NCBI GenBank assembly: GCA_947450675.1
Contig: CANFWI010000005.1
Location: forward strand, 45,270-109,269
Length of the DNA: 64,000 nt
Source of the DNA: Comamonadaceae bacterium
GTDB lineage: Bacteria; Pseudomonadota; Gammaproteobacteria; Burkholderiales; Burkholderiaceae_C
Reading direction: 5' to 3'
A program made the position numbers and the translations under genes. The notes beneath the pieces were generated by a model. That model had not been told where the DNA came from. It saw only the letters and a program-made list of their open reading frames with translations, and ran no database searches. Below, one piece after another: positions 1 through 64,000 of this stretch (positions are counted from its first letter, which is position 1; every line of letters begins with the position of its first letter).

Positions 1-188
1 CATTTTTTCCTGTCATAATTCGCGACATTCGCTGCTGTCTTCTAGACAGAGAGTGCGGATTCCAGCATTGACAGCCGGCTTCAGAAATCCCCCTCTGAAC
101 CGTCATCTCGCTGACTCGACTTATCCAACCTCCCCCCGTTTTTTCAGTTGAACTCGCCTCGAAGAGTTCTCATTACGCAGGTAACCCC
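1..188. other. Upstream region of rho, no gene seen
   Basis: I see no convincing coding frame here. A perfect 6-bp inverted repeat, CTGTCT-tct-AGACAG, lies at 35-49, and the rho promoter and leader should be in this stretch. A Shine-Dalgarno-like GCAGG precedes the rho ATG at 189. Function of the inverted repeat is unknown. Confidence 0.5.
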
Positions 189-1451
189 ATGCACTTAAAC
201 GAACTCAAGGCACTGCACGTGTCTGAAGTCCTCAAGCAAGCCGAAGCCCTTGAGATCGAAAATGTTGGCCGGATGCGCAAGCAAGAGTTGATGTTTGCCA
301 TCATCAAGAAGCGCGCTAAAACGGGTGAAACCATCGTCGCCGACGGCGTCTTGGAAGTCCTGCCCGATGGCTTCGGCTTTTTGCGTGCACCGGATTCGAG
401 CTACACCGCCTCGACCGACGACATCTACATCAGCCCTAGCCAGATCCGCCGCTTCAACCTGCACACCGGCGACATGATCGAAGGTGAAGTCCGCACGCCA
501 AAAGACGGCGAGCGTTACTTTGCCCTCAACAAGCTCGACAAAATCAACGACGGCGCACCTGAAGACAACAAGCACAAGGTGATGTTCGAGAATTTGACGC
601 CGCTGTTCCCACGCGAGCAGTACAAATTAGAGCGCGACATCAAGGGCGAAGAGAACCTGACCAGCCGGATCATTGACATCATTGCGCCTATCGGCAAAGG
701 CCAGCGCGCCTTGCTGGTCGCGCCGCCAAAATCTGGCAAAACCGTGATGATGCAAAACATCGCTCACGCTATCACCGCCAACTACCCAGACTCCGTGATG
801 ATGGTCTTGCTGGTCGACGAACGCCCAGAAGAAGTGACCGAAATGCAGCGCAGCGTGCGCGGCGAAGTGATTTCATCGACCTTTGACGAGCCAGCGGCAC
901 GTCACGTTCACGTGGCCGAAATGGTCATCGAGCGCGCCAAACGTCTGGTTGAGCTGGGCAAAGATGTGGTGATTTTGCTGGACTCCATCACCCGTCTGGC
1001 CCGCGCTTACAACAACGTGCTGCCATCGTCTGGCAAAGTGCTGACCGGCGGTGTCGACGCAGCCGCCTTGCAGCGCCCCAAGCGCTTTTTTGGCGCTGCC
1101 CGCAAGATTGAAGAAGGCGGTAGCTTGACCATCATCGGCACGGCACTGATCGACACCGGTAGCCGCATGGACGAAGTGATTTTTGAAGAATTCAAAGGAA
1201 CGGGCAACTGCGAGATTCATCTGGATCGCCGCTTGTACGAAAAACGCGTGTTCCCGGCCATCAACCTGAACCGCAGCGGCACCCGCAAGGAAGAACTGCT
1301 GTTGGCCCCTGAGATCCTGCAAAAGTCACGGATTCTGCGCCAGTTCATGTACAACATGGACGAGATCGAGTCGATGGAATTGATGCTCAAAAATATGAAG
1401 GCGACGAAGAACAACCACGAGTTCTTTGACATGATGCGAAGGGGTGGTTGA
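189..1451 (+). CDS. rho: Transcription termination factor Rho
   Basis: Hexameric RNA-dependent ATPase that ends transcription at Rho-dependent sites in the cytoplasm. The 420-residue length matches the family (E. coli 419). Residues 1-45 form the N-terminal helical domain, about 48-118 the cold-shock-like RNA-binding domain (GFGFLR near 62-67), and 130-420 the RecA-type ATPase. The Walker A motif APPKSGKT is at 178-185, [13 protein letters not shown] follows near 207, LLDSITRL marks Walker B, and the Q-loop [13 protein letters not shown] lies near 279-291. It stands alone, followed by a GC-rich repeat and then rpmE2 on the same strand, an order common in Burkholderiales. Nothing is unusual. 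Confidence 0.98.
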
Positions 1452-1482
1452 TTGAGCCCCCACGCTTTTCACTTTGTGTAAA

Positions 1483-1545
1483 AGCTGCCCCCGAGGGGGC
1501 GCTGCGCCTGCGGCCCGGCTAAGCCGGTTCCGCGGCCCCTGCTGG
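1483..1545. repeat. GC-rich palindromic intergenic repeat after rho
   Basis: The stretch contains GCCCCC-GA-GGGGGC at 1487-1500, then further short inverted segments (GCGCCTGCGGCCCGGC, AGCCGG, CGCGGCCCC). Repeats of this shape between genes are, from memory, frequent in Comamonadaceae chromosomes and may act as terminators or REP-like elements. No T-run follows, so intrinsic termination is uncertain. Confidence 0.45.
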
Positions 1546-1660
1546 TGGAAGACAATTACGGAAACCACCGCGACAGGCGCTTTTTAATGCCATAATGCGG
1601 GGCTTAGCGGAAAGTGTCCAAGACTGGCTTGGGTGGCTACCGCAACGAATAAGGAAGATC

Positions 1661-1918
1661 ATGAAAGACGGCATTCACCCTAATTACCGCGAAGTTTGCT
1701 TCGTGGACTTGTCAAACAACTTCAAGTTTGTCACGCGCTCATGCGTCAACACCAAAGAAATGGTGACGATGGATGATGGCCGCGAATTGCCTTTGTACAA
1801 GCTGGACACTTCCAGCGAGTCGCACCCGTTTTACACCGGCACGCAAAAATCCGTGGACAACATGGGTGGTCGTGTCGAGCGCTTCCGCAATCGCTTCGGC
1901 AAAACTGCCGCCAAGTAA
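1661..1918 (+). CDS. rpmE2: 50S ribosomal protein L31 type B
   Basis: Component of the large ribosomal subunit that bridges to the 30S head. I chose the ATG at 1661 because AAGGAAG precedes it by a few bases and because the product then begins MKDGIHPNYREV, the normal L31 start; the open frame extends upstream to 1595 without family similarity. The product is 85 residues. It lacks the CxxC zinc pair of type A L31 and has the type B signature (SSSHPFYTG-like SESHPFYTGTQKSVD, then RVERFRNRFG). Type B paralogues often replace the zinc form when zinc is short, but here no other L31 is in view. An intrinsic terminator follows. Confidence 0.95.
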   Translation: MKDGIHPNYREVCFVDLSNNFKFVTRSCVNTKEMVTMDDGRELPLYKLDTSSESHPFYTGTQKSVDNMGGRVERFRNRFGKTAAK

Positions 1919-1946
1919 ACTGCGAATCGTTTCAAGCCGATCCGAA

Positions 1947-1978
1947 AAGCAGCCTGAAATTCAGGCTGCTTTTTTTTC
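1947..1978 (+). terminator. Intrinsic terminator of rpmE2
   Basis: GCAGCCTGAA (1949-1958) pairs with TTCAGGCTGC (1960-1969) and is followed at once by eight T residues. This is a strong Rho-independent terminator shape, 30 bp after the rpmE2 stop. Confidence 0.9.
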
Positions 1979-2049
1979 GCCCTGAAACTCTGGAATCCCC
2001 TCATGATTGAGGCCTTGCCGACACACCTCATTCTTTAGCCGACCGTACC

Positions 2050-3786
2050 TTGAACCAGCCGTCCCCCGCCCTCATTGCCCAATCTGCTGTGCGCAGGCTG
2101 CCGCGCCTTGCACTGCTGCTTTTTTGCGTGGCTTATGTGCTGCCGGGCTTGGTCGGTCGTGGCCCGTGGAAGGACGCCGACATTTCTGCGTTTGGCGTCA
2201 TGCAGCAAATGGTGGCCACGGGCAGTGACTGGCTGCAGCCCAACCTGATGGGCTTCACGGCCGACTTTGACGGCCTGCTGCCTTACTGGATAGGCGCACT
2301 GGCGATCAAGCTGATGCCCTTGTTGGACCCGGCTCTGGCCGCGCGTCTGCCTTATATTGCTTTTCTGGCCTTGACGCTGGCCGCCACTTGGTACTCGGTG
2401 TATTACCTGGCCCGCAGCCCGCAGGCGCAGCCGGTGGCCTTTGCCTTTGGCGGCGAGGCCAGCCCGGCAGACTATGCCCGGGCCATGGCCGATGCCGGCC
2501 TGCTGGCCTTGCTGGCGTGTTTGGGTCTGGCTCAGCTGTCCCACGAAACAACCCCCGCCATGGCCCAACTCGGCTTCATGACGTTGATGTTTTACAGCGT
2601 GGCCGCCAGTCCTTACCGTAGCCCGTGGCAGGTGTTGGGTCCTGGCTCAGCCTTTGTGGTCGGCATGGCCGGGCTGGCGTTGAGCGGCGCACCCACCGTC
2701 GCCGCCCTGCTCGGCTTCGGCAGCGTGATGGTCGAATGGGCACATCGCCGCTGGGGCGGAGAGTCCAACGAGCAACCTGACACGCGCGGCTGGATGCTGT
2801 TGATGTTGGGCGCCACCTTGGCGACTGCCGCGCTGGCCTATGCGCTCGGTCTCTGGGTTTGGCGCATTGACGTCGCCGCCCTGAGCCAATCTGAGGCCCA
2901 CAAAGAGTGGGGCAGCATCATCCGCTTGCTGCTGTGGTTTCCGTGGCCGGCTTGGCCGCTGGCCTTGTGGACGCTGTTTCGCTGGCGCCGCCAGTTGACC
3001 AGCCGCCATGTCGCCCTGCCCCTGTGGTTTGCGGTTGTCGCCGTCGGCACCACACTGCTGACGGGCGCCTCAGACCGCAGCTTGCTGCTGAGCCTGCCGC
3101 CACTGGCCACGCTCGCCGCCTTTGCACTGCCGACCCTCAGGCGCAGCGTCGCCTCTTTGATCGATTGGTTCACGCTGCTGTTTTTCACCTCGTGCGCGAT
3201 CATCATTTGGGTCATTTGGGTCGCCATGCAGACCGGTGTGCCCCAACAACCTGCCGCCAACGTAGCCAAGCTGGCACCCGGCTTTGAGCCGAGCTTTTCA
3301 GCGCTGGCATTTGGCTTGGCCTTGTTGGCCACCGTGGCTTGGGCCTGGCTGGTGAAATGGCGGGCGGGTCAGCAGCGCGCGGCCATCTGGAAGTCTCTGA
3401 TCTTGCCGGCGGGTGGTACCACGCTGTGCTGGTTGCTGCTGATGACGCTCTGGCTACCCTTGCTAGACTTTGCCCGCAGCTACGAGTCCATGTCGCGGCA
3501 AGTCGCCCGACAAGTCAACCGGCAAGCGTGCGTCGAAGTACTGGGTCTGAACACCGCACAGATTGCCGCCCTTCGCTACCACCAGAAGCTGAACCTGCGC
3601 CCCACCGGGCCAGAGACCAACTGCCCTTACCTGCTGGTTGACACGAACTCGCTGTCCAGCATGTGGCAAGTTGTCAACCGCTCTGAATGGGAGCGAATGA
3701 TCATGGTCCGGCGCCCGGCCGACCGCAATGAAAATGTGGTGGTCTACCGCCGCTTCAAGCCTTCGGCAGCCGCTGAACGTCCTTGA
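2050..3786 (+). CDS. ArnT/PMT-like membrane glycosyltransferase (GT39/GT83 type)
   Basis: Polytopic inner-membrane protein of 578 residues starting at a TTG. The segment after the first membrane helix, GLVGRGPWKDADISAFGVMQQM, with its acidic DAD, resembles the first periplasmic loop of ArnT/PMT-type transferases, which use polyprenyl-phosphate sugars as donors. Many hydrophobic segments follow, and a soluble tail begins near 470. I infer a lipid-linked sugar transferase acting at the periplasmic face; the acceptor is unknown. Its last 59 bases overlap the longest reading frame of the next gene, but the MATE gene probably starts later, at 3797. An internal ATG start cannot be ruled out. Confidence 0.7.
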   Translation: MNQPSPALIAQSAVRRLPRLALLLFCVAYVLPGLVGRGPWKDADISAFGVMQQMVATGSDWLQPNLMGFTADFDGLLPYWIGALAIKLMPLLDPALAARLPYIAFLALTLAATWYSVYYLARSPQAQPVAFAFGGEASPADYARAMADAGLLALLACLGLAQLSHETTPAMAQLGFMTLMFYSVAASPYRSPWQVLGPGSAFVVGMAGLALSGAPTVAALLGFGSVMVEWAHRRWGGESNEQPDTRGWMLLMLGATLATAALAYALGLWVWRIDVAALSQSEAHKEWGSIIRLLLWFPWPAWPLALWTLFRWRRQLTSRHVALPLWFAVVAVGTTLLTGASDRSLLLSLPPLATLAAFALPTLRRSVASLIDWFTLLFFTSCAIIIWVIWVAMQTGVPQQPAANVAKLAPGFEPSFSALAFGLALLATVAWAWLVKWRAGQQRAAIWKSLILPAGGTTLCWLLLMTLWLPLLDFARSYESMSRQVARQVNRQACVEVLGLNTAQIAALRYHQKLNLRPTGPETNCPYLLVDTNSLSSMWQVVNRSEWERMIMVRRPADRNENVVVYRRFKPSAAAERP

Positions 3787-3796
3787 TTTTCAGTCC

Positions 3797-5182
3797 GTGA
3801 AAGAACTCAAAATCATTGGCAAGCACGCCAGCACCGTGCTGGTCGGGCAGCTCGCCATCATGGCTTTTGGCGTCGCCGACACCGTCATCGCCGGCCGCTA
3901 CAGCGACACCGCACTGGCCGCCTTGTCGGTCGGGTCTGCCATCTACATCAGCGTTTACGTCGGCCTGATTGGCATCATTCAAGCGCTGCTGCCGATCTGG
4001 GCCGAAATGCGCGGCGCCCGCCATCACCTCGCGGTCGGCCAGTCGATTCGGCAAAGCCTGTATTTGTGCGGCCTCATCAGCTTGGCCGGTATTGGCGCGT
4101 TGCTGTTTCCGGGGCCACTGCTGCACTGGGCCAAAATTCCGGCCGCCATGCAAGGCGAGGTTCAGGCCTATCTGGCCGTCTTGGCGGTGGCATTTGTGCC
4201 GTCGCTGTTGTTCCGGCTGTTCAGCACACTGAACCAGGCGCTGGGCAAGCCGGTACTGATCACCTGGCTACAAATCGGCGCACTGGGGGTGAAAATTCCA
4301 TTGTCGATCTGGTTCGTTGCCGGCGGTGCTGGACTGGAGCCGATGGGCGCGGTGGGCTGCGCTTGGGCCACGCTGGTGGTCAATTACCTGTTGCTGCTGC
4401 TTGCCGTGCTGCTGCTGCGCAGCCATGAGCTTTATCTGCCGTACCGCATCTGGGCCCGCATGGAAAAGCCCGATTGGCGGCAAATCCGGGCATTTGCGCG
4501 GCTTGGTTTACCGGCCGGGCTGTCCTACATGGTGGAAGTGACCTCTTTCACGCTGATGGCGCTGTTCATTGCCCGACTGGGCACGGTGGCGGCGGCCAGT
4601 CACCAGATTGCCGCCAGCATGGCGGCGGTGCTGTACATGGTGCCGCTGTCCTTGGCCATTGCTTGCAGTGCCCGCGTGTCGTTCTGGATGGGGGCTGGCC
4701 AGCCAGTCCAAGCGCGGCGCGTGGTCGGCTTGGCTTTGAGCCTGTCGGCGCTGAGCGCCTCGACATTGGCGTTGCTGCTGTGGCTGCTGAGCCTGCAGAT
4801 TCCGGCCTGGTATTCGCGCAACCCGGAAGTCGTGCTCACCGCCTCGACGCTGTTGGCTTGGGTCGCGCTTTACCATTTAGCCGATTCACTTCAAGCTGTT
4901 TGCGCTTTTTTGCTGCGTTGCTACCGCATCACCTTGATGCCGTTGCTGATTTACAGCGTGTTGCTGTGGGGCTTTGGCTTGGCGGGTGGTTATTTTCTGG
5001 CTTACGTCGGGACGGCTGTCGTGCCGGCGTCACAGCTGCCCGCCAGCTTTTGGTCGGCGGCCACCCTGGCACTGGCTGCGGTGGCCTGCTGCTTTCTGAC
5101 GCTGCTTTGGCGCGCTTCAAAACAAGCACTTTCAACACCATCAAGCGCTGATTTACAAGAAGTGACAGCCCGCGCGAGATAG
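3797..5182 (+). CDS. MATE family multidrug/Na+ antiporter
   Basis: Inner-membrane exporter of the multi-antimicrobial extrusion family, with about 12 helices and two related halves. Key family segments are visible: TVLVGQLAIMAFGVADTVIAGRYSDTALAALSVG near the N terminus and PAGLSYMVEVTSFTLMALFIARLGTVAAASHQIA at the start of the second half. The open frame reaches back to 3728, inside the preceding gene, but the first homologous residues are VKELKIIGKHA, so I place the start at the GTG at 3797, just after that gene ends. The product is 461 residues, normal for NorM-like proteins. Substrate cannot be told from sequence. Confidence 0.85.
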   Translation: MKELKIIGKHASTVLVGQLAIMAFGVADTVIAGRYSDTALAALSVGSAIYISVYVGLIGIIQALLPIWAEMRGARHHLAVGQSIRQSLYLCGLISLAGIGALLFPGPLLHWAKIPAAMQGEVQAYLAVLAVAFVPSLLFRLFSTLNQALGKPVLITWLQIGALGVKIPLSIWFVAGGAGLEPMGAVGCAWATLVVNYLLLLLAVLLLRSHELYLPYRIWARMEKPDWRQIRAFARLGLPAGLSYMVEVTSFTLMALFIARLGTVAAASHQIAASMAAVLYMVPLSLAIACSARVSFWMGAGQPVQARRVVGLALSLSALSASTLALLLWLLSLQIPAWYSRNPEVVLTASTLLAWVALYHLADSLQAVCAFLLRCYRITLMPLLIYSVLLWGFGLAGGYFLAYVGTAVVPASQLPASFWSAATLALAAVACCFLTLLWRASKQALSTPSSADLQEVTARAR

Positions 5183-5197
5183 TGTGACAACATTACG

Positions 5198-5215
5198 CTG
5201 TCACACTGTTGTCAC
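5198..5215 (+). promoter_or_regulatory. PHO box of pstS
   Basis: CTGTCAC-ACTG-TTGTCAC: two 7-bp half-sites separated by 4 bp, matching the PhoB consensus (CTGTCAT-N4-CTGTCAT) with very few changes. A CATAAA -10 candidate lies 8 bp downstream at 5224-5229, the arrangement of PhoB-activated promoters that lack a -35 box. It is 54 bp before the pstS ATG. Confidence 0.88.
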
Positions 5216-5268
5216 ACAAGCGCCATAAAGTCCAGCCTGTGCTTCACACCTCAACCTCAAGGACACCA

Positions 5269-6300
5269 ATGAATACCAAACGCACGCTTCTCAAAACAGT
5301 CGCTGCTGCTGCTTTTGCCAGCCTAGCCATGAGCTCGGCCATGGCCGCTGACCTGACCGGCGCCGGCGCTACCTTTCCTTACCCGGTTTATGCCAAATGG
5401 GCTGAAGGCTACAAGGCCGTTTCAGGCATCGGCATGAACTACCAGTCGATCGGCTCCTCCGGTGGTCTGAAACAAATCCGCGCCAAAACCGTGACTTTTG
5501 GTGCCTCGGATGCCCCAGTCAGCGGCGATGACTTGGACAAAGACGGCATGGTGCAGTTCCCAGCCATCATTGGCGGCACGGTTCCCGTGTTGAATTTGGA
5601 CGGTTTCAAGCCTGGCGAATTGCGCATCACCGGCCCCGTGTTGGCCGATATTTACTTGGGCACCATCGTCAAATGGAACGATGCCAAACTGGCCGCGTTG
5701 AACCCCGGCAAAAAACTGCCTGACGAAAACATCACTGTGGTGCACCGCGCTGACGGTTCGGGCACGACCTTCAACTTCACCGACTACTTGGCATCCATCA
5801 GCAAAGTCTGGGCTGACAAAGTTGGCAAGGGCGCAGCAGTCAAGTGGCCAGCGGCTTCTTCAGTCGGCGGCAAAGGCAATGAAGGCGTCGCTGCCAACGT
5901 CAACCGCATCAAAGGTGCAGTCGGCTACGTCGAATACGCTTACGTCAAGAAAAACGGCATGAACTTCATGCAACTGCAAAACGCCGACGGCAAGTACGTC
6001 AGCCCAGACGACAAAACCTTTGCCGCCGCAGCGGCCGGTGCTGACTGGTTCAGCGTGCCAGGCATGGGCGTGTCCATGGTCAACGCCAAGGGCGCAGCCA
6101 GCTGGCCTATCAGCACGGCGTCGTTCATCTTGATGTACAAGAATCCAGTCGACAAAGCCGCTTCCGCAGAAGCCCTGAAGTTCTTTGACTGGGCCTTCAA
6201 AAACGGCAAAAAAATGGCAGATGATATGGACTACGTTTCGCTGCCAGACAGCCTGACGAATCAGATTCGCGCCAAAGTTTGGTCACAAATTCAGAAGTAA
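5269..6300 (+). CDS. pstS: Periplasmic phosphate-binding protein PstS
   Basis: Binds inorganic phosphate in the periplasm and hands it to the PstCAB transporter. I place the start at 5269, where AAGGA precedes the ATG and a clean signal peptide follows (MNTKRTLLKTVAAAAFASLAMSSAMA, cleavage before ADLTGAG); the open frame to 5209 runs through the PHO box and is not coding. The mature protein shows the family motifs GAGATFPYPVY, SIGSSGGLKQI, GASDAPV and HRADGSGTTFNFTDYL, the last three lining the phosphate site. The 343-residue length is typical. It heads the pst-pho operon and is followed by a hairpin that should limit read-through, so PstS would be made in excess over the permease. Confidence 0.97.
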   Translation: MNTKRTLLKTVAAAAFASLAMSSAMAADLTGAGATFPYPVYAKWAEGYKAVSGIGMNYQSIGSSGGLKQIRAKTVTFGASDAPVSGDDLDKDGMVQFPAIIGGTVPVLNLDGFKPGELRITGPVLADIYLGTIVKWNDAKLAALNPGKKLPDENITVVHRADGSGTTFNFTDYLASISKVWADKVGKGAAVKWPAASSVGGKGNEGVAANVNRIKGAVGYVEYAYVKKNGMNFMQLQNADGKYVSPDDKTFAAAAAGADWFSVPGMGVSMVNAKGAASWPISTASFILMYKNPVDKAASAEALKFFDWAFKNGKKMADDMDYVSLPDSLTNQIRAKVWSQIQK

Positions 6301-6316
6301 TTCTGGATTAACCCAT

Positions 6317-6355
6317 AAACCCGTCGAACTGCGTCAAGCAGGTCGGCGGGTTTTG
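6317..6355 (+). terminator. Attenuating hairpin between pstS and pstC
   Basis: AAACCCG (6317-6323) and CGGGTTT (6347-6353) form the base of a long stem whose inner part, GTCGAACTGC against GCAGGTCGGC, is nearly complementary, followed by TTTTGTT. Such partial terminators after a binding-protein gene set a higher dose of the binding protein. The T-run is short, so read-through into pstC is expected. Confidence 0.7.
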
Positions 6356-6385
6356 TTCCATATCTGACAACTCCAAGGTATTCAA

Positions 6386-7396
6386 ATGAGCGTGGAAGCC
6401 ATCATGACTTTGCCATCAATCCCTTTTGATTCAACCAGCGAAACCGGCAGTCAAGGCATGATCGCCGTGGCCAAGCGCCAGCGCATCCAAGATTTCTTTT
6501 TTCATCGCATCACGCAGGGCTTTTCGTTGCTGGTGTTGATCGCACTGACCGGCATCATTGGCTCTTTGTTCATCAATGCTTGGCCGGCACTGCACAAGTT
6601 TGGCGTGCATTTTCTTTGGTACGTTGAGTGGGACATCATCAACGAAGAATTTGGGGCCGCGATTGCCATCGTCGGCACCTTGGCCAGCGCCGGTATTGCG
6701 ATGTTGATCGCCGTCCCACTGGCCTTTGGCATCGCGGTCTTTTTGACCGAAACTTGCCCGGTCTGGCTGCGTCGCCCACTCGGCACGTCGATCGAATTGT
6801 TGGCCGCCGTGCCATCGATCATTTACGGCATGTTTGGCTTGTTTGTGTTCGCACCCTTGTTCGCCAACTACCTGCAAGTGCCTTTGCAAAAAGTTCTGGG
6901 CGGCATGCCGCTGGTCGGCTTTTTGTTCGGCGGCGCCACCAACGGCATGGGCATTTTGGCCGCCGGCATTGTGCTGGCATTCATGGTCTTGCCCTTCATC
7001 GCGGCCGTGATGCGCGACGTCTTTGAAGTCACCCCACCCATCTTGCGTGAGTCCGCTTACGGCTTGGGCTGCACCACTTGGGAAGTGGTTCGCAAAGTGG
7101 TTTTGCCGTACACCCAAAAGGGTGTGATTGGCGGCATCATGCTCGGCTTGGGTCGCGCTTTAGGCGAGACCATGGCGGTGACCTTTGTCATCGGCAACGC
7201 CAACCGCATGCCAACGTCCTTGTTTTCACCGGGCACGTCAATCGCGTCAACCTTGGCCAACGAATTTGGCGAGGCCGATGCGTTTCACATCTCGGCTTTG
7301 TTTGCGCTCGCCTTCGTCTTGTTTGTGATCACCTTCGTGGTGCTGGCGATGGCCAAAATTTTGGTCATGCGGGCTGATAAAGCCAAAGGAGCTTGA
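6386..7396 (+). CDS. pstC: Phosphate ABC transporter permease PstC
   Basis: One of two inner-membrane channel subunits of the high-affinity phosphate transporter. The 336-residue protein has a soluble N-terminal segment to about residue 40, then six predicted helices. The BPD_transp_1 coupling-helix region is readable as ESAYGLGCTTWEVVRKVVLPYTQKGVIGGIMLGLGRALGETMAVTFVIGNA, with the conserved GRALGETMA motif of Pst permeases. It starts 85 bp after pstS, behind the hairpin, and is followed one base later by pstA, so the two are translated together. Confidence 0.96.
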   Translation: MSVEAIMTLPSIPFDSTSETGSQGMIAVAKRQRIQDFFFHRITQGFSLLVLIALTGIIGSLFINAWPALHKFGVHFLWYVEWDIINEEFGAAIAIVGTLASAGIAMLIAVPLAFGIAVFLTETCPVWLRRPLGTSIELLAAVPSIIYGMFGLFVFAPLFANYLQVPLQKVLGGMPLVGFLFGGATNGMGILAAGIVLAFMVLPFIAAVMRDVFEVTPPILRESAYGLGCTTWEVVRKVVLPYTQKGVIGGIMLGLGRALGETMAVTFVIGNANRMPTSLFSPGTSIASTLANEFGEADAFHISALFALAFVLFVITFVVLAMAKILVMRADKAKGA

Positions 7397-7397
7397 G

Positions 7398-8261
7398 ATG
7401 ATGAGCAATAACTTCAACAAAAAACTGTACAACAGTCGCCGCCGAGCCAACACACAAGGGCTGATTTTGTCGATGAGCGCCATGGCGCTGGGCTTGGCCG
7501 TGTTGCTCTGGATCTTGTTTGTCTTGTTTTCCAACGGGCTCGCCGCCGTCGACTGGAACATGTTCACCCAAGACACGCCAGCGCCCGGCTCAGAAGGTGG
7601 TGGCTTGCGAAACGCCATCATCGGCAGCTTGATGATGGTCGGCTTGTCGGTCTTGGTGTCCACGCCGATTGGCATCTTGGCCGGCATTTACCTGACCGAA
7701 TATGGTGACAGCAGCAAAACGGCAGAAGTCACACGCTTCGTGACGGACATCATGCTGTCAGCACCGTCGATCGTGTTGGGTTTGTTTGTCTACTCCATCG
7801 CAGTGGCCACCGTCGGTAACTTTTCGGGTTATGCCGGCAGTTTGGCCCTGTCCCTGATCGCCGTTCCGGTCGTCATGCGAACCACTGAAAACATGTTGCG
7901 ACTGGTACCCGGCAACCTGCGCGAAGCCGCATTTGCACTGGGTGCACCGCGCTGGAAAGTCTCGACCTTGGTGACGCTGCGAGCTGCCAAAAGCGGTGTC
8001 ATCACCGGCTTGCTGCTGGCCATTGCCCGCATCAGTGGTGAGACCGCTCCCCTGCTTTTCACGGCATTGAACAACCAGTTTTACAGCACCAACATGGGCG
8101 CACCGATGGCCAACCTGCCGGTCGTGATCTATCAATTTGCCATGAGCCCTTACGACAACTGGATTCGGCTGGCGTGGGGTGGAGCGTTGCTCGTCACCAT
8201 GGCCGTCTTGGTCTTCAACATTCTGGCGCGCGTTTTCTTTCGAGACAAAGTTCACGCCTGA
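7398..8261 (+). CDS. pstA: Phosphate ABC transporter permease PstA
   Basis: Partner of PstC in the membrane channel. The 287-residue product has about six helices, beginning after a basic N terminus. The coupling region ALGAPRWKVSTLVTLRAAKSGVITGLLLAIARISGETAPLLFTA carries the AIARISGETAPL signature of PstA. Two adjacent ATG codons (7398 and 7401) could serve as start. It immediately follows pstC and precedes pstB by about 50 bp. Confidence 0.96.
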   Translation: MMSNNFNKKLYNSRRRANTQGLILSMSAMALGLAVLLWILFVLFSNGLAAVDWNMFTQDTPAPGSEGGGLRNAIIGSLMMVGLSVLVSTPIGILAGIYLTEYGDSSKTAEVTRFVTDIMLSAPSIVLGLFVYSIAVATVGNFSGYAGSLALSLIAVPVVMRTTENMLRLVPGNLREAAFALGAPRWKVSTLVTLRAAKSGVITGLLLAIARISGETAPLLFTALNNQFYSTNMGAPMANLPVVIYQFAMSPYDNWIRLAWGGALLVTMAVLVFNILARVFFRDKVHA

Positions 8262-8325
8262 GCGGAACAGCCCAACATCACTCAAAATTCCTCCCTAAAA
8301 CCGATTTAGAACCATGGACCTGTCA

Positions 8326-9102
8326 ATGGCTGAAACCACCACAGAACTGAAAAACGCCCTTGAGGTTCGCAACCTCAATTTTTATTACGGCAAATTTCGC
8401 GGTCTCAAAGATGTGACCATGAACATTGCCGAACGCAAGGTCACCGCTTTCATCGGCCCGTCGGGTTGCGGCAAGTCGACCCTGCTGCGCACACTGAACC
8501 GCATGTACAGCCTGTACCCCGGCCAGCGCGCTGAAGGCGAGATCAATTTTTACGGCAACAACATTCTGGACAAAAGCCAGGACTTGAATTTGCTGCGGGC
8601 CCGCATCGGCATGGTGTTCCAAAAGCCAACGCCGTTTCCGATGACGATTTACGACAACATCGCCTTCGGTGTTCGCCTCTATGACAACCTGAACAAAAGC
8701 GACATGGACGAGCGCGTCGAATGGGCTCTGACCAAAGCCGCGCTGTGGAACGAAGTCAAAGACAAGCTTGGTCAAAACGGTCTGTCGCTGTCCGGCGGCC
8801 AGCAGCAGCGTCTGTGCATTGCCCGCAGCGTGGCGGTCAAACCCTCGGTCTTGCTACTCGACGAGCCGACCTCGGCACTTGACCCGATTTCGACCGGCAA
8901 GGTCGAGGAACTGGTGCACGAACTGAAGCAGGACTACACCATCGCCATCGTCACACACAACATGCAGCAGGCCGCGCGCTGCAGTGACTTTACCGCCTAT
9001 ATGTACTTGGGTGAATTGATCGAATTCGGCTCGACCGAGCAGATTTTCTTCAAGCCCAAGCGTACCGAGACCGAAGACTACATCACAGGAAGGTTTGGTT
9101 AA
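8326..9102 (+). CDS. pstB: Phosphate ABC transporter ATPase PstB
   Basis: ATPase that powers phosphate import and takes part in signalling to PhoU-PhoR. Walker A is GPSGCGKST at 44-52, the signature is [14 protein letters not shown], Walker B is [13 protein letters not shown], and the H-loop is [10 protein letters not shown] prefer the ATG at 8326, which gives 258 residues (E. coli 257) and the family-like N terminus; an in-frame ATG at 8314 would add four residues. It is followed two bases later by phoU. Confidence 0.96.
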
Positions 9103-9104
9103 TC

Positions 9105-9806
9105 ATGAGTGAAAAACACATCTCCAGCCAGTTCGACACCGAGCTGAACTCCATCTCTACCAACGTGCTCGAAATGGGCGGTTTGGTTGAAGCCCAGCTA
9201 AACCAGGCGATTTACGCGCTGGTCAACATGGACCTGGCGGCCGCAGTGCAGGTCATTGAAAATGAAACCAAAGTCAACCAGATGGAATTACGGATTGATC
9301 ACGAGATCATCTCCACCATTGGCCGGCGCCAACCCACAGCACGGGATCTGCGTTTCTTGATGGCCATTTCACGCACCACACAAAACTTGGAGCGTGCCGG
9401 CGATGAGATCGAGCGCATGGCCCGCATGGTCAAGTCCATCATTAAAAGCGGCTCGCCGCGCAACCTGCCCACCTCTGAGCTGCGCGTTGCCGCAGATTTG
9501 GCGGCCGCGATGCTGCGCAAAACACTCGATTCGTTCGCGCGTCTTGACACCACGATGGCGGTGACCATCATCAAAGAAGACGATCAAATCGACGATGAGT
9601 ACAACGGTTTCTTGCGCAAGCTCATCACCTACATGATGGAAGATCCACGCACTATTTCGCCGAGTCTGGACTTGCTGTTTTTGGCCAAGTCCATCGAACG
9701 CGTTGGTGACCATGCCAAAAACATCGCTGAACAGATCATCTTCATCGTCAAGGGTGAAGACATTCGTCACACCTCATTGGACAAGGTTGCATCGGTCGTC
9801 AAATGA
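9105..9806 (+). CDS. phoU: Phosphate transport regulator PhoU
   Basis: Cytoplasmic protein of two three-helix bundles that couples Pst transport to inhibition of PhoR when phosphate is plentiful. The 233-residue product carries the repeated metal-binding E/DxxxD-type segments of the family, readable as RTTQNLERAGDEIERMARM in the first half and LFLAKSIERVGDHAKNIAEQI in the second. It overlaps phoB by four bases (ATGA at 9803), so both are translationally coupled within the pst-pho operon. Confidence 0.96.
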   Translation: MSEKHISSQFDTELNSISTNVLEMGGLVEAQLNQAIYALVNMDLAAAVQVIENETKVNQMELRIDHEIISTIGRRQPTARDLRFLMAISRTTQNLERAGDEIERMARMVKSIIKSGSPRNLPTSELRVAADLAAAMLRKTLDSFARLDTTMAVTIIKEDDQIDDEYNGFLRKLITYMMEDPRTISPSLDLLFLAKSIERVGDHAKNIAEQIIFIVKGEDIRHTSLDKVASVVK

Positions 9807-10534
9807 GAAAATTACCCCGCGTCTTGGTGGTGGAAGACGAACCATCTATCGCTGAACTCATTGCAGTCAATCTACGGCACAACGGCTTTTCCCCCATCGT
9901 GGTGTTTGACGGTGCAGCGGCTCAGCGAGAAGTGGACGCCGTACTGCCGGACCTGATCTTGCTGGACTGGATGCTGCCCGGCGAGAGTGGAGCCACGTTG
10001 GCGCGGCAATGGCGCAAGAATGATCGCACGAAAACCGTGCCGATCATCATGCTCACCGCCCGCAGTGACGAGAGCGACAAAGTGCAAGGTCTGGACGCGG
10101 GTGCCGACGACTACATCACCAAACCGTTTTCAACCCAAGAATTGCTGGCACGTATCCGTGCGCTGCTGCGCCGTCGCACCCCTGAGATCGTCAAAGACTC
10201 AGTCCAATTGGGCGAACTGACACTCGATGCAGGTACTTACCGCGTCACTTTTCGCAGCAAAGAACTCAAGATTGGGCCGACCGAGTTCAAGCTGTTGCAC
10301 TACCTCATGAAGCATGCCGAAAGGGTGCACACCCGCAGCACCTTGCTCGACAAGGTCTGGGGTGACCATGTCTATATTGAAGAGCGGACTGTTGACGTCC
10401 ACGTCAAGCGCTTGCGCGAGTCCTTGGGTGAAGCCGCCAGCATGATCGAAACCGTGCGCGGCGCCGGCTACCGTCTGACCGTTCAGAGCAGCGCCGGCAA
10501 CACAGGACAAGGCCAGCCGATTTCCGCCACATGA
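9803..10534 (+). CDS. phoB: Phosphate regulon response regulator PhoB
   Basis: Transcription factor that binds PHO boxes when phosphorylated by PhoR. The receiver domain covers residues 5-125, with acidic pocket E11-D12, phosphoacceptor D55 (LILLDWMLPG) and K at YITKPF. The OmpR/PhoB-type winged helix follows (about 135-235), with the recognition region RTVDVHVKRLRESLG. The 243 residues are slightly longer than E. coli PhoB because of a Gly/Ser-rich tail. It overlaps phoU and phoR by four bases each. It is the presumed regulator of the 11-bp-phased half-sites listed elsewhere in this window. Confidence 0.97.
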   Translation: MRKLPRVLVVEDEPSIAELIAVNLRHNGFSPIVVFDGAAAQREVDAVLPDLILLDWMLPGESGATLARQWRKNDRTKTVPIIMLTARSDESDKVQGLDAGADDYITKPFSTQELLARIRALLRRRTPEIVKDSVQLGELTLDAGTYRVTFRSKELKIGPTEFKLLHYLMKHAERVHTRSTLLDKVWGDHVYIEERTVDVHVKRLRESLGEAASMIETVRGAGYRLTVQSSAGNTGQGQPISAT

Positions 10535-11889
10535 CACAACGTCTGATTGAACTGCTGCTGCTCGTTGTGCTGGCGTCAGCTTGGGGCTGGGTGCACGAAT
10601 CAGCCGGCTGGGCCGTTGCCGGCGCAGTGCTGGGCGCTGTTCTGTGGAGTTTTCTCGACGCTGTTCGCGCACGTCGCCTGTTGAAATGGCTCAACACCGC
10701 CGACACCGCACAGACGCCCAAGCTGTCAGGCATGTGGGTGGAGATTTTCGAGCGCAGCCGAAAAGTCATCAAAAAGCTTGAGAAAAAAACCCAAAGCAGC
10801 AACGCCCGCCTGGATAATTTTTTGGCTGCCATTCAAGAATCACCTAACGGCGTGATTCTTCTCGATAGCGCGGGTCGCATCGAATGGGTCAACCTCACTG
10901 CAGCCCATCAGCTTGGCTTTGACCCGCAAAAAGACGTGGGCCAACACATCCAAAACTTGGTGCGCTCACCGGTCTTCAAAAGCTATCTGTTGGGCACCGA
11001 TTTCAACGGGGAAATTCTGATCGGCGGTATCGGCGTTCGTCCTTCACTGCCCTCCAAAATTTCAGTCAAGGTTCATCCTTACGGTAAAAAGCGAAAGTTG
11101 ATGCTGACGCGCGACGTGACCGCTGTCGAACTCGCAGAAACCATGCGCCGCGACTTTGTGGCCAATGTCTCGCACGAAATCCGCACACCCTTGACCGTGC
11201 TCAGTGGTTTTGTGGAAACGCTGCAAAACATTCCCGTCAACGAGACCGATCGGAATCTCTACCTGGGCATGATGAGCCAGCAAGCGAAACGCATGCAAAT
11301 GCTGGTGAGCGACCTGCTCACGCTGTCGCGCCTTGAGGGCAGTCCGGCGCCCGGTCAAGGGGAATGGAACACAAGCGATGACCTGTTGGCGCCGGCCCTC
11401 CAAGAAACCCAAGCGCTGTCCGCCGTGATCGCCCATCCGCCGCACGAGATCACACAAGCGACCGCATCGACATTCATGGTCTCAGGCAGCAAGTCCGAAC
11501 TGCACAGCGCCATGTCCAACCTGCTGAGCAATGCCGTGCGCTACACGCCTGGCGGCGGCTCTATCCGCTCCGGCTGGCGTTTGCGCCCCGATGGCTGGGC
11601 TGAATTTTTTGTTGAAGACAGCGGGCCCGGCATCGCCGCCGAGCACTTGCCACGCTTGACAGAACGCTTTTACCGCGTTGACCGCAGCCGCTCGCGTGAA
11701 ACAGGCGGCACCGGCTTGGGCTTGGCGATTGTCAAACACGTGGCGCAGCGACATGGCGGGCAACTTGAAGTGACCAGCACGGTGGGCAAGGGATCGACCT
11801 TTTCAATCGCCCTGCCGCCATCACGCGTTCAGCAGATCAATCCAATAACGCCAGCGCTTCCAGCTTTGTCTGAAAATGCGCAAGGCTAG
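10531..11889 (+). CDS. phoR: Phosphate regulon sensor kinase PhoR
   Basis: Membrane-bound histidine kinase/phosphatase that controls PhoB. Two N-terminal hydrophobic segments (about 5-20 and 25-43) are followed by a PAS domain (about 95-195), a HisKA domain with phosphoacceptor H215 in FVANVSHEIRTPL, and a HATPase domain with N box (NLLSNAVRYTPGG), DSGPGIA and GGTGLGLAIVKHV. The length of 452 is usual in beta-proteobacteria. Like other PhoR proteins it has no large periplasmic sensor, consistent with sensing through PstB-PhoU. Its 3' end overlaps the convergent HD-domain gene by 53 bp. Confidence 0.96.
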   Translation: MTQRLIELLLLVVLASAWGWVHESAGWAVAGAVLGAVLWSFLDAVRARRLLKWLNTADTAQTPKLSGMWVEIFERSRKVIKKLEKKTQSSNARLDNFLAAIQESPNGVILLDSAGRIEWVNLTAAHQLGFDPQKDVGQHIQNLVRSPVFKSYLLGTDFNGEILIGGIGVRPSLPSKISVKVHPYGKKRKLMLTRDVTAVELAETMRRDFVANVSHEIRTPLTVLSGFVETLQNIPVNETDRNLYLGMMSQQAKRMQMLVSDLLTLSRLEGSPAPGQGEWNTSDDLLAPALQETQALSAVIAHPPHEITQATASTFMVSGSKSELHSAMSNLLSNAVRYTPGGGSIRSGWRLRPDGWAEFFVEDSGPGIAAEHLPRLTERFYRVDRSRSRETGGTGLGLAIVKHVAQRHGGQLEVTSTVGKGSTFSIALPPSRVQQINPITPALPALSENAQG

Positions 11890-12394
11890 GCGTTAGCGCT
11901 TTCGGTACCTTGGCGAAATCATCGTATCGGCGAAGTCGAACAGCTTCCTCGGCAAAAGGCTGCGCTAGGAAAACACCCAGCTCAGCCTCTGAGTAAGCGC
12001 CTCCTTGCAGCTCCAGACTTCGTTTGGAGGCTGGCGACAAACTCGCCCAGTAAGTCGGCTCAGCGCCACACAGGTAACGCTTGGCATCAACGTGCAAACG
12101 TATCGGCTCCAGCACTGCGTCTGGCAGCAAGCCCCGTAAAAAAGGAATGGCGATGTACTGGTGCAAGTCGTCACGCTGTTGCGTCTCGTCTGGACTCTCG
12201 TCTTTTTGGGCCGCAATGAGATGCCCTAAATCGTGCAATAAAGCCGCCACCACGGTGGCATCAGTTTCTCCCGCCTGCTCTGCCAATTGCGCACACTGAA
12301 GCGCGTGCTCCAGTTGGCTCACCGCCTCACGGCCATACTGACGGGTCGCTCGGGTCTCGAAGAGATGAATAATTTCAGTGGTGGATAAAGTCAC
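11837..12394 (-). CDS. PhnZ-like HD-domain protein of phosphonate operons
   Basis: HD-superfamily protein of the kind found at the end of phosphonate operons (TIGR03276 group), related to PhnZ, an iron oxygenase that splits 1-hydroxyphosphonates. Visible: LEHALQ, AALLHDLGH with the HD pair, DDLHQYIA, LHVDAKRYLCG, and LSPASKRSLELQGG, all typical of the group. I chose the GTG at 12394 because AAGGA stands seven bases before it; a TTG at 12409 overlapping the phnE stop is the alternative. It is the last gene of phnC-D-E-HD. No PhnY-type hydroxylase gene is in the window, so its substrate is open. Confidence 0.82.
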   Translation of the reverse strand: MTLSTTEIIHLFETRATRQYGREAVSQLEHALQCAQLAEQAGETDATVVAALLHDLGHLIAAQKDESPDETQQRDDLHQYIAIPFLRGLLPDAVLEPIRLHVDAKRYLCGAEPTYWASLSPASKRSLELQGGAYSEAELGVFLAQPFAEEAVRLRRYDDFAKVPKALTPSLAHFQTKLEALALLD

Positions 12395-12405
12395 GGCCCA
12401 GTCCT

Positions 12406-13212
12406 TCAAATCAGAATTTTTCGAATGTGGGCAGAGACCAAGTCAATCGCCGTCACCGTCACAATGATGATGATCATCACGGCACAGGTTTCAGCGTACT
12501 GAAAGCCGCGAATGATCTCCCACAACACCACACCAATACCGCCCGCGCCGACCATGCCCACCACCGAAGCGGAACGTACATTGCTCTCCAATCGGTACAG
12601 CGTGAAAGATATCCACAAAGGCATCACCTGCGGAATCACGCCGTAAACAATCTCGTGCAACGCACTCGCTCCGGTTGAACGGATGCCTTCAACCGGCTGA
12701 GGGTCAATCGCCTCGACCGCTTCAGAAAACAGCTTGGCCAACACACCGGTGGTGTGAATCCAAAGTGCCAGCACGCCAGCAAATGGACCCAGACCGACGG
12801 CGACGACGAACAGCATGGCGAAGACCATCTCGTTGATGGCCCGCGTGGCGTCCATCAACCGGCGCGTCGGTTGGTAGATCCACCAAGGCACCAGATTGGC
12901 AGATGCCATCAAGGCCATGGGCACCGCCGTGACGACAGCCAATGCGGTTCCCCACAAAGCGATTTGCAGGGTGATGACCATTTCAGCCACATACATGCGC
13001 CACTGGCTGAAGTTGGGCGGGAAAAACTCAGCGGCATACGTGGCCATATTGCCCGAGTCACGCAGCAAATCGAGGGGCCGCATGTCGGCCCCTTGCCAAG
13101 AACCAGCCAACAGCATTAAAACGAGTACCCAAAAGACATACCAAGTCAGGCTGCGTTTAGGGGCAGTCGACTCGGCCGTCACCCTTGGCGGGAGAGTCGC
13201 GGTGGGAGTCAT
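12406..13212 (-). CDS. phnE: Phosphonate ABC transporter permease PhnE
   Basis: Inner-membrane channel of the phosphonate importer. The 268-residue protein has a soluble N-terminal tail, a first helix near 25-40, then the permease core; the coupling-helix segment is [52 protein letters not shown], with the Phn-type RLESNVRSA and GAGGIG motifs. Its ATG overlaps the phnD stop (TGATG at 13210-13214). It is followed by the HD gene. Confidence 0.95.
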
Positions 13213-14165
13213 CAGTTCAACGCAGCCAACTGCTTGTCAATCACGGCCAGCTGCTCTTTTTTGGCTGCCTCAGTGATGACTGAATCTGACTCAAGTTTGT
13301 TGCGCTTGCTGAACAGATCGAGCTGGCGGATGGGTAACAGTTGGCGGTTGTTCGATTCCTTGAAACCGGAGAGTTTGGAGATCTTCATCAGAACTTCTTT
13401 CTCACGTGCATCTGTTTTTCCGTAGCTGTAAAAGAACTTCTTGATCTTGGCCTTGCTGGCTTCAGGCATGTCTTTGCGCATCACCAACGGGTCCAGTGCA
13501 ATCAGCGGTGAAGTCCAAACGATTTTGATGTTGTTGAACTTTTCCGGATAGCGGCTCTGGATCTTCTCTAGGTTTTCGCTGTTGTTGGTGGCAACATCCA
13601 CCTGCTTGTTCGCAACCGCCAAAGCATTGGTCTCGTGGTTGGCGCTGCGTGTGACTTTGAATAAACTCTTGGCATCGATGTTGTTTTTAGAAAAAACATA
13701 AAACCCAGGCACCAAAAAACCAGAGGTTGAATTGGGATCACCGTTGCCAAAGCTCAGGCTTTTACCGTTCTTGAGAATGTCATCCAAGGTGTTGTAAGGG
13801 CTGTCCTTGTGCACAATCAAATGCGAGTAATAACCTTGCGAGCCATCGGCATTGACCATCTGGGCGAAGACCTCTCCGCTGGCCCGATCAACAGCTTCCA
13901 TCGCTGACTTGTTACCCAACCAAGCCAGTTGCACTTTATTGAAACGCATGCCTTCAATGATGCCGGCGTAGTCTGGTGCGAAAAAGGCCGTGACTTTCAT
14001 GCCGGTCTGTTTCTCCATGTCTTTGATCAACGGCTCCCAATCCTGTTTCAGGTTTTGGGTTGCCTCCGTCGAGATAATGCCAAAGTTGATTTCCTGAGCC
14101 TGTGCGCCTAGCGATAAGCCCAGTGCAAAGGTCGCGGCCGTGATGGCCAATATTTTCTTAATCAT
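13212..14165 (-). CDS. phnD: Phosphonate-binding periplasmic protein PhnD
   Basis: Periplasmic receptor for phosphonates feeding PhnCE. Start taken at the ATG at 14165, with AGGAC about eight bases upstream (an in-frame TTG lies just before). The signal peptide is [23 protein letters not shown], with cleavage before QEINFGI. The mature part shows the family segments [35 protein letters not shown], and [18 protein letters not shown], the last near the phosphonate-binding Ser/Thr residues. Length 317 is usual. Confidence 0.95.
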
Positions 14166-14195
14166 CAAATAAGTCCTAATAAAACAGTCTAAAAA

Positions 14196-15062
14196 TCAGG
14201 CGGCCTGAGCCAGTCCAGCTTGCCACGCCGGAACAGCAGCCGACATCACCAGCGCGACCGGAGCCGCATGAAGGCGTGTGGAATCAGCGAGAATTTCATC
14301 CGCATGCACGCCATACAGCTCGCGCAGAAGTTGCGGAGTCAAGAGCTTTGAAGGACCATCAAAGACCACGCGGCCTTGGTGCAAAGCGACCACCCGCGGG
14401 CAATATTTCAGCGCCATGTCGACCTGATGCAAAGAGACGATCACGGTGCAGCCGTCCTCGCGGTTGATACGCGCCAAAATCTCCATCACATTGCGCGAAG
14501 ACTCCGGGTCCAGCGAAGCAATCGGTTCGTCAGCCAATACCACCTTGGCACCTTGAACAAGTGCGCGGGCAATCGCAGCACGCTGCTGTTGGCCACCGGA
14601 CAACGTCGATGCCCGCTGGGCGTGGCAATCGGCAATGCCGACGCGGGCCAGCGCGTCAAGGGCTTGCGCCCGCTCTTGCGCATTGAAAATACGAAACAGA
14701 CTGCGCCACCAAGGCATGCGGTGCAACAAGCCGACAAGCACGTTCACCAATACCGGCAGTCGGTCCACCAGATTGAACTGCTGAAAGACAAAGCCGACTT
14801 GCGAGCGCACCCGCCGAATGTCATGGTGAATGCGGCCGCCCTGCTGAACACGGCGCCCGTCAATTTCGATCAACGAGTCCGTCCGGCCATCGGCCGTGAT
14901 CAAGCCAGACATGTGCCGCAGCAAGGTCGACTTGCCGGAGCCAGAGGCACCGATCAGAGCCACCATCTCGCCTTTTTTAAACGACAGATTGATGTCGCAC
15001 AGCGCTTGTTTGCCGGCGAAATACTTGTTGAGCTTGTGAATACGAAGTGCATCATTCACCAT
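14196..15062 (-). CDS. phnC: Phosphonate ABC transporter ATPase PhnC
   Basis: ATPase of the phosphonate importer. Walker [10 protein letters not shown] near residue 38-46, Q-loop VFQQFN, signature [15 protein letters not shown], Walker [16 protein letters not shown], and H-loop SLHQVDMA are all present. AAGGAG stands only three to four bases from the ATG at 15062, so a GTG one codon later is also possible. The C terminus is longer than in E. coli by roughly 25 residues, ending in Ala-rich sequence. It leads a second minus-strand unit with its own TTGTATAGACAT dyad upstream. Confidence 0.94.
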
Positions 15063-15076
15063 GAACTCCTTCTAAG

Positions 15077-15088
15077 TTGTATAGACAT
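15077..15088. promoter_or_regulatory. Probable PhnF operator before phnC
   Basis: TTGTATAGACAT is almost identical to the dyad at 21481-21492 between phnG and phnF. The shape TGTnTAnACA is that of HutC/GntR-family operators, and the mycobacterial PhnF site TGGTATAGACCA shares the TATAGAC core. It lies 15-26 bp before the phnC start, where bound repressor would block transcription. Confidence 0.65.
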
Positions 15089-15108
15089 ATGTAGTCTCAT
15101 CGTTGGTC

Positions 15109-15126
15109 GTGACGGTTTCATGAACG
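15109..15126 (-). promoter_or_regulatory. Weak PHO-box-like pair before phnC
   Basis: Read on the minus strand: CGTTCAT-GAAA-CCGTCAC, two half-sites in 11-bp phase, each with mismatches to the PhoB consensus. It is upstream of the PhnF dyad, a sensible place for an activator. The match is weak and could be chance. Confidence 0.25.
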
Positions 15127-15164
15127 TTAAAAGAAGCTTGTGTGACAAGGGCCGGTTCGCGACC

Positions 15165-16319
15165 TCACAGCACACGGCGGCCTTCCCGCCAGACCGCGCG
15201 TACCACCGCGTGGCGCTGCCCATTCGGCAGCTCAGCGATATGGACTTGGATCAAGTCCGCACGCAGACCGGCTTCGATCGCACCGCGGTCGCTCAAACCG
15301 GTGGCCAGTGCAGGTGTTGAGGTGACCGTCGCCACAGCTTGTGGCCACGTCATGACGCCTTGCTCGACCAAGCACATCACCGCCGACAGCAGGCTGCCCG
15401 GCACGTAGTCTGAAGAGAGGATGTCGAGCAGGCCAAGCCGGGCCAGTTCAACCGCCGCCACATTGCCGGAATGTGATCCACCGCGCACCACATTGGGGCC
15501 GCCCATGACATTGCGCAGACCGTGCTTATGGGCCTCGCGGGCTGCCGCCACAGTAGTCGGAAACTCCGACATGCTGGCGCCTTCGGCATGGGCTTGCTGC
15601 ACATGGGCGGCCGTGGTGTCGTCGTGACTGGCCAGCGCAATGCCGTGGGTGCGGCTGTAGTCGACAAAATACTGCCGGTGCGGCTCCGAATATTCAGCCT
15701 GCAGCTGGCTCGCCAGCACCACCTGTTGCTCGAACTTCTGCTGGCTCCAGCCCTTCTTGCCGGTGTAGTAAATCCGCGCTTGTTCGATGTTTTCCCACTG
15801 CCGCTGACCGGGCGTGTGGTCCATCAACGAGATCAGCGACAGCCGTGGATGGCCCTGAAACGGCTCAAACAAATCGATGGTGTTGGGCGCTGGCAATTCA
15901 CAGCGCACATGCAAGTAGTGGTCGGCGCGCAGCAAGCCTTGTTGGGTGCAGTTGTCAATGGTCGCCAGCACGTCGTTCCAGGCCTTGCCGCGCAGGCTTT
16001 CAGGGTCGGCGTCGCCCACGCCCAATGCATCAAAAACAGTGGTGATACCGGCGGCAGCAATCTCGGCGTCATGTGCCAGCAAGGCGGGCAACTCAGCCCA
16101 ATGCACCTTGGGCCGGGGCATCAGGTGGCGCTCAAAATTATCCGTGTGCATTTCCACCAGACCTGGCAGCAAATAATCGCCATCCAAGTCAACCGCAGAC
16201 AGAGTCGATGTGTCGCCAGCGACAGCACTGATACGGCCATTGTGTGCAAACAAACTGCCGTGCACCACTTCCCCTGGCAGCACCATCTTGGCGTTTTTAA
16301 AAATCACAGATGCGTTCAT
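15165..16319 (-). CDS. phnM: Alpha-D-ribose 1-methylphosphonate 5-triphosphate diphosphohydrolase PhnM
   Basis: Amidohydrolase-family enzyme that removes pyrophosphate from ribose-1-phosphonate 5-triphosphate before C-P cleavage. Metal-binding segments are visible: LPGLVEMHTDNFERHL in place of the usual HxH, FDALGVGD, SLMDHTPGQRQ, and ASHDDTTAAHV near the active site, then MGGPNVVRGGSHSGN and LSSDYVPGSLL. Length 384. ATGA overlap with phnL (16316-16319) shows coupling. It is the last gene of the phnG-M unit; about 100 bp separate it from phnC. Confidence 0.95.
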   Translation of the reverse strand: MNASVIFKNAKMVLPGEVVHGSLFAHNGRISAVAGDTSTLSAVDLDGDYLLPGLVEMHTDNFERHLMPRPKVHWAELPALLAHDAEIAAAGITTVFDALGVGDADPESLRGKAWNDVLATIDNCTQQGLLRADHYLHVRCELPAPNTIDLFEPFQGHPRLSLISLMDHTPGQRQWENIEQARIYYTGKKGWSQQKFEQQVVLASQLQAEYSEPHRQYFVDYSRTHGIALASHDDTTAAHVQQAHAEGASMSEFPTTVAAAREAHKHGLRNVMGGPNVVRGGSHSGNVAAVELARLGLLDILSSDYVPGSLLSAVMCLVEQGVMTWPQAVATVTSTPALATGLSDRGAIEAGLRADLIQVHIAELPNGQRHAVVRAVWREGRRVL

Positions 16320-17050
16320 GCAATATCCTTCACAGTCCCAACAGTTCTGAAGTCAGCCACATTGATGCGGCGAGTGGCGACGGCGTCACCCACATAGGCG
16401 TCGTGAAAAATTCCGACGATGGCGGCACCGCGTGCACTGGCTTCGCGGATCAGCTCAATGACGGTCTGCGCGTTCTCCGCATCCAGTGATGCGGTCGGCT
16501 CGTCCAGCAACAGCAACGGCCGCGGCTTGATCATGTTGCGAGCGATGTTGATGCGCTGCTGCTCACCGCCTGAAAACGTCGCGGGCGGCAAATGCCACAT
16601 GCGCTCAGGGATGCGCAGGCGCGTCAACCAGCGACTCGCCTCGGCACGCGCCACCGCCAGTGTTTCAGGGTTGTCACCCGCGTCGTCAAGCAAGGGTTCG
16701 GCCACCACATCCAGCGCTGGCACCCGTGGGATGACGCGCAAAAACTGGCTGACATAACCCATCGAGTCTTTGCGCAAGCGCACCAGCTCATGCGGTGAGG
16801 CGGTGGTCACTTCGATCGGCAGCTGGCCTGGCAAATGGAGGCTGATGCTGCCCGCACTGGTTCGGTAGTTGGCATAAATCATTTTCAGCAAGGTGCTCTT
16901 GCCCATGCCGGACGGTCCGTCCAGCACGATGCACTCGCCGGGGTGAACGCTGAGGTTGGCTTCGCCAAGAACCGCCAGCTCGACGCCGTTTTGGTGGTGC
17001 AGGGTAAAGCGCTTGGCCACCCCTTGAATGTGGAGCAAAGGATGGGTCAT
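16316..17050 (-). CDS. phnL: PhnL, C-P lyase ABC-type subunit
   Basis: ABC-ATPase-like protein needed for phosphonate breakdown, acting with PhnGHI to form the ribose-1-phosphonate triphosphate. Walker A DGPSGMGKST, signature FSGGEQQRINIARNMI, Walker B LLLLDEPTASLDAEN and a variant H-loop IFHDAYVGDAVATRR, all as in PhnL. The 244 residues fit the family. Start and stop overlap phnK and phnM by four bases each. Confidence 0.95.
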   Translation of the reverse strand: MTHPLLHIQGVAKRFTLHHQNGVELAVLGEANLSVHPGECIVLDGPSGMGKSTLLKMIYANYRTSAGSISLHLPGQLPIEVTTASPHELVRLRKDSMGYVSQFLRVIPRVPALDVVAEPLLDDAGDNPETLAVARAEASRWLTRLRIPERMWHLPPATFSGGEQQRINIARNMIKPRPLLLLDEPTASLDAENAQTVIELIREASARGAAIVGIFHDAYVGDAVATRRINVADFRTVGTVKDIA

Positions 17051-17853
17051 GGTTGGAGTACCGAAGAAACGAGAAGTTGGGTGTAAGCGTGTTGCGGGTC
17101 GTCAAGCACTTGGTCGGTCAGGCCGACTTCAACGATGCGGCCGCGCTGCATGACGATCATGCGGTGCGCCAGCAGACGGGCCACTGCGAGGTCGTGCGTG
17201 ACCACGATGGCCGCCAGTTGCATCTTGCGGGTGAGTTGTCGCAGCATGTCCAAGAGCCGCGCTTGCACAGAGACATCCAGCCCCGAGGTCGGCTCGTCCA
17301 TGAACACCAAGCGCGGCTGCGTCACCAAGTTGCGGGCGATTTGCAAGCGCTGCCGCATGCCGCCGGAAAAGGTGCGCGGTGCGTCGTCGATGCGCGCCAC
17401 ATCAATCTCCACGCGTTCCAGCCATTCAGCGGCAACACTGCGCAGACGGCCGTAGTGACGCTCACCCTGCCCCATCAAGCGCTCACCGACGTTGGCACCG
17501 GCCGAGACGTCCATGCGCAAACCATCGGCGGCGTTTTGATGCACAAAGCCCCAGTCTGTTCGCGCCAGCAAACGCTGCTGGGCTTCGGTCATGGCGAAGA
17601 CGTCTTGCAGCCCTTCATGACGCGTCATGAAATGCACACTGCCCGCATCGGGCTGGCTGCGCGCTGCGATGGCGTTGAGCAAGGTCGATTTTCCCGAGCC
17701 GGACTCACCCACCACCGCCAGCACTTCGCCCGGCCAGAGATCAAAGGAAACATCTTGCAGCGCCACGCGGTCGCCGTAGTTTTTGCTCAGTCCGCGAACC
17801 TGCAGCAAGGGTGCCGGCGACGCCGAAAAATGCGGAGATAAATTCACAGTCAT
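17047..17853 (-). CDS. phnK: PhnK, C-P lyase ABC-type subunit
   Basis: ABC-type ATPase that docks on the PhnGHIJ core complex. Walker A GESGSGKST, the long dipeptide/PhnK-type Q-loop segment WGFVHQNAADGLRMDVSAGANVGERLMGQG, signature FSGGMRQRLQIARNL, and Walker B LVFMDEPTSGLDVSVQ identify it as PhnK rather than a transporter ATPase. I start at the ATG at 17853, one base after the acetyltransferase stop; an ATG at 17865 inside that gene is the alternative. Product 268 residues. Confidence 0.94.
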   Translation of the reverse strand: MTVNLSPHFSASPAPLLQVRGLSKNYGDRVALQDVSFDLWPGEVLAVVGESGSGKSTLLNAIAARSQPDAGSVHFMTRHEGLQDVFAMTEAQQRLLARTDWGFVHQNAADGLRMDVSAGANVGERLMGQGERHYGRLRSVAAEWLERVEIDVARIDDAPRTFSGGMRQRLQIARNLVTQPRLVFMDEPTSGLDVSVQARLLDMLRQLTRKMQLAAIVVTHDLAVARLLAHRMIVMQRGRIVEVGLTDQVLDDPQHAYTQLLVSSVLQP

Positions 17854-17854
17854 A

Positions 17855-18298
17855 TCAAGGCTCAATCACAAAACTCAGGCCGTGCTGGTCAAACCCGAGA
17901 GATTCATAAAATGCATGCGCCGCTTTGCGTTGGCGATTGGACGAAAGCGCCAACTTGTAGCAACCGGCCGCGCGTGCTTGCTCTTTGGCATGCGCCATCA
18001 ACTGGCGGCCGATGCCGCGCCCCTGCTGATCGCTGGCCACCACCACGTCCTCGACAACCGCCGACGGCGTGCCGCCATGCGCCAAGTTGTGCATGACCAG
18101 AAGTGCGTAGCTGCCCAGTACCACTGGCCCGTCTGTTGCCACAAACAGTCGGTAGCTTGGGTAGCGGGAAAACTCAGCGAAGATGTCTTGAGCCGCTTGT
18201 TCCGACAAAACGTTTCCGTTGTTGAAATCAAGCTGGGCGTACAGAGCCAACACCGCCGGCAGATCGGCCGCGTCAGCTTGCCGTATGTCAAGACTCAT
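17855..18298 (-). CDS. GNAT acetyltransferase, PhnO-like by position
   Basis: GNAT-fold N-acetyltransferase of 147 residues. The acetyl-CoA loop is readable as VVASDQQGRGIGRQLMAHAKEQAR, followed by the beta-bulge segment YKLALSSNRQRKAAHAFYESLGF. The ATG at 18298 overlaps the phnJ stop (ATGA), so it is an integral gene of the C-P lyase operon between phnJ and phnK. By context it may acetylate aminoalkylphosphonates as PhnO does, protecting cells from toxic analogues or enabling C-P lyase to use them. Sequence alone does not prove the substrate; gene symbol withheld. Confidence 0.75.
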   Translation of the reverse strand: MSLDIRQADAADLPAVLALYAQLDFNNGNVLSEQAAQDIFAEFSRYPSYRLFVATDGPVVLGSYALLVMHNLAHGGTPSAVVEDVVVASDQQGRGIGRQLMAHAKEQARAAGCYKLALSSNRQRKAAHAFYESLGFDQHGLSFVIEP

Positions 18299-19185
18299 GA
18301 CGCAGCCTGTCGCGACTGGCAATAGTCAGAATCCGAGCACACATGCATGCGGCTACCGTTGTTGTCGGTGATGACCTCGTCTAAAAAGCTGTCGGTGGCA
18401 CCGCACAAAGCGCAGGCCGCATCCCAGCGCTGGACTTCAAAGGGGTGGTCTTCAAAGCCCAAGCTTTCCACCGAGGTGTAAGGCGGCACGGCATAGATGC
18501 GTTTTTCACGACCGGCACCAAAGAGTTGCAAAGCCGGGTTCATATGCATCTTCGGGTTGTCAAACTTCGGGATCGGCGAAGGCGCCATGATGTAGCGGCC
18601 GTTGACCAACACCGGGTAGTCGTACGTAGTGGCGATGTGGCCGTACTTGGCAATGTCTTCGTACAGCTTGACATGCATCAGCCCGTATTCGGCCAGACCA
18701 TGCAGGGTGCGGGTTTCGGTTTCACGCGGCTCCAGCCGCTGCATCGGCTCGGGCACCGGCACTTGGTAGACGATCACTTGTCCTTCATGCAGAGGGATTT
18801 CAGGGATGCGGTGGCGCGTCTGGATCAGCGTCGCTTCACGAGTGTGCGTGGTGGTTTCCACCCCGGCCGTGCGTTGAAAAAAGCGCCTGATGTTGACGGC
18901 GTTGACGGTGTCGTCAGAGCCTTGGTCAATGATTTTCAGCACATCGTCAGGGCCAATGACAGCCGCCGTGACCTGAATGCCGCCTGTGCCCCAACCGTAG
19001 GGCAGCGGCATTTCACGCGAGCCAAACGGCACTTGGTAACCGGGAATCGCCACCGCCTTGAGCAGCGAGCGACGGATCATGCGCTTGGTGCGTTCGTCGA
19101 GGTAAGCGAAGTTGAAGTTCGCCTGCACATCGTCTGTGGCCGTTTCTGTGCGCGGCTCGAAGCTGACTTCATTCAATGCGTTCAT
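18295..19185 (-). CDS. phnJ: Alpha-D-ribose 1-methylphosphonate 5-phosphate C-P lyase PhnJ
   Basis: Radical SAM enzyme that breaks the carbon-phosphorus bond. The four cysteines C258, C261, C283 and C289 form exactly the CX2C-X21-CX5C pattern of PhnJ (CALC...CSDSDYC). Other conserved parts are GYQVPFGSREMPLPYGWGTGGIQ (described here only by its ends, 49-71) and the KMHMNPALQLFGAGREKRIYAVPPYT region. Length 296 against 281 in E. coli; the extra residues are at the N terminus. ATGA overlaps with phnI and with the GNAT gene. Confidence 0.97.
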   Translation of the reverse strand: MNALNEVSFEPRTETATDDVQANFNFAYLDERTKRMIRRSLLKAVAIPGYQVPFGSREMPLPYGWGTGGIQVTAAVIGPDDVLKIIDQGSDDTVNAVNIRRFFQRTAGVETTTHTREATLIQTRHRIPEIPLHEGQVIVYQVPVPEPMQRLEPRETETRTLHGLAEYGLMHVKLYEDIAKYGHIATTYDYPVLVNGRYIMAPSPIPKFDNPKMHMNPALQLFGAGREKRIYAVPPYTSVESLGFEDHPFEVQRWDAACALCGATDSFLDEVITDNNGSRMHVCSDSDYCQSRQAAS

Positions 19186-20306
19186 GCTGTGACTCCGGTG
19201 TCGGGTTGGGCCGCTTTGGCGTTGGCAGCTGCGCGCATTTTTCGGATCAGTTCGAGCTCCGACTGGAAGTCAACGTAGTGCGGCAACTTCAAGTGCTGCA
19301 CAAAGCCGGAGGCTTCGAGGCTGTCACTGTGCGAGAGCACAAACTCCTGCATTTGTGCGGGCGACTCGATCGGCTCGCCCAACTCGTCGGCCCGCAACGC
19401 CCGGTCCACCAAACTCATGGCCATCGCCTTGCGCTCGCTGTATCCAAACGCCAAGCCGTAACCACGGGTGAACTGAGGCGGCTCAGTTTTGCTACCGGCA
19501 AACTGATTGACCATTTCACATTCGGTGATTTCGATGTCGCCCATCGAGATAGCAAAGCCGAGTTCTTCGGGTTCAATCTCAATCGCGACTTGGCCCAAGC
19601 GAACCTCGCCCACAAACGGGTGGCTGTGGGCGTAACCGCGCTGGGTGGAGTAAGCCATCGCCAACAGAAAACCCTCGTCGCCGCGCGCCAAGTTTTGCAG
19701 CCGCGTAGAGCGCACCGCCGGAAACCGCAAAGGCTCACGGGTCAGATCAACCGGCGACGGATCGCCCGGCGGAATCGGCCGGGTTTCAATCAAACCCTCA
19801 TGGTTGAGCAACTCCACCACGCGCGGTGTGACAGCGGCATCAACGCCTGTCGGCAGCACACTGCTTTGGGGCTGAACATCAGCCGGTGCGTCTTGCCCAT
19901 TGGCCAGCAAGGTGAAGTCGAGCAAGCGCTGTGTGTAGTCGTAGGTGGGGCCAAGCACCTGGCCACCGGGCAGGTCTTTGAAGGTCGCGGAAATACGCCG
20001 CTCCAGCGACATGCGATCAGTCTGCAGCGGTTTTGTCGTGCCCAAGCGCGGCAAGGTGGCGCGGTAAGCGCGCAGCAAAAATATGGCTTCAATCAAATCC
20101 CCGGAGGCCTGCTTGATCGCCAACGCCGCGAGTTCCGGGTCATAGACCGAGCCTTCGTTCATCACCCGGTCAACCGCCAGCTTGAGCTGTTGTTGAATCT
20201 GCGACACGCTGAGTTCAGGCAAGCGGTTGTCACCGCGCCGCTGTTCGGCCAGCAGGCGGTAGCTGTTGAGAATGGCGGTTTCCCCGCCCTTGACGGCAAC
20301 GTACAT
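19182..20306 (-). CDS. phnI: C-P lyase subunit PhnI
   Basis: Core subunit of PhnGHIJ; with PhnG, H and L it transfers phosphonate to the ribose of ATP, releasing adenine. I start at the ATG at 20306, with GGAGGG upstream, giving MYVAVKGGETAILNS, the usual PhnI start; a TTG two codons earlier is possible. Conserved segments include VKGGETAI, GSVYDPELAALAIKQASGD and SHPFVGEVRLG. Length 374. Overlaps phnJ by four bases. Confidence 0.95.
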   Translation of the reverse strand: MYVAVKGGETAILNSYRLLAEQRRGDNRLPELSVSQIQQQLKLAVDRVMNEGSVYDPELAALAIKQASGDLIEAIFLLRAYRATLPRLGTTKPLQTDRMSLERRISATFKDLPGGQVLGPTYDYTQRLLDFTLLANGQDAPADVQPQSSVLPTGVDAAVTPRVVELLNHEGLIETRPIPPGDPSPVDLTREPLRFPAVRSTRLQNLARGDEGFLLAMAYSTQRGYAHSHPFVGEVRLGQVAIEIEPEELGFAISMGDIEITECEMVNQFAGSKTEPPQFTRGYGLAFGYSERKAMAMSLVDRALRADELGEPIESPAQMQEFVLSHSDSLEASGFVQHLKLPHYVDFQSELELIRKMRAAANAKAAQPDTGVTA

Positions 20307-20308
20307 GC

Positions 20309-20953
20309 TCAAAGCCCTCCTGACAATTGAATCGATGTGGTGCGCGGCAAGCCAACCAGTTGCTGCGCCGAAGCCAGAAACAAGTCAACGCCCCGCGGAA
20401 AGCTGGCGTGGTTCGCCGTCCACTGCGCGAGAAAATCAAGCGCCAAACCATCGACCGATAAATGGTTGACGTCCTGAATGCCCGGTCCTCTGAGTGCCCA
20501 CTGCGCTGCCCCGCTCTCGCTGCCTGCACTGACTGCGCTGGCATCTAACAGCGGTAAGTCCAACACGCAGGTTGCCGACTGGTCCGGCGCGTTGTCGCTG
20601 CCCTGTGAAAAACTGGCCAGCGCGGGCATGGCGTCGCCGGCAGCCACCCATGCAAACATGGCTTGGTCAGCGTGCGTCACCAGCTGGCAACCAGTGTGAA
20701 AACGCAGCCAAGCGGCGGCATCACTGTTCGCCAAAGAAGGCGACAGCCAGAGCGTAGCGTCGGAGTCGAGCAGCGCCAGTAACAAAGCCGCCGATGCGGG
20801 GTGGCCGGTCTGCGGCACCTCGGAGTCATGGCGTACGGTGATGCAGCGACCAGGGTGTGACAGCGCCTCCAGCGCAACCCGAAACACGGCCTGACTACCG
20901 AACGCCTCATGCGTGAAGCCGGCACCCAGATTCGACAAATCGTGTGCGCTCAT
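20309..20953 (-). CDS. phnH: C-P lyase subunit PhnH
   Basis: Structural subunit of the core complex, with a PLP-transferase-like fold. The 214-residue protein has the family features: GFTHEAFGSQAVFRVALEALSHPGR at the N terminus, LLDSDATLWL, WALRGPGIQ and SFPRGVDLFLASAQQLVGLPRTT near the end. Overlaps phnG by four bases and ends just before the phnI start. Confidence 0.94.
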   Translation of the reverse strand: MSAHDLSNLGAGFTHEAFGSQAVFRVALEALSHPGRCITVRHDSEVPQTGHPASAALLLALLDSDATLWLSPSLANSDAAAWLRFHTGCQLVTHADQAMFAWVAAGDAMPALASFSQGSDNAPDQSATCVLDLPLLDASAVSAGSESGAAQWALRGPGIQDVNHLSVDGLALDFLAQWTANHASFPRGVDLFLASAQQLVGLPRTTSIQLSGGL

Positions 20954-21462
20954 GATGTCTCTCCTTCGTCGTCCATCGATGATGATTCGCGGGCCACCGT
21001 GAAAAATTCAACCTTGGTGCTCTGCGCACGCTGCTCGCGCTGTCTGCGCAGCAGCGCCAGATGTTGCCGCACCGGACTCAACAAGGTTTGCTCCAATAAA
21101 TCCTGTTGCGCGCTGTCTTGCAGCAAAGCATCAGCCACCGCCGCCAGCCCGACCTGACGGTGAGAGCGACCCAATGCATAGGCGACACCGACCACGGCGG
21201 TGTCAGTCGACGCACCCCACATACGCAAAGCGCAACGGCTGACCGTGACCTCACCCAAGTTAAAGCGCTCACCGGTGGAACCCGCGCGACCCTGAACCAT
21301 CATCAACCCGGTTTCCGGCGCTCTGAGCCAATGTGGCTTGGCCGGCCAGTGCGCACCAACAGCCGACTCCAACAAGTCCAGCGGTGCGCGCGACAGCAAG
21401 GCCATCCAGTCAGCGCGCACCATCGTTGGTGCTGGGTCGTGGTTGTCAAATGCATGAAACAT
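20950..21462 (-). CDS. phnG: C-P lyase subunit PhnG
   Basis: Small core subunit. I start at the ATG at 21462 (GAGGG upstream), giving 170 residues; the longer frame to 21492 would run through the PhnF operator and has no similarity. Family segments: RADWMALLSRAP, GLMMVQGRAGSTGERFNLGEVTVSRCALR and GYALGRSHRQ-like VAYALGRSHRQVGLAAVADALLQ. It is the first gene of the phnG-H-I-J-GNAT-K-L-M unit. Confidence 0.93.
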   Translation of the reverse strand: MFHAFDNHDPAPTMVRADWMALLSRAPLDLLESAVGAHWPAKPHWLRAPETGLMMVQGRAGSTGERFNLGEVTVSRCALRMWGASTDTAVVGVAYALGRSHRQVGLAAVADALLQDSAQQDLLEQTLLSPVRQHLALLRRQREQRAQSTKVEFFTVARESSSMDDEGETS

Positions 21463-21480
21463 TCTGGTGATACCCTCAAG

Positions 21481-21492
21481 TTGTATAGACAA
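21481..21492. promoter_or_regulatory. Probable PhnF operator between phnG and phnF
   Basis: TTGTATAGACAA is a 12-bp dyad with 10 symmetric positions, the same motif as at 15077-15088. It sits 19 bp before the phnG ATG and 45 bp before the phnF ATG, so one repressor could control both directions. The TATAGAC core agrees with the operator described for mycobacterial PhnF. Confidence 0.72.
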
Positions 21493-21536
21493 ATAAATTC
21501 ACTACCGTCAGCTTAACGAGCACATAAGTAAATTTC

Positions 21537-22289
21537 ATGACAACACTGACATCGGCTGAACACAAGCTTGAGCGGCCAACTCGGGAGAGTTTTTGGCACC
21601 GCATTGCAGCGCAAATTTCCGAGGCCATCAGCCAAGGAACTTACCCGCCCGGCGAACGCTTGCCGTCGGAACATGCACTGGCCGAACTATTTGGCGTGAA
21701 CCGGCACACCATTCGAAAATCACTGGCGAGTTTGTCGAGCCAAGGCTTGGTGCGCGTGACGCAAGGCAGCGGCACCTACGTGGAAGACTTTGCGGTGGAA
21801 CTGATGTTGGGCAAACGCACGCGGCACCAACACAGCTTGGTGCAAGCCGGCCTGCGCGGTGGGCTGCAAGTGCTAGAGAGCAGCAGCGTGAGAGCGAACA
21901 GTGCACAAGCCAAAGCCTTGGCCTTACCAGCACGTAGCAAGCTGTTGTGCTTGAGCGTGCTGGGCGAAGCTGAAGACCAAATTCTGCATGTCAGTGAGCG
22001 ATTTTTTCCGCTGCCACGCTTTAACGGACTGGATGCGGTGATCACTGAAACAGGCTCGATCACAGCAGCCTTTGCGGCCTGTGGACTGACTGATTACACC
22101 CGACTGGAAAGCCGCATCACGGCCCAGATTCCAACGGCTGCGATCGCTGCGCACTTGCGTCAACCTGTCAGCAGGCCGGTGCTGGAAGTGACCAGTGTCA
22201 ACGTCGACAGCGCTGGCACACCGATTGAATTTTCAACGACTTGGTTCTCTGGTGACCGCGTCAAACTAACCATTCGCCATGATGACTAA
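21537..22289 (+). CDS. phnF: Phosphonate-responsive GntR/HutC regulator PhnF
   Basis: Winged-helix repressor of phn genes. Residues about 18-85 form the GntR DNA-binding domain (GERLPSEHALAELFGVNRHTIRKSLASLSSQGLVRVTQGSGTYV), and 100-245 the UTRA ligand-binding domain of the HutC group (ISERFF-like HVSERFFPLPRF and a terminal EFSTTWFSGDRVKLTI). It is divergent from phnG and shares the dyad between them, so autoregulation is likely. Overlaps the DUF1045 gene by 11 bases. Confidence 0.93.
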   Translation: MTTLTSAEHKLERPTRESFWHRIAAQISEAISQGTYPPGERLPSEHALAELFGVNRHTIRKSLASLSSQGLVRVTQGSGTYVEDFAVELMLGKRTRHQHSLVQAGLRGGLQVLESSSVRANSAQAKALALPARSKLLCLSVLGEAEDQILHVSERFFPLPRFNGLDAVITETGSITAAFAACGLTDYTRLESRITAQIPTAAIAAHLRQPVSRPVLEVTSVNVDSAGTPIEFSTTWFSGDRVKLTIRHDD

Positions 22290-22995
22290 CAATCAGATCC
22301 CACCCTATCGATTTGCGGTTTATTTCGCTCCACCGCCGAACAGCCCTTGGTGGCAAGCCGGCAGTCAGTGGCTGGGACGCTGCGCGGCGGGCGGCGCGCT
22401 CAAGCCCATGCCGGCGATCAAGGGCATCAGCGACGAAGCGTTCCACCAGGTGACCGCCGCACCGCGCCGCTATGGCTGGCACGCAACGCTGAAGGCACCG
22501 TTCAGCTTGGCTGCTGGCGCAGATGCAGAGCAGCTGCGAGCAGCGCTGACAAAGATTGCCGCGAGTTCGAGCGCTTTTGAAATGCCGCCTCTCAAAGTCA
22601 CACTGCTCGATGATTTTTTAGCCATCGTGCCGCTGACCACTAGCGCAGAGGCCAACACCGTGGCCGCCAGATGCGTCATGGAACTGCAGCACTTGGCAGC
22701 ACCGCTGTCGGCCGCCGACTTGCAACGCCGCCGTCAAGCAGCACTGTCACCCACGCAAGATGCGTTGCTGCTGCGCTGGGGCTATCCTTTTGTATTGGAT
22801 GAATTTCAACTCCATTGTTCGCTGACAGGCTCCCTCAAACAATTGAACCCACAGCAAGTACAAAACCTGCAACAGGGCGCGCAAGACTGGTTCGACGACC
22901 TGCCGCCCTGCCGTTTTGAAACATTGGCCTTGTTTGTCGAACCGACGCCAGGCGCAGACTTCGTGTTGCAAGAGCACTTCAAGATGACAGCATGA
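22279..22995 (+). CDS. DUF1045 protein, 2H phosphoesterase fold
   Basis: Phosphonate-operon protein of the DUF1045 family. Two HxT/S motifs are visible, H68-A-T70 in YGWHATLKAPF and H179-C-S181 in FQLHCSLTG; paired motifs at this spacing mark the 2H phosphoesterase superfamily, which hydrolyses cyclic phosphodiesters. C-P lyase yields 5-phosphoribosyl 1,2-cyclic phosphate, normally opened by PhnP, and no PhnP is encoded here. I infer that this protein fills that step. Overlaps phnF upstream and phnN downstream (four bases), so it belongs to the phnF-DUF1045-phnN unit. Confidence 0.85.
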   Translation: MMTNNQIPPYRFAVYFAPPPNSPWWQAGSQWLGRCAAGGALKPMPAIKGISDEAFHQVTAAPRRYGWHATLKAPFSLAAGADAEQLRAALTKIAASSSAFEMPPLKVTLLDDFLAIVPLTTSAEANTVAARCVMELQHLAAPLSAADLQRRRQAALSPTQDALLLRWGYPFVLDEFQLHCSLTGSLKQLNPQQVQNLQQGAQDWFDDLPPCRFETLALFVEPTPGADFVLQEHFKMTA

Positions 22996-23558
22996 ACCAC
23001 CGCCTGATGTATGTGATGGGTCCTTCGGGTGCTGGCAAAGACAGCCTGCTTGACTGGCTGAAAAATAAACTGCCAGCACACGCACCCATTCACTTCGCCA
23101 AACGCACCATCGACAGGCCTCTGCAAGCCTCTGGCGAACAACACGAAAGCGTCGACAGCGCCACCTTTGAGCGCCTGAAAAAAGAAAAATCTTTTGCCAT
23201 GCATTGGCAGGCCAACGGCAGACAGTACGGGGTGCGACACGCTGAGCTGGAGCCCCTGAAGCAGCAGCATTGGTTGTTGGTGAACGGCTCACGCGCCTAC
23301 CTGCCAGAAGCGCTGCGCCAGTTCGACGGTATGAACGTTTTGCACGTCAGCGCCAGTGCTGAGATTCTTCGCACCCGTCTGCTGGCGCGTCAACGCGAAA
23401 CGCTTGAGGTGGTTGAAGCGCGCGTTCAGCGCGCCGTTGCCTTCAGCGTGCCACCGACATGTCGTTGCATCAGTGTGTTGAACGACAGTAGCCTCGACGA
23501 GGCTGGCGCGGTGTTGATGAGCGCACTGGCATCACTGCCCGACTGGCCTAAATTTTGA
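22992..23558 (+). CDS. phnN: Ribose 1,5-bisphosphokinase PhnN
   Basis: Phosphorylates ribose 1,5-bisphosphate to PRPP, the last step returning the C-P lyase sugar to metabolism. The P-loop GPSGAGKDS is at residues 10-18, with the guanylate-kinase-like segments HFAKRTIDRP and FAMHWQANGRQYGV. The length of 188 matches E. coli PhnN (185). Coupled to the DUF1045 gene by a four-base overlap. It ends before a tandem 9-bp repeat. Confidence 0.94.
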   Translation: MNHRLMYVMGPSGAGKDSLLDWLKNKLPAHAPIHFAKRTIDRPLQASGEQHESVDSATFERLKKEKSFAMHWQANGRQYGVRHAELEPLKQQHWLLVNGSRAYLPEALRQFDGMNVLHVSASAEILRTRLLARQRETLEVVEARVQRAVAFSVPPTCRCISVLNDSSLDEAGAVLMSALASLPDWPKF

Positions 23559-23580
23559 GGTTTAACCCAGCAAAGCGCAT

Positions 23581-23625
23581 TAAGCCAACTAAGCCGTCTA
23601 AGCCGACTAAGCCGACTAAGCGGAC
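23581..23625. repeat. Five tandem 9-bp repeats TAAGCCGAC
   Basis: Units TAAGCCAAC, TAAGCCGTC, TAAGCCGAC, TAAGCCGAC and TAAGCGGAC run head to tail between phnN and the convergent glycosyltransferase gene. The last unit overlaps that gene's stop codon and final residues. No hairpin or T-run is formed, so it is not a standard terminator. Confidence 0.9.
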
Positions 23626-24683
23626 TTCAGCGCATCCAACTCGCGCGGAAACTTGCTGACCGGTCTGGCTGCGACCAAGTTGTCCTGGAACATTTGACCA
23701 GCCTGTCGCCAGCTGAACGCCAGCGCCCGTTCGCGGGCATGGGCACGGTCAACATCGAGTGCAGCAGCAAAGGCCTGCTTCAAGTCCACATGCAGGACGC
23801 CGCCCTTGTGACCTTCTGGCGTGTTCAGCACTTCTAAGGGGCCGTCCACCGGATAGGCAGCCACTGGCGTGCCGCAAGCCATGGCTTCAAGCATGACCAA
23901 TCCAAAGGTTTCGGACTTGCTCGGGAACACAAACACATCGGCAGCGGCATACACCTTGGCTAATTCATCTCGGGCCAACAGGCCGAGCCAGCGCACTTTG
24001 GGATAACGTGCTTTGAGCGACGCTTCCAATGGTCCTACGCCGCAAACCACCTTGGTGCCGGGAATATCTAACTGCAGAAAGGTTTCAATGTTTTTTTCGT
24101 ACGAAACCCGCCCCACAAAGAGCGCGACCGGACGTTTGAGTTCATTGAGTTCCGGGTAAATGCGAGCACTTCCATGAAAGCGAAATAAATCGGTGTCGAC
24201 GCCATGCGTCCAACTGCGCAGTTGTTTAAAACCGCGCGTTTTGAGCATTTCCAACACCCCTTGCGTTGGCACCATGATGCCCGATGACGGTTTGTGAAAA
24301 TGACGAAACAAGGCATATCCCATCCACAACGGAACACGCAAAGCTGCCTTTAATATTTCAGGAAACTTGGTGTGAAATGCCGTAGTGAACTGCAGCTTGT
24401 GCTTGGCGCAATACGCTCGCGCGGCCCAACCCAACGGGCCTTCGGTGGCAATGTGAATGGCATCTGGAGAAAAATCATTCAACTGCTGGCTCAAAAATGG
24501 CCGGGGCTTCAAGGCCAGATCAATCCCCGCATAGCCTGGGCAAGGCCTGGTCTTGAACTGCCCCGGATGAATCACCAGCACTTCATGGTCACGACCTTCA
24601 AGATCCCTAACCAGCTCAATCAAAGTGGTGACAACGCCGTTCACCTGCGGCAGCCAGGCATCGGTGATCAAAGCAATTTTCAT
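23616..24683 (-). CDS. GT4 glycosyltransferase, Agt/MgtA-like (glycolipid synthesis)
   Basis: GT-B fold retaining glycosyltransferase of 355 residues. The N-terminal motif MKIALITDAWLPQVNGVVTTL, HIATEGPLG, and the donor-site EX7E in SETFGLVMLE are visible, as in diacylglycerol glycosyltransferases and mannosyltransferases of the MgtA/SqdX group. It overlaps the PlcP-like gene by four bases (24680-24683). In alpha-proteobacteria and marine bacteria such plcP-agt pairs replace phospholipids with glycolipids under phosphate starvation; I infer the same here: diacylglycerol from PlcP is glycosylated by this enzyme. The sugar cannot be read from sequence; a ugd gene 24 kb away suggests glucuronate as one option. 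Confidence 0.78.
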   Translation of the reverse strand: MKIALITDAWLPQVNGVVTTLIELVRDLEGRDHEVLVIHPGQFKTRPCPGYAGIDLALKPRPFLSQQLNDFSPDAIHIATEGPLGWAARAYCAKHKLQFTTAFHTKFPEILKAALRVPLWMGYALFRHFHKPSSGIMVPTQGVLEMLKTRGFKQLRSWTHGVDTDLFRFHGSARIYPELNELKRPVALFVGRVSYEKNIETFLQLDIPGTKVVCGVGPLEASLKARYPKVRWLGLLARDELAKVYAAADVFVFPSKSETFGLVMLEAMACGTPVAAYPVDGPLEVLNTPEGHKGGVLHVDLKQAFAAALDVDRAHARERALAFSWRQAGQMFQDNLVAARPVSKFPRELDALKSA

Positions 24684-25540
24684 ACGCTCACCGGTGCTTC
24701 GGGCATGAGGCTGGGCTCTGGTTTTTTCTGCACTTCATGCGACGGTGCCCAGTGCAAAATTTCAAGGCGTCCGTCGTAGTGCTCGACCAAGGCGGTGCGG
24801 CTCTCGACCCAGTCGCCGTCGTTGCAATACAAAACGCCGTTGATCATGCGCATCTCTGCGCGGTGAATATGGCCGCACAAGACGCCGTCATGGCCCCGAC
24901 GTTTGGCCTCTTTGGCGACGGCTACCTCAAAGTCGGTCACGTAATTAAGAGCTGACTTGACCTTTTGCTTCAGATACGCTGAAAGCGACCAATACGGCAA
25001 ACCCATGCGGGCGCGCAATGAATTGAAGTGACGGTTCATGCGCAGCGTGAACTCGTACAGGTTGTCGCCCAAGTACGCCAGCCACTTGGCGCACTGCACC
25101 ACCGCATCGAAATGGTCGCCGTGAATGATCCACAAACTGCGGCCATCCGCAGTCACGTGAACCGCTTCCTTCACCACTTCGACGCCGCCGAAATGATGGC
25201 CAATGAAATCGCGCGCAAATTCGTCATGGTTGCCCGGTACATAAATCACGCGACATCCTTTGCGCACCCGCCGTAAAAGTTTTTGCACGACATCGTTGTG
25301 TGACTGCGGCCAATACCACTTGCGACGCAACTGCCAGCCATCAATGATGTCACCCACCAGATAAAGCGAATCACTCGGATGCGTCCGCAGAAAATCCATC
25401 AGGGCAAGCGCCTGGCAGCTCGGCGTTCCGAGGTGCACATCAGAGATGAAAATCGTTCGGAAACGCTGGCCGGTTTCCTCCTCATCATCAAGCGATGGCG
25501 GCGGGTAATTCCCGCTAAAGGAATCAAGTACGGCGCGCAT
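24680..25540 (-). CDS. plcP: PlcP-like metallophosphoesterase (phospholipase C of lipid remodelling)
   Basis: Calcineurin-like phosphoesterase often annotated as an LpxH-type UDP-2,3-diacylglucosamine hydrolase. Metal motifs: SDVHLG (D34, H36), GDIIDGW (D64), GNHDEF (N104, H105), HGDHFD (H140) and GHIHRAE. The WYWPQSHNDVVQKLLRRVRKG segment and the coupling to a GT4 gene fit PlcP, which removes phospholipid head groups during phosphate starvation. The window context, full of Pho genes, supports that. Start uncertain: the ATG at 25540 gives 286 residues, while a GTG at 25588 adds 16 non-conserved ones. Half-sites in 11-bp phase lie upstream (25625-25675). Confidence 0.72.
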   Translation of the reverse strand: MRAVLDSFSGNYPPPSLDDEEETGQRFRTIFISDVHLGTPSCQALALMDFLRTHPSDSLYLVGDIIDGWQLRRKWYWPQSHNDVVQKLLRRVRKGCRVIYVPGNHDEFARDFIGHHFGGVEVVKEAVHVTADGRSLWIIHGDHFDAVVQCAKWLAYLGDNLYEFTLRMNRHFNSLRARMGLPYWSLSAYLKQKVKSALNYVTDFEVAVAKEAKRRGHDGVLCGHIHRAEMRMINGVLYCNDGDWVESRTALVEHYDGRLEILHWAPSHEVQKKPEPSLMPEAPVSV

Positions 25541-25624
25541 CAGCTTTGTTCCGGAAATGTCATGGGGAAGCCTTTCTTGGGCTAGCACGAATGCCGTGTT
25601 TTCAAAAGATTGTGCTCACACCAT

Positions 25625-25675
25625 GTGTCGAAGTTGTGTCGATTTGATGAATTATTTTTGACATCCGAATGTAAA
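25625..25675. promoter_or_regulatory. Array of PHO-like half-sites between plcP and hlyIII
   Basis: Five 7-bp elements start exactly every 11 bp: GTGTCGA at 25625 and 25636, ATGAATT at 25647, TTGACAT at 25658 and ATGTAAA at 25669. The best minus-strand pair is TTTACAT-TCGG-ATGTCAA, pointing at plcP. The phase is striking but individual matches are imperfect. Confidence 0.4.
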
Positions 25676-25783
25676 AAACAGACGTCGATCAAATCACGTG
25701 CAGGCCCTTGCGTCGAATACGAGCCCATGGTGCTAGCCGCGGAGGCGGTGGTGTGGGGTTTCAAGCGCGCGCTTCATCGCATG

Positions 25784-25801
25784 TTGTCACGGTTTTGACA
25801 T
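25784..25801 (+). promoter_or_regulatory. Candidate PHO box before hlyIII-ppx
   Basis: TTGTCAC-GGTT-TTGACAT: first half-site strong, second with one core change (TGACA for TGTCA). A CACAAT -10 candidate follows after 10 bp (25812-25817), and the hlyIII ATG is 67 bp downstream. Confidence 0.5.
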
Positions 25802-25867
25802 CGACAACACGCACAATTCACATTTGAAAAATGCCTTCGTCAACGCACCGCTGATGTCAAATTCCCC

Positions 25868-26521
25868 ATGAACCTTCGCACTCAAAGTTTGCCAGAAGAA
25901 CTCGCCAACAGCGTGAGCCACGGCGCCGCATTGTTGGCAGCCATTGCAGCCGTGCCCTACCTCATGTTTGCATCAAGCCATCCCGGCAATGCCAATTACA
26001 CGATCAACACCAATTTCGTCGGTGCGCTGGTGTTTGGGTTGACGATGGTGTTTTTGTATTTCACCTCGACGCTGTACCATGCCCTGCCGGAGGGTAGGGC
26101 CAAGACGGCTTTTTTGAAGCTGGACCACGGTGCCATCTATTTTTTTATCGCGGGCAGTTACACGCCCTTTGCGCTGGGCGCCATCGAGGGCTCACACAGC
26201 TGGCTGTTGCTCGGACTGGTGTGGTCCATGGCGCTGACGGGCGCCACGCTGAAGGTCATTGATCGTTTGTCGACGCCATGGCTGTCAACCGGGCTTTACC
26301 TCCTCATGGGTTGGCTGGTGCTGGTGGCGGCCGTGCCGATTGTCGAGCGCGTCTCACTCCCGGTTTTCAACCTGCTGGTGGCTGGCGGGCTGGCCTATAC
26401 CGTCGGCGTTATTTTTTTTGTACTCGATTCCAGGCTCCGCTATGCGCACACCGTCTGGCACGGCTTCGTCGCAGCAGGCACCGGCTGCCACTTCTTTGCC
26501 GTCATGGGTTATGTCGCTTGA
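25868..26521 (+). CDS. Hemolysin III family (PAQR-like) membrane protein
   Basis: Seven-helix inner-membrane protein of 217 residues of the HlyIII/PAQR superfamily. The conserved residues are visible: E in the N-terminal ELANSVSHG, STLYHAL with Ser and His, FLKLDHGAIYFFIAGSYTPF with Asp and His, and the terminal WHGFVAAGTGCHFFAV with two more His; in PAQR proteins these bind zinc, and some members hydrolyse ceramide-type lipids. Cellular role is unknown. It begins 67 bp after a candidate PHO box and is followed 49 bp later by ppx, so the two probably form an operon. Confidence 0.85.
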   Translation: MNLRTQSLPEELANSVSHGAALLAAIAAVPYLMFASSHPGNANYTINTNFVGALVFGLTMVFLYFTSTLYHALPEGRAKTAFLKLDHGAIYFFIAGSYTPFALGAIEGSHSWLLLGLVWSMALTGATLKVIDRLSTPWLSTGLYLLMGWLVLVAAVPIVERVSLPVFNLLVAGGLAYTVGVIFFVLDSRLRYAHTVWHGFVAAGTGCHFFAVMGYVA

Positions 26522-26570
26522 CCGGGTGCTATGCTCGCCCGCAGTAACGACTAGAAGCTTGTGCGAAATT

Positions 26571-28058
26571 ATGCAAAATGGAACCCGACTTGCCGCTGTG
26601 GATCTAGGGTCCAACAGCTTTAGACTGGAAATTGGCCGCTTTGATGACGGCCAGATTCACCACACCGAGTACCTCAAAGAGACCGTTCGACAAGGCAATG
26701 GCTTGGATGCCAACCGGAACCTGACACCCGAAGCCATGCAGCGCGGCTGGGATTGTTTGGCGCGTTTTGGTGAGCGCCTCGCCGGCTTCAAAAAAAATCA
26801 AGTTCGCGCTGTCGCCACCCAAACGCTGCGCGAAGCCAATAATCGAGACGAATTTCTCAGCCGGGCGCACCAAATTCTGGGCTTTCCCATCGACGTGATT
26901 GCCGGCCGCGAAGAAGCCCGTCTGATTTACCAAGGCGTCGCCCACCTGCTGCCGCAATCGGCAGAGCGTCGGCTTGTCATTGACATCGGTGGCCGTTCGA
27001 CGGAGATGATTTTGGGCTGCGGTCTAGAGGCCAAAAGCATGGAGTCCTGGCGCGTGGGCAGTGTCGCTTGGTCGATGAAGTATTTCCCAGATGGCGTGCT
27101 CAGCGCGCGCGCCTTCAACAGCGCAGAGATTGCGGCCAAAGCCGTTTTAGACGAGGCCATACAGACTTTCGGCAGTCCGCACTGGGACACCGCTTACGGC
27201 TCCTCAGGCACGGTCGGTGCCGTCAGTGATGTGCTGACAGCCGCGGGATGGCCGGCCGACATGGTCACGCGCGATGGGCTGGATTGGCTGTTGGAGCGAT
27301 TGATCAAGGCCCAAAGCACCGACCGTTTGAAAATGGAAGGCATGAAGGATGACCGCCGGGCCGTGATCGGCGGGGGCGTCAGCGTGCTGCGAGCCGTTTT
27401 TGACTTGCTCGACATTGACGTCTTGCATACAGCGCAAGGCGCTTTGCGCCACGGTGCGCTTTACGACTTGCTCGACCGCGAGGAAACCCAGACCGACTTG
27501 CGTTCGCGCACGGTGCGAGGGCTGACACGCAAGTTCCATGTTGACCTCGCCCATGCAGAGCGGGTCAGCCGCATTGCCTGTCAGCTGCTGGAGATGACGC
27601 ATCAAGGCGCCGGTGAGGAGCTGCAACGCTTTCAGCAAAAAGTCGACTGGGCGGCTCAGCTGCACGAAATCGGCAGCCATATTTCCCACAACGAACCGCA
27701 CAAGCATGGCGCCTACATCTTGCATAACGCCGATGCGCCTGGCTTTGCATTGCCAGAATTGCATCGGCTCAGCCTGCTGGTGTTGGGGCATCGAGGCAAG
27801 TTGCGCAAGCTCGATGCGGACTTTGGTGACAACGTTTTTGTGCAGCAACTACTCGCCTTGCGATTGGCCGTGATTTTTTGTCATGCCAGGCGTGAACCCG
27901 ACCTGAAGGGTTTGCGGCTGACGATGGAGGGAAACCAATTTGTCTTGGCCTGCCGAACCGGCTGGGCAGATGCTTTTCCGCAGTCGGCCTACTTGCTGCG
28001 TGAAGAGTCTTTGGTTTGGGAAAAAACCCTCAGCGCATTGACGATCAAAGACGCTTGA
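26571..28058 (+). CDS. ppx: Exopolyphosphatase Ppx
   Basis: Releases phosphate from the ends of polyphosphate; the Ppx/GppA family may also act on pppGpp. I start at the ATG at 26571 because the product then begins MQNGTRLAAVDLGSNSFRLEIG, the family's N-terminal phosphate loop; the open frame extends far upstream through hlyIII only by chance. Further motifs: RAVATQTLREANN, IDVIAGREEARLIYQGV, VIDIGGRSTEMILG (second ASKHA loop) and a C-terminal HD-like region with LHEIGSHISHNEPHKHG. Length 495. Lies between hlyIII and the basic-protein gene, close to ppk, so synthesis and breakdown genes are neighbours. Confidence 0.95.
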   Translation: MQNGTRLAAVDLGSNSFRLEIGRFDDGQIHHTEYLKETVRQGNGLDANRNLTPEAMQRGWDCLARFGERLAGFKKNQVRAVATQTLREANNRDEFLSRAHQILGFPIDVIAGREEARLIYQGVAHLLPQSAERRLVIDIGGRSTEMILGCGLEAKSMESWRVGSVAWSMKYFPDGVLSARAFNSAEIAAKAVLDEAIQTFGSPHWDTAYGSSGTVGAVSDVLTAAGWPADMVTRDGLDWLLERLIKAQSTDRLKMEGMKDDRRAVIGGGVSVLRAVFDLLDIDVLHTAQGALRHGALYDLLDREETQTDLRSRTVRGLTRKFHVDLAHAERVSRIACQLLEMTHQGAGEELQRFQQKVDWAAQLHEIGSHISHNEPHKHGAYILHNADAPGFALPELHRLSLLVLGHRGKLRKLDADFGDNVFVQQLLALRLAVIFCHARREPDLKGLRLTMEGNQFVLACRTGWADAFPQSAYLLREESLVWEKTLSALTIKDA

Positions 28059-28074
28059 GACGCGTGCTTGGGGC

Positions 28075-28091
28075 GGGTCTTGCAAAGACCC
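28075..28091 (+). terminator. Hairpin after ppx
   Basis: GGGTCTT-GCA-AAGACCC is a perfect 7-bp stem 17 bp after the ppx stop. No T-run follows directly, so it may be only a weak or Rho-assisted terminator or an RNA-stabilising structure. Confidence 0.4.
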
Positions 28092-28152
28092 CATTGAACC
28101 GTGTAAACTGTATAAACCGTTAATCGTATATATTTTTTAAAAGGATCTTCCC

Positions 28153-28596
28153 ATGGCTGCTCTCAAAAAGTCCACCCCTTTGTCGACCAAGGTTGCAGGC
28201 AAGCCAGCCGCACCTGTCAGCACCAAGCGGATTGCCAGCAAACCACTGCTCAAAAAACCTGCTGTTGCACCAACAAAGCGTATCGTGAGCCCGGCAACTG
28301 CCAAGCCCGTGCAAGCCACCAAGCCAACAACCAAAGCCAGCGTTGTCAAAGAAATCAAAGTTGAAAAAGTTAAAAAACCAAAGCTGATCCGTGACAGCTT
28401 CACGATTCCTAAAGCCGAATACGTGGTGATTGAAGCGTTGAAAGAGCGCGCAGGAAAACTCTCCCGTGCCGCCAAGAAAAGTGAACTCTTACGCGCTGGC
28501 ATCAAGGCTTTGGCCGCCATGTCTGATGCGGCGTTTTTGAGCGCATTGACGGCAGTGCCAACCATCAAAACCGGCCGCCCTTCGACTGCCGCCTAA
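28153..28596 (+). CDS. Lys/Ala/Pro-rich basic protein with conserved C-terminal domain
   Basis: Unrecognised function. AAGGATC precedes the ATG. Residues 1-75 are low-complexity and strongly basic (repeated KPA, KKP, TKR, like the histone H1-like tails of AlgP-type proteins). Residues about 77-147 look folded: RDSFTIPKAEYVVIEALKER, then SRAAKKSELLRAGIKALAAMSD and a TIKTGRP end, suggesting a helical DNA- or protein-binding module. The gene stands between ppx and sixA-ppk; lysine-rich disordered tails can bind polyphosphate, so a granule-associated role is conceivable but is inference. Its stop overlaps the convergent sixA stop by four bases. Confidence 0.8.
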   Translation: MAALKKSTPLSTKVAGKPAAPVSTKRIASKPLLKKPAVAPTKRIVSPATAKPVQATKPTTKASVVKEIKVEKVKKPKLIRDSFTIPKAEYVVIEALKERAGKLSRAAKKSELLRAGIKALAAMSDAAFLSALTAVPTIKTGRPSTAA

Positions 28597-29087
28597 AGAA
28601 ATTCGGGCGATTGCACCGTCACCACGACGGTCTGTATTTTCCCGTCACGTTCTCGGCTGCGCAGCCACCAGATCGCGCCCTTGCGGAAAGAAAGTTCATC
28701 ACCTTTCACCCCCAAGAGTCGAGTCACCACCTGCCCAAGCGTAGGTTGGTGGCCGACCACCAGAACTGGCAGCTTACTCAAAGGCCACTGCACCAAGCCC
28801 AGCAAGTCGTCCACCGACGCCCATGGTGCAAGTTCGGGGCAGGTCTTGTACTTTCGCCCGAGCGGCACAACGGTTTGCTCACAGCGCATGGCGGGACTGA
28901 CCAGCACACGAGCGCTGCTCGTTAAGGTGCGGTCGACCCACTTGGCCATGCGGCTGGCTTGCTTGTGGCCTCGGGCTGACAAGCAACGATGCAAGTCGGC
29001 ATCCGCCACACTGGTCGATACGACCGAAGACGAACCGAAGTCAGGCCCGTCTTCAGCATCGGCATGTCGCCAGAGAATTAAGTCCAT
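28593..29087 (-). CDS. sixA: SixA-like phosphohistidine phosphatase
   Basis: Histidine-phosphatase (phosphoglycerate mutase-like) protein of 164 residues. The catalytic LILWRHADAEDG near the N terminus is the RHG/RHA motif, and VLVVGHQPTLGQVV supplies the second histidine. SixA removes phosphate from histidine phosphocarrier domains. It follows ppk by three bases on the same strand and is probably co-transcribed with it from the PHO-box promoter at 31306; this pairing is common in beta-proteobacteria, but the functional link to polyphosphate is not established. Confidence 0.88.
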   Translation of the reverse strand: MDLILWRHADAEDGPDFGSSSVVSTSVADADLHRCLSARGHKQASRMAKWVDRTLTSSARVLVSPAMRCEQTVVPLGRKYKTCPELAPWASVDDLLGLVQWPLSKLPVLVVGHQPTLGQVVTRLLGVKGDELSFRKGAIWWLRSRERDGKIQTVVVTVQSPEFL

Positions 29088-29090
29088 CGC

Positions 29091-31256
29091 TCAGTGACTC
29101 GCTGCTGGCTTCGCACTTTCAACGGACTTTGGGCCAGCTCTAGAAGACTTCACGGCAACCACCTTGGGTTCAGCCGAGTAACGTGCCATCAAGGCCACTT
29201 GCGCACTCTGCTTGCGACTGCGTGCTTGCACCACCGTGCGTTTGTAAGTTCCGTCTGCCTGCAAATCCCAGGCATCTTGCGTGTCGTGCAGATACGCCAC
29301 CAGGCACTCGTCAATGATCCGCTGGCGTATGACAGGGTCTGTCACCGGCCAAGCCAGCTCAATGCGGCCAAACATGTTGCGGTTCATCCAGTCAGCACTG
29401 GACAAATACAGCGTTTCTTCCTCGCCCATGCGGAAATAAAACACCCGCGTGTGCTCCAGAAAGCGGCCAATGATGGAGCGCACCCGAATGTTGTCCGTGA
29501 GGCCCGGAACCTGTGCCGGCAACATGCAAGCACCGCGCACGATCAGATCAATCTGGACGCCCTGCTGACCGGCTTTGATCAACGCCCGCATCAGGCCTTC
29601 GTCAGTCAGCGCATTCATCTTGGCGATCAAACGGGTTTCTTTGCCACTGGCCGCTGCGGTGCCCAAAGCCTCGATCATTTCGACCATTTTTCGGTGCAGC
29701 TGCAAGGGCGCCAGCACCAGCTGCCTGAGCTTGGGCAGGCGACTTTGACTGGCCAGATGAAAGAAAATATTTTCAACATCCAGCGTCAACATCGGGTTCG
29801 CTGTGAGGTAACTCACGTCGGTGTAAAGGCGCGCTGTTTTAGGGTTGTAGTTACCCGTTGACAAATGCGCGTAGCGCTTGAGTTGCTTACCTTCACGGCG
29901 TGTCACCAGCAGCATCTTGGCGTGCGTCTTCAGGCCGACAACGCCGTAAACCACCTGCGCGCCAATCGACTCCAACATCTCGGCCCAATTGATATTGGCC
30001 TCCTCGTCAAACCGGGCCTTCAGTTCGACCACCACCGTCACCTCTTTGCCACGTCGCACGGCCTCACGCAACAAGACCATGAGCTCTGAATCAGTCCCGG
30101 TGCGGTAAATGGTTTGCTTGATGGCCAGCACGTTCGGGTCGTTCACCGCCTCGCGCAAAAACGCCAAGACACCATCGAAACTCTCAAAGGGCTGGTGGAT
30201 GCAAACGTCCCCTTTTTTGATTTTTTCAAATAAAGAATCTGCATCCAACAGCTGCGTTGGAAACGACGGCTTGTAAGGTGGAAAAAGAAGATTAGGCGCC
30301 TTGATCAGGTCGACCAGCTGCGTGAAGCGCACCAAATTCACGGGGCCATTGACTCGGTAAATGGCGTCCAAGGGCAACTGAAATTGTTGCTGCAAGAAGT
30401 TGGCCAAATAAGTCGAACAGCCTGACGAAATTTCTAAGCGAACAGCCTGACCAAAATGACGCTGCTCCAGACCGGCTCGCAGCGCGGTGCGCAGATTCAG
30501 GACATCTTCTTCATCAACGGCCAAGTCGGAATGCCGGGTCACCCGAAACTGGGAGAACTGCAAGACATCGCGTCCAGGAAATAAATCTGTGATGTGTGCG
30601 CGGACCACGCTGGACAAAGACACGAACAAAGACCTGCTGTCGCCACTTTTATCGGGTATCTGAATGACCCGCGGCAACACGCGCGGCACCTTGACGATAG
30701 CGATGTCGTTCGCACGGCCGAAAGCATCCTTGCCACCCAAGCGCACAATGAAATTAAGCGACTTGTTGGCCACCATCGGAAACGGATGCGATGGGTCAAG
30801 ACCCACCGGAATCAGCAGTGGGCGAACCTCACGCAAAAAATAAGCCTTGACCCAACGTCGCTGAGCCGTGTCGCGTTCGCTCTGCGACAACAAGTAAATG
30901 CCGTGCCGAGCAAATTCGGGCATCAAGGTGTCATTGAACAGCTGGTATTGGCGCTCAACGATGTCGTGTGCGCTGGCAGACAGAGCCCTGAAAGCGTTGG
31001 CAGCGTCAGACTCGCCTTCGCTGTCACTCTTCGCAGCAGAAAGATGCGGTTCAGCCCGAACTTCAAAAAATTCGTCTAGGTTGGACGACACGATGCACAA
31101 GAAACGCAGACGCTCCAGCAGCGGCATCTCAGGTCGGGTCGCCAGCTCAAGCACCCGATCATTGAAGGCCAAAATACTGCCGTCACGGTTTAGAAATTGG
31201 ATGCTTGAAGCATCTTTGTCGTTCAGCACATCAGTGTGTTCGTTGGAATAAGACAT
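29091..31256 (-). CDS. ppk: Polyphosphate kinase Ppk1
   Basis: Makes polyphosphate from ATP at the membrane. The 721-residue protein has the N domain (RFLCIVSSNLDEFFEVR near 50), the head domain, and two PLD-like catalytic domains; the phospho-accepting histidine lies near residue 462 in KRYAHLSTGNYNPKTARLY, and MNRNMFGRIELAWPV is near the end. Residues beyond about 690 are a Lys/Ala/Ser tail. A well-formed PHO box stands 50 bp upstream. With ppx and sixA nearby, the polyphosphate pool appears tied to phosphate status. Confidence 0.97.
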   Translation of the reverse strand: MSYSNEHTDVLNDKDASSIQFLNRDGSILAFNDRVLELATRPEMPLLERLRFLCIVSSNLDEFFEVRAEPHLSAAKSDSEGESDAANAFRALSASAHDIVERQYQLFNDTLMPEFARHGIYLLSQSERDTAQRRWVKAYFLREVRPLLIPVGLDPSHPFPMVANKSLNFIVRLGGKDAFGRANDIAIVKVPRVLPRVIQIPDKSGDSRSLFVSLSSVVRAHITDLFPGRDVLQFSQFRVTRHSDLAVDEEDVLNLRTALRAGLEQRHFGQAVRLEISSGCSTYLANFLQQQFQLPLDAIYRVNGPVNLVRFTQLVDLIKAPNLLFPPYKPSFPTQLLDADSLFEKIKKGDVCIHQPFESFDGVLAFLREAVNDPNVLAIKQTIYRTGTDSELMVLLREAVRRGKEVTVVVELKARFDEEANINWAEMLESIGAQVVYGVVGLKTHAKMLLVTRREGKQLKRYAHLSTGNYNPKTARLYTDVSYLTANPMLTLDVENIFFHLASQSRLPKLRQLVLAPLQLHRKMVEMIEALGTAAASGKETRLIAKMNALTDEGLMRALIKAGQQGVQIDLIVRGACMLPAQVPGLTDNIRVRSIIGRFLEHTRVFYFRMGEEETLYLSSADWMNRNMFGRIELAWPVTDPVIRQRIIDECLVAYLHDTQDAWDLQADGTYKRTVVQARSRKQSAQVALMARYSAEPKVVAVKSSRAGPKSVESAKPAASH

Positions 31257-31305
31257 GAGGATACGCCTGTAGATTCGATCTCAACTGTCATTTTGAAATC
31301 ACTTC

Positions 31306-31323
31306 GTGACAGCCGCGTGACAA
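31306..31323 (-). promoter_or_regulatory. PHO box of ppk
   Basis: Minus-strand reading TTGTCAC-GCGG-CTGTCAC: both half-sites retain the TGTCA core exactly. A CAAAAT -10 candidate lies 10 bp downstream (31295-31290), and the ppk start is at 31256. Confidence 0.8.
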
Positions 31324-31345
31324 CTTGGTGAATACTTTATTTGAC

Positions 31346-32182
31346 TTACGCGGCAAAGTGCTTGCGATACCGCAAAGGCAAGTCTGAAATTCGCATCATC
31401 ATCGGCAGGTCAGCAGAGTTGAAGTCAGGGTCCCAGGCGGGGGCGCCCAACACCTTGGCACCGAGTCGCAGGTAACCCCGAATCAGTGCCGGCGGCTCGA
31501 CTGTCAGAGAGTTGTCCAACTGCTCGACGGGCAAGGCCAGGCGCGGTGTGACATGCCAATCAATCGCTGCCAGATGAGTTTCACGCAGTTGCCGCCAAAT
31601 GCTGGCTGCCGCGTGACCGCTGGGCGTGCCGTTGTGCTGCATTGGAATACTGGCACAACCGATCATCGTGTCAAGCTGGTTGCTTGACATGAACTGGGCC
31701 AGTGCACCCCATAAAGCCATAATCACCGCGCCTTGACGGTGCTCTGCATGGACACAGCTGCGACCCAGCTCGACCATGCGGTTGCGCAGTGTACGCAAGC
31801 GGGTCAGGTCAAACTCTAAGTCGCTGTAAGTGCTGCCAGCACGCTTGGCCTGAGTTGGTGTCAATGCGCGGTAGGTGCCAATGACTTCCTGCGTCGCCTC
31901 GTCACGCACCAGCAGGTGTTCGCAATAGTCATCAAACAAGTCGATGTCGTGGCCGGGAATTTTGCAGTCCAAGCGGGCACCCATTTCTACCGCAAAGACT
32001 TGGTACCTTAGCCGCTGTGCTTCGCGGACTTCGTCCTGATGCCGAGCCCAGCTGACGTGGATTTTTGTCGGCGCATGCTTGACATCCACGGCCGCAGGGA
32101 TTGCTTGAGAGCTTGGATGAAGTAACCCCCGTGGCAACTCTATCGGCGACAGTGAAAACGTGGGGTTAGGCAGTTCTTTCAT
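31346..32182 (-). CDS. OlsB-like GNAT N-acyltransferase (ornithine-lipid type)
   Basis: Acyltransferase of the COG3176 group, which contains OlsB, the enzyme that N-acylates ornithine with a 3-hydroxyacyl group in the first step of ornithine-lipid synthesis. Visible: the EVREAQRLRYQVFAVEMGARL segment, IDLFDDYCEHLLVRDE, VIGTYRAL, FDLTRLRTLRNRMVELGRSCVHAEHRQGAVIMALWGALA and MIGCASIPM. I start at the ATG at 32182 (AGGATC upstream), giving 278 residues; an ATG at 32218 has no ribosome site. Ornithine lipids replace phospholipids in phosphate starvation and olsB is PhoB-regulated in rhizobia; a tandem PHO box is upstream here. No OlsA partner is in the window. Confidence 0.75.
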   Translation of the reverse strand: MKELPNPTFSLSPIELPRGLLHPSSQAIPAAVDVKHAPTKIHVSWARHQDEVREAQRLRYQVFAVEMGARLDCKIPGHDIDLFDDYCEHLLVRDEATQEVIGTYRALTPTQAKRAGSTYSDLEFDLTRLRTLRNRMVELGRSCVHAEHRQGAVIMALWGALAQFMSSNQLDTMIGCASIPMQHNGTPSGHAAASIWRQLRETHLAAIDWHVTPRLALPVEQLDNSLTVEPPALIRGYLRLGAKVLGAPAWDPDFNSADLPMMMRISDLPLRYRKHFAA

Positions 32183-32499
32183 GTGAGATCCTAAAGAGTG
32201 GTCATGGACGTTGCGCATTGACGGGGGAACATAGACAAGCCGTCAAGCCATGGCTTAGCGCCGGGGATAAAGAGCAAACCGCCCGGCCCATTGGCCATGG
32301 CAAGGGCTGTGCAATGCAACATGCGCGTGATATTGGCTTGAAAAGAGCTCGAGTTGTTCTGCTCGGCTTGTGGGCACATCTGAATTTCTAAGGCATCTTG
32401 TTTCATGCCCTGAAGTTTGAAGTTTCAGCGTGACGCGATCATGTCGAATGCATGACATTTCCATGACATCCCTCGGGACCCATGGACGAGGCTGGCGAA
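32183..32499. other. Leader and promoter region of the olsB-like gene
   Basis: About 260 bp lie between the tandem PHO half-sites and the olsB-like start. A 71-codon minus-strand frame (32406-32191) ends eight bases before that start, but it has a poor ribosome site and no recognisable motif. I list it as possible leader coding sequence only. Nothing else stands out up to the arsH stop. Confidence 0.4.
32441..32469 (-). promoter_or_regulatory. Tandem PHO box before the olsB-like gene
   Basis: On the minus strand, ATGTCAT (32469-32463), ATGTCAT (32458-32452) and TCGACAT (32447-32441) repeat every 11 bp. The first two retain the TGTCAT core exactly with spacer GGAA. Distance to the chosen start is long, about 260 bp, implying a long leader. 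Confidence 0.65.
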
Positions 32500-33222
32500 C
32501 TACAGCGTCGCTTGATTCACGCGCACCGAGAGTGCCGCTGCACTTTCCTTGCGCTCGCTGTATCGGTCAACCAGCCAGGCCGACGCATCGCGCGTCAGCA
32601 GTGTGAACTTGACCAACTCTTCCATCACGTCCACCACGCGGTCGTGGTACGCCGAGGGCTTCATGCGGCCAGCTTCGTCGAACTCCAGAAAGGCCTTGGC
32701 GATAGACGATTGATTGGGGATCGTCAGCATGCGCATCCAGCGGCCGAGCACGCGCATCTGGTTCAGTGCATTGAAAGACTGCGAGCCGCCAGAGACTTGC
32801 ATCAGCGCCAGCGTCTTGCCTTGCGTCGGCCGAACCGCGCCCACGCTGAGTGGAATCCAGTCGATTTGCGCCTTCAAAATACCGGTCATCGCGCCATGCC
32901 GTTCAGGTGAACACCAGACCATGCCTTCAGCCCAGGCCGCCAGTTCGCGCAGCTCTTGCACTTTGGGGTGCGACTCAGGCGCATCGTCCGGCAGCGGCAA
33001 ACCGCTCGGAGAAAAAGTCCGCGTTTCAGCGCCCATGGCTTGCAGCAGTCTTGCCGCTTCTTCGCTGGCGAGCCGACTGTAAGAGCGCTCGCGTACGGAG
33101 CCGTAGAGCAGCAAAATGCGCGGTGGATGGGTGGCCGCACCGGGCGCGCCAGCACCGCTCAAATTCAACACCGGCCTGACAAAGTGCGTCGGGTCCAACG
33201 GCGACCCCTCCAGTGCGCTCAC
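32500..33222 (-). CDS. arsH: ArsH, NADPH-dependent FMN reductase
   Basis: Flavoprotein that oxidises trivalent organoarsenicals and confers arsenic resistance. The flavodoxin-like core shows [16 protein letters not shown] (FMN phosphate loop), [35 protein letters not shown] and [24 protein letters not shown], all typical of ArsH. I take the GTG at 33222, which overlaps the arsC stop (GTGA), giving 240 residues; the ATG at 33267 would lie inside arsC. Second gene of the arsC-arsH unit. Confidence 0.93.
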
Positions 33223-33581
33223 TGTGGCTCTGCCAACAAGTCCAGCACTGTTTCTGACGGCCGGCAAAGCCGGGTACCGCGTGGGGTTTCAACGACAGGT
33301 CGATTGATCAGGATCGGATGCGCCATCATGGCATCGATCAACGCGTCATCGCTGAGCGTCAGGTCGCCCAGCGCGAGCTCTTCATACGGCGTGCCCTTGA
33401 TGCGCAACAGCTCCCGCACCGGAATACCCATCTGCGCAATCAGCGTGAGCAAACGCTCACGGCTGGGTGGGTTGATCAGGTACTCAATGACCTCAGGCTC
33501 AACGCCGGTGTTGCGGATGAAGGCCAGCACGTTGCGCGAAGTGCCGCAGGCCGGGTTGTGATAAATCGTGATCTTTGACAT
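33219..33581 (-). CDS. arsC: Arsenate reductase ArsC (glutaredoxin type)
   Basis: Reduces arsenate to arsenite using glutaredoxin. The catalytic C12 sits in [11 protein letters not shown], and the arsenate-binding arginines are in the expected ILINRPVV and [10 protein letters not shown] segments. Start at the ATG at 33581 gives 120 residues starting [12 protein letters not shown]; the open frame to 33602 has seven extra residues. It is divergent from arsR across a short operator region and coupled to arsH. Confidence 0.94.
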
Positions 33582-33612
33582 GAATTGAATTTCTTTCAAC
33601 ATCTTGTTTTAC

Positions 33613-33637
33613 TTCAACTGTTCAATTATAGTTGAAC
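33613..33637. promoter_or_regulatory. ArsR operator between arsC and arsR
   Basis: GTTCAA-ttatag-TTGAAC (33620-33637) is a perfect 6-bp dyad, and an outer TTCAACT...AGTTGAA pair (33613-33636) overlaps it. It lies directly before the arsR ATG and 32 bp before the arsC ATG, the usual place for an ArsR site. Confidence 0.75.
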
Positions 33638-33638
33638 G

Positions 33639-33995
33639 ATGAACGCATCTGCACAGGCATCACCATCTAACTTGCTCGACGAAGACTCGGCTGTCAAATC
33701 CTTGGCAGCACTGGCACAGGCACATCGGCTGCGTGCGTTCCGGGCCTTGGTCGTGGCGGGGCCGGAAGGCTTGACGCCGGGCGTCATTGCTGAACAGCTG
33801 GGGATGGCGCCCAGCGCCCTTTCTTTTCACCTGAAAGAACTCTCACATGCGGGTTTGGTGAGCAGCGAGCCACGCGGGCGACATCTGATTTACCGGGCCG
33901 AGTTTTCACGCATGAACGCCTTGCTCGGCTACTTGACTGAACAATGCTGCCAAGGCGAAAGCTGCGCGGCTGTATCAACAACCAAAAAGAAATAA
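33639..33995 (+). CDS. arsR: Arsenic-responsive repressor ArsR
   Basis: ArsR/SmtB winged-helix repressor of 118 residues. The recognition region reads [44 protein letters not shown]. There is no ELCVCDL motif in the DNA-binding helix; instead the C terminus carries EQCCQGESC (three cysteines), the arsenite site of the C-terminal-cysteine type of ArsR found in many proteobacteria. Followed seven bases later by the ACR3 gene and divergent from arsC-arsH. Confidence 0.93.
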
Positions 33996-34002
33996 AGGAT
34001 CC

Positions 34003-35055
34003 ATGATGGGATTGTTTGAACGCTATTTAACGCTATGGGTCGCACTGGGTATTGCCGCTGGCGTCGGACTGGGTTTGTCGGCTCCGGCTGCATTTCAAGC
34101 CATCGCCGGGATTGAATATGCACAGGTCAATCTGGTGGTGGCCGTCTTCATCTGGGTGATGATTTACCCGATGATGATCCAGATCGACTGGTCAGCGGTC
34201 AAGGACGTTGGTAAAAAACCGCGCGGTTTGCTGCTCACCTTGGTGGTGAATTGGCTCATCAAGCCATTCAGCATGGCCTTGCTGGGCGTGCTGTTTTTCA
34301 AGTACATCTTTGCACCTTGGGTCGACCCACAGTCTGCGTCTGAATACATCGCTGGCATGATCTTGCTCGGCATTGCGCCCTGCACCGCCATGGTGTTTGT
34401 GTGGAGCACGCTGGTCAAGGGCGACGCCAACTACACCTTGGTGCAAGTCACCCTGAATGACTTGATCATGGTTGTTGCGTTTGCCCCGATTGCTGCATTT
34501 TTACTGGGCGTCACCAACATCAGCGTGCCATGGGAAACACTGGTGCTGTCGACACTGCTCTACGTGGTGTTGCCCTTGTTAGCCGGTATGGCCACACGCC
34601 ACGTATTGCAAAGACAATCCGGCCACGCCGTCGCTGATTTTGTGGGATGGCTCAAACCTTGGTCGATGATCGGCCTGCTGGCCACGGTGGTGCTGCTGTT
34701 TGGTTTTCAAGCCGTCACCATCGTCGCGAAACCGCTGGTCATCGCCATGATCGCGGTGCCGATGATCATTCAGAGCTACGGCGTTTTCCTGATCAGCTTT
34801 GCGGGCGCCAAAGCCCTGCGGTTGCCGCACAACATTGCCGGCCCTGCTTGCCTGATCGGCGCATCCAACTTTTTTGAACTGGCGGTCGCGGTAGCGATCT
34901 CTCTCTTCGGTTTGAATTCAGGCGCAGCACTCGCCACCGTGGTGGGCGTGCTGGTCGAGGTACCCGTGATGCTGTCACTGGTGGCCATCATCAACCGCAC
35001 ACAACATTGGTTTCCAAGTCAGGCAGTTGCGGCCCGATCTCAAGGCAAGGTGTAG
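34003..35055 (+). CDS. ACR3 family arsenite efflux permease
   Basis: Inner-membrane arsenite exporter with about ten helices and 350 residues. The essential cysteine C127 lies in [13 protein letters not shown] and the essential glutamate in [15 protein letters not shown], both ACR3 hallmarks that separate it from ArsB. Co-transcribed with arsR. Its last 16 bases overlap the convergent methyltransferase gene. High-affinity phosphate uptake also imports arsenate, so location inside a Pho region makes physiological sense. Confidence 0.95.
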
Positions 35056-35678
35056 GTCAATGCCCAAAAATAATCCCACTCGCGATACTCGCAGGTCTTG
35101 CCATATGCCGCCACTGCGGCAAGCAGTTCATCCCCTGACGGGAAGTTCTTGAGAACTCGATGGATTGACCCATCACCGAGTTGTCGCAGCTGATAGGTGT
35201 TTCCATCGTCATCTCGCTCAGAAATGGGCGTGCTGCTGCCTGAAACAAAACGGTTGTCGAAAAACACGATCTTGGCGCCCGGCTGCAATGCAGCATGCAG
35301 CCCATTCAAGAACACAGGGATTTTATTCAGCGGGATGTGCGACCACCAGAAGCCAGCGAAAGCGCCATCGAATGCGCCTTCAAAAATAGGGAGCTTGTAG
35401 GCGTCACCGGCAAGGAGCCGAACGTTCACGCCGTGAAGGCGGGCTTCTGCAATACGCAGGGTTTCTTCGGCACTGTCGAGCGCCACGACACGTGCAGCCA
35501 GCGGCGCATAGAACTGTGTCCAGTAACCGGTGCCGCAGGCAATTTCCAGAACCGAGCGTTTGGCGAGCACATCGCTTAACCACGCTTGCATATGCAGCAG
35601 ATTTTCTTGCCGCTCGGGTTTTAGATAGACCTTGTCGTATTCACCGGCTCGCGCCGCGTAGTAGTCCTGCAACTGCAT
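35040..35678 (-). CDS. Class I SAM-dependent methyltransferase
   Basis: Rossmann-fold methyltransferase of 212 residues. Motif I is [12 protein letters not shown], followed by [14 protein letters not shown] (motif II acidic residue) and [10 protein letters not shown], then FWWSHIP and [14 protein letters not shown]. No arsM-type cysteines are evident, so arsenite methylation is unlikely despite the neighbour. Substrate unknown. Stands alone between ACR3 and the phytase-like gene; the tail overlaps ACR3 by 16 bases. Confidence 0.8.
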
Positions 35679-35770
35679 CCCCCATTGATCAATCGATACT
35701 CAGGCGTTGAACTGACTGCACTCGAATCTAAGGGGTAGAAAGGTTCGGCCCCATCTACCCCCAAAGAAAA

Positions 35771-37132
35771 TCAGCGCGCTTTCAAAAACTCGCCCACTTC
35801 CAGCAAGATCAGCTCGTTGTCGTCCGCCTTGTTCGGTTCACGGCTGCTCGAAAACGGCAGGTTGTTGTCATTGCCCACCACGATGTGAGTGCCGTCGACG
35901 ATGTCAACGTTCTCGATGGTGAAAAACGGAAAGGTCAGCACACCGTTTGTCAACGGTTTACGCGCCAACTTGTGGGGATCCGCAATCGCCATCAGATCGA
36001 TGTAGCCGATTTTTCGCACCGGGCTGTTCACATTGGCTTCAGTCAGCTCAATCTTGTAGACGCGCTTGAACTTGGCCAGATCATGAAAACAATCTGTGCG
36101 TTTTTGAGCTTCAGGGCAAGCTTTGTCGGCCGTCCCTTCGCCGTTGTCACGCTCAATGATCAGGCCGGTGGTGGCATCGATCATGTTGAAGTCTCCAATG
36201 GCGTGATGATTCGCTTCCAGCACATATTTCCAATGCCGACCGGTCCACTTTTCGGTCTTCACGTCAAACTCAAGGACACGCAGAAACTGCTTGCCGTCCA
36301 GCGTCTCAGAGGCGCTGCTGGCTTCATCCCATAAAGCACCTTCGAGCAAAGCGTAGAGCTTGCTGCCGTCAGGGGAAGACGCCATGCCCTCAAAGCCTTT
36401 CGAACGACGGACCTGAAACTTCACAGCGACATTAGGCGCAGGCGGCGTCAGCACGGCAGGATGGTCGGGCGAGCGCACCACCTTGCCGTCCACCTGGGTT
36501 TCAAAAACCGCCAAGACCTTGCCCTTCAAATCGGACTTGATCAGGTACGGGCCAAACTCGTCACCAATCCACAGCGCTCCGCCAGCGATCTGGAAACTCT
36601 CGGTGTCAAAATCTGAACCGGTCAGGTAGCGCTGCTTGCTGCCTTCATGAACGATGCGAAAAGGCACCTTGCGGTCTGGGTCGTGCAAGAACACCGTCTC
36701 CAACCGCTTGAGATGGCCCGACTTGAAGTCGACGCTGTAGCGGTTCAGATAAAGCATGAAGTCCGGCGAATTGGCTTTAGAGCCCGCGCCGTTATCAGTC
36801 AACAGCCAGAAGCTGCCATCGGCCATGCGTTTGATGCCAGAGTGTCCTTGCACCGGCTGGCCTTTGAAGGGCAAGAAAACGCCGGTCGGGCGGCCTGCGG
36901 ACAAGCCCTCAACACTGCCTATTTTGTCGACACGTTGGCCGGTGGTGAATTTACCGCTGACCTGCAGATCAGCCGGCGCATCTTTGGGCGCCGCAAGCAT
37001 GGTTTGAGCCGGCAGAACAGCATGGCCGCTGAGCGTGGCCGGAAAGGCGGTTTGAGCGGCAGACAGCAATGGCACGGCGCTCAAACCAATCAGCAAAAGT
37101 GCGCGTTGAATGGAACTGAAAGACAACATCAA
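35771..37132 (-). CDS. Secreted esterase-like/phytase-like protein (PF13449 type)
   Basis: Exported protein of 453 residues with a signal peptide (about 1-26, ...LSAVPLLSAAQ). Segments such as QGHSGIKRMADGSFWLLTDNGAGSKANSPDF, GSDFDTESFQIAGGALWIGDEFGPYLI, SKGFEGMASSPDGSKLYALLEGAL and VGNDNNLPFS match the esterase-like-activity-of-phytase group, beta-propeller proteins found in phosphate-scavenging loci. I infer release of phosphate from organic phosphates outside the inner membrane. PHO-like half-sites lie 68-96 bp upstream. Enzymatic activity is not provable from sequence. Confidence 0.8.
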   Translation of the reverse strand: MMLSFSSIQRALLLIGLSAVPLLSAAQTAFPATLSGHAVLPAQTMLAAPKDAPADLQVSGKFTTGQRVDKIGSVEGLSAGRPTGVFLPFKGQPVQGHSGIKRMADGSFWLLTDNGAGSKANSPDFMLYLNRYSVDFKSGHLKRLETVFLHDPDRKVPFRIVHEGSKQRYLTGSDFDTESFQIAGGALWIGDEFGPYLIKSDLKGKVLAVFETQVDGKVVRSPDHPAVLTPPAPNVAVKFQVRRSKGFEGMASSPDGSKLYALLEGALWDEASSASETLDGKQFLRVLEFDVKTEKWTGRHWKYVLEANHHAIGDFNMIDATTGLIIERDNGEGTADKACPEAQKRTDCFHDLAKFKRVYKIELTEANVNSPVRKIGYIDLMAIADPHKLARKPLTNGVLTFPFFTIENVDIVDGTHIVVGNDNNLPFSSSREPNKADDNELILLEVGEFLKAR

Positions 37133-37199
37133 TGACCCTTTTTAAAATCGCTGGACACCGAAAGGCGTCCTACAGCATGGGTCAGTTTGATACACTTGT

Positions 37200-37228
37200 T
37201 TGACACCCTCATGTCAACTTCATGTCGA
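37200..37228 (-). promoter_or_regulatory. Candidate PHO box before the phytase-like gene
   Basis: Minus-strand half-sites TCGACAT (37228-37222), TTGACAT (37217-37211) and GTGTCAA (37206-37200), each 11 bp apart. Only the last has the exact TGTCA core; the others have TGACA or CGACA, a variant seen at several sites in this window. Confidence 0.5.
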
Positions 37229-37273
37229 TTCAACATCGCTGAACGGTGGTGGCGCAGGGCCTGTGCGAATGGC

Positions 37274-38227
37274 TTACTTTTCGCTCTCAATGAGACGGAC
37301 AGCGAAGGGCATGCGCTCACGCACATCGACGGTGACATGAACCGCCCGGACGTCACTCGCGCCAGGCACTTCGAGCCGGGTCAGGTTCGTCAACGGCTTT
37401 TTTTCTAACGTGAAAGGCTGGTCAAAGCGGAACACATGGCTGTCGCCATGAATCAGCAACACCGGGACAGCCGACTCTGCCGCCAACGGCAGCAAGGTGT
37501 TGCCGATGCTGTTTCGAAAGCCCGAGTGACCCGGAAAGTCTTCCCAGTTGGACTTGCTTTCAAAAATATCCGCCTGCATGGCAAACACAAGCGCCTTGGC
37601 CGAAGACTGTCGCGCATAGGCAAAGGCTTGACGAATCCACGCCACATTGGCTTTATCACGCTCAAAATATTCCGCGACCGCAGCTGGCTCGCGTACTTCG
37701 AAATTATTGTTGCTGCCAACGATGTGCAAGGTCACGAAAAGCACCTGCTGGTGTAGCCAGCGCTGGTTCTCAATAAATTGAACGTGTGCAGGATCCAATC
37801 TGGACTGGTTGTCCAGCTGCAACGGAACTTTGCCCAAAGACTGGCCTAGCGTGAAGAAGCGTTGGCGCAATGCATGCAAGCGTTCCTGCGGGTCGTAGGC
37901 ACCGTTGTTGGCACGGTGGCAGTCGGTCCATTCGTTGTCGCCTGGCGTGTAGACAACGGCGGTTTCAAACAGATTGAAGTGCCCCAGTTGCGCCACTGAC
38001 TCTTGATCCGAGCACCGGGTCGATCCCGACTTGATATCACCCACGTGAATCGAAAACGGCGGATGAATCTTGTTGATAGTGCTGATCAACGCCCGGTATG
38101 GCGGGTAAGCATGCGCCTCGTCGCCATAAGGCAGGTCGCCGAGGGCAACAAAGCTGAAGGGCTGAGCATGAGCCGCGAAAGCAGCCAAAAAACTCAGGCT
38201 CAGCCAGCCCAGACGACACAGTTTCAT
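37274..38227 (-). CDS. Secreted calcineurin-like metallophosphoesterase
   Basis: Exported phosphoesterase of 317 residues when started at the ATG at 38227, which gives a signal peptide MKLCRLGWLSLSFLAAFAAHA. Metal-binding motifs: ALGDLPYGD, IHVGDIKSG, YTPGDNEWTDCH (the GN[H/E] equivalent is GDNEW), and LIHGDSHVF. It lies 29 bp after the alkaline phosphatase gene on the same strand and is probably co-transcribed. I infer a periplasmic phosphomono- or diesterase used in phosphate scavenging; substrate unknown. Confidence 0.85.
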   Translation of the reverse strand: MKLCRLGWLSLSFLAAFAAHAQPFSFVALGDLPYGDEAHAYPPYRALISTINKIHPPFSIHVGDIKSGSTRCSDQESVAQLGHFNLFETAVVYTPGDNEWTDCHRANNGAYDPQERLHALRQRFFTLGQSLGKVPLQLDNQSRLDPAHVQFIENQRWLHQQVLFVTLHIVGSNNNFEVREPAAVAEYFERDKANVAWIRQAFAYARQSSAKALVFAMQADIFESKSNWEDFPGHSGFRNSIGNTLLPLAAESAVPVLLIHGDSHVFRFDQPFTLEKKPLTNLTRLEVPGASDVRAVHVTVDVRERMPFAVRLIESEK

Positions 38228-38256
38228 CACAGCATCAAGCAAGTTGAAGCAGACGG

Positions 38257-40302
38257 TTACTTCTGCTTAGCCGCTTGCAGTCCCGCCGGCAACACGACTC
38301 CTTTGACGGCAGCTTGGGCCATCTTGAAGAAGACGTCGGTGTTGTCCATCACGCCGGTGAACGAGTAAGCGCCAGGCCCAAAAGCCGATAAAGGAATGTC
38401 GCTGGCGGTGTGCACGGCGCTGTTGCCCGGCACCTGGCCGGTGATCATGAACTTGCCTTGGGCATCGCGCTGGCTGGGATCGACCGGGTAAGCCGCCAGC
38501 GGTTGCGTTTTGACGAAAGGCTGCTGGCTGTCCTGCACCGGCAGTGGGTTCGTGCGGTAGTCTTCAAAACGGTCTGAGTTGGCGCCGTAAGCCACCAACA
38601 GGCGGTGGTCAATGTCGGTGGTCTCCGGGTAGCCGTCTGCAGCAATGCGGTATTTGGGGAAACCAGCGGTTTCGTAAATACCAACGGTTTTGTCACGCAA
38701 AGCCGGATCACCATCCCGTACCAGTTCTTGCAGACGGGCGTCGCTGACGATGGAGCCACCGATCAGCGCCACACCCGCGCACTCGTGGTCTGCGGTGACG
38801 ATGACCAAGGTGTCGCCGCGTTTGGCGGCAAAGGCTTGGGCCAGTTTCACGGCGCGGTCGAACTCAATGGTGTCCAGCAACCAGCGTTCTGTGTCCATGG
38901 CATGGGCTTGTTTGTCGATCGACGCGCCTTCCACCATCAACACAAAACCTTCCTTTTTCTTCTCCAACACGCGCAGCGCGGTGGTCGTCATTTCATCGAG
39001 CATGGGTTGGTCTGGAAAACCGTAGTCGTCGACCACTCGGTTGTTACCCGCATTGCCCAAGCCTTGACCTTTTTGGCGGCGGCCGTCGATTTTGTCCAGC
39101 GCAACATTCATGTTGGAGTGAGAAAACAGACCCAGCAAGTGGCTGGTTTTTCCGCTGTCAATCGCGTCCATCTCGGTTTTGTTGCCGGCGTAAGCAAAGC
39201 CCGCGGCTTGAAAGTCGGCCAGCAGATTGCGGTCTTTGTCCTTGCTGCCAGGCGCTGCGCCCCAAGCTTTGACGATGTCTGTGGTGTGCGCTTCGGTGCT
39301 AGAAAAAGCGTAGTCGGATTTATCACCACGGGCTGAACCGGGCGTGCTGGCCGGTACAAACCACTTGCGTCCGCCGCCCATCAAAACGGACAAGCCGCTG
39401 AGTTTTCGGTCGTCCAAGTACTGGTCAACAATGCCGGTGCCAGCGCCGCGGTTGCTGGTATGAACCGCATTGGCTGCGGGCGTTGCGTCAAAGACATCGG
39501 CGGTCGTCACCAAGCCGAGGGCTTTGCCTTGGGTCCGGTGCAGGTATTCGCTCAGGTATTCGATGCGCGGGTTGTCAAACGCGTCCAGCGTGTCGTCGGG
39601 GAACACGCCTTGCTCGTTGTTGTTGTTTTTGTTGCCCAGCGCATAAGCGCTCATGCCGGGGGCAGAGTCAGTGACGATTGAGTTCAGTGACGCGGTTTTG
39701 ACCATACCGGTGACGGGGAAGGTGTCCATCGCCAAGGGCTGAACCACCTTGCCCTGAGCGTAGCCACCGGCCACGATACGAGCCGCCGTGCGCTGCGCCG
39801 CGCCCATGCCGTCGCCCAACATGATGATGATGTTCTTGATCTTTTGTCCGCCAACGACCAAGGGCACGATTTCAAAATTGCCTTTGGCGCTGACCGTCTG
39901 CCCGTCGCTCTGCGTCGCCGTCACCGTGAAGGTGTGAATGCCTTGTTGGATCACGCTCAGGGCGCGGCTCGAAACGATGGCGGCATTGGCCGGCACGCCT
40001 TTGTTGCAGAACGCTTCGCAAGACTTGATGGCGACGTTGGCGTTGAGCGCTTTGCCGTCGATAGAGAAGCGGGCGGCGGTGATGGTTTTGCTGGCGTCGT
40101 CCGGTCGCACCGTGGCTTGCAGGTCAAAGCGTTGGCCAGGCAAAAAGCGCGCAACGATAGGGCCTTCTGCGTGGCCGCTGAACAGCTCGCTGGGCGGCGT
40201 CAGGCGCGTGACGCTGGGCGCGGCTTGCGCGGCCGTGCTGGCCAAAACACACAGAGTGATGGCGGCGAGTCGATACAAAGGTGCGGGAATCGGGTGATAC
40301 AT
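38257..40302 (-). CDS. phoA: PhoA-family alkaline phosphatase
   Basis: Periplasmic alkaline phosphatase (PF00245). Started at the ATG at 40302 (GGATC upstream), it has a signal peptide ending AAQA and 681 residues. An N-terminal domain of about 115 residues, not in E. coli PhoA, precedes the catalytic domain. Metal and active-site parts: MLGDGMG (D164), nucleophile S213 in TDSAPGMSAY, VEGASIDKQAHAMD, VTADHECAGVALIG, and HTASDIPLSAFGPGA. The residue after the nucleophile pair is Pro where most members have Ala. Follows the 165-residue secreted protein gene and precedes the phosphoesterase gene. Confidence 0.93.
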   Translation of the reverse strand: MYHPIPAPLYRLAAITLCVLASTAAQAAPSVTRLTPPSELFSGHAEGPIVARFLPGQRFDLQATVRPDDASKTITAARFSIDGKALNANVAIKSCEAFCNKGVPANAAIVSSRALSVIQQGIHTFTVTATQSDGQTVSAKGNFEIVPLVVGGQKIKNIIIMLGDGMGAAQRTAARIVAGGYAQGKVVQPLAMDTFPVTGMVKTASLNSIVTDSAPGMSAYALGNKNNNNEQGVFPDDTLDAFDNPRIEYLSEYLHRTQGKALGLVTTADVFDATPAANAVHTSNRGAGTGIVDQYLDDRKLSGLSVLMGGGRKWFVPASTPGSARGDKSDYAFSSTEAHTTDIVKAWGAAPGSKDKDRNLLADFQAAGFAYAGNKTEMDAIDSGKTSHLLGLFSHSNMNVALDKIDGRRQKGQGLGNAGNNRVVDDYGFPDQPMLDEMTTTALRVLEKKKEGFVLMVEGASIDKQAHAMDTERWLLDTIEFDRAVKLAQAFAAKRGDTLVIVTADHECAGVALIGGSIVSDARLQELVRDGDPALRDKTVGIYETAGFPKYRIAADGYPETTDIDHRLLVAYGANSDRFEDYRTNPLPVQDSQQPFVKTQPLAAYPVDPSQRDAQGKFMITGQVPGNSAVHTASDIPLSAFGPGAYSFTGVMDNTDVFFKMAQAAVKGVVLPAGLQAAKQK

Positions 40303-40337
40303 GGGGTGATCCAACTGGGTGGGGTTAAAACAAAGAC

Positions 40338-40835
40338 TCAATGCGCGTGTTGTTGGGCTTCAAAGTAGCGTGTCAGTTCGGTGCTGTCCATGCCGCGGGT
40401 GGCCTCTGTGGGCAACACCAGCCGGACCCAAGAAACCCGGCCATCGGTTTCCTCTAAGCGGCCCACACTCAAGCGGCCGGTGATCGACAACAGGCCGCGC
40501 GTGTAGGGAATCAGCCAGTCTTTTTGCGCATCGTCCAAGTAGACCGTGACCAGCGCGGCTGGCAAATCATCGGCCTCGCCGTCAGCATGCTCGCTCATTT
40601 GCACGGGCCGAGGCGACAGCATGAAGCGCCCCAGATGGGGAACTTCTTGCTGCACCATGTAGCCGGTGATGCGCACCGTCTGACCGTTGGCGGATGTCAG
40701 CTTGGCGCTTTGCTCCAAACCCTTGGAGCCCATCGGCAGATTGAAAAATTCTTTAAAAAACAATTCTGGTGCGACCTGCGCCGACGCCGCCATGCAGACA
40801 AGCCAGACGGCAAGACCAAGAAGTAGCTGTCGCAT
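40338..40835 (-). CDS. Small secreted protein of unknown function, phoA operon
   Basis: 165 residues with a signal peptide MRQLLLGLAVWLVCMAASA. No recognised catalytic motif. The body contains a predicted beta-rich segment, SANGQTVRITGYMVQQEVPHLGRFMLSPRP, reminiscent of small periplasmic OB-like or DUF3299-type proteins, then an acidic EHADGEADDLP and a GLLSITGRLSVGRLEETDGRVSWVRL strand region. It is 35 bp before phoA on the same strand and likely co-transcribed, so a role in phosphatase export, metal loading or phosphate scavenging is possible. Confidence 0.75.
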   Translation of the reverse strand: MRQLLLGLAVWLVCMAASAQVAPELFFKEFFNLPMGSKGLEQSAKLTSANGQTVRITGYMVQQEVPHLGRFMLSPRPVQMSEHADGEADDLPAALVTVYLDDAQKDWLIPYTRGLLSITGRLSVGRLEETDGRVSWVRLVLPTEATRGMDSTELTRYFEAQQHAH

Positions 40836-40944
40836 GTTAATTTTTTGAAGATGAAAAATGAAATTAGCACCAGATAATATTCTTCGAAAAAGTCAGTTGT
40901 GTGAATTTTTAGACGAAACCGAAGTGATCGGGATCCCGCCAACC

Positions 40945-40962
40945 ATGTCACACCATTGACAC
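40945..40962 (+). promoter_or_regulatory. Candidate PHO box before the CorA-like gene
   Basis: ATGTCAC-ACCA-TTGACAC, followed by CATAAA 8 bp later (40971-40976), the same -10 sequence and spacing as at pstS. It could also act on the minus strand toward the phoA operon, but I see no good -10 there. Confidence 0.52.
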
Positions 40963-41006
40963 AATAAATTCATAAAATTTTTTGGCTGTTTATCTACAAA
41001 CCATCC

Positions 41007-42317
41007 ATGTCGCTTGAAAATCTAATCGCCATGTTGGGGAAACAAAAGTTGGTTGACGGCATGGTTCACAGCCAAAAAATGCACAAACATGACGTCGTGC
41101 AGTCCTTGCTTCAAAAGCAACACGATGCGGAACTGCATAACTTCATTGCCAAACAAAGTTCAACCGAACTGGGCGGCTACTTGGACTCCCTGCCGGTGGA
41201 CGAAGCTCTGAAACTCTGGGCCAAATTGCCGCCAGAGCGCGAAAACGATGTCCTCTGGGAAATGTCGGATCAACGGCGATCAGACATTGCCGGCGACCGT
41301 CAGCCTGATTTTTCCGAAAGCAAAATCAATGTCTACGAATTGGCGGATGGGCGTTTGCGCCACATACCCATGGCGGGCCGAAAAGATTTAGAGGGTGCCA
41401 AACCCGTTTGGGTTGACCTGATCAACTCATCTAAAGCCGAGCGGCTGTTTGTGGGTTCCCACTTTGGCGTGGAACTGCCAGACCCCATTGAGGCGACTGA
41501 CCTTGAAGTGAGTGCGCGTTTTCATGTCGAAGAAAACGACGACATTCATCTCCACTCTAATTTTTTGCATGACCGTGAAGGCAATACCAGAAGTGTTCCC
41601 GTCGCTTTTATTTTGCACGGGGGCATTCTTTTTTCATTGCGCAACGAAGAACTGCCGGTCTTCAGATTACAGCGCCGCCGCGCTCTGACACAGCCAGGTT
41701 CTGTGTCGGATTGCGTTGACCTGCTGTTAGATCTGTATGGTGCGGACGTTGAAGTCTCTGCCGATTCGCTTGAAAACATCTATGCCAAGCTCGCGGCTGT
41801 CGGGCGGCACGTGCTGAGCGAGGCGATCACCGACCAAGAGGCCGCCGGAATTCTGGCTGACATCGCGGAAGAAGAAGATCAGAACGGCCGTATTCGCAGC
41901 AATATTTTGGACACGCAACGGGCCTTTAGTTTTTTGATGCGCGGGCGTTTGCTGACGCCGGATCAAATTTCAGACTCCAAGCAGATTTTGCGAAACATCG
42001 AATCACTCAACAGCCACACCGCCTTTTTATTCGACAAGATTAATTTCTTGATGGATGCCACCATCGGCTTCATCAACATCAACCAGAACAAACGTGTGAA
42101 CCAATTGACGGTGTTCAGCGTGGTGTTCATGCCCATCAATATTTTGGCGGGTATGGGCGGCATGTCTGAGTTTTCAATGATGACGCAAGGTATTGAATGG
42201 CCGGTGGCCTATGGCAGCTTTGTGCTGGTCTCCGGATTGATCGGGCTCGCCACCTACGTGCTGCTCAAACATGTCGAAAAGCGCCGTGTGAAGAAAACCA
42301 GTAGCAGAGTTGGCTGA
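41007..42317 (+). CDS. CorA-like divalent-cation transporter with MgtE-N-like start
   Basis: 436-residue membrane protein. The N-terminal 85 residues (VVQSLLQKQHDAELHNFIAKQ...LPVDEALKLWAKLPPERENDVLWEM) resemble the superhelical MgtE N domain; the rest is a CorA-type cytoplasmic funnel and two C-terminal helices. The pore region reads FSVVFMPINILAGMGGMSEFSMM near 370-390: the canonical GMN is replaced by GMGGMSEF, so ion choice may differ. A PHO-box-like element with a pstS-like -10 stands upstream. Magnesium transport fits the need to balance cations when phosphate or polyphosphate changes, but that is inference. Confidence 0.8.
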   Translation: MSLENLIAMLGKQKLVDGMVHSQKMHKHDVVQSLLQKQHDAELHNFIAKQSSTELGGYLDSLPVDEALKLWAKLPPERENDVLWEMSDQRRSDIAGDRQPDFSESKINVYELADGRLRHIPMAGRKDLEGAKPVWVDLINSSKAERLFVGSHFGVELPDPIEATDLEVSARFHVEENDDIHLHSNFLHDREGNTRSVPVAFILHGGILFSLRNEELPVFRLQRRRALTQPGSVSDCVDLLLDLYGADVEVSADSLENIYAKLAAVGRHVLSEAITDQEAAGILADIAEEEDQNGRIRSNILDTQRAFSFLMRGRLLTPDQISDSKQILRNIESLNSHTAFLFDKINFLMDATIGFININQNKRVNQLTVFSVVFMPINILAGMGGMSEFSMMTQGIEWPVAYGSFVLVSGLIGLATYVLLKHVEKRRVKKTSSRVG

Positions 42318-42381
42318 GCACGTCGCAGCCATGTCACTCCAAGGCCGTGCCACGTGCATGTCCACTTCATCTGTTGCTTGT

Positions 42382-42410
42382 GCGTCATTGAAGCGTCATA
42401 GATCTGTCGA
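42382..42410 (+). promoter_or_regulatory. Three tandem PHO half-sites before lplT
   Basis: GCGTCAT (42382), GCGTCAT (42393) and CTGTCGA (42404) begin exactly 11 bp apart. A TTAATA -10 candidate lies nine bases after the last one (42420-42425), and lplT starts at 42442. The phase, orientation and -10 spacing agree with a PhoB-activated promoter. Confidence 0.6.
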
Positions 42411-42441
42411 ACCACTGACTTAATAGGCCACCACAATCAGC

Positions 42442-43668
42442 GTGATGCCTGTCGGTTTTCATCTCATCATCGCCGCCCAATTTGTGTCGGCACTTGCGGA
42501 CAACGCTTTGTTAATCGTGTCGATTGCTCTTTTGTCAGAGCAAGGTCTTCCGGCATGGTGGGCGCCCATGCTGAAGTTCGTCTTCACCATTTCCTACGTC
42601 GTGTTGGCCCCGTTTGTAGGCCCTTTGGCAGACGCCGTTCCCAAAGCCCGCTTGATGGCCTGGATGAACGGCGTCAAAATTCTCGCTGTCGCAGCTTTAC
42701 TGTTTGGAATCAACCCACTCATCGCCTTTGCCATCGCGGGCTTGGGCGCTGCCGCCTATGCACCAGCCAAGTACGGCCTGATCACCGAGATTGTCGGCCC
42801 CAAACTCTTGGTCAGAGCCAATGGCTGGGTTGAGACCTCTGTCGTCTGCGCGGCACTGTTGGGCGCCGTGATGGGTGGCGTCTTGGTCAACACCCGAGTG
42901 ATCGACATGTTGAATGGGCTGTTGAGTGGTCTTCACGTCGGGCTCATGTCGCCGCTCAGCACCTCCCTGCTGGTGCTGCTGCTGATCTACGGCTTGGCGG
43001 GTCTGCTCAATCTGGGCATTCCGCACAGCGGCGCTCGCTACCCCGCCAGCGCGATCCACCCACTGGTGTTGATGCGAGATTTTTGGCGGGCCAATCGGCT
43101 GCTGTGGCGGGACGCTGAGGGCGGCATGTCGCTGGCGGTCACGACCATTTTTTGGGGCCTCGGTGCGACGCTGCAATTCGTGGTTTTGAAATGGTCAGCA
43201 GACGTCTTGCACCTGCCGCTGGAACAGGCGGCCTACCTGCAAACGGCGGTTGCCGTCGGCATCGTTGTCGGAGCGGTGATCGCTGGCCGATGGGTTGCCC
43301 TGCACCACGCCCGTCGAGTCCTCCCGGCAGGTGTTGTGCTGGGCTTGCTGATCTCGGTCATCGCCTATGTCCAAGACGTCCGTATCGCGCTGTTGACGTT
43401 GGCTTGCATTGGTGCCGTCGGTGGCATTTTGGTGGTCCCGCTGAATGCCCTGCTACAGCACCGCGGATTCTTGTTGCTGACCGCTGGCAGGTCGGTGGCC
43501 GTGCAAGGTTTCAATGAAAATCTGAGCGTGCTCTTCATGCTCGGAATGTACGCCACGCTAGTTTCGGCCAACGTCTCGATTGTGCCGCTCATGACCGTGT
43601 TGGGTCTGGCCGTCGCGTTGGCGATGGGGCTGCTGATCGAGCGCGGACAGCGCGCGTTACCGACCTGA
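42442..43668 (+). CDS. lplT: Lysophospholipid transporter LplT
   Basis: MFS-type inner-membrane flippase that brings lysophospholipids back to the cytoplasm for reacylation. The start MPVGFHLIIAAQFVSALADNALLIVSIALL is the family hallmark (F/L..xxxFxSALADNALL), followed by VLAPFVGPLADAVPKARLM and AAAYAPAKYGLITEIVG. 408 residues from a GTG at 42442, or 407 from the ATG at 42445. E. coli lplT is paired with aas; no aas is seen here. The tandem PHO half-sites upstream suggest induction in phosphate starvation. Confidence 0.9.
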   Translation: MMPVGFHLIIAAQFVSALADNALLIVSIALLSEQGLPAWWAPMLKFVFTISYVVLAPFVGPLADAVPKARLMAWMNGVKILAVAALLFGINPLIAFAIAGLGAAAYAPAKYGLITEIVGPKLLVRANGWVETSVVCAALLGAVMGGVLVNTRVIDMLNGLLSGLHVGLMSPLSTSLLVLLLIYGLAGLLNLGIPHSGARYPASAIHPLVLMRDFWRANRLLWRDAEGGMSLAVTTIFWGLGATLQFVVLKWSADVLHLPLEQAAYLQTAVAVGIVVGAVIAGRWVALHHARRVLPAGVVLGLLISVIAYVQDVRIALLTLACIGAVGGILVVPLNALLQHRGFLLLTAGRSVAVQGFNENLSVLFMLGMYATLVSANVSIVPLMTVLGLAVALAMGLLIERGQRALPT

Positions 43669-43693
43669 ATTCAGCGCCAGCAAGCGCTTATTG

Positions 43694-44908
43694 CTAGACG
43701 ACAACTCTGGATTGATCGATCACCTCTTGCAGCGCGTCTTCGAACTTCTGCACGATATGCGTCCAGTCCAATTGCATCGACGTCTGCCTGGCTGCCGCGC
43801 CCATCTGCTTGCGCTGCAGAGGCTCGGCCGCCAACGCCAGCGCGGCCGACACAAAACCATCTGCATCGGTGACGGGCACCAGGCTGCCATTGACATTGTC
43901 GACAATTAGCGCTGCGGCAGCGGCGCAATCGAAGGCCACCACGGGCAAGCCGCTGGCCATGGCTTCGGTGGTCACATTGCCAAAGGTCTCGGTGAGACTG
44001 GGCATCAAAAAAAGATCGGCTGACGCGTAGTGTTCGGCCAGTGCCTTGCCCCTCAATTGCCCAGAAAAAATGGCTTTAGGACAGCGAGCTGTCAACTCCT
44101 GCCGCATCGGACCGTCCCCAACCAGCACCAAACGGGCCCGGGCGTCACGCGCCTCAATCGCCTCGAAAGACTTCAGCAGCAAAGCTAAATTTTTCTCATG
44201 GGCAAGCCGTCCCACGCAGACGACCGCCAAGTCACTCGGTGCAAGCCCCCATTGCATACGCAACTCTTCGCTGCGGTGTGCGGGGTCATAGGCCAGCGTG
44301 TCAACGCCCCGGCTGACGACTTTCAGTCTTTGAAACCCGACGTCTGCCAAAGCGGCCCGCAAGGCTTCCGTTGGCACCATGGTGCACTGTGCATAGTTAT
44401 GGAACTTCCTGAGGTAGGCCATGATCGGCTTGTACAAAAAGCCAACCCCATAGTGGGCGCTGTAACTCTGAAAATTAGTTCGGTAATCGGTGGAGACGGG
44501 CAGCCGGAGGTACATGGCCGCGCGCAGGGCCGACCAGCCGAGCGGGCCTTCGGTTGCAATGTGAACCACATCGGGCCGCTTGAGTTGCCATAGCCGGATC
44601 AGGGCGCTCTTAGACGGCATGCCCATGCGCAACTCTGGGTAGCGGGGGATCGGAAATCCACGCATCAAGACCTCTTGGTAGGCTGGATGCATCTCTTCTT
44701 GGCACGCGGCATCTGTACCGTTTTGGCGCAAACGAATCAGCTGAACCGCGTGATTAGCAGCGCGCAAACCGTCCACCACTTTGGCCAGTGTCACGGCCAC
44801 ACCGTTCACCTCGGGTGGATACGTTTCTGAAACAACCGCCACACGCAGGGAGCGACGATGTGCCGGGAAATTGTCAACGAGCAAGTTGTGAGCATATTCA
44901 TAAGCCAT
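43694..44908 (-). CDS. GT4 glycosyltransferase, second Agt/MgtA-like paralogue
   Basis: GT-B glycosyltransferase of the same group as the gene at 23616. Motifs: LRVAVVSETYPPEVNGVAVTL, VVHIATEGPLGW, VPTEALRAAL, GRLAHEKNLALLL and EX7E in LTETFGNVTTEAMASG. I start at the ATG at 44908, giving 404 residues; the frame extends to 44980 without similarity, and the homologous region only begins near residue 22, so the true start may be later still. Neighbours lplT and ugd suggest membrane glycolipid synthesis. A weak PHO-like pair lies close upstream. Confidence 0.8.
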   Translation of the reverse strand: MAYEYAHNLLVDNFPAHRRSLRVAVVSETYPPEVNGVAVTLAKVVDGLRAANHAVQLIRLRQNGTDAACQEEMHPAYQEVLMRGFPIPRYPELRMGMPSKSALIRLWQLKRPDVVHIATEGPLGWSALRAAMYLRLPVSTDYRTNFQSYSAHYGVGFLYKPIMAYLRKFHNYAQCTMVPTEALRAALADVGFQRLKVVSRGVDTLAYDPAHRSEELRMQWGLAPSDLAVVCVGRLAHEKNLALLLKSFEAIEARDARARLVLVGDGPMRQELTARCPKAIFSGQLRGKALAEHYASADLFLMPSLTETFGNVTTEAMASGLPVVAFDCAAAAALIVDNVNGSLVPVTDADGFVSAALALAAEPLQRKQMGAAARQTSMQLDWTHIVQKFEDALQEVIDQSRVVV

Positions 44909-44930
44909 CCCCAGATGATGTCGCCACTTC

Positions 44931-44948
44931 GTAACAAATTGATGACAA
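44931..44948 (-). promoter_or_regulatory. Weak PHO-like pair before the second GT4 gene
   Basis: Minus strand TTGTCAT-CAAT-TTGTTAC: first half-site good, second with one core change. It is only 23 bp from the chosen start codon, which would give a near-leaderless transcript unless translation starts later. Confidence 0.35.
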
Positions 44949-45069
44949 CTCGCTTCTTCAAATTGAAACGCTCTCGTCACGAAACTTTCATACAGAGGGA
45001 CTAAATTGGGTTCGCTCTCTTGATCCGCTTGGGCGCAGCGCCCTTTCCCCCAAACTATGTGAGGCTCAT

Positions 45070-45678
45070 GTGAACGATTTTTTTCAACAGTTAAAGACCC
45101 AGCGCTGGGATGACCACCGGTATTACCACCACAGCCGAATCAACCAGTCTTTGCACCTGCTCAGTGCGATCAGTTTTGTCACCGCCTATGCGCTGCTGTT
45201 TGTCAATCCTGCCTGGGCAGCCTTATTGGCTTGGTCGGTGTCGATGTCGAGTCGTCAAGCCGGACATTTCTTTTTTGAACCGCGCGGCTATGACACCGTC
45301 AACCAAGCCACCGACGCTCACAAAGAAGAGATCAAAATTGGCTACAACATCCGCCGCAAGGTGGTGTTGCTGGCCGTCTGGGCTTTGGTGCCTGTGGTGT
45401 TGTGGCTACAACCCTCACTGTTTGGACAGATCGATCCCGCCAGCGGCGTGATGGAATTTTTGAACGATGTCGGCTTGGCTTGGCTGGCACTGGGTGTGGC
45501 CGGTTTGGTGTTTCGTGTGCTCCAGCTTTGGATTCAGCAAGACTTGTGGACGGGCATCGTCTGGGCCATCAAGATCATCACCGACCCTTTCCACGACATC
45601 ATGCTGTACCACAAGGCCCCCTTGGCTTTGTTGCGCGGCGAAATGATCGACCCCATGGAGCACGTCAACCACAAGTGA
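45070..45678 (+). CDS. Small polytopic membrane protein, possibly Mpo1-like
   Basis: 202 residues from a GTG (GAGG five bases upstream). About four to five hydrophobic segments. The N-terminal RYYHHSRINQSLHLLSAISF and the SRQAGHFFFEPRGYD segment recall the Mpo1/DUF962 family (YHRxPxNxxxH and HxxFE motifs), a group that includes a 2-hydroxy-fatty-acid dioxygenase with essential histidines. The likeness is partial and I am not sure of it. C-terminal part HDIMLYHKAPLALLRGEMIDPMEHVNHK is unusually polar. It stands in the lplT-ugd cluster, so a lipid role would fit. Confidence 0.6.
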   Translation: MNDFFQQLKTQRWDDHRYYHHSRINQSLHLLSAISFVTAYALLFVNPAWAALLAWSVSMSSRQAGHFFFEPRGYDTVNQATDAHKEEIKIGYNIRRKVVLLAVWALVPVVLWLQPSLFGQIDPASGVMEFLNDVGLAWLALGVAGLVFRVLQLWIQQDLWTGIVWAIKIITDPFHDIMLYHKAPLALLRGEMIDPMEHVNHK

Positions 45679-45687
45679 GCCAAGACA

Positions 45688-45715
45688 CCCTCAGGACTCG
45701 CGCGAGTCCTGAGGG
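45688..45715. terminator. Perfect 13-bp inverted repeat between convergent genes
   Basis: CCCTCAGGACTCG (45688-45700) and its exact complement CGAGTCCTGAGGG (45703-45715) with a 2-bp centre. It separates the ends of the membrane-protein and aminotransferase genes, as bidirectional terminators do, though no T-run follows on either side. Confidence 0.6.
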
Positions 45716-45723
45716 CTTGAAGC

Positions 45724-47370
45724 TCAACGCGGCTGTCGCAACATCTCCCGGAAGATCCCTTTTCGAATGGTTTGATTGGTTTGCTCTGGACCACTCCACC
45801 AGCCATCGTTTTGCATGGCTTGGACAGCGTCTGCAAAGCGTCGGACGACCTCCCCAAACTCAACATCACCATAGTTCAAACTGAAAATGAGACGGCCACT
45901 GCCAACCCAGCTCAAGGCCAGTCCATGCGCGCGCAAGTAAAACTGCAGCATCCAGTTGTAGCGAGACGGCTGGGTGTAAAGCACCGTCCAAACGGTCGAC
46001 ATATTCGCCACCCGAACCGGCAAACCCTGCTCCTCCAACCGGCCGTTCAGCAGCTTGGCCCTGCCGTCCCAGCGCTCATCAATGCGGTCATACAGCTTAG
46101 CAATCGCGGGGGTTTCCAGCGCATCGAGAAAAGCCTTCATGGCGCCCATCACGTAAGGGTGTGCATTGAAAGTGCCGCGCGCAAAACAAATGTCGCCCGG
46201 CCGATCATCCCGGTAACGCTTCATCAACGCCGACCGGCCGCAGACCACGCCCACCGGCAGACCGCCGCCCAGCGTTTTGCCATAGGTCACCATGTCAGCC
46301 TGAATGCCAAAGTAGGCTTGCGCCCCGCCCTGTGCCAAGCGGAAGCCGAGAAACACCTCGTCAAAAATCAGCACGATGCCGCGCTCAGTGCAAACCGCCC
46401 GCAGCTTTTTCAGCCAGTCGGTATAAGCCGCACGGTCATAGGCCACCCGACGGCTGCTGTCGACCAGCGACGAGTCACCGGGTGCGGGCGCATTGGGGTG
46501 CAAAGCTTGCAGCGGGTTGACCAACACACAGGCAATGTCATTGCGCGTACGCAAAACATGGAGAGTGCGTTCGTCCATCTCTTTGAGTGTGTGGGTTTCT
46601 CGCGGCGGCAACGGATTGCCGGGGCCGGGTTGAACGTCTTCCCACCAGCCGTGGTACGAGCCGCTGAAGCGAACCAGATGACTGCGCTTGGTGTGGTAAC
46701 GGGCCAAGCGCACGGCCTGCATCACCGCTTCAGTGCCGGACATGTGAAAGGACACTTCGTCCAATCCAGAGATGGCTTTGAGTCGGTTCACGTTCTCCAG
46801 CACGCAAGGGTGGTACGCCCCCAAGACGGGCCCGAGGTCTTTCACCAGTTGCTGACCGGCTTCAATGCTGGCCTTGTAAAAGTCGTAGCCCAAAAGGTTC
46901 ACGCCGTAAGAGCCAGTCAAGTCATAAAAAACATTGTCATCCAAGTCGGTCACGGTGACGCCCTGCGACGACTTCACAAAACTGCCGCTTTTGATGTGTT
47001 GGCTCAGGTAGTCGCTGTATTGGTAAGGCACCCGGTAACGGCCGGTGAACTGCAGGTCCGAAATGATCTCGCGGGCGCTGGCTGTCATGGCGGCACTCTT
47101 GGGGAAACGCTCAGCGTAGAGCGCCGCCAATTTGGCAAATCCATCGCGGCGTCGCTGCACCACAGTGCTGTCGGCATGGTCCGAATTGAAGAAGGTTGCC
47201 TCGTCATAGGCATAGCCGGGGAGCAGCCCAGCGATGCGTTTGGCGATGCGCGAATGTCCGGCCAAAGATCGATGCTTGGCGCGGGAGAGTTCAATCCGTC
47301 GCTTGGCCTTGGGCAGTGCCCAAGCCAAAAGGCCCAATGCCAAAAACGGGAGAGCGATGTTGTCGTCCAT
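45724..47370 (-). CDS. Membrane-anchored class III aminotransferase (GSA-aminomutase type)
   Basis: PLP enzyme of 548 residues. Residues 4-20 are one hydrophobic segment, followed by a basic KAKRR, so it is probably anchored in the inner membrane with the catalytic domain in the cytoplasm. Fold-type I motifs: SGTEAVMQA (211-219), RFSGSYHGWW, LIFDEVFLGFR (D337), and the PLP lysine K365 in TYGKTLGGGLPVG. An N-terminal extension of about 100 residues separates anchor and core. It resembles glutamate-1-semialdehyde aminomutase relatives used in lipid, polyketide or antibiotic pathways, not hemL itself. Divergent from psd. Substrate unknown. Confidence 0.78.
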   Translation of the reverse strand: MDDNIALPFLALGLLAWALPKAKRRIELSRAKHRSLAGHSRIAKRIAGLLPGYAYDEATFFNSDHADSTVVQRRRDGFAKLAALYAERFPKSAAMTASAREIISDLQFTGRYRVPYQYSDYLSQHIKSGSFVKSSQGVTVTDLDDNVFYDLTGSYGVNLLGYDFYKASIEAGQQLVKDLGPVLGAYHPCVLENVNRLKAISGLDEVSFHMSGTEAVMQAVRLARYHTKRSHLVRFSGSYHGWWEDVQPGPGNPLPPRETHTLKEMDERTLHVLRTRNDIACVLVNPLQALHPNAPAPGDSSLVDSSRRVAYDRAAYTDWLKKLRAVCTERGIVLIFDEVFLGFRLAQGGAQAYFGIQADMVTYGKTLGGGLPVGVVCGRSALMKRYRDDRPGDICFARGTFNAHPYVMGAMKAFLDALETPAIAKLYDRIDERWDGRAKLLNGRLEEQGLPVRVANMSTVWTVLYTQPSRYNWMLQFYLRAHGLALSWVGSGRLIFSLNYGDVEFGEVVRRFADAVQAMQNDGWWSGPEQTNQTIRKGIFREMLRQPR

Positions 47371-47412
47371 ATAGTCCTCTGTTTTAAAACTTCACCACCC
47401 TAACTTTCATTT

Positions 47413-47430
47413 TTGACAGGCATATGAAAA
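47413..47430 (-). promoter_or_regulatory. Weak PHO-like pair between aminotransferase and psd
   Basis: Minus strand TTTTCAT-ATGC-CTGTCAA; the second half-site is good, the first poor. It overlaps the psd start codon. No clear -10 follows toward the aminotransferase gene. May be chance. Confidence 0.2.
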
Positions 47431-48311
47431 CTGATTTTTTTCGCCAATTTTTTCTTCAGGAAGACATCAACTTCCTGCTCACCAACCGGGTACCGCGTAT
47501 CTTGCTCACCCGAGCCATGGGCTGGTTCAGTCATATCCGCAGCCCCTTTCTCGCGCGCGCGTCGATTCGGGTCTGGCGCTTGTTCACCGAGCTTGACTTG
47601 AGCGACGCCAAGCAGCAAAACTTTGGCAGCCTGCATGACTGCTTCACCCGTGAACTGAAACCCGGCGCAAGAACGATCAACCCGGACCCAACGGTCATGA
47701 GCAGCCCTAGCGACGCCATCGTCGGCGCATGCGGTCGGGTTGTTGATGGCTTGGTGATACAGGCCAAGGGCTTTCCGTATTCCATCGCCGAGCTCTTCGG
47801 CGCCAGTCAAGACACGAGCGCGTTCAACGACGGGACCTACGTCACCTTGCGTTTAACGTCTGGCATGTACCACCGCTTCCACGCACCGCATGACATGACC
47901 GTGGAGCATGTGACCTACATCAGCGGTGACACCTGGAATGTGAACCCAATCGCCCTGAAAAGAGTCGAGCGTTTGTTTTGCCGCAATGAACGCGCAGTGC
48001 TGCGCGCGCGCTTGACAGCCACCGGCCACCCGATCGCGTTGGTGCCTGTGGCCGCCATTTTGGTGGCCAGCATGCGCCTGCATTTTTTGAACGTGTTGCT
48101 GCACTTGCGCTACCGAGGCGCCAATGAAATGCCTTGCGCCTCCAAATGCGTCAAAGGTCAGGAGTTGGGCTGGTTTGAACATGGTTCAACCATCATTGTG
48201 TTTGCACCGAAGGGCTTCGAATTGTGCAACGGCATTCAGAACGGTCAACAAATTCGAATGGGTCAAGCGCTGATGCAGTTACCCCAAGCGACCACTGTTG
48301 GATGTCATTGA
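47424..48311 (+). CDS. psd: Phosphatidylserine decarboxylase
   Basis: Inner-membrane enzyme making phosphatidylethanolamine; matures by self-cleavage to a pyruvoyl enzyme. The catalytic parts align with E. coli: D97 in SPSDAIVG, H150/H153 in MYHRFHAP, and the cleavage site S255 in HGST, where most members have LGST. The length of 295 is usual. Starting with MKTDFFRQFFLQEDINFLLTNRVPR. The His in place of Leu leaves the essential Gly-Ser intact, so activity is likely. It shares a short divergent promoter region with the aminotransferase gene and is followed by ugd. Confidence 0.92.
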   Translation: MKTDFFRQFFLQEDINFLLTNRVPRILLTRAMGWFSHIRSPFLARASIRVWRLFTELDLSDAKQQNFGSLHDCFTRELKPGARTINPDPTVMSSPSDAIVGACGRVVDGLVIQAKGFPYSIAELFGASQDTSAFNDGTYVTLRLTSGMYHRFHAPHDMTVEHVTYISGDTWNVNPIALKRVERLFCRNERAVLRARLTATGHPIALVPVAAILVASMRLHFLNVLLHLRYRGANEMPCASKCVKGQELGWFEHGSTIIVFAPKGFELCNGIQNGQQIRMGQALMQLPQATTVGCH

Positions 48312-48341
48312 TTTGACGCACTAACGTCATCATCTCGACAC
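48302..48341 (+). promoter_or_regulatory. Four phased PHO-like half-sites before ugd
   Basis: Half-sites begin every 11 bp: ATGTCAT (48302), TTGACGC (48313), ACGTCAT (48324) and TCGACAC (48335). The first overlaps the psd stop. Single matches are degenerate but four in register are unlikely by chance. The -10 is not obvious. Confidence 0.5.
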
Positions 48342-48395
48342 GCTTCCCAGCGACGATGAGTCCCCAGATAGACCCCTAAAAATCTGGAGTGCCTC

Positions 48396-49781
48396 ATGAA
48401 GATCAGCGTATTTGGTGCCGGCTATGTCGGCTTGGTGACGGCAGCCTGTTTGTCCGAAATGGGCAACAGTGTGATGTGCGTTGACGTTGACACCCAACGG
48501 GTGGCCAACCTGCAGCAAGGCATCACCCCGATCCATGAGCTGGGCTTGGAGCCGCTCTTGCAACGGAACGCTGCAGCAGGTCGACTGACCTTCACCAACG
48601 ACATGGCAGCCGCTGTGGCACACGGCACGATTTTGTTCATCGCCGTTGGCACACCTGCCGCCGAAGACGGTTCTGCCGACCTGCAACATGTGATGAGCGT
48701 TGCGCACACCATCGGTGAACACATGCACGACTTCAAGGTCGTGGTGAACAAGAGCACGGTGCCCGTCGGCACGGCAGATCTGGTGCGCAAGACGATTGCA
48801 AACGCCTTGCGCCAGCGCGCCACGGTACTGCCTTTTTCTGTCGTGTCGAATCCGGAGTTTTTGAAAGAAGGCGTCGCCATTGACGACTTCATGCGGCCAG
48901 ACCGCGTCATCGTCGGCTGCGACAACGAGCAAGCCGCGCTGCTCATGCGCGCCCTGTACTCACCTTTTCTGCGCAATCGAGACCGCCTGATCATGATGGA
49001 TGTTCGCAGCGCAGAGCTGACCAAATACGTGGCGAATGCCATGCTGGCCACACGCATCAGCTTCATGAACGAGATGGCGCTGTTGGCCGAAAAAGTCGGC
49101 GCGGACATTGAGCATGTGCGCGTTGGCATCGGCAGCGACTCGCGCATCGGCACCCATTTTCTTTACGCCGGTTGCGGCTGGGGCGGCTCATGCTTTCCAA
49201 AAGATGTTCGGGCATTGGCCCATATCGCCGAAGAAGCTGGCGCTGAATTAAACATGCTGAAAGCGACGCAAGCCATCAACGACCGCCAGCGCGGTCTGCT
49301 GGGCCGGCGCGTCGTGGCGCGCTTCGGTCAAGACCTGAGCGGCCTGCAGTTTGCTGTCTGGGGCTTGGCCTTTAAACCGGGCACCGACGACATGCGCGAG
49401 GCACCCAGCGTGGACTTGATCAACGAGCTGTTACGCCGCGGTGCACGGGTCAAAGCCTTCGACCCGGTGGCGATGCAGCGGGCTGATGAGATCTGGGGCG
49501 AGCAAGCAGGATTTGAGTTATGCAAGGAACCACTCGCTGCGGCTAACGGATCAGATGCACTGATCGTCGTGACCGAGTGGCGCGAGTTTCGCAGTCCTGA
49601 TTTTGCGGAACTCACCCAGCGCTTAAAGCAACCCGTCATCTTGGATGGCCGCAACTTGTACGAACCCAGCTTGATGGCCGAGCTGGGATTTGACTACACC
49701 GGCATCGGTCGTGCAGCTGGCACAGACGCCGTTGAAAGCGAACAGCAGGGATTCAAGACGCACACCTCTCTTGCAGCTTGA
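48396..49781 (+). CDS. ugd: UDP-glucose 6-dehydrogenase
   Basis: Oxidises UDP-glucose to UDP-glucuronate with two NAD+. N-terminal NAD fold begins [32 protein letters not shown] (151-159) and the catalytic C266 in [10 protein letters not shown] are present, with the C-terminal UDP-binding region [17 protein letters not shown]. Length 461. TGGAG precedes the ATG by six bases. Phased PHO-like sites upstream and nearby GT4 genes suggest it supplies glucuronate for glucuronosyl-diacylglycerol, though capsule or lipopolysaccharide synthesis is the usual alternative and no such cluster is here. Confidence 0.95.
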
Positions 49782-49825
49782 CACCCCTAGGTACCGACGC
49801 TCTGACTCAGCCGCACACGTATAGT

Positions 49826-49842
49826 GGGTGACTAGATCACCC
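49826..49842. promoter_or_regulatory. Dyad upstream of the MFS gene
   Basis: GGGTGA-ctaga-TCACCC is a perfect 6-bp dyad 18 bp before the MFS ATG. The 10-mer CACCCCTAGG occurs both here (49838) and at 49782. It may be an operator; no adjacent regulator gene exists. Confidence 0.35.
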
Positions 49843-49859
49843 CTAGGAATGAGCACCCC

Positions 49860-51068
49860 ATGTCCACCCGCCAGACGCGCACAGTCACCTGCCTAGGGCT
49901 GGCGCAAACGCTGGCTTGGGCGTCGAGTTACTACTTGCCCGCCATGTTGGCGACGTCGATGGCGCGCGATTTGGGCATCAGCACGCCACTTGTTTTTGCA
50001 GGCTTTTCACTGGCGCTGCTGGTCTCCGCCGTGCTAGGGCCGCTGGCTGGAAAAGCCATTGACCGCTACGGCGGCAGACTCATCCTGATGCTCAACAGCC
50101 TCGTCTTTGCACTCGGCCTGACAGCATTGGCACTGGCACAAGGCCCTGTTGGGATGTTCGTGGCCTGGAGCATTCTGGGCGTGGCCATGGCCGCAGGTTT
50201 GTATGAAGCGGCCTTTGCGACGCTGGTGCATCTGTACGGCCAGCGCTCCCGTGGCGCGATCACCGGCATCACTTTGATGGCCGGCTTCGCCAGCACCATC
50301 GGCTGGCCGCTCTCGGCGTGGCTGGAGTTGGAATGGGGCTGGCGCAGTGCCTGCCTGACTTGGGCTGGTCTGCATTTATTTTTGGGCTTACCCCTGTACA
50401 GTTTGCTTTCCAAAACGCCTGCTCTAAAAGCATCTGACAACACAGACAGTGCAACGCATGCGCCCGTCATGTTGGCAGCAGCGACGTCTGCTGACACGGA
50501 CAACACAACACGATCCGCCGTGCTGCTGGCTGTTACCTTCGCCATCACTTGGTTCATCAGCACCGGCATGGCGGCCCACCTGCCGCGGCTGCTGCAGACC
50601 GAGGGCGTGCCGCTGGCCACTGCCTTGCTGCTGGCGGCCTTGGTTGGGCCCGCGCAAGTGGCTGGCCGCTTGCTCGAATACGGCTTATTGAGACAGGTTC
50701 ATCCGGTCATCTCAGCGCGAGTGGCGGGCGCATTGCATTCAGTCGGGGCACTGACTTTTTTGCTGCTGGGCGTCCCTGCCGGCGCAGTTTTCACGCTGTT
50801 GCATGGCGCCGGCAATGGCGTGCTGACGATTGCCAAAGGTACCTTGCCCTTGGTGCTGTTTGGCCCCAAAGACTACGGACTGCGGCAAGGCATCTTGATG
50901 GTGCCGGCACGCTTCGCGCAAGCGCTGTCTCCGTATCTGTTTGGCTTAGCGATTGACCGCTACGGCGCTGGTGCTTTGTGGTTTTCAGCCGCACTCGGCG
51001 GGATCGGCTTCGCCGCTTTGATGCGGCTGCCCGGCCCCAGCCAACAGACGCCTCAGGCAGCAGCCTGA
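49860..51068 (+). CDS. MFS transporter
   Basis: Twelve-helix major facilitator of 402 residues. The MFS loop 2-3 motif is readable as GPLAGKAIDRYGGRLIL, and a related GLAIDRYGAG occurs in the second half. It resembles the monocarboxylate/oxalate-type and aromatic-acid MFS groups but the substrate cannot be told. A soluble linker of about 35 residues, rich in Ala, Thr and Asp, joins helices 6 and 7. Its 3' end overlaps the convergent dusA by 16 bases. Confidence 0.85.
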   Translation: MSTRQTRTVTCLGLAQTLAWASSYYLPAMLATSMARDLGISTPLVFAGFSLALLVSAVLGPLAGKAIDRYGGRLILMLNSLVFALGLTALALAQGPVGMFVAWSILGVAMAAGLYEAAFATLVHLYGQRSRGAITGITLMAGFASTIGWPLSAWLELEWGWRSACLTWAGLHLFLGLPLYSLLSKTPALKASDNTDSATHAPVMLAAATSADTDNTTRSAVLLAVTFAITWFISTGMAAHLPRLLQTEGVPLATALLLAALVGPAQVAGRLLEYGLLRQVHPVISARVAGALHSVGALTFLLLGVPAGAVFTLLHGAGNGVLTIAKGTLPLVLFGPKDYGLRQGILMVPARFAQALSPYLFGLAIDRYGAGALWFSAALGGIGFAALMRLPGPSQQTPQAAA

Positions 51069-52069
51069 AACTCAGCGTGTGCCAGCGCCATCACTTCATG
51101 TGGCGGCAGGGTTTTGAGCTTGTGGTCACTCCAAACCTGACGCCAGCGACGCGAGCCCGGCAAGCCGTGGCGCAGCCCCAGCATGTGCCTGGCGATGGCG
51201 CTCCAAGGCGTGCCGTGCAAGGCTGATTCGCGCGCCATATAGTCGACCATTTGCGCCTCAATGTGTTCACGCGACAGCGCTTCTGCTGGCGCTGCGTCAC
51301 CGAAAAATTCAGTGTCCCACGAGGCTAGCCACCATGGGTTGTGATACGCCTCACGGCCGATCATCACACCGTCAACGTGCTGCAGTTGCGCGTGCACTTG
51401 CTCGGCGGTGTTGATGCCGCCGTTGATCATGATGCTGAGTTGTGGAAAGTCGTTTTTGAGCTGGTGCACCATCTCATAGCGCAGCGGCGGCACTTCGCGG
51501 TTTTCTTTGGGCGACAAGCCTTTGAGCCAAGCATTGCGGGCGTGGACGATGAAGGTCTGGCAACCGGCTTCGCTCACGGTGCCCACAAAGTCACGCACGA
51601 AGTCGTAGCTCTCGCCTTTGTCAATGCCGATGCGGTGTTTCACCGTCACCGGCAGACTGACGACATCGCACATGGCCTTCACGCCGTCGGCTACCAGTTG
51701 TGGTTCGGCCATCAGGCACGCGCCAAAAGCACCGCGCTGCACACGCTCACTCGGGCAGCCACAATTCAAATTGATCTCGTCGTAACCCCACTCCTCGCCC
51801 AGCCTTGCAGCTCGCGCCAGATCAGCCGGTTCGCTGCCGCCCAACTGCAGGGCAACCGGGTGTTCTTCTGCGTTGAAGCGCAAATGCCGCGGCACATCGC
51901 CATGCAGCAAAGCGCCGGTGGTGACCATCTCGGTGTACAGCAGCGCATGGCGGCTCAAGAGCCGGTGAAAGTAACGGCAATGCTTGTCAGTCCAATCCAT
52001 CATCGGGGCAACGCTGATGACGGGCATCTCAGGCTGCTGATTTAAAAAAGTGTTTTCGCGAGTTTGCAT
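51053..52069 (-). CDS. dusA: tRNA-dihydrouridine(20/20a) synthase DusA
   Basis: FMN enzyme that reduces uridines 20/20a in the tRNA D loop. TIM-barrel start VISVAPMMDWTDKHCRYFHRLLS, catalytic cysteine in NLNCGCPSERVQRGAFGACLM, VKHRIGID, and FMN-phosphate segment MINGGINT...GVMIGREAYHNPW. I start at the ATG at 52069 (GAGG upstream), giving 338 residues; the longer frame to 52198 overlaps the toxin gene. It starts ten bases after the toxin stop, so it may be read from the toxin-antitoxin promoter. Confidence 0.95.
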   Translation of the reverse strand: MQTRENTFLNQQPEMPVISVAPMMDWTDKHCRYFHRLLSRHALLYTEMVTTGALLHGDVPRHLRFNAEEHPVALQLGGSEPADLARAARLGEEWGYDEINLNCGCPSERVQRGAFGACLMAEPQLVADGVKAMCDVVSLPVTVKHRIGIDKGESYDFVRDFVGTVSEAGCQTFIVHARNAWLKGLSPKENREVPPLRYEMVHQLKNDFPQLSIMINGGINTAEQVHAQLQHVDGVMIGREAYHNPWWLASWDTEFFGDAAPAEALSREHIEAQMVDYMARESALHGTPWSAIARHMLGLRHGLPGSRRWRQVWSDHKLKTLPPHEVMALAHAEFQAAA

Positions 52070-52079
52070 AAAAAAAACC

Positions 52080-52484
52080 TCAAGGTTTCCAAAACCGGTC
52101 AAGGTCAAATGACAGCTGCTTGTGGTGCTTGATTGACACCAAATAGATGATGGGTGGTCGAGTGGCCGTCGCGTCCAAGACCGCATAAAGCACCACATAG
52201 TTCGTCATCACGTACTCTCGCATATCGGCTGGCTGCTCATACGCTGCCATTTTTGCGTGAAGCTTTGCAAGCCGCGCCTGCGCTTCAACAGACTCCGGAC
52301 TGCGATGCATGAATGACCGGCCGAGGCTTGGATGCCGCTCCAAGTGGGTCACGACCGTGTCGATCAACTCGTCAAGCAATTGATCATAGCCCGCTGGAAA
52401 CTTGTTATCGGCCCAGAAGCTCTCGATGCTCTGGAGGTTGGTTTCAAAGTTGGCGGTGTAACGAACTTCCAGCACGTCAGGCAT
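52080..52484 (-). CDS. RelE/ParE family toxin
   Basis: Probable toxin of a type II toxin-antitoxin pair, 134 residues from the ATG at 52484. The fold pattern fits RelE/ParE: VRYTANFETNLQSIESFWAD, a helical LDELIDTVVTHLERHPSLGR, and C-terminal strands YVVLYAVLDA, PPIIYLVSIKHHKQL. It is larger than usual RelE (about 90-100 residues). It overlaps the antitoxin gene by eight bases. Whether it cleaves mRNA (RelE) or poisons gyrase (ParE) cannot be told. Confidence 0.78.
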   Translation of the reverse strand: MPDVLEVRYTANFETNLQSIESFWADNKFPAGYDQLLDELIDTVVTHLERHPSLGRSFMHRSPESVEAQARLAKLHAKMAAYEQPADMREYVMTNYVVLYAVLDATATRPPIIYLVSIKHHKQLSFDLDRFWKP

Positions 52485-52788
52485 TGCCACCTTGCTGCGT
52501 GCGCTGGCGCTTCGCACGCAGCGCGGTCAGTCCTTCGCGCGCATGTTGGGTTCGACCGGCTTCAATGTCAGCCCAGCCCTGCTCGGCTTCGCCCAACAGC
52601 AGCAAATGGATCTGCGAACGCTCCAGCCGGTGATAGTGATCTAGTCGCTTGGCGTCGATCATGGCGACCACGGGCTCACCGTTCTTGGTGATGATTTTTT
52701 CCGCGCCATTTTCGACTTCTTGGACCAAGTCGGACAAATTCATCCGCGCTCTCGAAAAAGCCACGATATCTTTGACAGAAACAGTCAT
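52477..52788 (-). CDS. Phd/YefM family antitoxin
   Basis: Antitoxin partner, 103 residues from the ATG at 52788. N-terminal DNA-binding Phd fold with MNLSDLVQEVENGAEKIITKNGEPVVAMIDAKRLDHYHRL, the usual ITKNGxPVAxL-type hallmark. The C-terminal tail, rich in charged residues, should wrap the toxin. A perfect palindrome 33-58 bp upstream is the likely self-operator. Confidence 0.85.
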   Translation of the reverse strand: MTVSVKDIVAFSRARMNLSDLVQEVENGAEKIITKNGEPVVAMIDAKRLDHYHRLERSQIHLLLLGEAEQGWADIEAGRTQHAREGLTALRAKRQRTQQGGNA

Positions 52789-52820
52789 AGGGTGCCTCAG
52801 CAATCAGCGGTTATAAATGT

Positions 52821-52846
52821 ATTTTGTACATTTTAATGTACAAAAT
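52821..52846. promoter_or_regulatory. Perfect 26-bp palindrome, toxin-antitoxin operator
   Basis: Arm ATTTTGTACATT (52821-52832) and its exact complement (52835-52846) around a central TT. The inner TGTAC/GTACA core fits Phd/YefM operators. It sits just before the antitoxin gene and one base short of the DUF2256 stop codon. Confidence 0.8.
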
Positions 52847-53023
52847 TTAAGGCATATTTTTATGCGACTTTTTAGCCCGGCAAGCATCTGAGCAATACAA
52901 CACGAATTCCCAGTTTTTGGCCCAGGCTTTACGCCACGTCATGGTCCGCCCGCACACCGCACAGGGCTTGCTGGGCAGGGATTGCTTGTTGCCTTTGAAG
53001 TCTTTTTTCATCGCTGTGTTCAT
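52847..53023 (-). CDS. DUF2256 zinc-ribbon-like small protein
   Basis: 58 residues from the ATG at 53023, which overlaps the photolyase stop (TGATG); an ATG at 53011 gives 54 residues. Sequence features: KPCAVCGRTMTWRKAWAKNW and LYCSDACRAKK, so C21, C24, C44 and C48 form a CX2C...CX3C zinc site. This is the DUF2256 family, known to occur beside or fused to cryptochrome/photolyase genes. Function unknown. Translational coupling to the photolyase supports a shared task. Confidence 0.9.
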   Translation of the reverse strand: MNTAMKKDFKGNKQSLPSKPCAVCGRTMTWRKAWAKNWEFVLYCSDACRAKKSHKNMP

Positions 53024-54579
53024 CAGAACAAATCGCCTTGGGGTGAGGGCTCGTTCGGCGTTTTGGCAGTCCGCTCGCGCTTGGACTTACCTCCTTGCCC
53101 AGTGGCTGGCAAACCGCTTTTGCGTGAACCGTGACGGGCCTGCACACCACCCGCTTCCAGCCGTGCCGCAGCGGTCTGACGCAGCCCATACAAGCGGTCT
53201 TTGGCCACCTTTAAGACGACCTTTTCATTGACGATAGGTGCCGGGTAATCCACGCCGATGAAGCAACCCACCATGCGCTGCACGCTGATGTCCATCTTCC
53301 ACGGCTCGGCCAAGTAAGGCAGCGGCACGCGCGTCAGTTCTGGCACCCAGCGGCGAATGAAGATTCCCTCGGGGTCTTGGTCATGGGCCTGCTTGGTGGG
53401 CGAGTAAATGCGCAAGGTGTTGATGCCCGTGGTGCCACTTTGCATTTGCATTTGGCTCCAATGGATGCCGGGCTCAAAGTCTAAGAATTGGCGCGCCAAA
53501 AAGAGGCCCGGCTCACGCCAATGCAGCCACAGGTGATAGCTTGAAAAACTCACCAGCATCGCCCGCATCCGAAAGTTAAGCCAGCCGGTGGCTTTGAGCG
53601 AGCGCATGCAAGCGTCCACCATGGGGTAGCCGGTTTGCCCCGCACACCAAGCCGCAAAGTGCTCTTGGTTGAAGTCGTCTTCACGCAGTCCGTCGCAGGC
53701 ACGCGCAAAGTTGTTGAATTCAATGCCCGGTTCATCTTCCAGCTTTTGCATGAAATGGCAGTGCCAGCGGATTCGTCCGGCAAAGCCACGCAGCGCGTAG
53801 GCAAAGCCACGGTCGTTGGTGTTGGCAATAGCGGCCTCGGTGGCTTGGTGTACGGCTCGCATCGACAGCGTGCCAAAGGCCAGATGCGGACTCAAGCGAC
53901 TGCAGCCGTCTTCTGCCGTGAGCGGGCTTGAAATGGCTTTGCGGTAGTTGTGGCCGCGTGATTGCAAAAATGAATGGAGTGTTTGTAAGGCGGCTTTTTC
54001 GCCCGCTGCTTGCAAGGTCTTGCCGTGCGGCGAAAACCCCAGACTGCTGAGCGTCGGCAAGTCGGGTTGTGCCACTGACACAGCGGCGTTGAATCTATCG
54101 TTGAGCACATGCTGCGGCGCGTCCATCCGTGACTGCCAGCGCTTGGCCCAGCCCGAGCGGCTGCGCAGACGGCGAACAACGCCAGTCTGCGTGAATTCCT
54201 GCCACTGCGCCCGCTGCAATCGACACCATGCCGCGACATTCAAATCGCGCTGGTAGGACCAACCAGACCCGGTTTCTTCGTGGCTCAGCAGATGGGTGAA
54301 GCCGACCTCCATATGCAGCTTGTCAAGCACCTCCACCGCAGGGCCAACACGCACCAAAAGCGGCATGCCGCGCAAGGCCAACGCAGCGCGTAATTCACGC
54401 AAACAGCCCAACGCAAAGTCCACGTGGCTGGCGTCGCATTCTGGGCTTTGCAACCAGTCGGGTTCGATGATGAACAGGCCGAGGGCGTCAGGGTGACTCT
54501 GTGCCGCCGCCAAGGCAGCATGGTCATGCACGCGCAGATCGCGTTTGAACCAAACCAAGGCACGTTGGGGCGCGATCAA
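53023..54579 (-). CDS. Cryptochrome/deoxyribodipyrimidine photolyase family protein
   Basis: 518-residue flavoprotein. N-terminal antenna domain starts RALVWFKRDLRVHDHAALAAA; the FAD domain shows RGFAGRIRWHCHFMQKLEDEPGIEF, MVDACMRSLKATGWLNFRMRAMLVSF, FLDFEPGIHWSQMQMQSGTTGINTLRIYSP, typical of the cryptochrome/photolyase group that co-occurs with DUF2256. The last 50 residues are basic and low-complexity. It should repair UV-induced pyrimidine dimers with blue light or act in light sensing. It ends at DUF2256 and follows the TIGR03643 gene by 15 bp. Confidence 0.9.
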   Translation of the reverse strand: MIAPQRALVWFKRDLRVHDHAALAAAQSHPDALGLFIIEPDWLQSPECDASHVDFALGCLRELRAALALRGMPLLVRVGPAVEVLDKLHMEVGFTHLLSHEETGSGWSYQRDLNVAAWCRLQRAQWQEFTQTGVVRRLRSRSGWAKRWQSRMDAPQHVLNDRFNAAVSVAQPDLPTLSSLGFSPHGKTLQAAGEKAALQTLHSFLQSRGHNYRKAISSPLTAEDGCSRLSPHLAFGTLSMRAVHQATEAAIANTNDRGFAYALRGFAGRIRWHCHFMQKLEDEPGIEFNNFARACDGLREDDFNQEHFAAWCAGQTGYPMVDACMRSLKATGWLNFRMRAMLVSFSSYHLWLHWREPGLFLARQFLDFEPGIHWSQMQMQSGTTGINTLRIYSPTKQAHDQDPEGIFIRRWVPELTRVPLPYLAEPWKMDISVQRMVGCFIGVDYPAPIVNEKVVLKVAKDRLYGLRQTAAARLEAGGVQARHGSRKSGLPATGQGGKSKRERTAKTPNEPSPQGDLF

Positions 54580-54594
54580 ACCAGCACCCCTAAC

Positions 54595-54876
54595 TCAGGA
54601 CTGTCGCGTGTGGGATGCGCGATGCCGCAGCAACTTGGCGCCGCGCAGCACCGCGTGCTTAGTGACACGACCGGCCATTCTTTTGCGCCACATCCGGAAC
54701 GACGATGGCTTCATGTGAAGGCGCATGAGGGCAACCACCGCCGACTCGTTCAAGCCGAATTGCACCGCCATCGCCTCGAAAGGCGTGCGGTCTTCCCAAG
54801 CCATCTCGATGATGCGTGAGATGTCTGCTTCTGTGAGGTCTGTGAGGACTGGCACGGTGGCGTTGCGGCTAGGCAT
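54595..54876 (-). CDS. TIGR03643/DUF2805 family small protein
   Basis: 93 residues: LTEADISRIIEMAWEDRTPFEAMAVQFGLNESAVVALMRLHMKPSSFRMWRKRM, a predicted helix-turn-helix, and a basic tail. It matches the TIGR03643 group, which travels with photolyase and DUF2256 genes. It may bind nucleic acid; role unknown. Overlaps the double-cupin gene by eight bases. Confidence 0.85.
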   Translation of the reverse strand: MPSRNATVPVLTDLTEADISRIIEMAWEDRTPFEAMAVQFGLNESAVVALMRLHMKPSSFRMWRKRMAGRVTKHAVLRGAKLLRHRASHTRQS

Positions 54877-55537
54877 CCAGCAGGTGTCCGGTTTTGACCA
54901 AAATCTGACAACCTTCTACGCTGAAGGGTTGGTGCTGGCTCAGGTGCGGACTGCGCAGCCAACTGCCTTGCGGGTAGTCGCCGTGTTCGTCTGAGAAGAC
55001 GCCTTCGACGACGAAAATTTCTTCGCCGCCGTAATGTCGATGCGGATTGAAGTAGGTGCCTGGCGCCCACTGCACCATGGCGGTGTGGCTGGTGCCGAAC
55101 TCCGACAGCGGCAACACGGTCAGGCCGGGCACCATGCCTTGGCGCCACTGCGCTTGCCGGGTCGGTATGACCACGCGCTCTAGGTCCTGCGGATCTAAGT
55201 GGCGCAGCTTGACGAACAAAGTGCAACCGCTTTCAGAAAAAGGGGCGTGTGCAGAACCCGGCGGGTTCTTGATGTAAGTGCCGGGGCCATAGTCACCCGA
55301 CTCGTCGCTCAAGGTTCCCTCAAGCACCAAAATTTCTTCGCCCAGCGCGTGCGTGTGCAAGTCAAAGCGGGCGCCAGCGTCATAACGCACGACCGAGGTA
55401 GCGCGGGCTACCTCGCCGCCATCACGGGCCAGCAAACGGCGGTGCACCAGTGGCGACGGCGATGGCAGCCAAGGCAATGCATGGCTGTCCAAAATGCAGC
55501 GTTGTGCCACATCGGCATTCAAACGAAGATCGTTCAT
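54869..55537 (-). CDS. Double-cupin, ChrR-like protein
   Basis: 222 residues from the ATG at 55537; the frame runs further upstream through another small gene. Two similar cupin repeats: GARFDLHTHALGEEILVLEG and GTYFNPHRHYGGEEIFVVEG, each with the HxHxxxEE metal pattern. ChrR-type cupins form the C-terminal sensor of anti-sigma factors for singlet oxygen, but the zinc-binding anti-sigma domain is missing here. Next to a photolyase, a part in photo-oxidative stress is plausible. Substrate or ligand unknown. Confidence 0.82.
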   Translation of the reverse strand: MNDLRLNADVAQRCILDSHALPWLPSPSPLVHRRLLARDGGEVARATSVVRYDAGARFDLHTHALGEEILVLEGTLSDESGDYGPGTYIKNPPGSAHAPFSESGCTLFVKLRHLDPQDLERVVIPTRQAQWRQGMVPGLTVLPLSEFGTSHTAMVQWAPGTYFNPHRHYGGEEIFVVEGVFSDEHGDYPQGSWLRSPHLSQHQPFSVEGCQILVKTGHLLDA

Positions 55538-55547
55538 CGCACTGCTT

Positions 55548-55691
55548 TCATGGGGACTCGGCATCGGCCAAAGGAGGGCTGAGCACGGGGGCGCACATTT
55601 TTTCGCCGTCCCAGACTTGTCCGCACCAGCACGCACCCTGCGCATCAATAATGCAGGTGCCAGTCCCGCAACAGCGTTCTTCGTCTTGCAT
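55548..55691 (-). CDS. 47-residue cysteine-rich protein
   Basis: Small gene read by eye: MQDEERCCGTGTCIIDAQGA... with six cysteines (C7, C8, C13, C21, C23, C33), a CWCG and a WDGEKMC segment. AGGGAG six bases upstream is a strong ribosome site. It ends ten bases before the double-cupin ATG and is likely in the same operon. Cys arrangement suggests metal binding. I know of similar short proteins in Burkholderiales but no function. Confidence 0.75.
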   Translation of the reverse strand: MQDEERCCGTGTCIIDAQGACWCGQVWDGEKMCAPVLSPPLADAESP

Positions 55692-56098
55692 AAAAGGCTC
55701 CCTCTGTGGTCAATGGCGTTTACGCACTGTGTATGCGAAAGGCCTTTATTTTCACCATTTCCGCATAACGCAGACCGGTTTGAGGGTATTGATGCGAAGA
55801 AGGCGAAGGCAAGGGATACGGCGGATGCCGAGCACGGCCTTGGCGTCAAGCAAAGCGAGGATGCGGATGGTCTTTTTTTCGTGCAAGCACCCGAGACTCG
55901 GATGGTTCTTTGGGACCCGATGGGGCATCTTGAGCGGGCAGTAGGCTGTCAAAAAACATGATCTTTACCTTTTAAATATTGGAAGCTTTAAAAGTACTTT
56001 GAAGCTTAGATGATGTTCACCTATCAGCGACTGATGATGTATCAGCGAAACCACGCGCTTTGTGTCAGCACAGTCTGACAGCCGACTCAAACAGTGAT
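55692..56098. other. Intergenic, no convincing gene
   Basis: About 400 bp between the Cys-rich gene and the phaB terminator. Open frames on both strands (for example 55952-55752 minus) lack family motifs and ribosome sites. The promoter of the cupin-photolyase operon should lie here. Confidence 0.5.
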
Positions 56099-56127
56099 AA
56101 AAAAACCTGCCGAAGCAGGTTTTTTTA
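56099..56127. terminator. Bidirectional terminator after phaB
   Basis: A-run, then CCTGC-CGAA-GCAGG and a run of seven T; symmetric, so it can work in both directions. It lies 17 bp after the phaB stop. Confidence 0.88.
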
Positions 56128-56143
56128 TCAGCGTGTACCGCTA

Positions 56144-56881
56144 TCAGCCCATGTGCAAACCGCCGTTGAGCGAGAAGTCTGCACCGGTTGCGTAACCACC
56201 TTCGTCTGAAGCAATCCAAGAAATGATCGAAGCGATCTCTTCTGGTTTGCCGAGACGCTTGGCTGGCACACCAGAGACAATTTTTTCGAGCACGTCAGGC
56301 CGAATCGCTTTGACCATGTCGGTGCCGATGTAGCCTGGGCTGACGGTGTTGACGGTCACCCCTTTGCTGGCGACTTCTTGCGCCAGCGCCATGGTGAAAC
56401 CATGCAGACCGGCTTTGGCAGTCGAGTAATTGACTTGGCCGAACTGACCCTTTTGACCGTTGACGGAAGAGATGTTGATGACGCGCCCAAAGCCCGCTTC
56501 AATCATGCCTTCAATGACCTGCTTGGTCACATTGAACATGCTGTCCAAGTTGGTCGAAATCACAGCGTCCCAATCGGCCTTGCTCATCTTGCGAAACTGA
56601 CCGTCACGGGTGATACCGGCGTTGTTGACCAGCACACTGACCGGGCCGTGGTCGGCCTTGACTTTGTCAAAGGCCGCGACGGTGGAGTCCCAGTCACCGA
56701 CGTTGCCGACGGAGGCGTAGAAAGTGTGACCGAGCAATTTTTGCTCAGCCAACCATTTGGCGGCGTCCCGCGTCGGGCCACAACCGGCAACGACTTTGAA
56801 GCCGTCTTGGTCAAGTCGCTGGCAAATAGCCGTTCCGATACCACCCATGCCGCCTGTGACGTAAGCTACTTTTTGTGTCAT
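56144..56881 (-). CDS. phaB: Acetoacetyl-CoA reductase PhaB
   Basis: NADPH-dependent SDR that makes (R)-3-hydroxybutyryl-CoA for polyester synthesis. N-terminal TGGMGGIG cofactor motif, NNAG, catalytic SSVNGQKGQFGQVNYSTAKAG with Tyr-x3-Lys, and a terminal GADFSLNGGLHMG, as in Cupriavidus PhaB. 245 residues. AAGGA lies seven bases before the ATG. Third gene of phaC-phaA-phaB. Confidence 0.96.
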   Translation of the reverse strand: MTQKVAYVTGGMGGIGTAICQRLDQDGFKVVAGCGPTRDAAKWLAEQKLLGHTFYASVGNVGDWDSTVAAFDKVKADHGPVSVLVNNAGITRDGQFRKMSKADWDAVISTNLDSMFNVTKQVIEGMIEAGFGRVINISSVNGQKGQFGQVNYSTAKAGLHGFTMALAQEVASKGVTVNTVSPGYIGTDMVKAIRPDVLEKIVSGVPAKRLGKPEEIASIISWIASDEGGYATGADFSLNGGLHMG

Positions 56882-56941
56882 GTCTCGTTCCTTTGATTAT
56901 TGTTAAAAATGATTATCTTCGCCGCAAGTATTACTCTAAAT

Positions 56942-58120
56942 TCAGCGCTCCAGTGTCAGCGCAACACCCATTCCGCCGCCAATGCACAGGCTGGCAATGC
57001 CCTTCTTGGCGTCGCGCCGCACCATCTCGTGCAGCAGCGTCACCAAAATGCGGCAGCCGGATGCACCGATCGGGTGACCAATCGCAATCGCGCCACCATT
57101 GACGTTGATCTTGCTGGTGTCCCAGCCCATCTCTTTATTAACTGCACAAGCTTGGGCCGCAAAGGCTTCGTTGATTTCCAGTAAGTCGAGGTCTTGCGCG
57201 TTCCAGCCCGCGCGTTGCAAGGCTTTGGTGGACGCGCTCACAGGCCCCATGCCCATGAGGGCTGGGTCGAGGCCGCTGGTGGCGTAGCTGGCAATGCGCG
57301 CCAGTGGTTTTAAACCCAAGGCGGCGGCTTTTTTGGCGGTCATGACCATCACCGCAGCGGCGCCGTCGTTGATGCCAGACGCGTTGCCGGCGGTCACACT
57401 GCCGGCTTTGTCAAAAGCTGGGCGCAAACCCGCCAAGCCGTCGGCATTGGTTTTACGGTTGATGAATTCGTCAGCCGAGAAAATGATCGGATCGCCCTTT
57501 TTCTGGGCAATCGAAAACGGCACGATCTCATCTTTGAACTTACCGGCATCTTGGGCCGCAGCCGCTTTGGTCTGGCTGGACAGCGCGAGTGCGTCTTGCA
57601 TGGCGCGGTCAATGCCGTATTTCTTGGCGACGTTTTCAGCCGTGATGCCCATGTGATACTGGTTGTAAACGTCCCACAGACCGTCGACGATCATGGTGTC
57701 GGTCATCTTCCAGTCACCCATGCGTTGACCGTCACGCGAACCATTCAGCACGTGCGGTGAGGCGCTCATGTTTTCTTGACCGCCGGCAATGACGATCTCG
57801 CTGTCGCCGGTGGCCACCGACTGCGCAGCCAGCATCACGGCCTTCAAGCCAGAGCCACAAACCGCATTGATGGTCAGGCCCGGAATAGCGTGTGGCAAGC
57901 CCGACTTGAGCACCGACTGACGCGCAGGGTTTTGGCCCACGCCGGCGGCCAGCACTTGGCCCATGATGACTTCACCGACGAGATCGGCAGGCAGGCCGGA
58001 ACGTTCCATCAAGGCTTTGATGACGGCAGCACCCAGCTCGGTGGCCGGCGTCTTGGCCAGCGCACCGCCAAACTTGCCGACCGCTGTACGCGCCGCTGAA
58101 ACGATAACGATGTCTTCCAT
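56942..58120 (-). CDS. phaA: Acetyl-CoA acetyltransferase PhaA
   Basis: Biosynthetic thiolase condensing two acetyl-CoA. Nucleophile C88 in NAVCGSGLKAV, GHPIGASGCRI with the catalytic His, and CIGGGMGVA with the second Cys near the end. 392 residues, normal. Middle gene of the polyester operon. Confidence 0.96.
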   Translation of the reverse strand: MEDIVIVSAARTAVGKFGGALAKTPATELGAAVIKALMERSGLPADLVGEVIMGQVLAAGVGQNPARQSVLKSGLPHAIPGLTINAVCGSGLKAVMLAAQSVATGDSEIVIAGGQENMSASPHVLNGSRDGQRMGDWKMTDTMIVDGLWDVYNQYHMGITAENVAKKYGIDRAMQDALALSSQTKAAAAQDAGKFKDEIVPFSIAQKKGDPIIFSADEFINRKTNADGLAGLRPAFDKAGSVTAGNASGINDGAAAVMVMTAKKAAALGLKPLARIASYATSGLDPALMGMGPVSASTKALQRAGWNAQDLDLLEINEAFAAQACAVNKEMGWDTSKINVNGGAIAIGHPIGASGCRILVTLLHEMVRRDAKKGIASLCIGGGMGVALTLER

Positions 58121-58168
58121 TTTTTTGTCTCTTTCTAGTTGCTAATGAATAGTTATGGGTAGCGGATC

Positions 58169-59875
58169 TCAGGCTTTGACCTTGACGTAGCGCCCCGGCG
58201 CGGGCTCGATGACTTTGTATTTGCGACTGCCATAGGTCTTGGGTGCAGCAATTTGCTTGCCAGCTTGACGTTTGAGCCAAGCTGACCAGTCTGTCCACCA
58301 GCTGCCGGGGTGCTCGGTGGCGCCGGCCAGCCATGCGTCATGGGTGGTGGTCAGCTTGTCACTGGTCCAATACGAGCGTTTCTTTTTAGCCGGCGGATTG
58401 ATCACGCCCGCAATATGGCCCGATGCGCCCATGACAAAACGCTTAGGGCCTTTGAGCACTTGGGTTGAGGCATAAGCCCCCTGAATCGGCACGATATGGT
58501 CTTCACGCGAGCCGTAAATATAGGCGGGCATGTCGAGCTTGGACAGATCGACGGGCTGACCACAAATGGTCAATTTGCCGGGCTTGGCCAAGTTGTTTTC
58601 GAAGTAAGTGTTGCGCAGGTACCAAGCGTAAAACGGGCCGGGCAAATTGGTCGAGTCGCTGTTCCAGTAGAGCAAGTCAAATGGTGGCGGCGTTTCACCT
58701 TTGAGGTAATTGCCCACCACGTAATTCCAGACCAAGTCGTTAGGCCGCAAAAAGCTGAAGGTCGAGGCCAAGTCTTGCCCCTTCAGCAGACCGCCCTGCC
58801 CCATCTGCATTTCGCGAAATTTGACGGCCGTTTCATCAATGAAAATGTCCAGAATGCCGGTGTCCGAAAAATCCAGCAAGGACGTCAAAAACGTCACGCT
58901 AGAGACCGGCTTTTCACCGCGTGCAGCCAGCACAGCTAGGGCTGTCGCCAGAATCGTTCCACCGACACAAAAACCAAGCGCATTGATGGTTTTGACGCCA
59001 GTGATGTCACGCGTCACCTTGATGGCTTCAATGGCTGCGTTCTCAATGTAGTCGTCCCAGGTTTTGTCCTGCATCGACTCGTCCGGGTTGCTCCAGCTGA
59101 CGACAAAGGTGCGATGGCCTTGCTCAACCGCATAACGAATCAATGAGTTCGCAGGCTGCAGGTCGAGGATGTAAAACTTGTTGATGCAAGGCGGCACCAA
59201 CAACAGCGGTTTTTCAAACACCTTGGCAGTCAGGGGCTTGTACTCCAGCAGCTGGAAATACGCATTTTCATAGACCACAGCACCTTCGGTGGTGGCCACA
59301 TTCTTGCCGACTTCAAAATTGCTTTCATCGGTCATGGAGACGTGCCCCTGACGCATGTCGTGCATCAGGTTTTGCAGGCCTTGGGCGATGCTTTCGCCTT
59401 TCGTTTCGATGGCTTTTTTCTGCGCATCGGCATTCAGTGCCAAAAAATTACTGGGGGCTGCTGCGGCCAGCCATTGCTCAACCGCAAAGCGCACGCGGGC
59501 TTTGGTTTTTTCGTCGCCTTCAACCGCCTCAGCCATGCCCATCAAGGCTTGCGAATTGAGCATGTAAGAAGAAGCGGAAAAATGCGCCAGCGGATTGGTG
59601 AGCCAAGCTTCCGCGGCAAAGCGCCTGTCTGCTGACGCGGTGGCGGGTGCGGCTTCGGGCGAGAAACCTTTGTTCCACAAAGAACTGGCTTCTTGGATGT
59701 AAGCGCGCTGAATTTCCAGTAGCTTGGCAGAGTCAAATTGAAGTGCTGGGCCTGCGTCTGCTGTCTTGGGTAAACCCGGCATCAAGACATGAGGCGTCAC
59801 GCCCTTTTGCATACTCAAACCCAGGGTTTCCTGGAATTGCCGAGCCATCTCAGACCACTTTGCGTCAGAATTCAT
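58169..59875 (-). CDS. phaC: Class I poly(3-hydroxyalkanoate) synthase PhaC
   Basis: Polymerises hydroxyacyl-CoA on the granule surface. Lipase-like box GFCVGG with C303, the PHB-synthase N domain (NPLAHFSASSYMLNSQAL), VPPCINKFYILDLQPANSL, DLVWNYVVGNYLKG, and the catalytic His region GASGHIAGVINPP. The length of 568 fits class I. GAGG five bases before ATG. First gene of the operon; no phasin or phaR gene is present in view. Confidence 0.96.
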   Translation of the reverse strand: MNSDAKWSEMARQFQETLGLSMQKGVTPHVLMPGLPKTADAGPALQFDSAKLLEIQRAYIQEASSLWNKGFSPEAAPATASADRRFAAEAWLTNPLAHFSASSYMLNSQALMGMAEAVEGDEKTKARVRFAVEQWLAAAAPSNFLALNADAQKKAIETKGESIAQGLQNLMHDMRQGHVSMTDESNFEVGKNVATTEGAVVYENAYFQLLEYKPLTAKVFEKPLLLVPPCINKFYILDLQPANSLIRYAVEQGHRTFVVSWSNPDESMQDKTWDDYIENAAIEAIKVTRDITGVKTINALGFCVGGTILATALAVLAARGEKPVSSVTFLTSLLDFSDTGILDIFIDETAVKFREMQMGQGGLLKGQDLASTFSFLRPNDLVWNYVVGNYLKGETPPPFDLLYWNSDSTNLPGPFYAWYLRNTYFENNLAKPGKLTICGQPVDLSKLDMPAYIYGSREDHIVPIQGAYASTQVLKGPKRFVMGASGHIAGVINPPAKKKRSYWTSDKLTTTHDAWLAGATEHPGSWWTDWSAWLKRQAGKQIAAPKTYGSRKYKVIEPAPGRYVKVKA

Positions 59876-59995
59876 GTTGCCTCTTGCGTTAGCGAATAGC
59901 CGGTGGTCTTTTGGGAAAGACTCTCATGCCAGCGTCTACAGTTAACCGACTATGGATAGTTTTTATTTCGCCCAGCTTACTACGCACCTACTTTT

Positions 59996-60322
59996 ATGTA
60001 CTTGATTGCCATTGCTTGGATGTATGTTGTGCTCATGATGAGTGTTGCCGAAGCCACCAACTCCACAGGAACCGTTCTGGGTGCCCTGATCACGTTTGTA
60101 CTCTATGGCGCACTGCCTTTGACATTGGTGCTTTACCTGATGCGAACGCCAGCGAGACGACGCGCCATCAAGGCCAAAGACAAAGCTGAAGACATGCAAA
60201 AAATAACAGATGCCGACATCAACAACGCGAGCATGAACAACTCAGACTTGCCAAACACAAGCAGCCATGCGGCCGGTGCTGCGCCCACCGACAGCATCCC
60301 GGCGGTGCGAAAAAAACTGTAA
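59996..60322 (+). CDS. Small conserved membrane protein
   Basis: 108 residues: two hydrophobic segments (about 2-20 and 27-48, MYLIAIAWMYVVLMMSVAEA and ITFVLYGALPLTLVLYLM), then a basic, disordered tail. Similar short proteins occur in many Burkholderiales; function unknown. Its last 81 bases overlap the convergent pgeF gene. Confidence 0.7.
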   Translation: MYLIAIAWMYVVLMMSVAEATNSTGTVLGALITFVLYGALPLTLVLYLMRTPARRRAIKAKDKAEDMQKITDADINNASMNNSDLPNTSSHAAGAAPTDSIPAVRKKL

Positions 60323-61084
60323 AGGCCGACTGACGGTGCACCAATCATCCGTGCCGTCATTGCCATAAATTTGGGTGATGCCGAGGGCGTTCAATCTGAG
60401 TCGTGCCAAGCCCGGTAAATCAGCTAAATATTTGGTTTGATCGACCTTTCCCGCGACAGGCAAGAACATCGCTCCTGCCGCCGGCTGCACGGCTTCAAAC
60501 GCAGCCTTCACCTCGGCACCCACCTCAAAAGCTGTCGGCCCGATACAGGGGCCCAGCCATGCGATGGTTCTGGGCGCAACCGCATCCTGGGCAGCGTCAG
60601 CCGAAGCAGCGAAATGCCTGAAGGTGGCCTCCAAAATACCGTCAAATGGCGTCTGACCTGCGTTAGCCGGTGTGGCGATACGCGGCGGCCCAGCCAAACC
60701 GCGCCAGCCGGCATGCGCCGCAGCCACGACGGGCTGGTCCAGGTGCGCAAACAGCACCGGCAAGCAGTCAGCCACCATGACCGTGCAGGCCAAGCCGCGC
60801 TGCCGCGTCAGGCATGCGTCGGCCGCCAGACCATCAACGCTGCCATGACTCAGTTCCAGCACCTCGGTGCCGTGCACCTGCTGCAAAAAGACCGGCTGAC
60901 AACCGATGGCACGCTGCAAAATCAATCGATTGGCGGCGACGGCAGCGACAGAATCACCGACGTGGCCACCTAAATTCATGGTGTCGAAAGGCGGCAGCGA
61001 AACGCCGCCTTGACGCGTGGTGAAGACCGCACGCACACCCGCGGGCGCGGGCCAGCGCGGGGTCAGCCAGTCAGGGTTATTCAC
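60242..61084 (-). CDS. pgeF: Peptidoglycan editing factor PgeF (YfiH/laccase-domain)
   Basis: Cytoplasmic metalloenzyme of the YfiH family, linked to correction of mis-built peptidoglycan precursors. Motifs: TTRQGGVS, QQVHGTEVLEL, MVADCLPVLFA, AAHAGWRGLAG, WLGPCIGPTAFEVG, and the terminal FFSHRRDAVGGRSTGRMAACVWQV. I take the GTG at 61084, overlapping the maiA stop by eight bases, which gives 280 residues; the frame further upstream lies in maiA. A short insert (RIATPANAGQTPFDG) follows GWRG. Confidence 0.9.
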   Translation of the reverse strand: MNNPDWLTPRWPAPAGVRAVFTTRQGGVSLPPFDTMNLGGHVGDSVAAVAANRLILQRAIGCQPVFLQQVHGTEVLELSHGSVDGLAADACLTRQRGLACTVMVADCLPVLFAHLDQPVVAAAHAGWRGLAGPPRIATPANAGQTPFDGILEATFRHFAASADAAQDAVAPRTIAWLGPCIGPTAFEVGAEVKAAFEAVQPAAGAMFLPVAGKVDQTKYLADLPGLARLRLNALGITQIYGNDGTDDWCTVSRPLQFFSHRRDAVGGRSTGRMAACVWQV

Positions 61085-61712
61085 TGTCTGGGCAGGCCGA
61101 AGGTTCTGCGAGCTTGAAAGCGGGTAATGCCATGCAGGCCTCGTAGGCGCGCATGGTTCGCGGCAAACCTTCAAAGCTGACGTCAAACCGGCTGGCATTG
61201 AAGATTTGTGGCACCAAGCAGCAGTCCGCCAAAGTCGGGGTCTCGCCATAGCAAAAATTCGAATCTGGCAATTGCGCCAACTGACGCTCAAAGGCTTCGA
61301 GACCCTCACGGCACCAGTGCCGATACCAGGTATTTTTGGCTTCGTCGTCGACCTTCAGTTCACGCACCAAGTACTTCAGCACGCGCAGGTTGTTCAGCGG
61401 ATGAATGTCGCAGGCAATTGACTGCGCCAGCGCCCGCACCTTGGCACGGCCCAAGGCATCAGCCGGCAGCAAAGGCGGCTCTGGGTGGGTTTCGTCGAGG
61501 TATTCGATGATCGCCATCGACTGCGACAAGCGCTCGTTGTCGGTCTCCAGCAAGGGCACCAAGGTGTCGGCTGACAAGGCGACATACGGCGGCTTTTTAT
61601 GGTCACCGCGGGCAATGTGCACCGACACGTAGTCATAGTCCAAGCCCTTGAGGTTCAGGGCAATGCGAACCCGGTAAGAGGCCGACGAACGAAAGTAGTT
61701 GTGCAGTTTCAT
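61077..61712 (-). CDS. maiA: Maleylacetoacetate isomerase / zeta-class glutathione transferase
   Basis: 211 residues from the ATG at 61712. GST fold with the zeta signature SSASYRVRIALNLKGLDY in the N-terminal domain, an IIEYLDETHP-like IEYLDETHPEPPLLP, and FCYGETPTLADCCLVPQIFNA in the C-terminal domain. The first Cys of SSCS is Ala, as in many bacterial members. No other tyrosine-degradation gene is adjacent, so a general GST role is possible. Confidence 0.88.
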   Translation of the reverse strand: MKLHNYFRSSASYRVRIALNLKGLDYDYVSVHIARGDHKKPPYVALSADTLVPLLETDNERLSQSMAIIEYLDETHPEPPLLPADALGRAKVRALAQSIACDIHPLNNLRVLKYLVRELKVDDEAKNTWYRHWCREGLEAFERQLAQLPDSNFCYGETPTLADCCLVPQIFNASRFDVSFEGLPRTMRAYEACMALPAFKLAEPSACPDSE

Positions 61713-61736
61713 GCAGAAAGCATACCGCAAGGAAAA

Positions 61737-63152
61737 TCAATAATCGCCGCTACCACTCCCGCTGGCCAAGCTTTCAAACTTTGTGATGCGGCTGATGAAG
61801 GCCAGCTTCACCGTGCCGGTCGGACCGTTTCGCTGCTTGCTGATGATGACCTCAGCCACACCCGGCTCCTTGCAGGCTTCCTTGGTGTAGTACTCGTCGC
61901 GGTAGATGAACATGATCACATCGGCATCTTGCTCAATCGCGCCAGACTCGCGCAAATCGCTCATCATCGGCCGCTTGTCCGGGCGTGATTCCACACCGCG
62001 GCTGAGCTGCGACAGGGCAATCACCGGGCACTGCAATTCCTTGGCGAGCATTTTCAGACCCCGCGAGATTTCGCCCACTGCCGTCGCACGGTTCTCGTCG
62101 CTCATGCTGCTCGAGACACTCATCAGCTGCAAGTAATCGACGACGATCAAACCGAGCTTGCCGCACTGACGGGCGAGGCGCCGTGCATTGGCGCGCAACT
62201 CACTGACCGTCAGGCCCGGCGTTTCGTCAATGTGCAGCGAGACGTTGCGCAGCTTTTCAATCGCTTCCGTCAGCCGTGGCCATTCTTCATCCGACAGCTT
62301 GCCGGTGCGCAGATGGCCTTGGTCAATCCGGCCAATCGAACCGACGATACGCACCGCCAGTTGTGAGGCGCCCATCTCCATCGAGAACACCGCCACCGGC
62401 AGGCCTTCATTGAGCGCAACGTGCTCGGCGATATTGATGGCCAGCGCGGTTTTACCCATCGAAGGTCGCGCGGCCAAAATGATCAAATCGCCGGCCTGAA
62501 AGCCGGAGGTTTGACGATCCAGATCGTAAAAACCGGTCGGCACACCCGTGATGTCGTTCGGGTTTTCCGACATCTCGGTGACGCGGTCCAGCAGGTCGAC
62601 CACCAGCGTGTCCATGCTGTGAAAGCCCTGCTTCATGCGTGAGCCTTGCTCACCGATCTTGAAGATCTTCTGCTCTGCCTCGTCCAGAATCGTGGCAACG
62701 GCCTTGCCCTGCGGATTGAAAGCGTTGGTGGCGATCTCGTCGCTGGCCTTGACCAGTTTGCGCAAGATAGAACGCTCACGCACGATCTCGGCGTAGCGCC
62801 GCACATTGGCGGCGCTTGGCACGTACTGAGCGAGCGAGTTGAGGTAGCTCAGGCCACCGACTTCCTCGGCCTTTCCCTGGCTTTGCAGGTGCTCAAACAC
62901 CGTGATCACATCGGCTGGCTTGCTGGCATTGATCAGCGCGCCCACCGAGGCGTAAATCAGCTTGTGCTCGTAGCGGTAAAAATCTTCGTCGACCAACAGG
63001 TCGCCGACGCGGTCCCAAGCGCTGTTGTCGAGCAGCAGGCCGCCGAGCACGCTCGACTCGCCTTCGATCGAATGCGGAGGAATGCGGAGTTGGGCTATTT
63101 GCCGGTCGGTGCTGTAGCCAGCGTCGTCAAGGGTGGAGAGTACGGCAGACAT
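61737..63152 (-). CDS. dnaB: Replicative DNA helicase DnaB
   Basis: Hexameric 5'-3' helicase of the replication fork. N-terminal helical domain (HSIEGESSVLGGLLLDNSAWDRV), linker, then RecA-like domain with Walker A AARPSMGKTALA, VFSMEMGASQLAVR, IVVDYLQLM (Walker B) and the arginine-finger segment SKQRNGPTGTV. 471 residues. It follows rplI in the conserved rpsR-rplI-dnaB order, behind a terminator. Confidence 0.97.
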   Translation of the reverse strand: MSAVLSTLDDAGYSTDRQIAQLRIPPHSIEGESSVLGGLLLDNSAWDRVGDLLVDEDFYRYEHKLIYASVGALINASKPADVITVFEHLQSQGKAEEVGGLSYLNSLAQYVPSAANVRRYAEIVRERSILRKLVKASDEIATNAFNPQGKAVATILDEAEQKIFKIGEQGSRMKQGFHSMDTLVVDLLDRVTEMSENPNDITGVPTGFYDLDRQTSGFQAGDLIILAARPSMGKTALAINIAEHVALNEGLPVAVFSMEMGASQLAVRIVGSIGRIDQGHLRTGKLSDEEWPRLTEAIEKLRNVSLHIDETPGLTVSELRANARRLARQCGKLGLIVVDYLQLMSVSSSMSDENRATAVGEISRGLKMLAKELQCPVIALSQLSRGVESRPDKRPMMSDLRESGAIEQDADVIMFIYRDEYYTKEACKEPGVAEVIISKQRNGPTGTVKLAFISRITKFESLASGSGSGDY

Positions 63153-63288
63153 GGGTTTCCTGTAAACACGACCATGTTAAAGCCAGAGTCGCAAAATGCC
63201 TTGGGATAAACCTGTGCATAACAGGTGCACCTGATGTGAATAGAGCGTGGAAATCGAATCACCGCAACGCCGCTCCCGACAGCCAACG

Positions 63289-63317
63289 AAAAAGCCGCCC
63301 CGAGGAGCGGCTTTTTC
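63289..63317 (-). terminator. Terminator between rplI and dnaB
   Basis: GCCGC (63294-63298) pairs with GCGGC (63307-63311), flanked by an A-run and a T-run so it works on either strand. It would end the ribosomal-protein transcript before dnaB. Confidence 0.8.
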
Positions 63318-63345
63318 GAGGGAGCCTAGGCTCTCTTGACCGCTG

Positions 63346-63798
63346 TTAAGCGGATTCGCCGTATACCGTGACGGTGACGTCAACCACCACATCAGTGTGC
63401 AGTGCAACGCTGACAGGATGGTCGCCAACGATCTTCAAAGGACCGTTAGGCATGCGGATCTGAGCCTTCAAGACAGCGAAGCCTTGCTTGGTCAGTTCCG
63501 CAGCAACATCAGCATTCGTGACCGAACCGAACAGACGGCCGTCAACGCCAGCCTTCTGTGTCAGCTTGACCACGGTGCCGCCGAGCTTGGCGCCCTGGGC
63601 TTGGCACTCAGCCAATTTGGCAGCGGCGACTTTTTCAAGATCAGCGCGCTTGACTTCGAATTCCTTGATAGCGACAGCGGTGGCGCGGCGTGCGCGGCCC
63701 GATGGGATCAAGAAGTTACGTGCGTAGCCGTCTTTAACTTTGACGACGTCACCCAGATTGCCCAGGTTGACAACTTTGTCGAGCAGAATAATTTGCAT
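63346..63798 (-). CDS. rplI: 50S ribosomal protein L9
   Basis: 150 residues beginning [36 protein letters not shown], the L9 hallmark, with a long connecting helix (about 40-75) and a C-terminal domain including [25 protein letters not shown]. Follows rpsR by about 11 bp on the same strand. Confidence 0.97.
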
Positions 63799-63809
63799 GC
63801 TTGTGCTCC

Positions 63810-64000
63810 TTACAGGCTACGGTGTTGGTCGCTGTAAGGCAGCATCGCGAGGAAGCGAGCGCGCTTGACGGCGGTGTTGATTTGGCGTTGGAAAATCGCG
63901 CGCGTGCCGGTCAGGCGAGCAGGGATGATTTTTCCGTTTTCGGCGACGAAGTCACGCAGGGTGTCGATGTCTTTGTAGTCAATCTCTTCCACGCCAGCAG
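63810..64000 (-). CDS. rpsR: 30S ribosomal protein S18, 5' end outside the window
   Basis: Partial gene: the visible product ends ...[62 protein letters not shown], typical S18. The frame stays open to the window edge; the start lies beyond 64000. The GTG at 63992 is an internal Val, not a start. Confidence 0.95.

Follow-up and report, generated by a model that had tools for sequence, protein, structure and literature searches.

Known systems of lipid exchange and the gene cluster

Phosphorus-starved bacteria exchange phospholipids for phosphorus-free lipids, and the exchanges known are mainly to glycolipids, ornithine lipids, and DGTS. The closest described system is PlcP-Agt remodelling in Phaeobacter, SAR11, and Pseudomonas, which, according to the available sections of the reports, resembles the locus described here in its PHO-box control, a PlcP encoded in the genome, a nearby glycosyltransferase, and a diacylglycerol hub (PMC4796936, PMC8528852). 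The plcP neighbours named in the available text of PMC4796936 are btaAB, agt, and other glycosyltransferases, and the words 'aminotransferase' and 'decarboxylase' are absent from its main text. The present locus differs in adding a trio composed of an aminotransferase (AT), a second phosphatidylserine-decarboxylase-family enzyme (Psd2), and an Mpo1-like protein. BtaA/BtaB provide a phosphorus-free, nitrogen-headed diacylglycerol lipid, DGTS, under phosphate stress, and a lipid of this general kind is predicted here from the genes, although BtaA (PF11899) was not found in the genome that carries the locus. The Psd/PmtA route to PE and PC shares the Psd fold and catalytic residues, as well as a methyltransferase found beside the trio in 13 listed loci; here, in contrast, the Psd is a second one, ∼30% identical to the ordinary enzyme and paired with AT and the Mpo1-like protein. 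The AMT domain of mycosubtilin synthase aminates a carrier-bound acyl substrate and gives beta-amino fatty acids, whereas AT stands alone, has a predicted N-terminal helix, and is encoded in a lipid neighbourhood and not a PKS/NRPS one. No paper listed in a literature search pointed to the trio of AT, psd2, and the Mpo1-like gene.

The window, a stretch of 64,000 nucleotides from a Comamonadaceae bacterium, and related loci were examined by Pfam and NCBIfam profile scores on predicted proteins, given as bits against the model cut-off. The features of the window are as follows:

42442-43668, + strand: lplT, lysophospholipid transporter (NF008397, 478 bits, cut-off 297); optional neighbour
43694-∼44908, - strand: GT4 glycosyltransferase (PF13692, 118 bits)
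45070-45678, + strand: Mpo1/DUF962-like integral membrane protein (PF06127, 22.6 bits, cut-off 24)
45724-47370, - strand: AT, class-III PLP aminotransferase, 548 aa (PF00202, 113 bits)
47424-48311, + strand: psd2, second phosphatidylserine-decarboxylase-family enzyme, divergent from AT (PF02666, 192 bits, cut-off 22)
48396-49781, + strand: 'ugd', nucleotide-sugar (UDP-glucose type) dehydrogenase (TIGR03026, 440 bits, cut-off 189.8); optional neighbour
24680-25588, - strand: PlcP-like metallophosphoesterase, elsewhere in the window (best NCBIfam model LpxH-type, below cut-off)
23616-24683, - strand: second GT4, adjoining plcP (family assignment)
31346-32218, - strand: presumed OlsB-type acyltransferase (ornithine lipid; PF13444, 119 bits)

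Profile matches at all six positions between lplT and ugd bear out the gene names of a preliminary description of this DNA, with the Mpo1-like protein falling just under the PF06127 cut-off. The six genes comprise two divergent pairs, GT4/Mpo1 and AT/psd2, plus lplT and ugd, and are not a single operon. The name PlcP is one that we take from the protein's sequence and its GT4 partner, with no model behind it, and OlsB is likewise our assumed name for the PF13444 protein. The family of the second GT4 substitutes for GT4 beside the trio in some genomes of other classes, as classes are inferred from kinship.

Conservation of the trio and its tie to predicted diacylglycerol supply

Conservation was followed in an order sample of 120 genomes (14 with AT) and a phylum sample of 398 genomes (25 with AT), 36 AT-bearing genomes in all, and in 114 listed loci. 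The latter consist of 80 named loci, which are the best 80 of 584 relatives and hence biased toward close relatives, 33 taken from genomes via an AT match, and one (L029) found via a psd match; some end at contig ends. Because this set contains repeats, the 113 loci with AT were collapsed at 95% AT identity into 91 clusters, referred to here as distinct loci.

The conserved unit is AT, psd2, and the Mpo1-like gene, usually accompanied by GT4, with lplT and ugd as optional neighbours. The trio is intact in 35 of the 36 AT genomes, the contig ending in the 36th, and psd2 adjoins AT in all 14 AT genomes of the order sample. Among the 91 distinct loci listed, psd2 is present in 89 and Mpo1 in 88, whereas lplT is found in 26 and ugd in 15 (39 and 20 of the 114 loci listed, respectively), such that the module proposed in the preliminary description is supported for AT, psd2, and the Mpo1-like gene but not for lplT or ugd as essential members. 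Where it is listed, lplT lies at most two genes from the core in 39/39 loci, in several arrangements. Pairwise distances are correlated most strongly between AT and Psd (0.82), AT and Mpo1 (0.74), and Psd and Mpo1 (0.71), and are lower for any pairing with GT4 (0.46–0.66). GT4 subfamilies vary between lineages, and GT4 may therefore serve a separate lipid; GT4 and the fusion described below are both missing from 13 of the 91 distinct loci listed, some of them truncated by contig ends. AT matches in the phylum sample are 52–73% identical over nearly their full length, the window's own match excepted, and no weaker match appeared there within the E 1e-60 threshold. Among the matches listed, trio hosts include genomes from lake metagenomes and isolates of Paucibacter, Roseateles, Variovorax, Sphaerotilus, Polynucleobacter, and Dechloromonas.

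OlsB/OlsF-type genes recur as neighbours of the core (OlsB-type in 14 of the 114 loci listed), a plcP relative lies inside 35, and a methyltransferase family stands beside the trio in 13, the one named member of which (in L134) is PmtA-like at 151 bits against a model cut-off of 390. A PldB-like hydrolase also occurs in the neighbourhood (81 bits, cut-off 362), and in L149 a different Ugd-type gene lies directly 3' of Mpo1; by gene content, a supply of UDP-glucuronate appears recurrently linked to the core. An Arnt_C-domain gene is found near the trio in one locus (L030).

PlcP relatives are encoded in 14/14 AT genomes against 44/106 others in the order sample, and in 18/25 against 131/373 in the phylum sample, counts that are uncorrected for kinship. 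A fusion of a PHP-like domain with a GT4, searched for by sequence in the 398-genome phylum sample, occurs in 7 genomes, which are exactly the 7 AT genomes that lack PlcP, and is found solely beside AT. The PHP-like label reflects motifs judged by eye, and the domain has no match among Pfam and PDB sequences. Since all 25 AT genomes of the phylum sample have either a PlcP-like protein or the fusion, the trio accompanies the predicted production of diacylglycerol from phospholipids, and the fusion is a candidate PlcP replacement. Full-length BtaA matches are nearly missing from AT genomes (1/36), compared with 17/44 genomes that have PlcP but not AT, a contrast that phylogeny confounds. The OlsB-type domain is unspecific to AT genomes, as PF13444 is found in 13 of the 14 in the order sample and also in 82 of the 106 others. 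In one genome without PlcP (G064), AT is reduced to a remnant and psd2 is retained.

PHO-box matches at the divergent promoters

PHO sites were scored as matches to a 14-base consensus, with shuffles, the upstream regions of other genes, and the interior of AT as controls. Three sites stand in the intergenic regions of the core in the window:

44931-44948, - strand: PHO-box-like site facing GT4 (10/14 consensus bases)
44974-44991, + strand: second PHO-box-like site, facing Mpo1 (10/14)
47413-47430, - strand: PHO-box-like site in the AT/psd2 intergenic region, overlapping the psd2 start codon (11/14)

PHO-box matches are enriched at the divergent promoters of the trio and GT4, and not clearly at lplT or ugd. 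A score of at least 11/14 is reached in the psd|AT intergenic region of 21 of 79 distinct loci listed, compared with 11 of 790 mononucleotide shuffles, and in the Mpo1|GT4 intergenic region of 36 of 61, compared with 4 of 610; the same score is found in 42 of 806 upstream regions of other genes and 3 of 339 AT interiors. Among the 57 distinct loci listed that have both intergenic regions, 20 reach 11/14 in neither. Within the window, the AT/psd2 site is matched by 0 of 200 shuffles, while the site facing GT4 is not significant alone, because 33 of 200 shuffles do as well. The site facing GT4 lies 121 nt from the conserved GT4 codon, a spacing shared with 12–13/14 sites in L041 and L045, and the site facing Mpo1 lies 164 nt from the conserved codon, an offset common to L033, L034, L035, L037, L038, and L041. 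The GT4 open reading frame opens at 44980, though the start is probably an ATG near 44908, since a PHO-like site falls within the longer extension. Among the sequences listed, identical letters at the AT/psd2 site are confined to the window's close relatives.

The preliminary description had placed PHO half-sites before lplT and ugd and had overlooked the AT/psd2 and GT4/Mpo1 intergenic regions. Its two sites do not rise above chance in the window, where the best match upstream of lplT (10/14) is equalled by 45 of 200 dinucleotide shuffles and that upstream of ugd (9/14) by 115 of 200. Across the listed loci, 11/14 is reached upstream of 5 of 39 lplT genes (shuffles 4/117) and 4 of 20 ugd genes (shuffles 1/60). 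The presumed OlsB-type gene of the window has a PHO-like site upstream at 12/14, equalled by 1 of 200 shuffles. The broader proposal, that a second set of lipid-remodelling genes is linked to phosphate starvation, gains support from the core kept over 91 distinct listed loci, the PHO matches flanking it, and the confinement of AT in the phylum sample to genomes with PlcP or the fusion; the same evidence favours the suggestion that an amino-modified lipid, here a predicted product, is the likely novel part of the module.

Predicted functions of the trio and competing readings

The PLP lysine of AT, K365, is invariant in 45 aligned sequences, and the AlphaFold2 (AF2) model places a predicted helix at residues 6–31, a possible membrane anchor. 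Among the matches listed, the nearest solved structure is the mycosubtilin synthase AMT domain (6kfm); GSAM-type enzymes are also near among the 57 solved relatives listed, none of which is named a phospho-lyase. Some sources name relatives of AT as HemL (glutamate-1-semialdehyde aminomutase), an identity ruled out by a score of 166 bits against the hemL equivalog cut-off of 527.

Psd enzymes possess an Asp-His-Ser triad and a GST self-cleavage motif, and the corresponding D97, H150, and GST254-256 (L033 numbering) are retained in at least 95% of 112 psd2 relatives, and Psd2 could merely make PE. The genome of the window encodes another Psd, on a different contig (C21), to which Psd2 is 31% identical, and a further PF02666 match exists in each of the 30 genomes checked (G064 and 29 that carry AT, out of 36 such genomes), although it is weak and partial in one (G213, 22 bits) and interrupted by a contig end in another (G052). 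The initial reading of this gene as ordinary PE synthesis thus gives way to that of a second Psd beside an ordinary one.

At E≤0.01, PF06127 matches 48 of 50 members of the Mpo1-like family (best 1.4e-5), and H16, H20, H29, H66, and E70 are invariant in the 50 sequences. The AF2 model is all-helical (pLDDT 90.5) and has no clear match among solved folds; the protein is a candidate iron oxygenase. The best and third-best NCBIfam models for GT4 are lipid glycosyltransferases, both scoring far under cut-off, and the best-scoring model for the ugd product is TuaD, at 489 bits against a cut-off of 700.

Taken from gene content, the reading we prefer, tentatively and at a probability of roughly 0.45, is that the trio is one conserved unit predicted to build a phosphorus-free, amine-headed lipid from diacylglycerol or glycosyl-diacylglycerol at low phosphate. 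PlcP, or the PHP-like domain of the fusion, would free diacylglycerol from phospholipids, GT4 would likely glycosylate it, and Ugd may provide UDP-glucuronate in some lineages. The Mpo1-like protein would likely oxidise or cleave the head group, AT would likely move an amine onto a carbonyl of a membrane-bound substrate, and Psd2 would likely decarboxylate the resulting alpha-amino-acid head, leaving a simple amine, in the way that the ordinary enzyme converts a serine head to ethanolamine; in some genomes of another class, a PmtA-like methyltransferase would N-methylate the amine. The glucuronolipid and lysolipid routes are possible side branches. A specific form of this pathway, which we regard as quite improbable, would carve the sugar of glycosyl- or glucuronosyl-diacylglycerol into a phosphate-free mimic of the PE head: the Mpo1-like protein would open the ring as a dioxygenase, AT would yield an O-linked amino acid from a carbonyl acid, Psd2 an aminoethyl ether, and the PmtA-like enzyme, in genomes that have it, a DGCC-type betaine lipid by methylation. 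If true, it would provide the first genes for a route of this sort, and a 2023 paper describes the synthesis of DGCC as wholly unknown in its available text (PMC10685587).

The retained Psd residues, the co-occurrence of PlcP with AT, and the presence of LplT and the PldB-like hydrolase in the neighbourhood would also suit phosphoethanolamine salvage, in which Psd2 boosts conversion of PS to PE, PlcP cleaves PE to give diacylglycerol plus phosphoethanolamine, and phosphoethanolamine or ethanolamine is degraded by AT, freeing phosphate and nitrogen. A class-III-fold phospho-lyase acting on phosphoethanolamine, ETNPPL, exists in animals, but AT is nearest to the AMT domain and GSAM-type enzymes, with 0 of its 57 listed solved relatives named phospho-lyase, and its predicted helix fits a membrane substrate. 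Salvage also leaves the Mpo1-like protein and methyltransferase unexplained, and psd2 is retained in G064 despite the missing PlcP and the AT remnant, so we consider it unlikely. The kinship of AT with the AMT domain, which makes beta-amino fatty acids, would suit acyl-chain modification instead, where AT would aminate a beta-keto acyl group and the Mpo1-like protein would alpha-oxidise hydroxy fatty acids of ornithine or other aminolipids, psd2 being incidental. The Mpo1 substrate is 2-hydroxy-palmitic acid by the Pfam name of the PF06127 family, and OlsB- or OlsF-type genes adjoin the core; this reading is doubtful, however, as psd2 is bound to AT as tightly as Mpo1 is, and PF13444 is also common outside AT genomes, as noted above.

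The preliminary description itself envisaged lysolipid recycling by LplT, PE from psd, and a glucuronolipid from GT4 and ugd at low phosphate, with AT as a loose addition. The families to which LplT, GT4, Psd, and the sugar dehydrogenase were assigned agree with it, as does the placement of lplT beside the core in several arrangements, but the scarcity of lplT and ugd relative to psd2 and Mpo1 in the distinct loci, a second Psd superfluous for PE synthesis, and the unclear PHO enrichment at lplT make it rather improbable. That GT4 and ugd act in capsule or LPS synthesis, the remainder being chance neighbours, would accord with the TuaD score and the Arnt_C-domain gene of L030; the recurrence of PlcP-, LplT-, and Ols-type genes as neighbours, together with PHO-box matches, and the 94 of 114 loci listed without ugd argue against a surface polysaccharide, which we judge very unlikely.

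For the preferred amine-headed lipid, the phylum-wide trio, its PHO matches, and its unbroken association with a diacylglycerol supplier among the genomes sampled point to a further surrogate lipid. Its synthesis would assign a function to the class of 'second psd' genes, which annotation calls ordinary phosphatidylserine decarboxylases.

Gene content of the window

All six genes listed in the preliminary description of a lipid module (lplT, GT4, membrane protein, aminotransferase, psd and ugd) are real and of the types stated. They run lplT(+), GT4(-), Mpo1-like(+), AT(-), psd(+), ugd(+), where AT is a class-III aminotransferase and the Mpo1-like protein an Mpo1/DUF962-like membrane protein, so that AT with psd and GT4 with Mpo1 form two divergent pairs. 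A phosphonate-type cluster is found in the same window as the pst/pho genes; the pst/pho, phn and PlcP labels are those that we take these genes to bear from their sequences.

Features of the window (G000:C5:45270-109269)
5209-11889, Pst/PhoU-PhoB-PhoR genes
23616-25588, PlcP-like phosphoesterase and GT4
31346-32218, OlsB-type acyltransferase
35771-40341, phytase-like protein and alkaline phosphatase, ahead of the lplT-to-ugd set

Arsenic genes lie inside this phosphate island (33219-35055 and 49860-51068), one of them immediately 3' of ugd; they are ArsC-, ArsR- and ACR3-like, judged by sequence starts, together with an ArsK-like MFS protein scoring 223.8 bits, under its cut-off of 400. The gene next to lplT (41007-42317) encodes a Mg transporter of the CorA type that weakly matches MgtE_N and is common to only 6 of 114 loci, and a gene pair at 52080-52803 resembles, by eye, a prevent-host-death/RelE-type toxin-antitoxin module.

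Conservation of the AT, psd2 and Mpo1-like trio

AT was matched in 14 of 120 genomes of the order and 25 of 398 of the phylum (36 distinct). Leaving aside the match to the window itself, every phylum match has 52-73% identity, and that sample (398 genomes) yielded nothing weaker down to the cut-off of E 1e-60. Relatives of psd2, the second Psd beside AT, and of Mpo1 lie inside short loci in 29 of the 36 AT genomes. Across 114 loci, which include the best 80 of 584 relatives, AT is present in 113, psd2 in 112, the Mpo1-like gene in 109 and GT4 in 93, with a GT4 fusion in 6 more, while lplT occurs in 39, plcP in 35, ugd in 20 and olsB in 14; the most frequent order, psd< AT> Mpo1< GT4>, is found in 77 of the 113 AT loci from the same collection. 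When these are collapsed into 91 distinct clusters, psd2 is present in 89, Mpo1 in 88, GT4 or the fusion in 78, plcP in 28, lplT in 26, ugd in 15 and olsB in 11; lplT and ugd are thus not supported as essential members of the proposed six-gene set. Because lplT lies at most two genes from the core in 39/39 loci having it, adjoining GT4 or psd2, it appears to be a genuine partner, though not a constant one.

A further PF02666 match lies outside the cassette in 30/30 genomes (29 of the 36 AT genomes and G064), that of G213 being weak and partial and that of G052 cut by the contig end. The psd2 protein retains the catalytic residues and is about 30% identical to ordinary Psd copies, compared with 40-73% to its orthologues (order and phylum samples).

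In G064, PlcP is missing and AT is reduced to a remnant with 126 matched residues (L029:9549-9926), flanked by Mpo1 and psd2; psd2, Mpo1 and GT4 are kept. Three metagenome contigs titled Bordetella parapertussis (L064, L075, L097) bear the cassette; their titles are probably misassigned.

PlcP, the GT4 fusion and PHO-box matches

PlcP is encoded in 14/14 AT genomes of the order sample versus 44/106 others (Fisher 1.5e-5, phylogeny ignored) and in 18/25 versus 131/373 in the phylum sample (Fisher 4e-4, phylogeny likewise ignored). Only seven of the 398 phylum genomes encode, directly after AT, a fusion protein in which an N-terminal domain with PHP-like metal motifs is joined to a GT4; its length is roughly 890-960 residues, one copy being truncated where its contig stops. 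These seven genomes are precisely the AT genomes that lack PlcP. In six of them, psd2 and Mpo1 relatives come after the fusion; in the last of the 36 AT genomes (G243, locus L127) the contig stops within it.

PHP-like+GT4 fusions, by locus
L145:10502-13174
L146:3674-6355
L147:6374-9106
L149:2359-5025
L150:2719-5385
L151:6607-9483

The PHP-like label is our own reading of motifs, and profile searches gave no match. The simplest view is that this putative domain stands in for PlcP; the fusion is a candidate for a phospholipase C of a new kind in lipid remodelling.

PHO sites were scored, as consensus matches only, against a 14-base consensus printed in PMC8528852 (threshold 11/14). Sites of at least 11/14 occur between psd and AT in 27/99 loci versus 6/297 dinucleotide shuffles, between Mpo1 and GT4 in 51/81 versus 9/243, and upstream of plcP in 11/35 versus 1/105; controls gave 42/806 upstream of other genes and 3/339 inside AT. 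Among distinct loci the counts are 21/79 (psd-AT) and 36/61 (Mpo1-GT4), versus 11/790 and 4/610 mononucleotide shuffles, and in 20 of 57 having both intergenic regions neither attains 11/14. The sites earlier proposed before lplT and ugd are weak across loci (5/39 versus 4/117 and 4/20 versus 1/60 shuffles). The window's GT4 site is poor (10/14), yet its position matches strong sites of relatives. Four loci of another class (L134, L137, L138, L140) carry 13/14 sites between psd2 and AT, and the PHO link is thus not limited to one lineage.

Predicted pathway and neighbours of psd2

By predicted role, one member of the trio adds an amine, a second decarboxylates amino-acid head groups and the third is a membrane protein of oxygenase-like character; a likely lipid glycosyltransferase and a diacylglycerol source stand alongside, and PHO control is likely. 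That the trio serves to build an amine-headed lipid free of phosphorus is given a probability of about 0.45. Phosphoethanolamine salvage, modification of acyl chains and lysolipid recycling are rival readings of lower probability. In the boldest version, the trio would carve the head group out of a glycolipid sugar, and a DGCC-type lipid would be the end product where a methyltransferase is present; this fits the enzyme set and is improbable.

The plcP neighbourhoods described in the relevant part of PMC4796936 comprise btaAB, agt and other glycosyltransferases, and the trio was not met in the open-licence literature among the matches listed; we therefore regard it as a novel variant of lipid remodelling under phosphate starvation, and its lipid as possibly new.

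Beside psd2 in one genome, whose AT cluster is that of Betaproteobacteria bacterium UKL13-2 (L088), stand three proteins in a row (L023:12323-14976): a 366-aa weak relative of BtaA (PF11899, 51 bits) and, by eye, a heme-oxygenase-type oxidase look-alike and a GNAT-like protein. In a genome of another class, two adjacent same-cluster proteins lie beside psd2 (L148:4465-8000), one a confirmed PhoD-like phosphatase.
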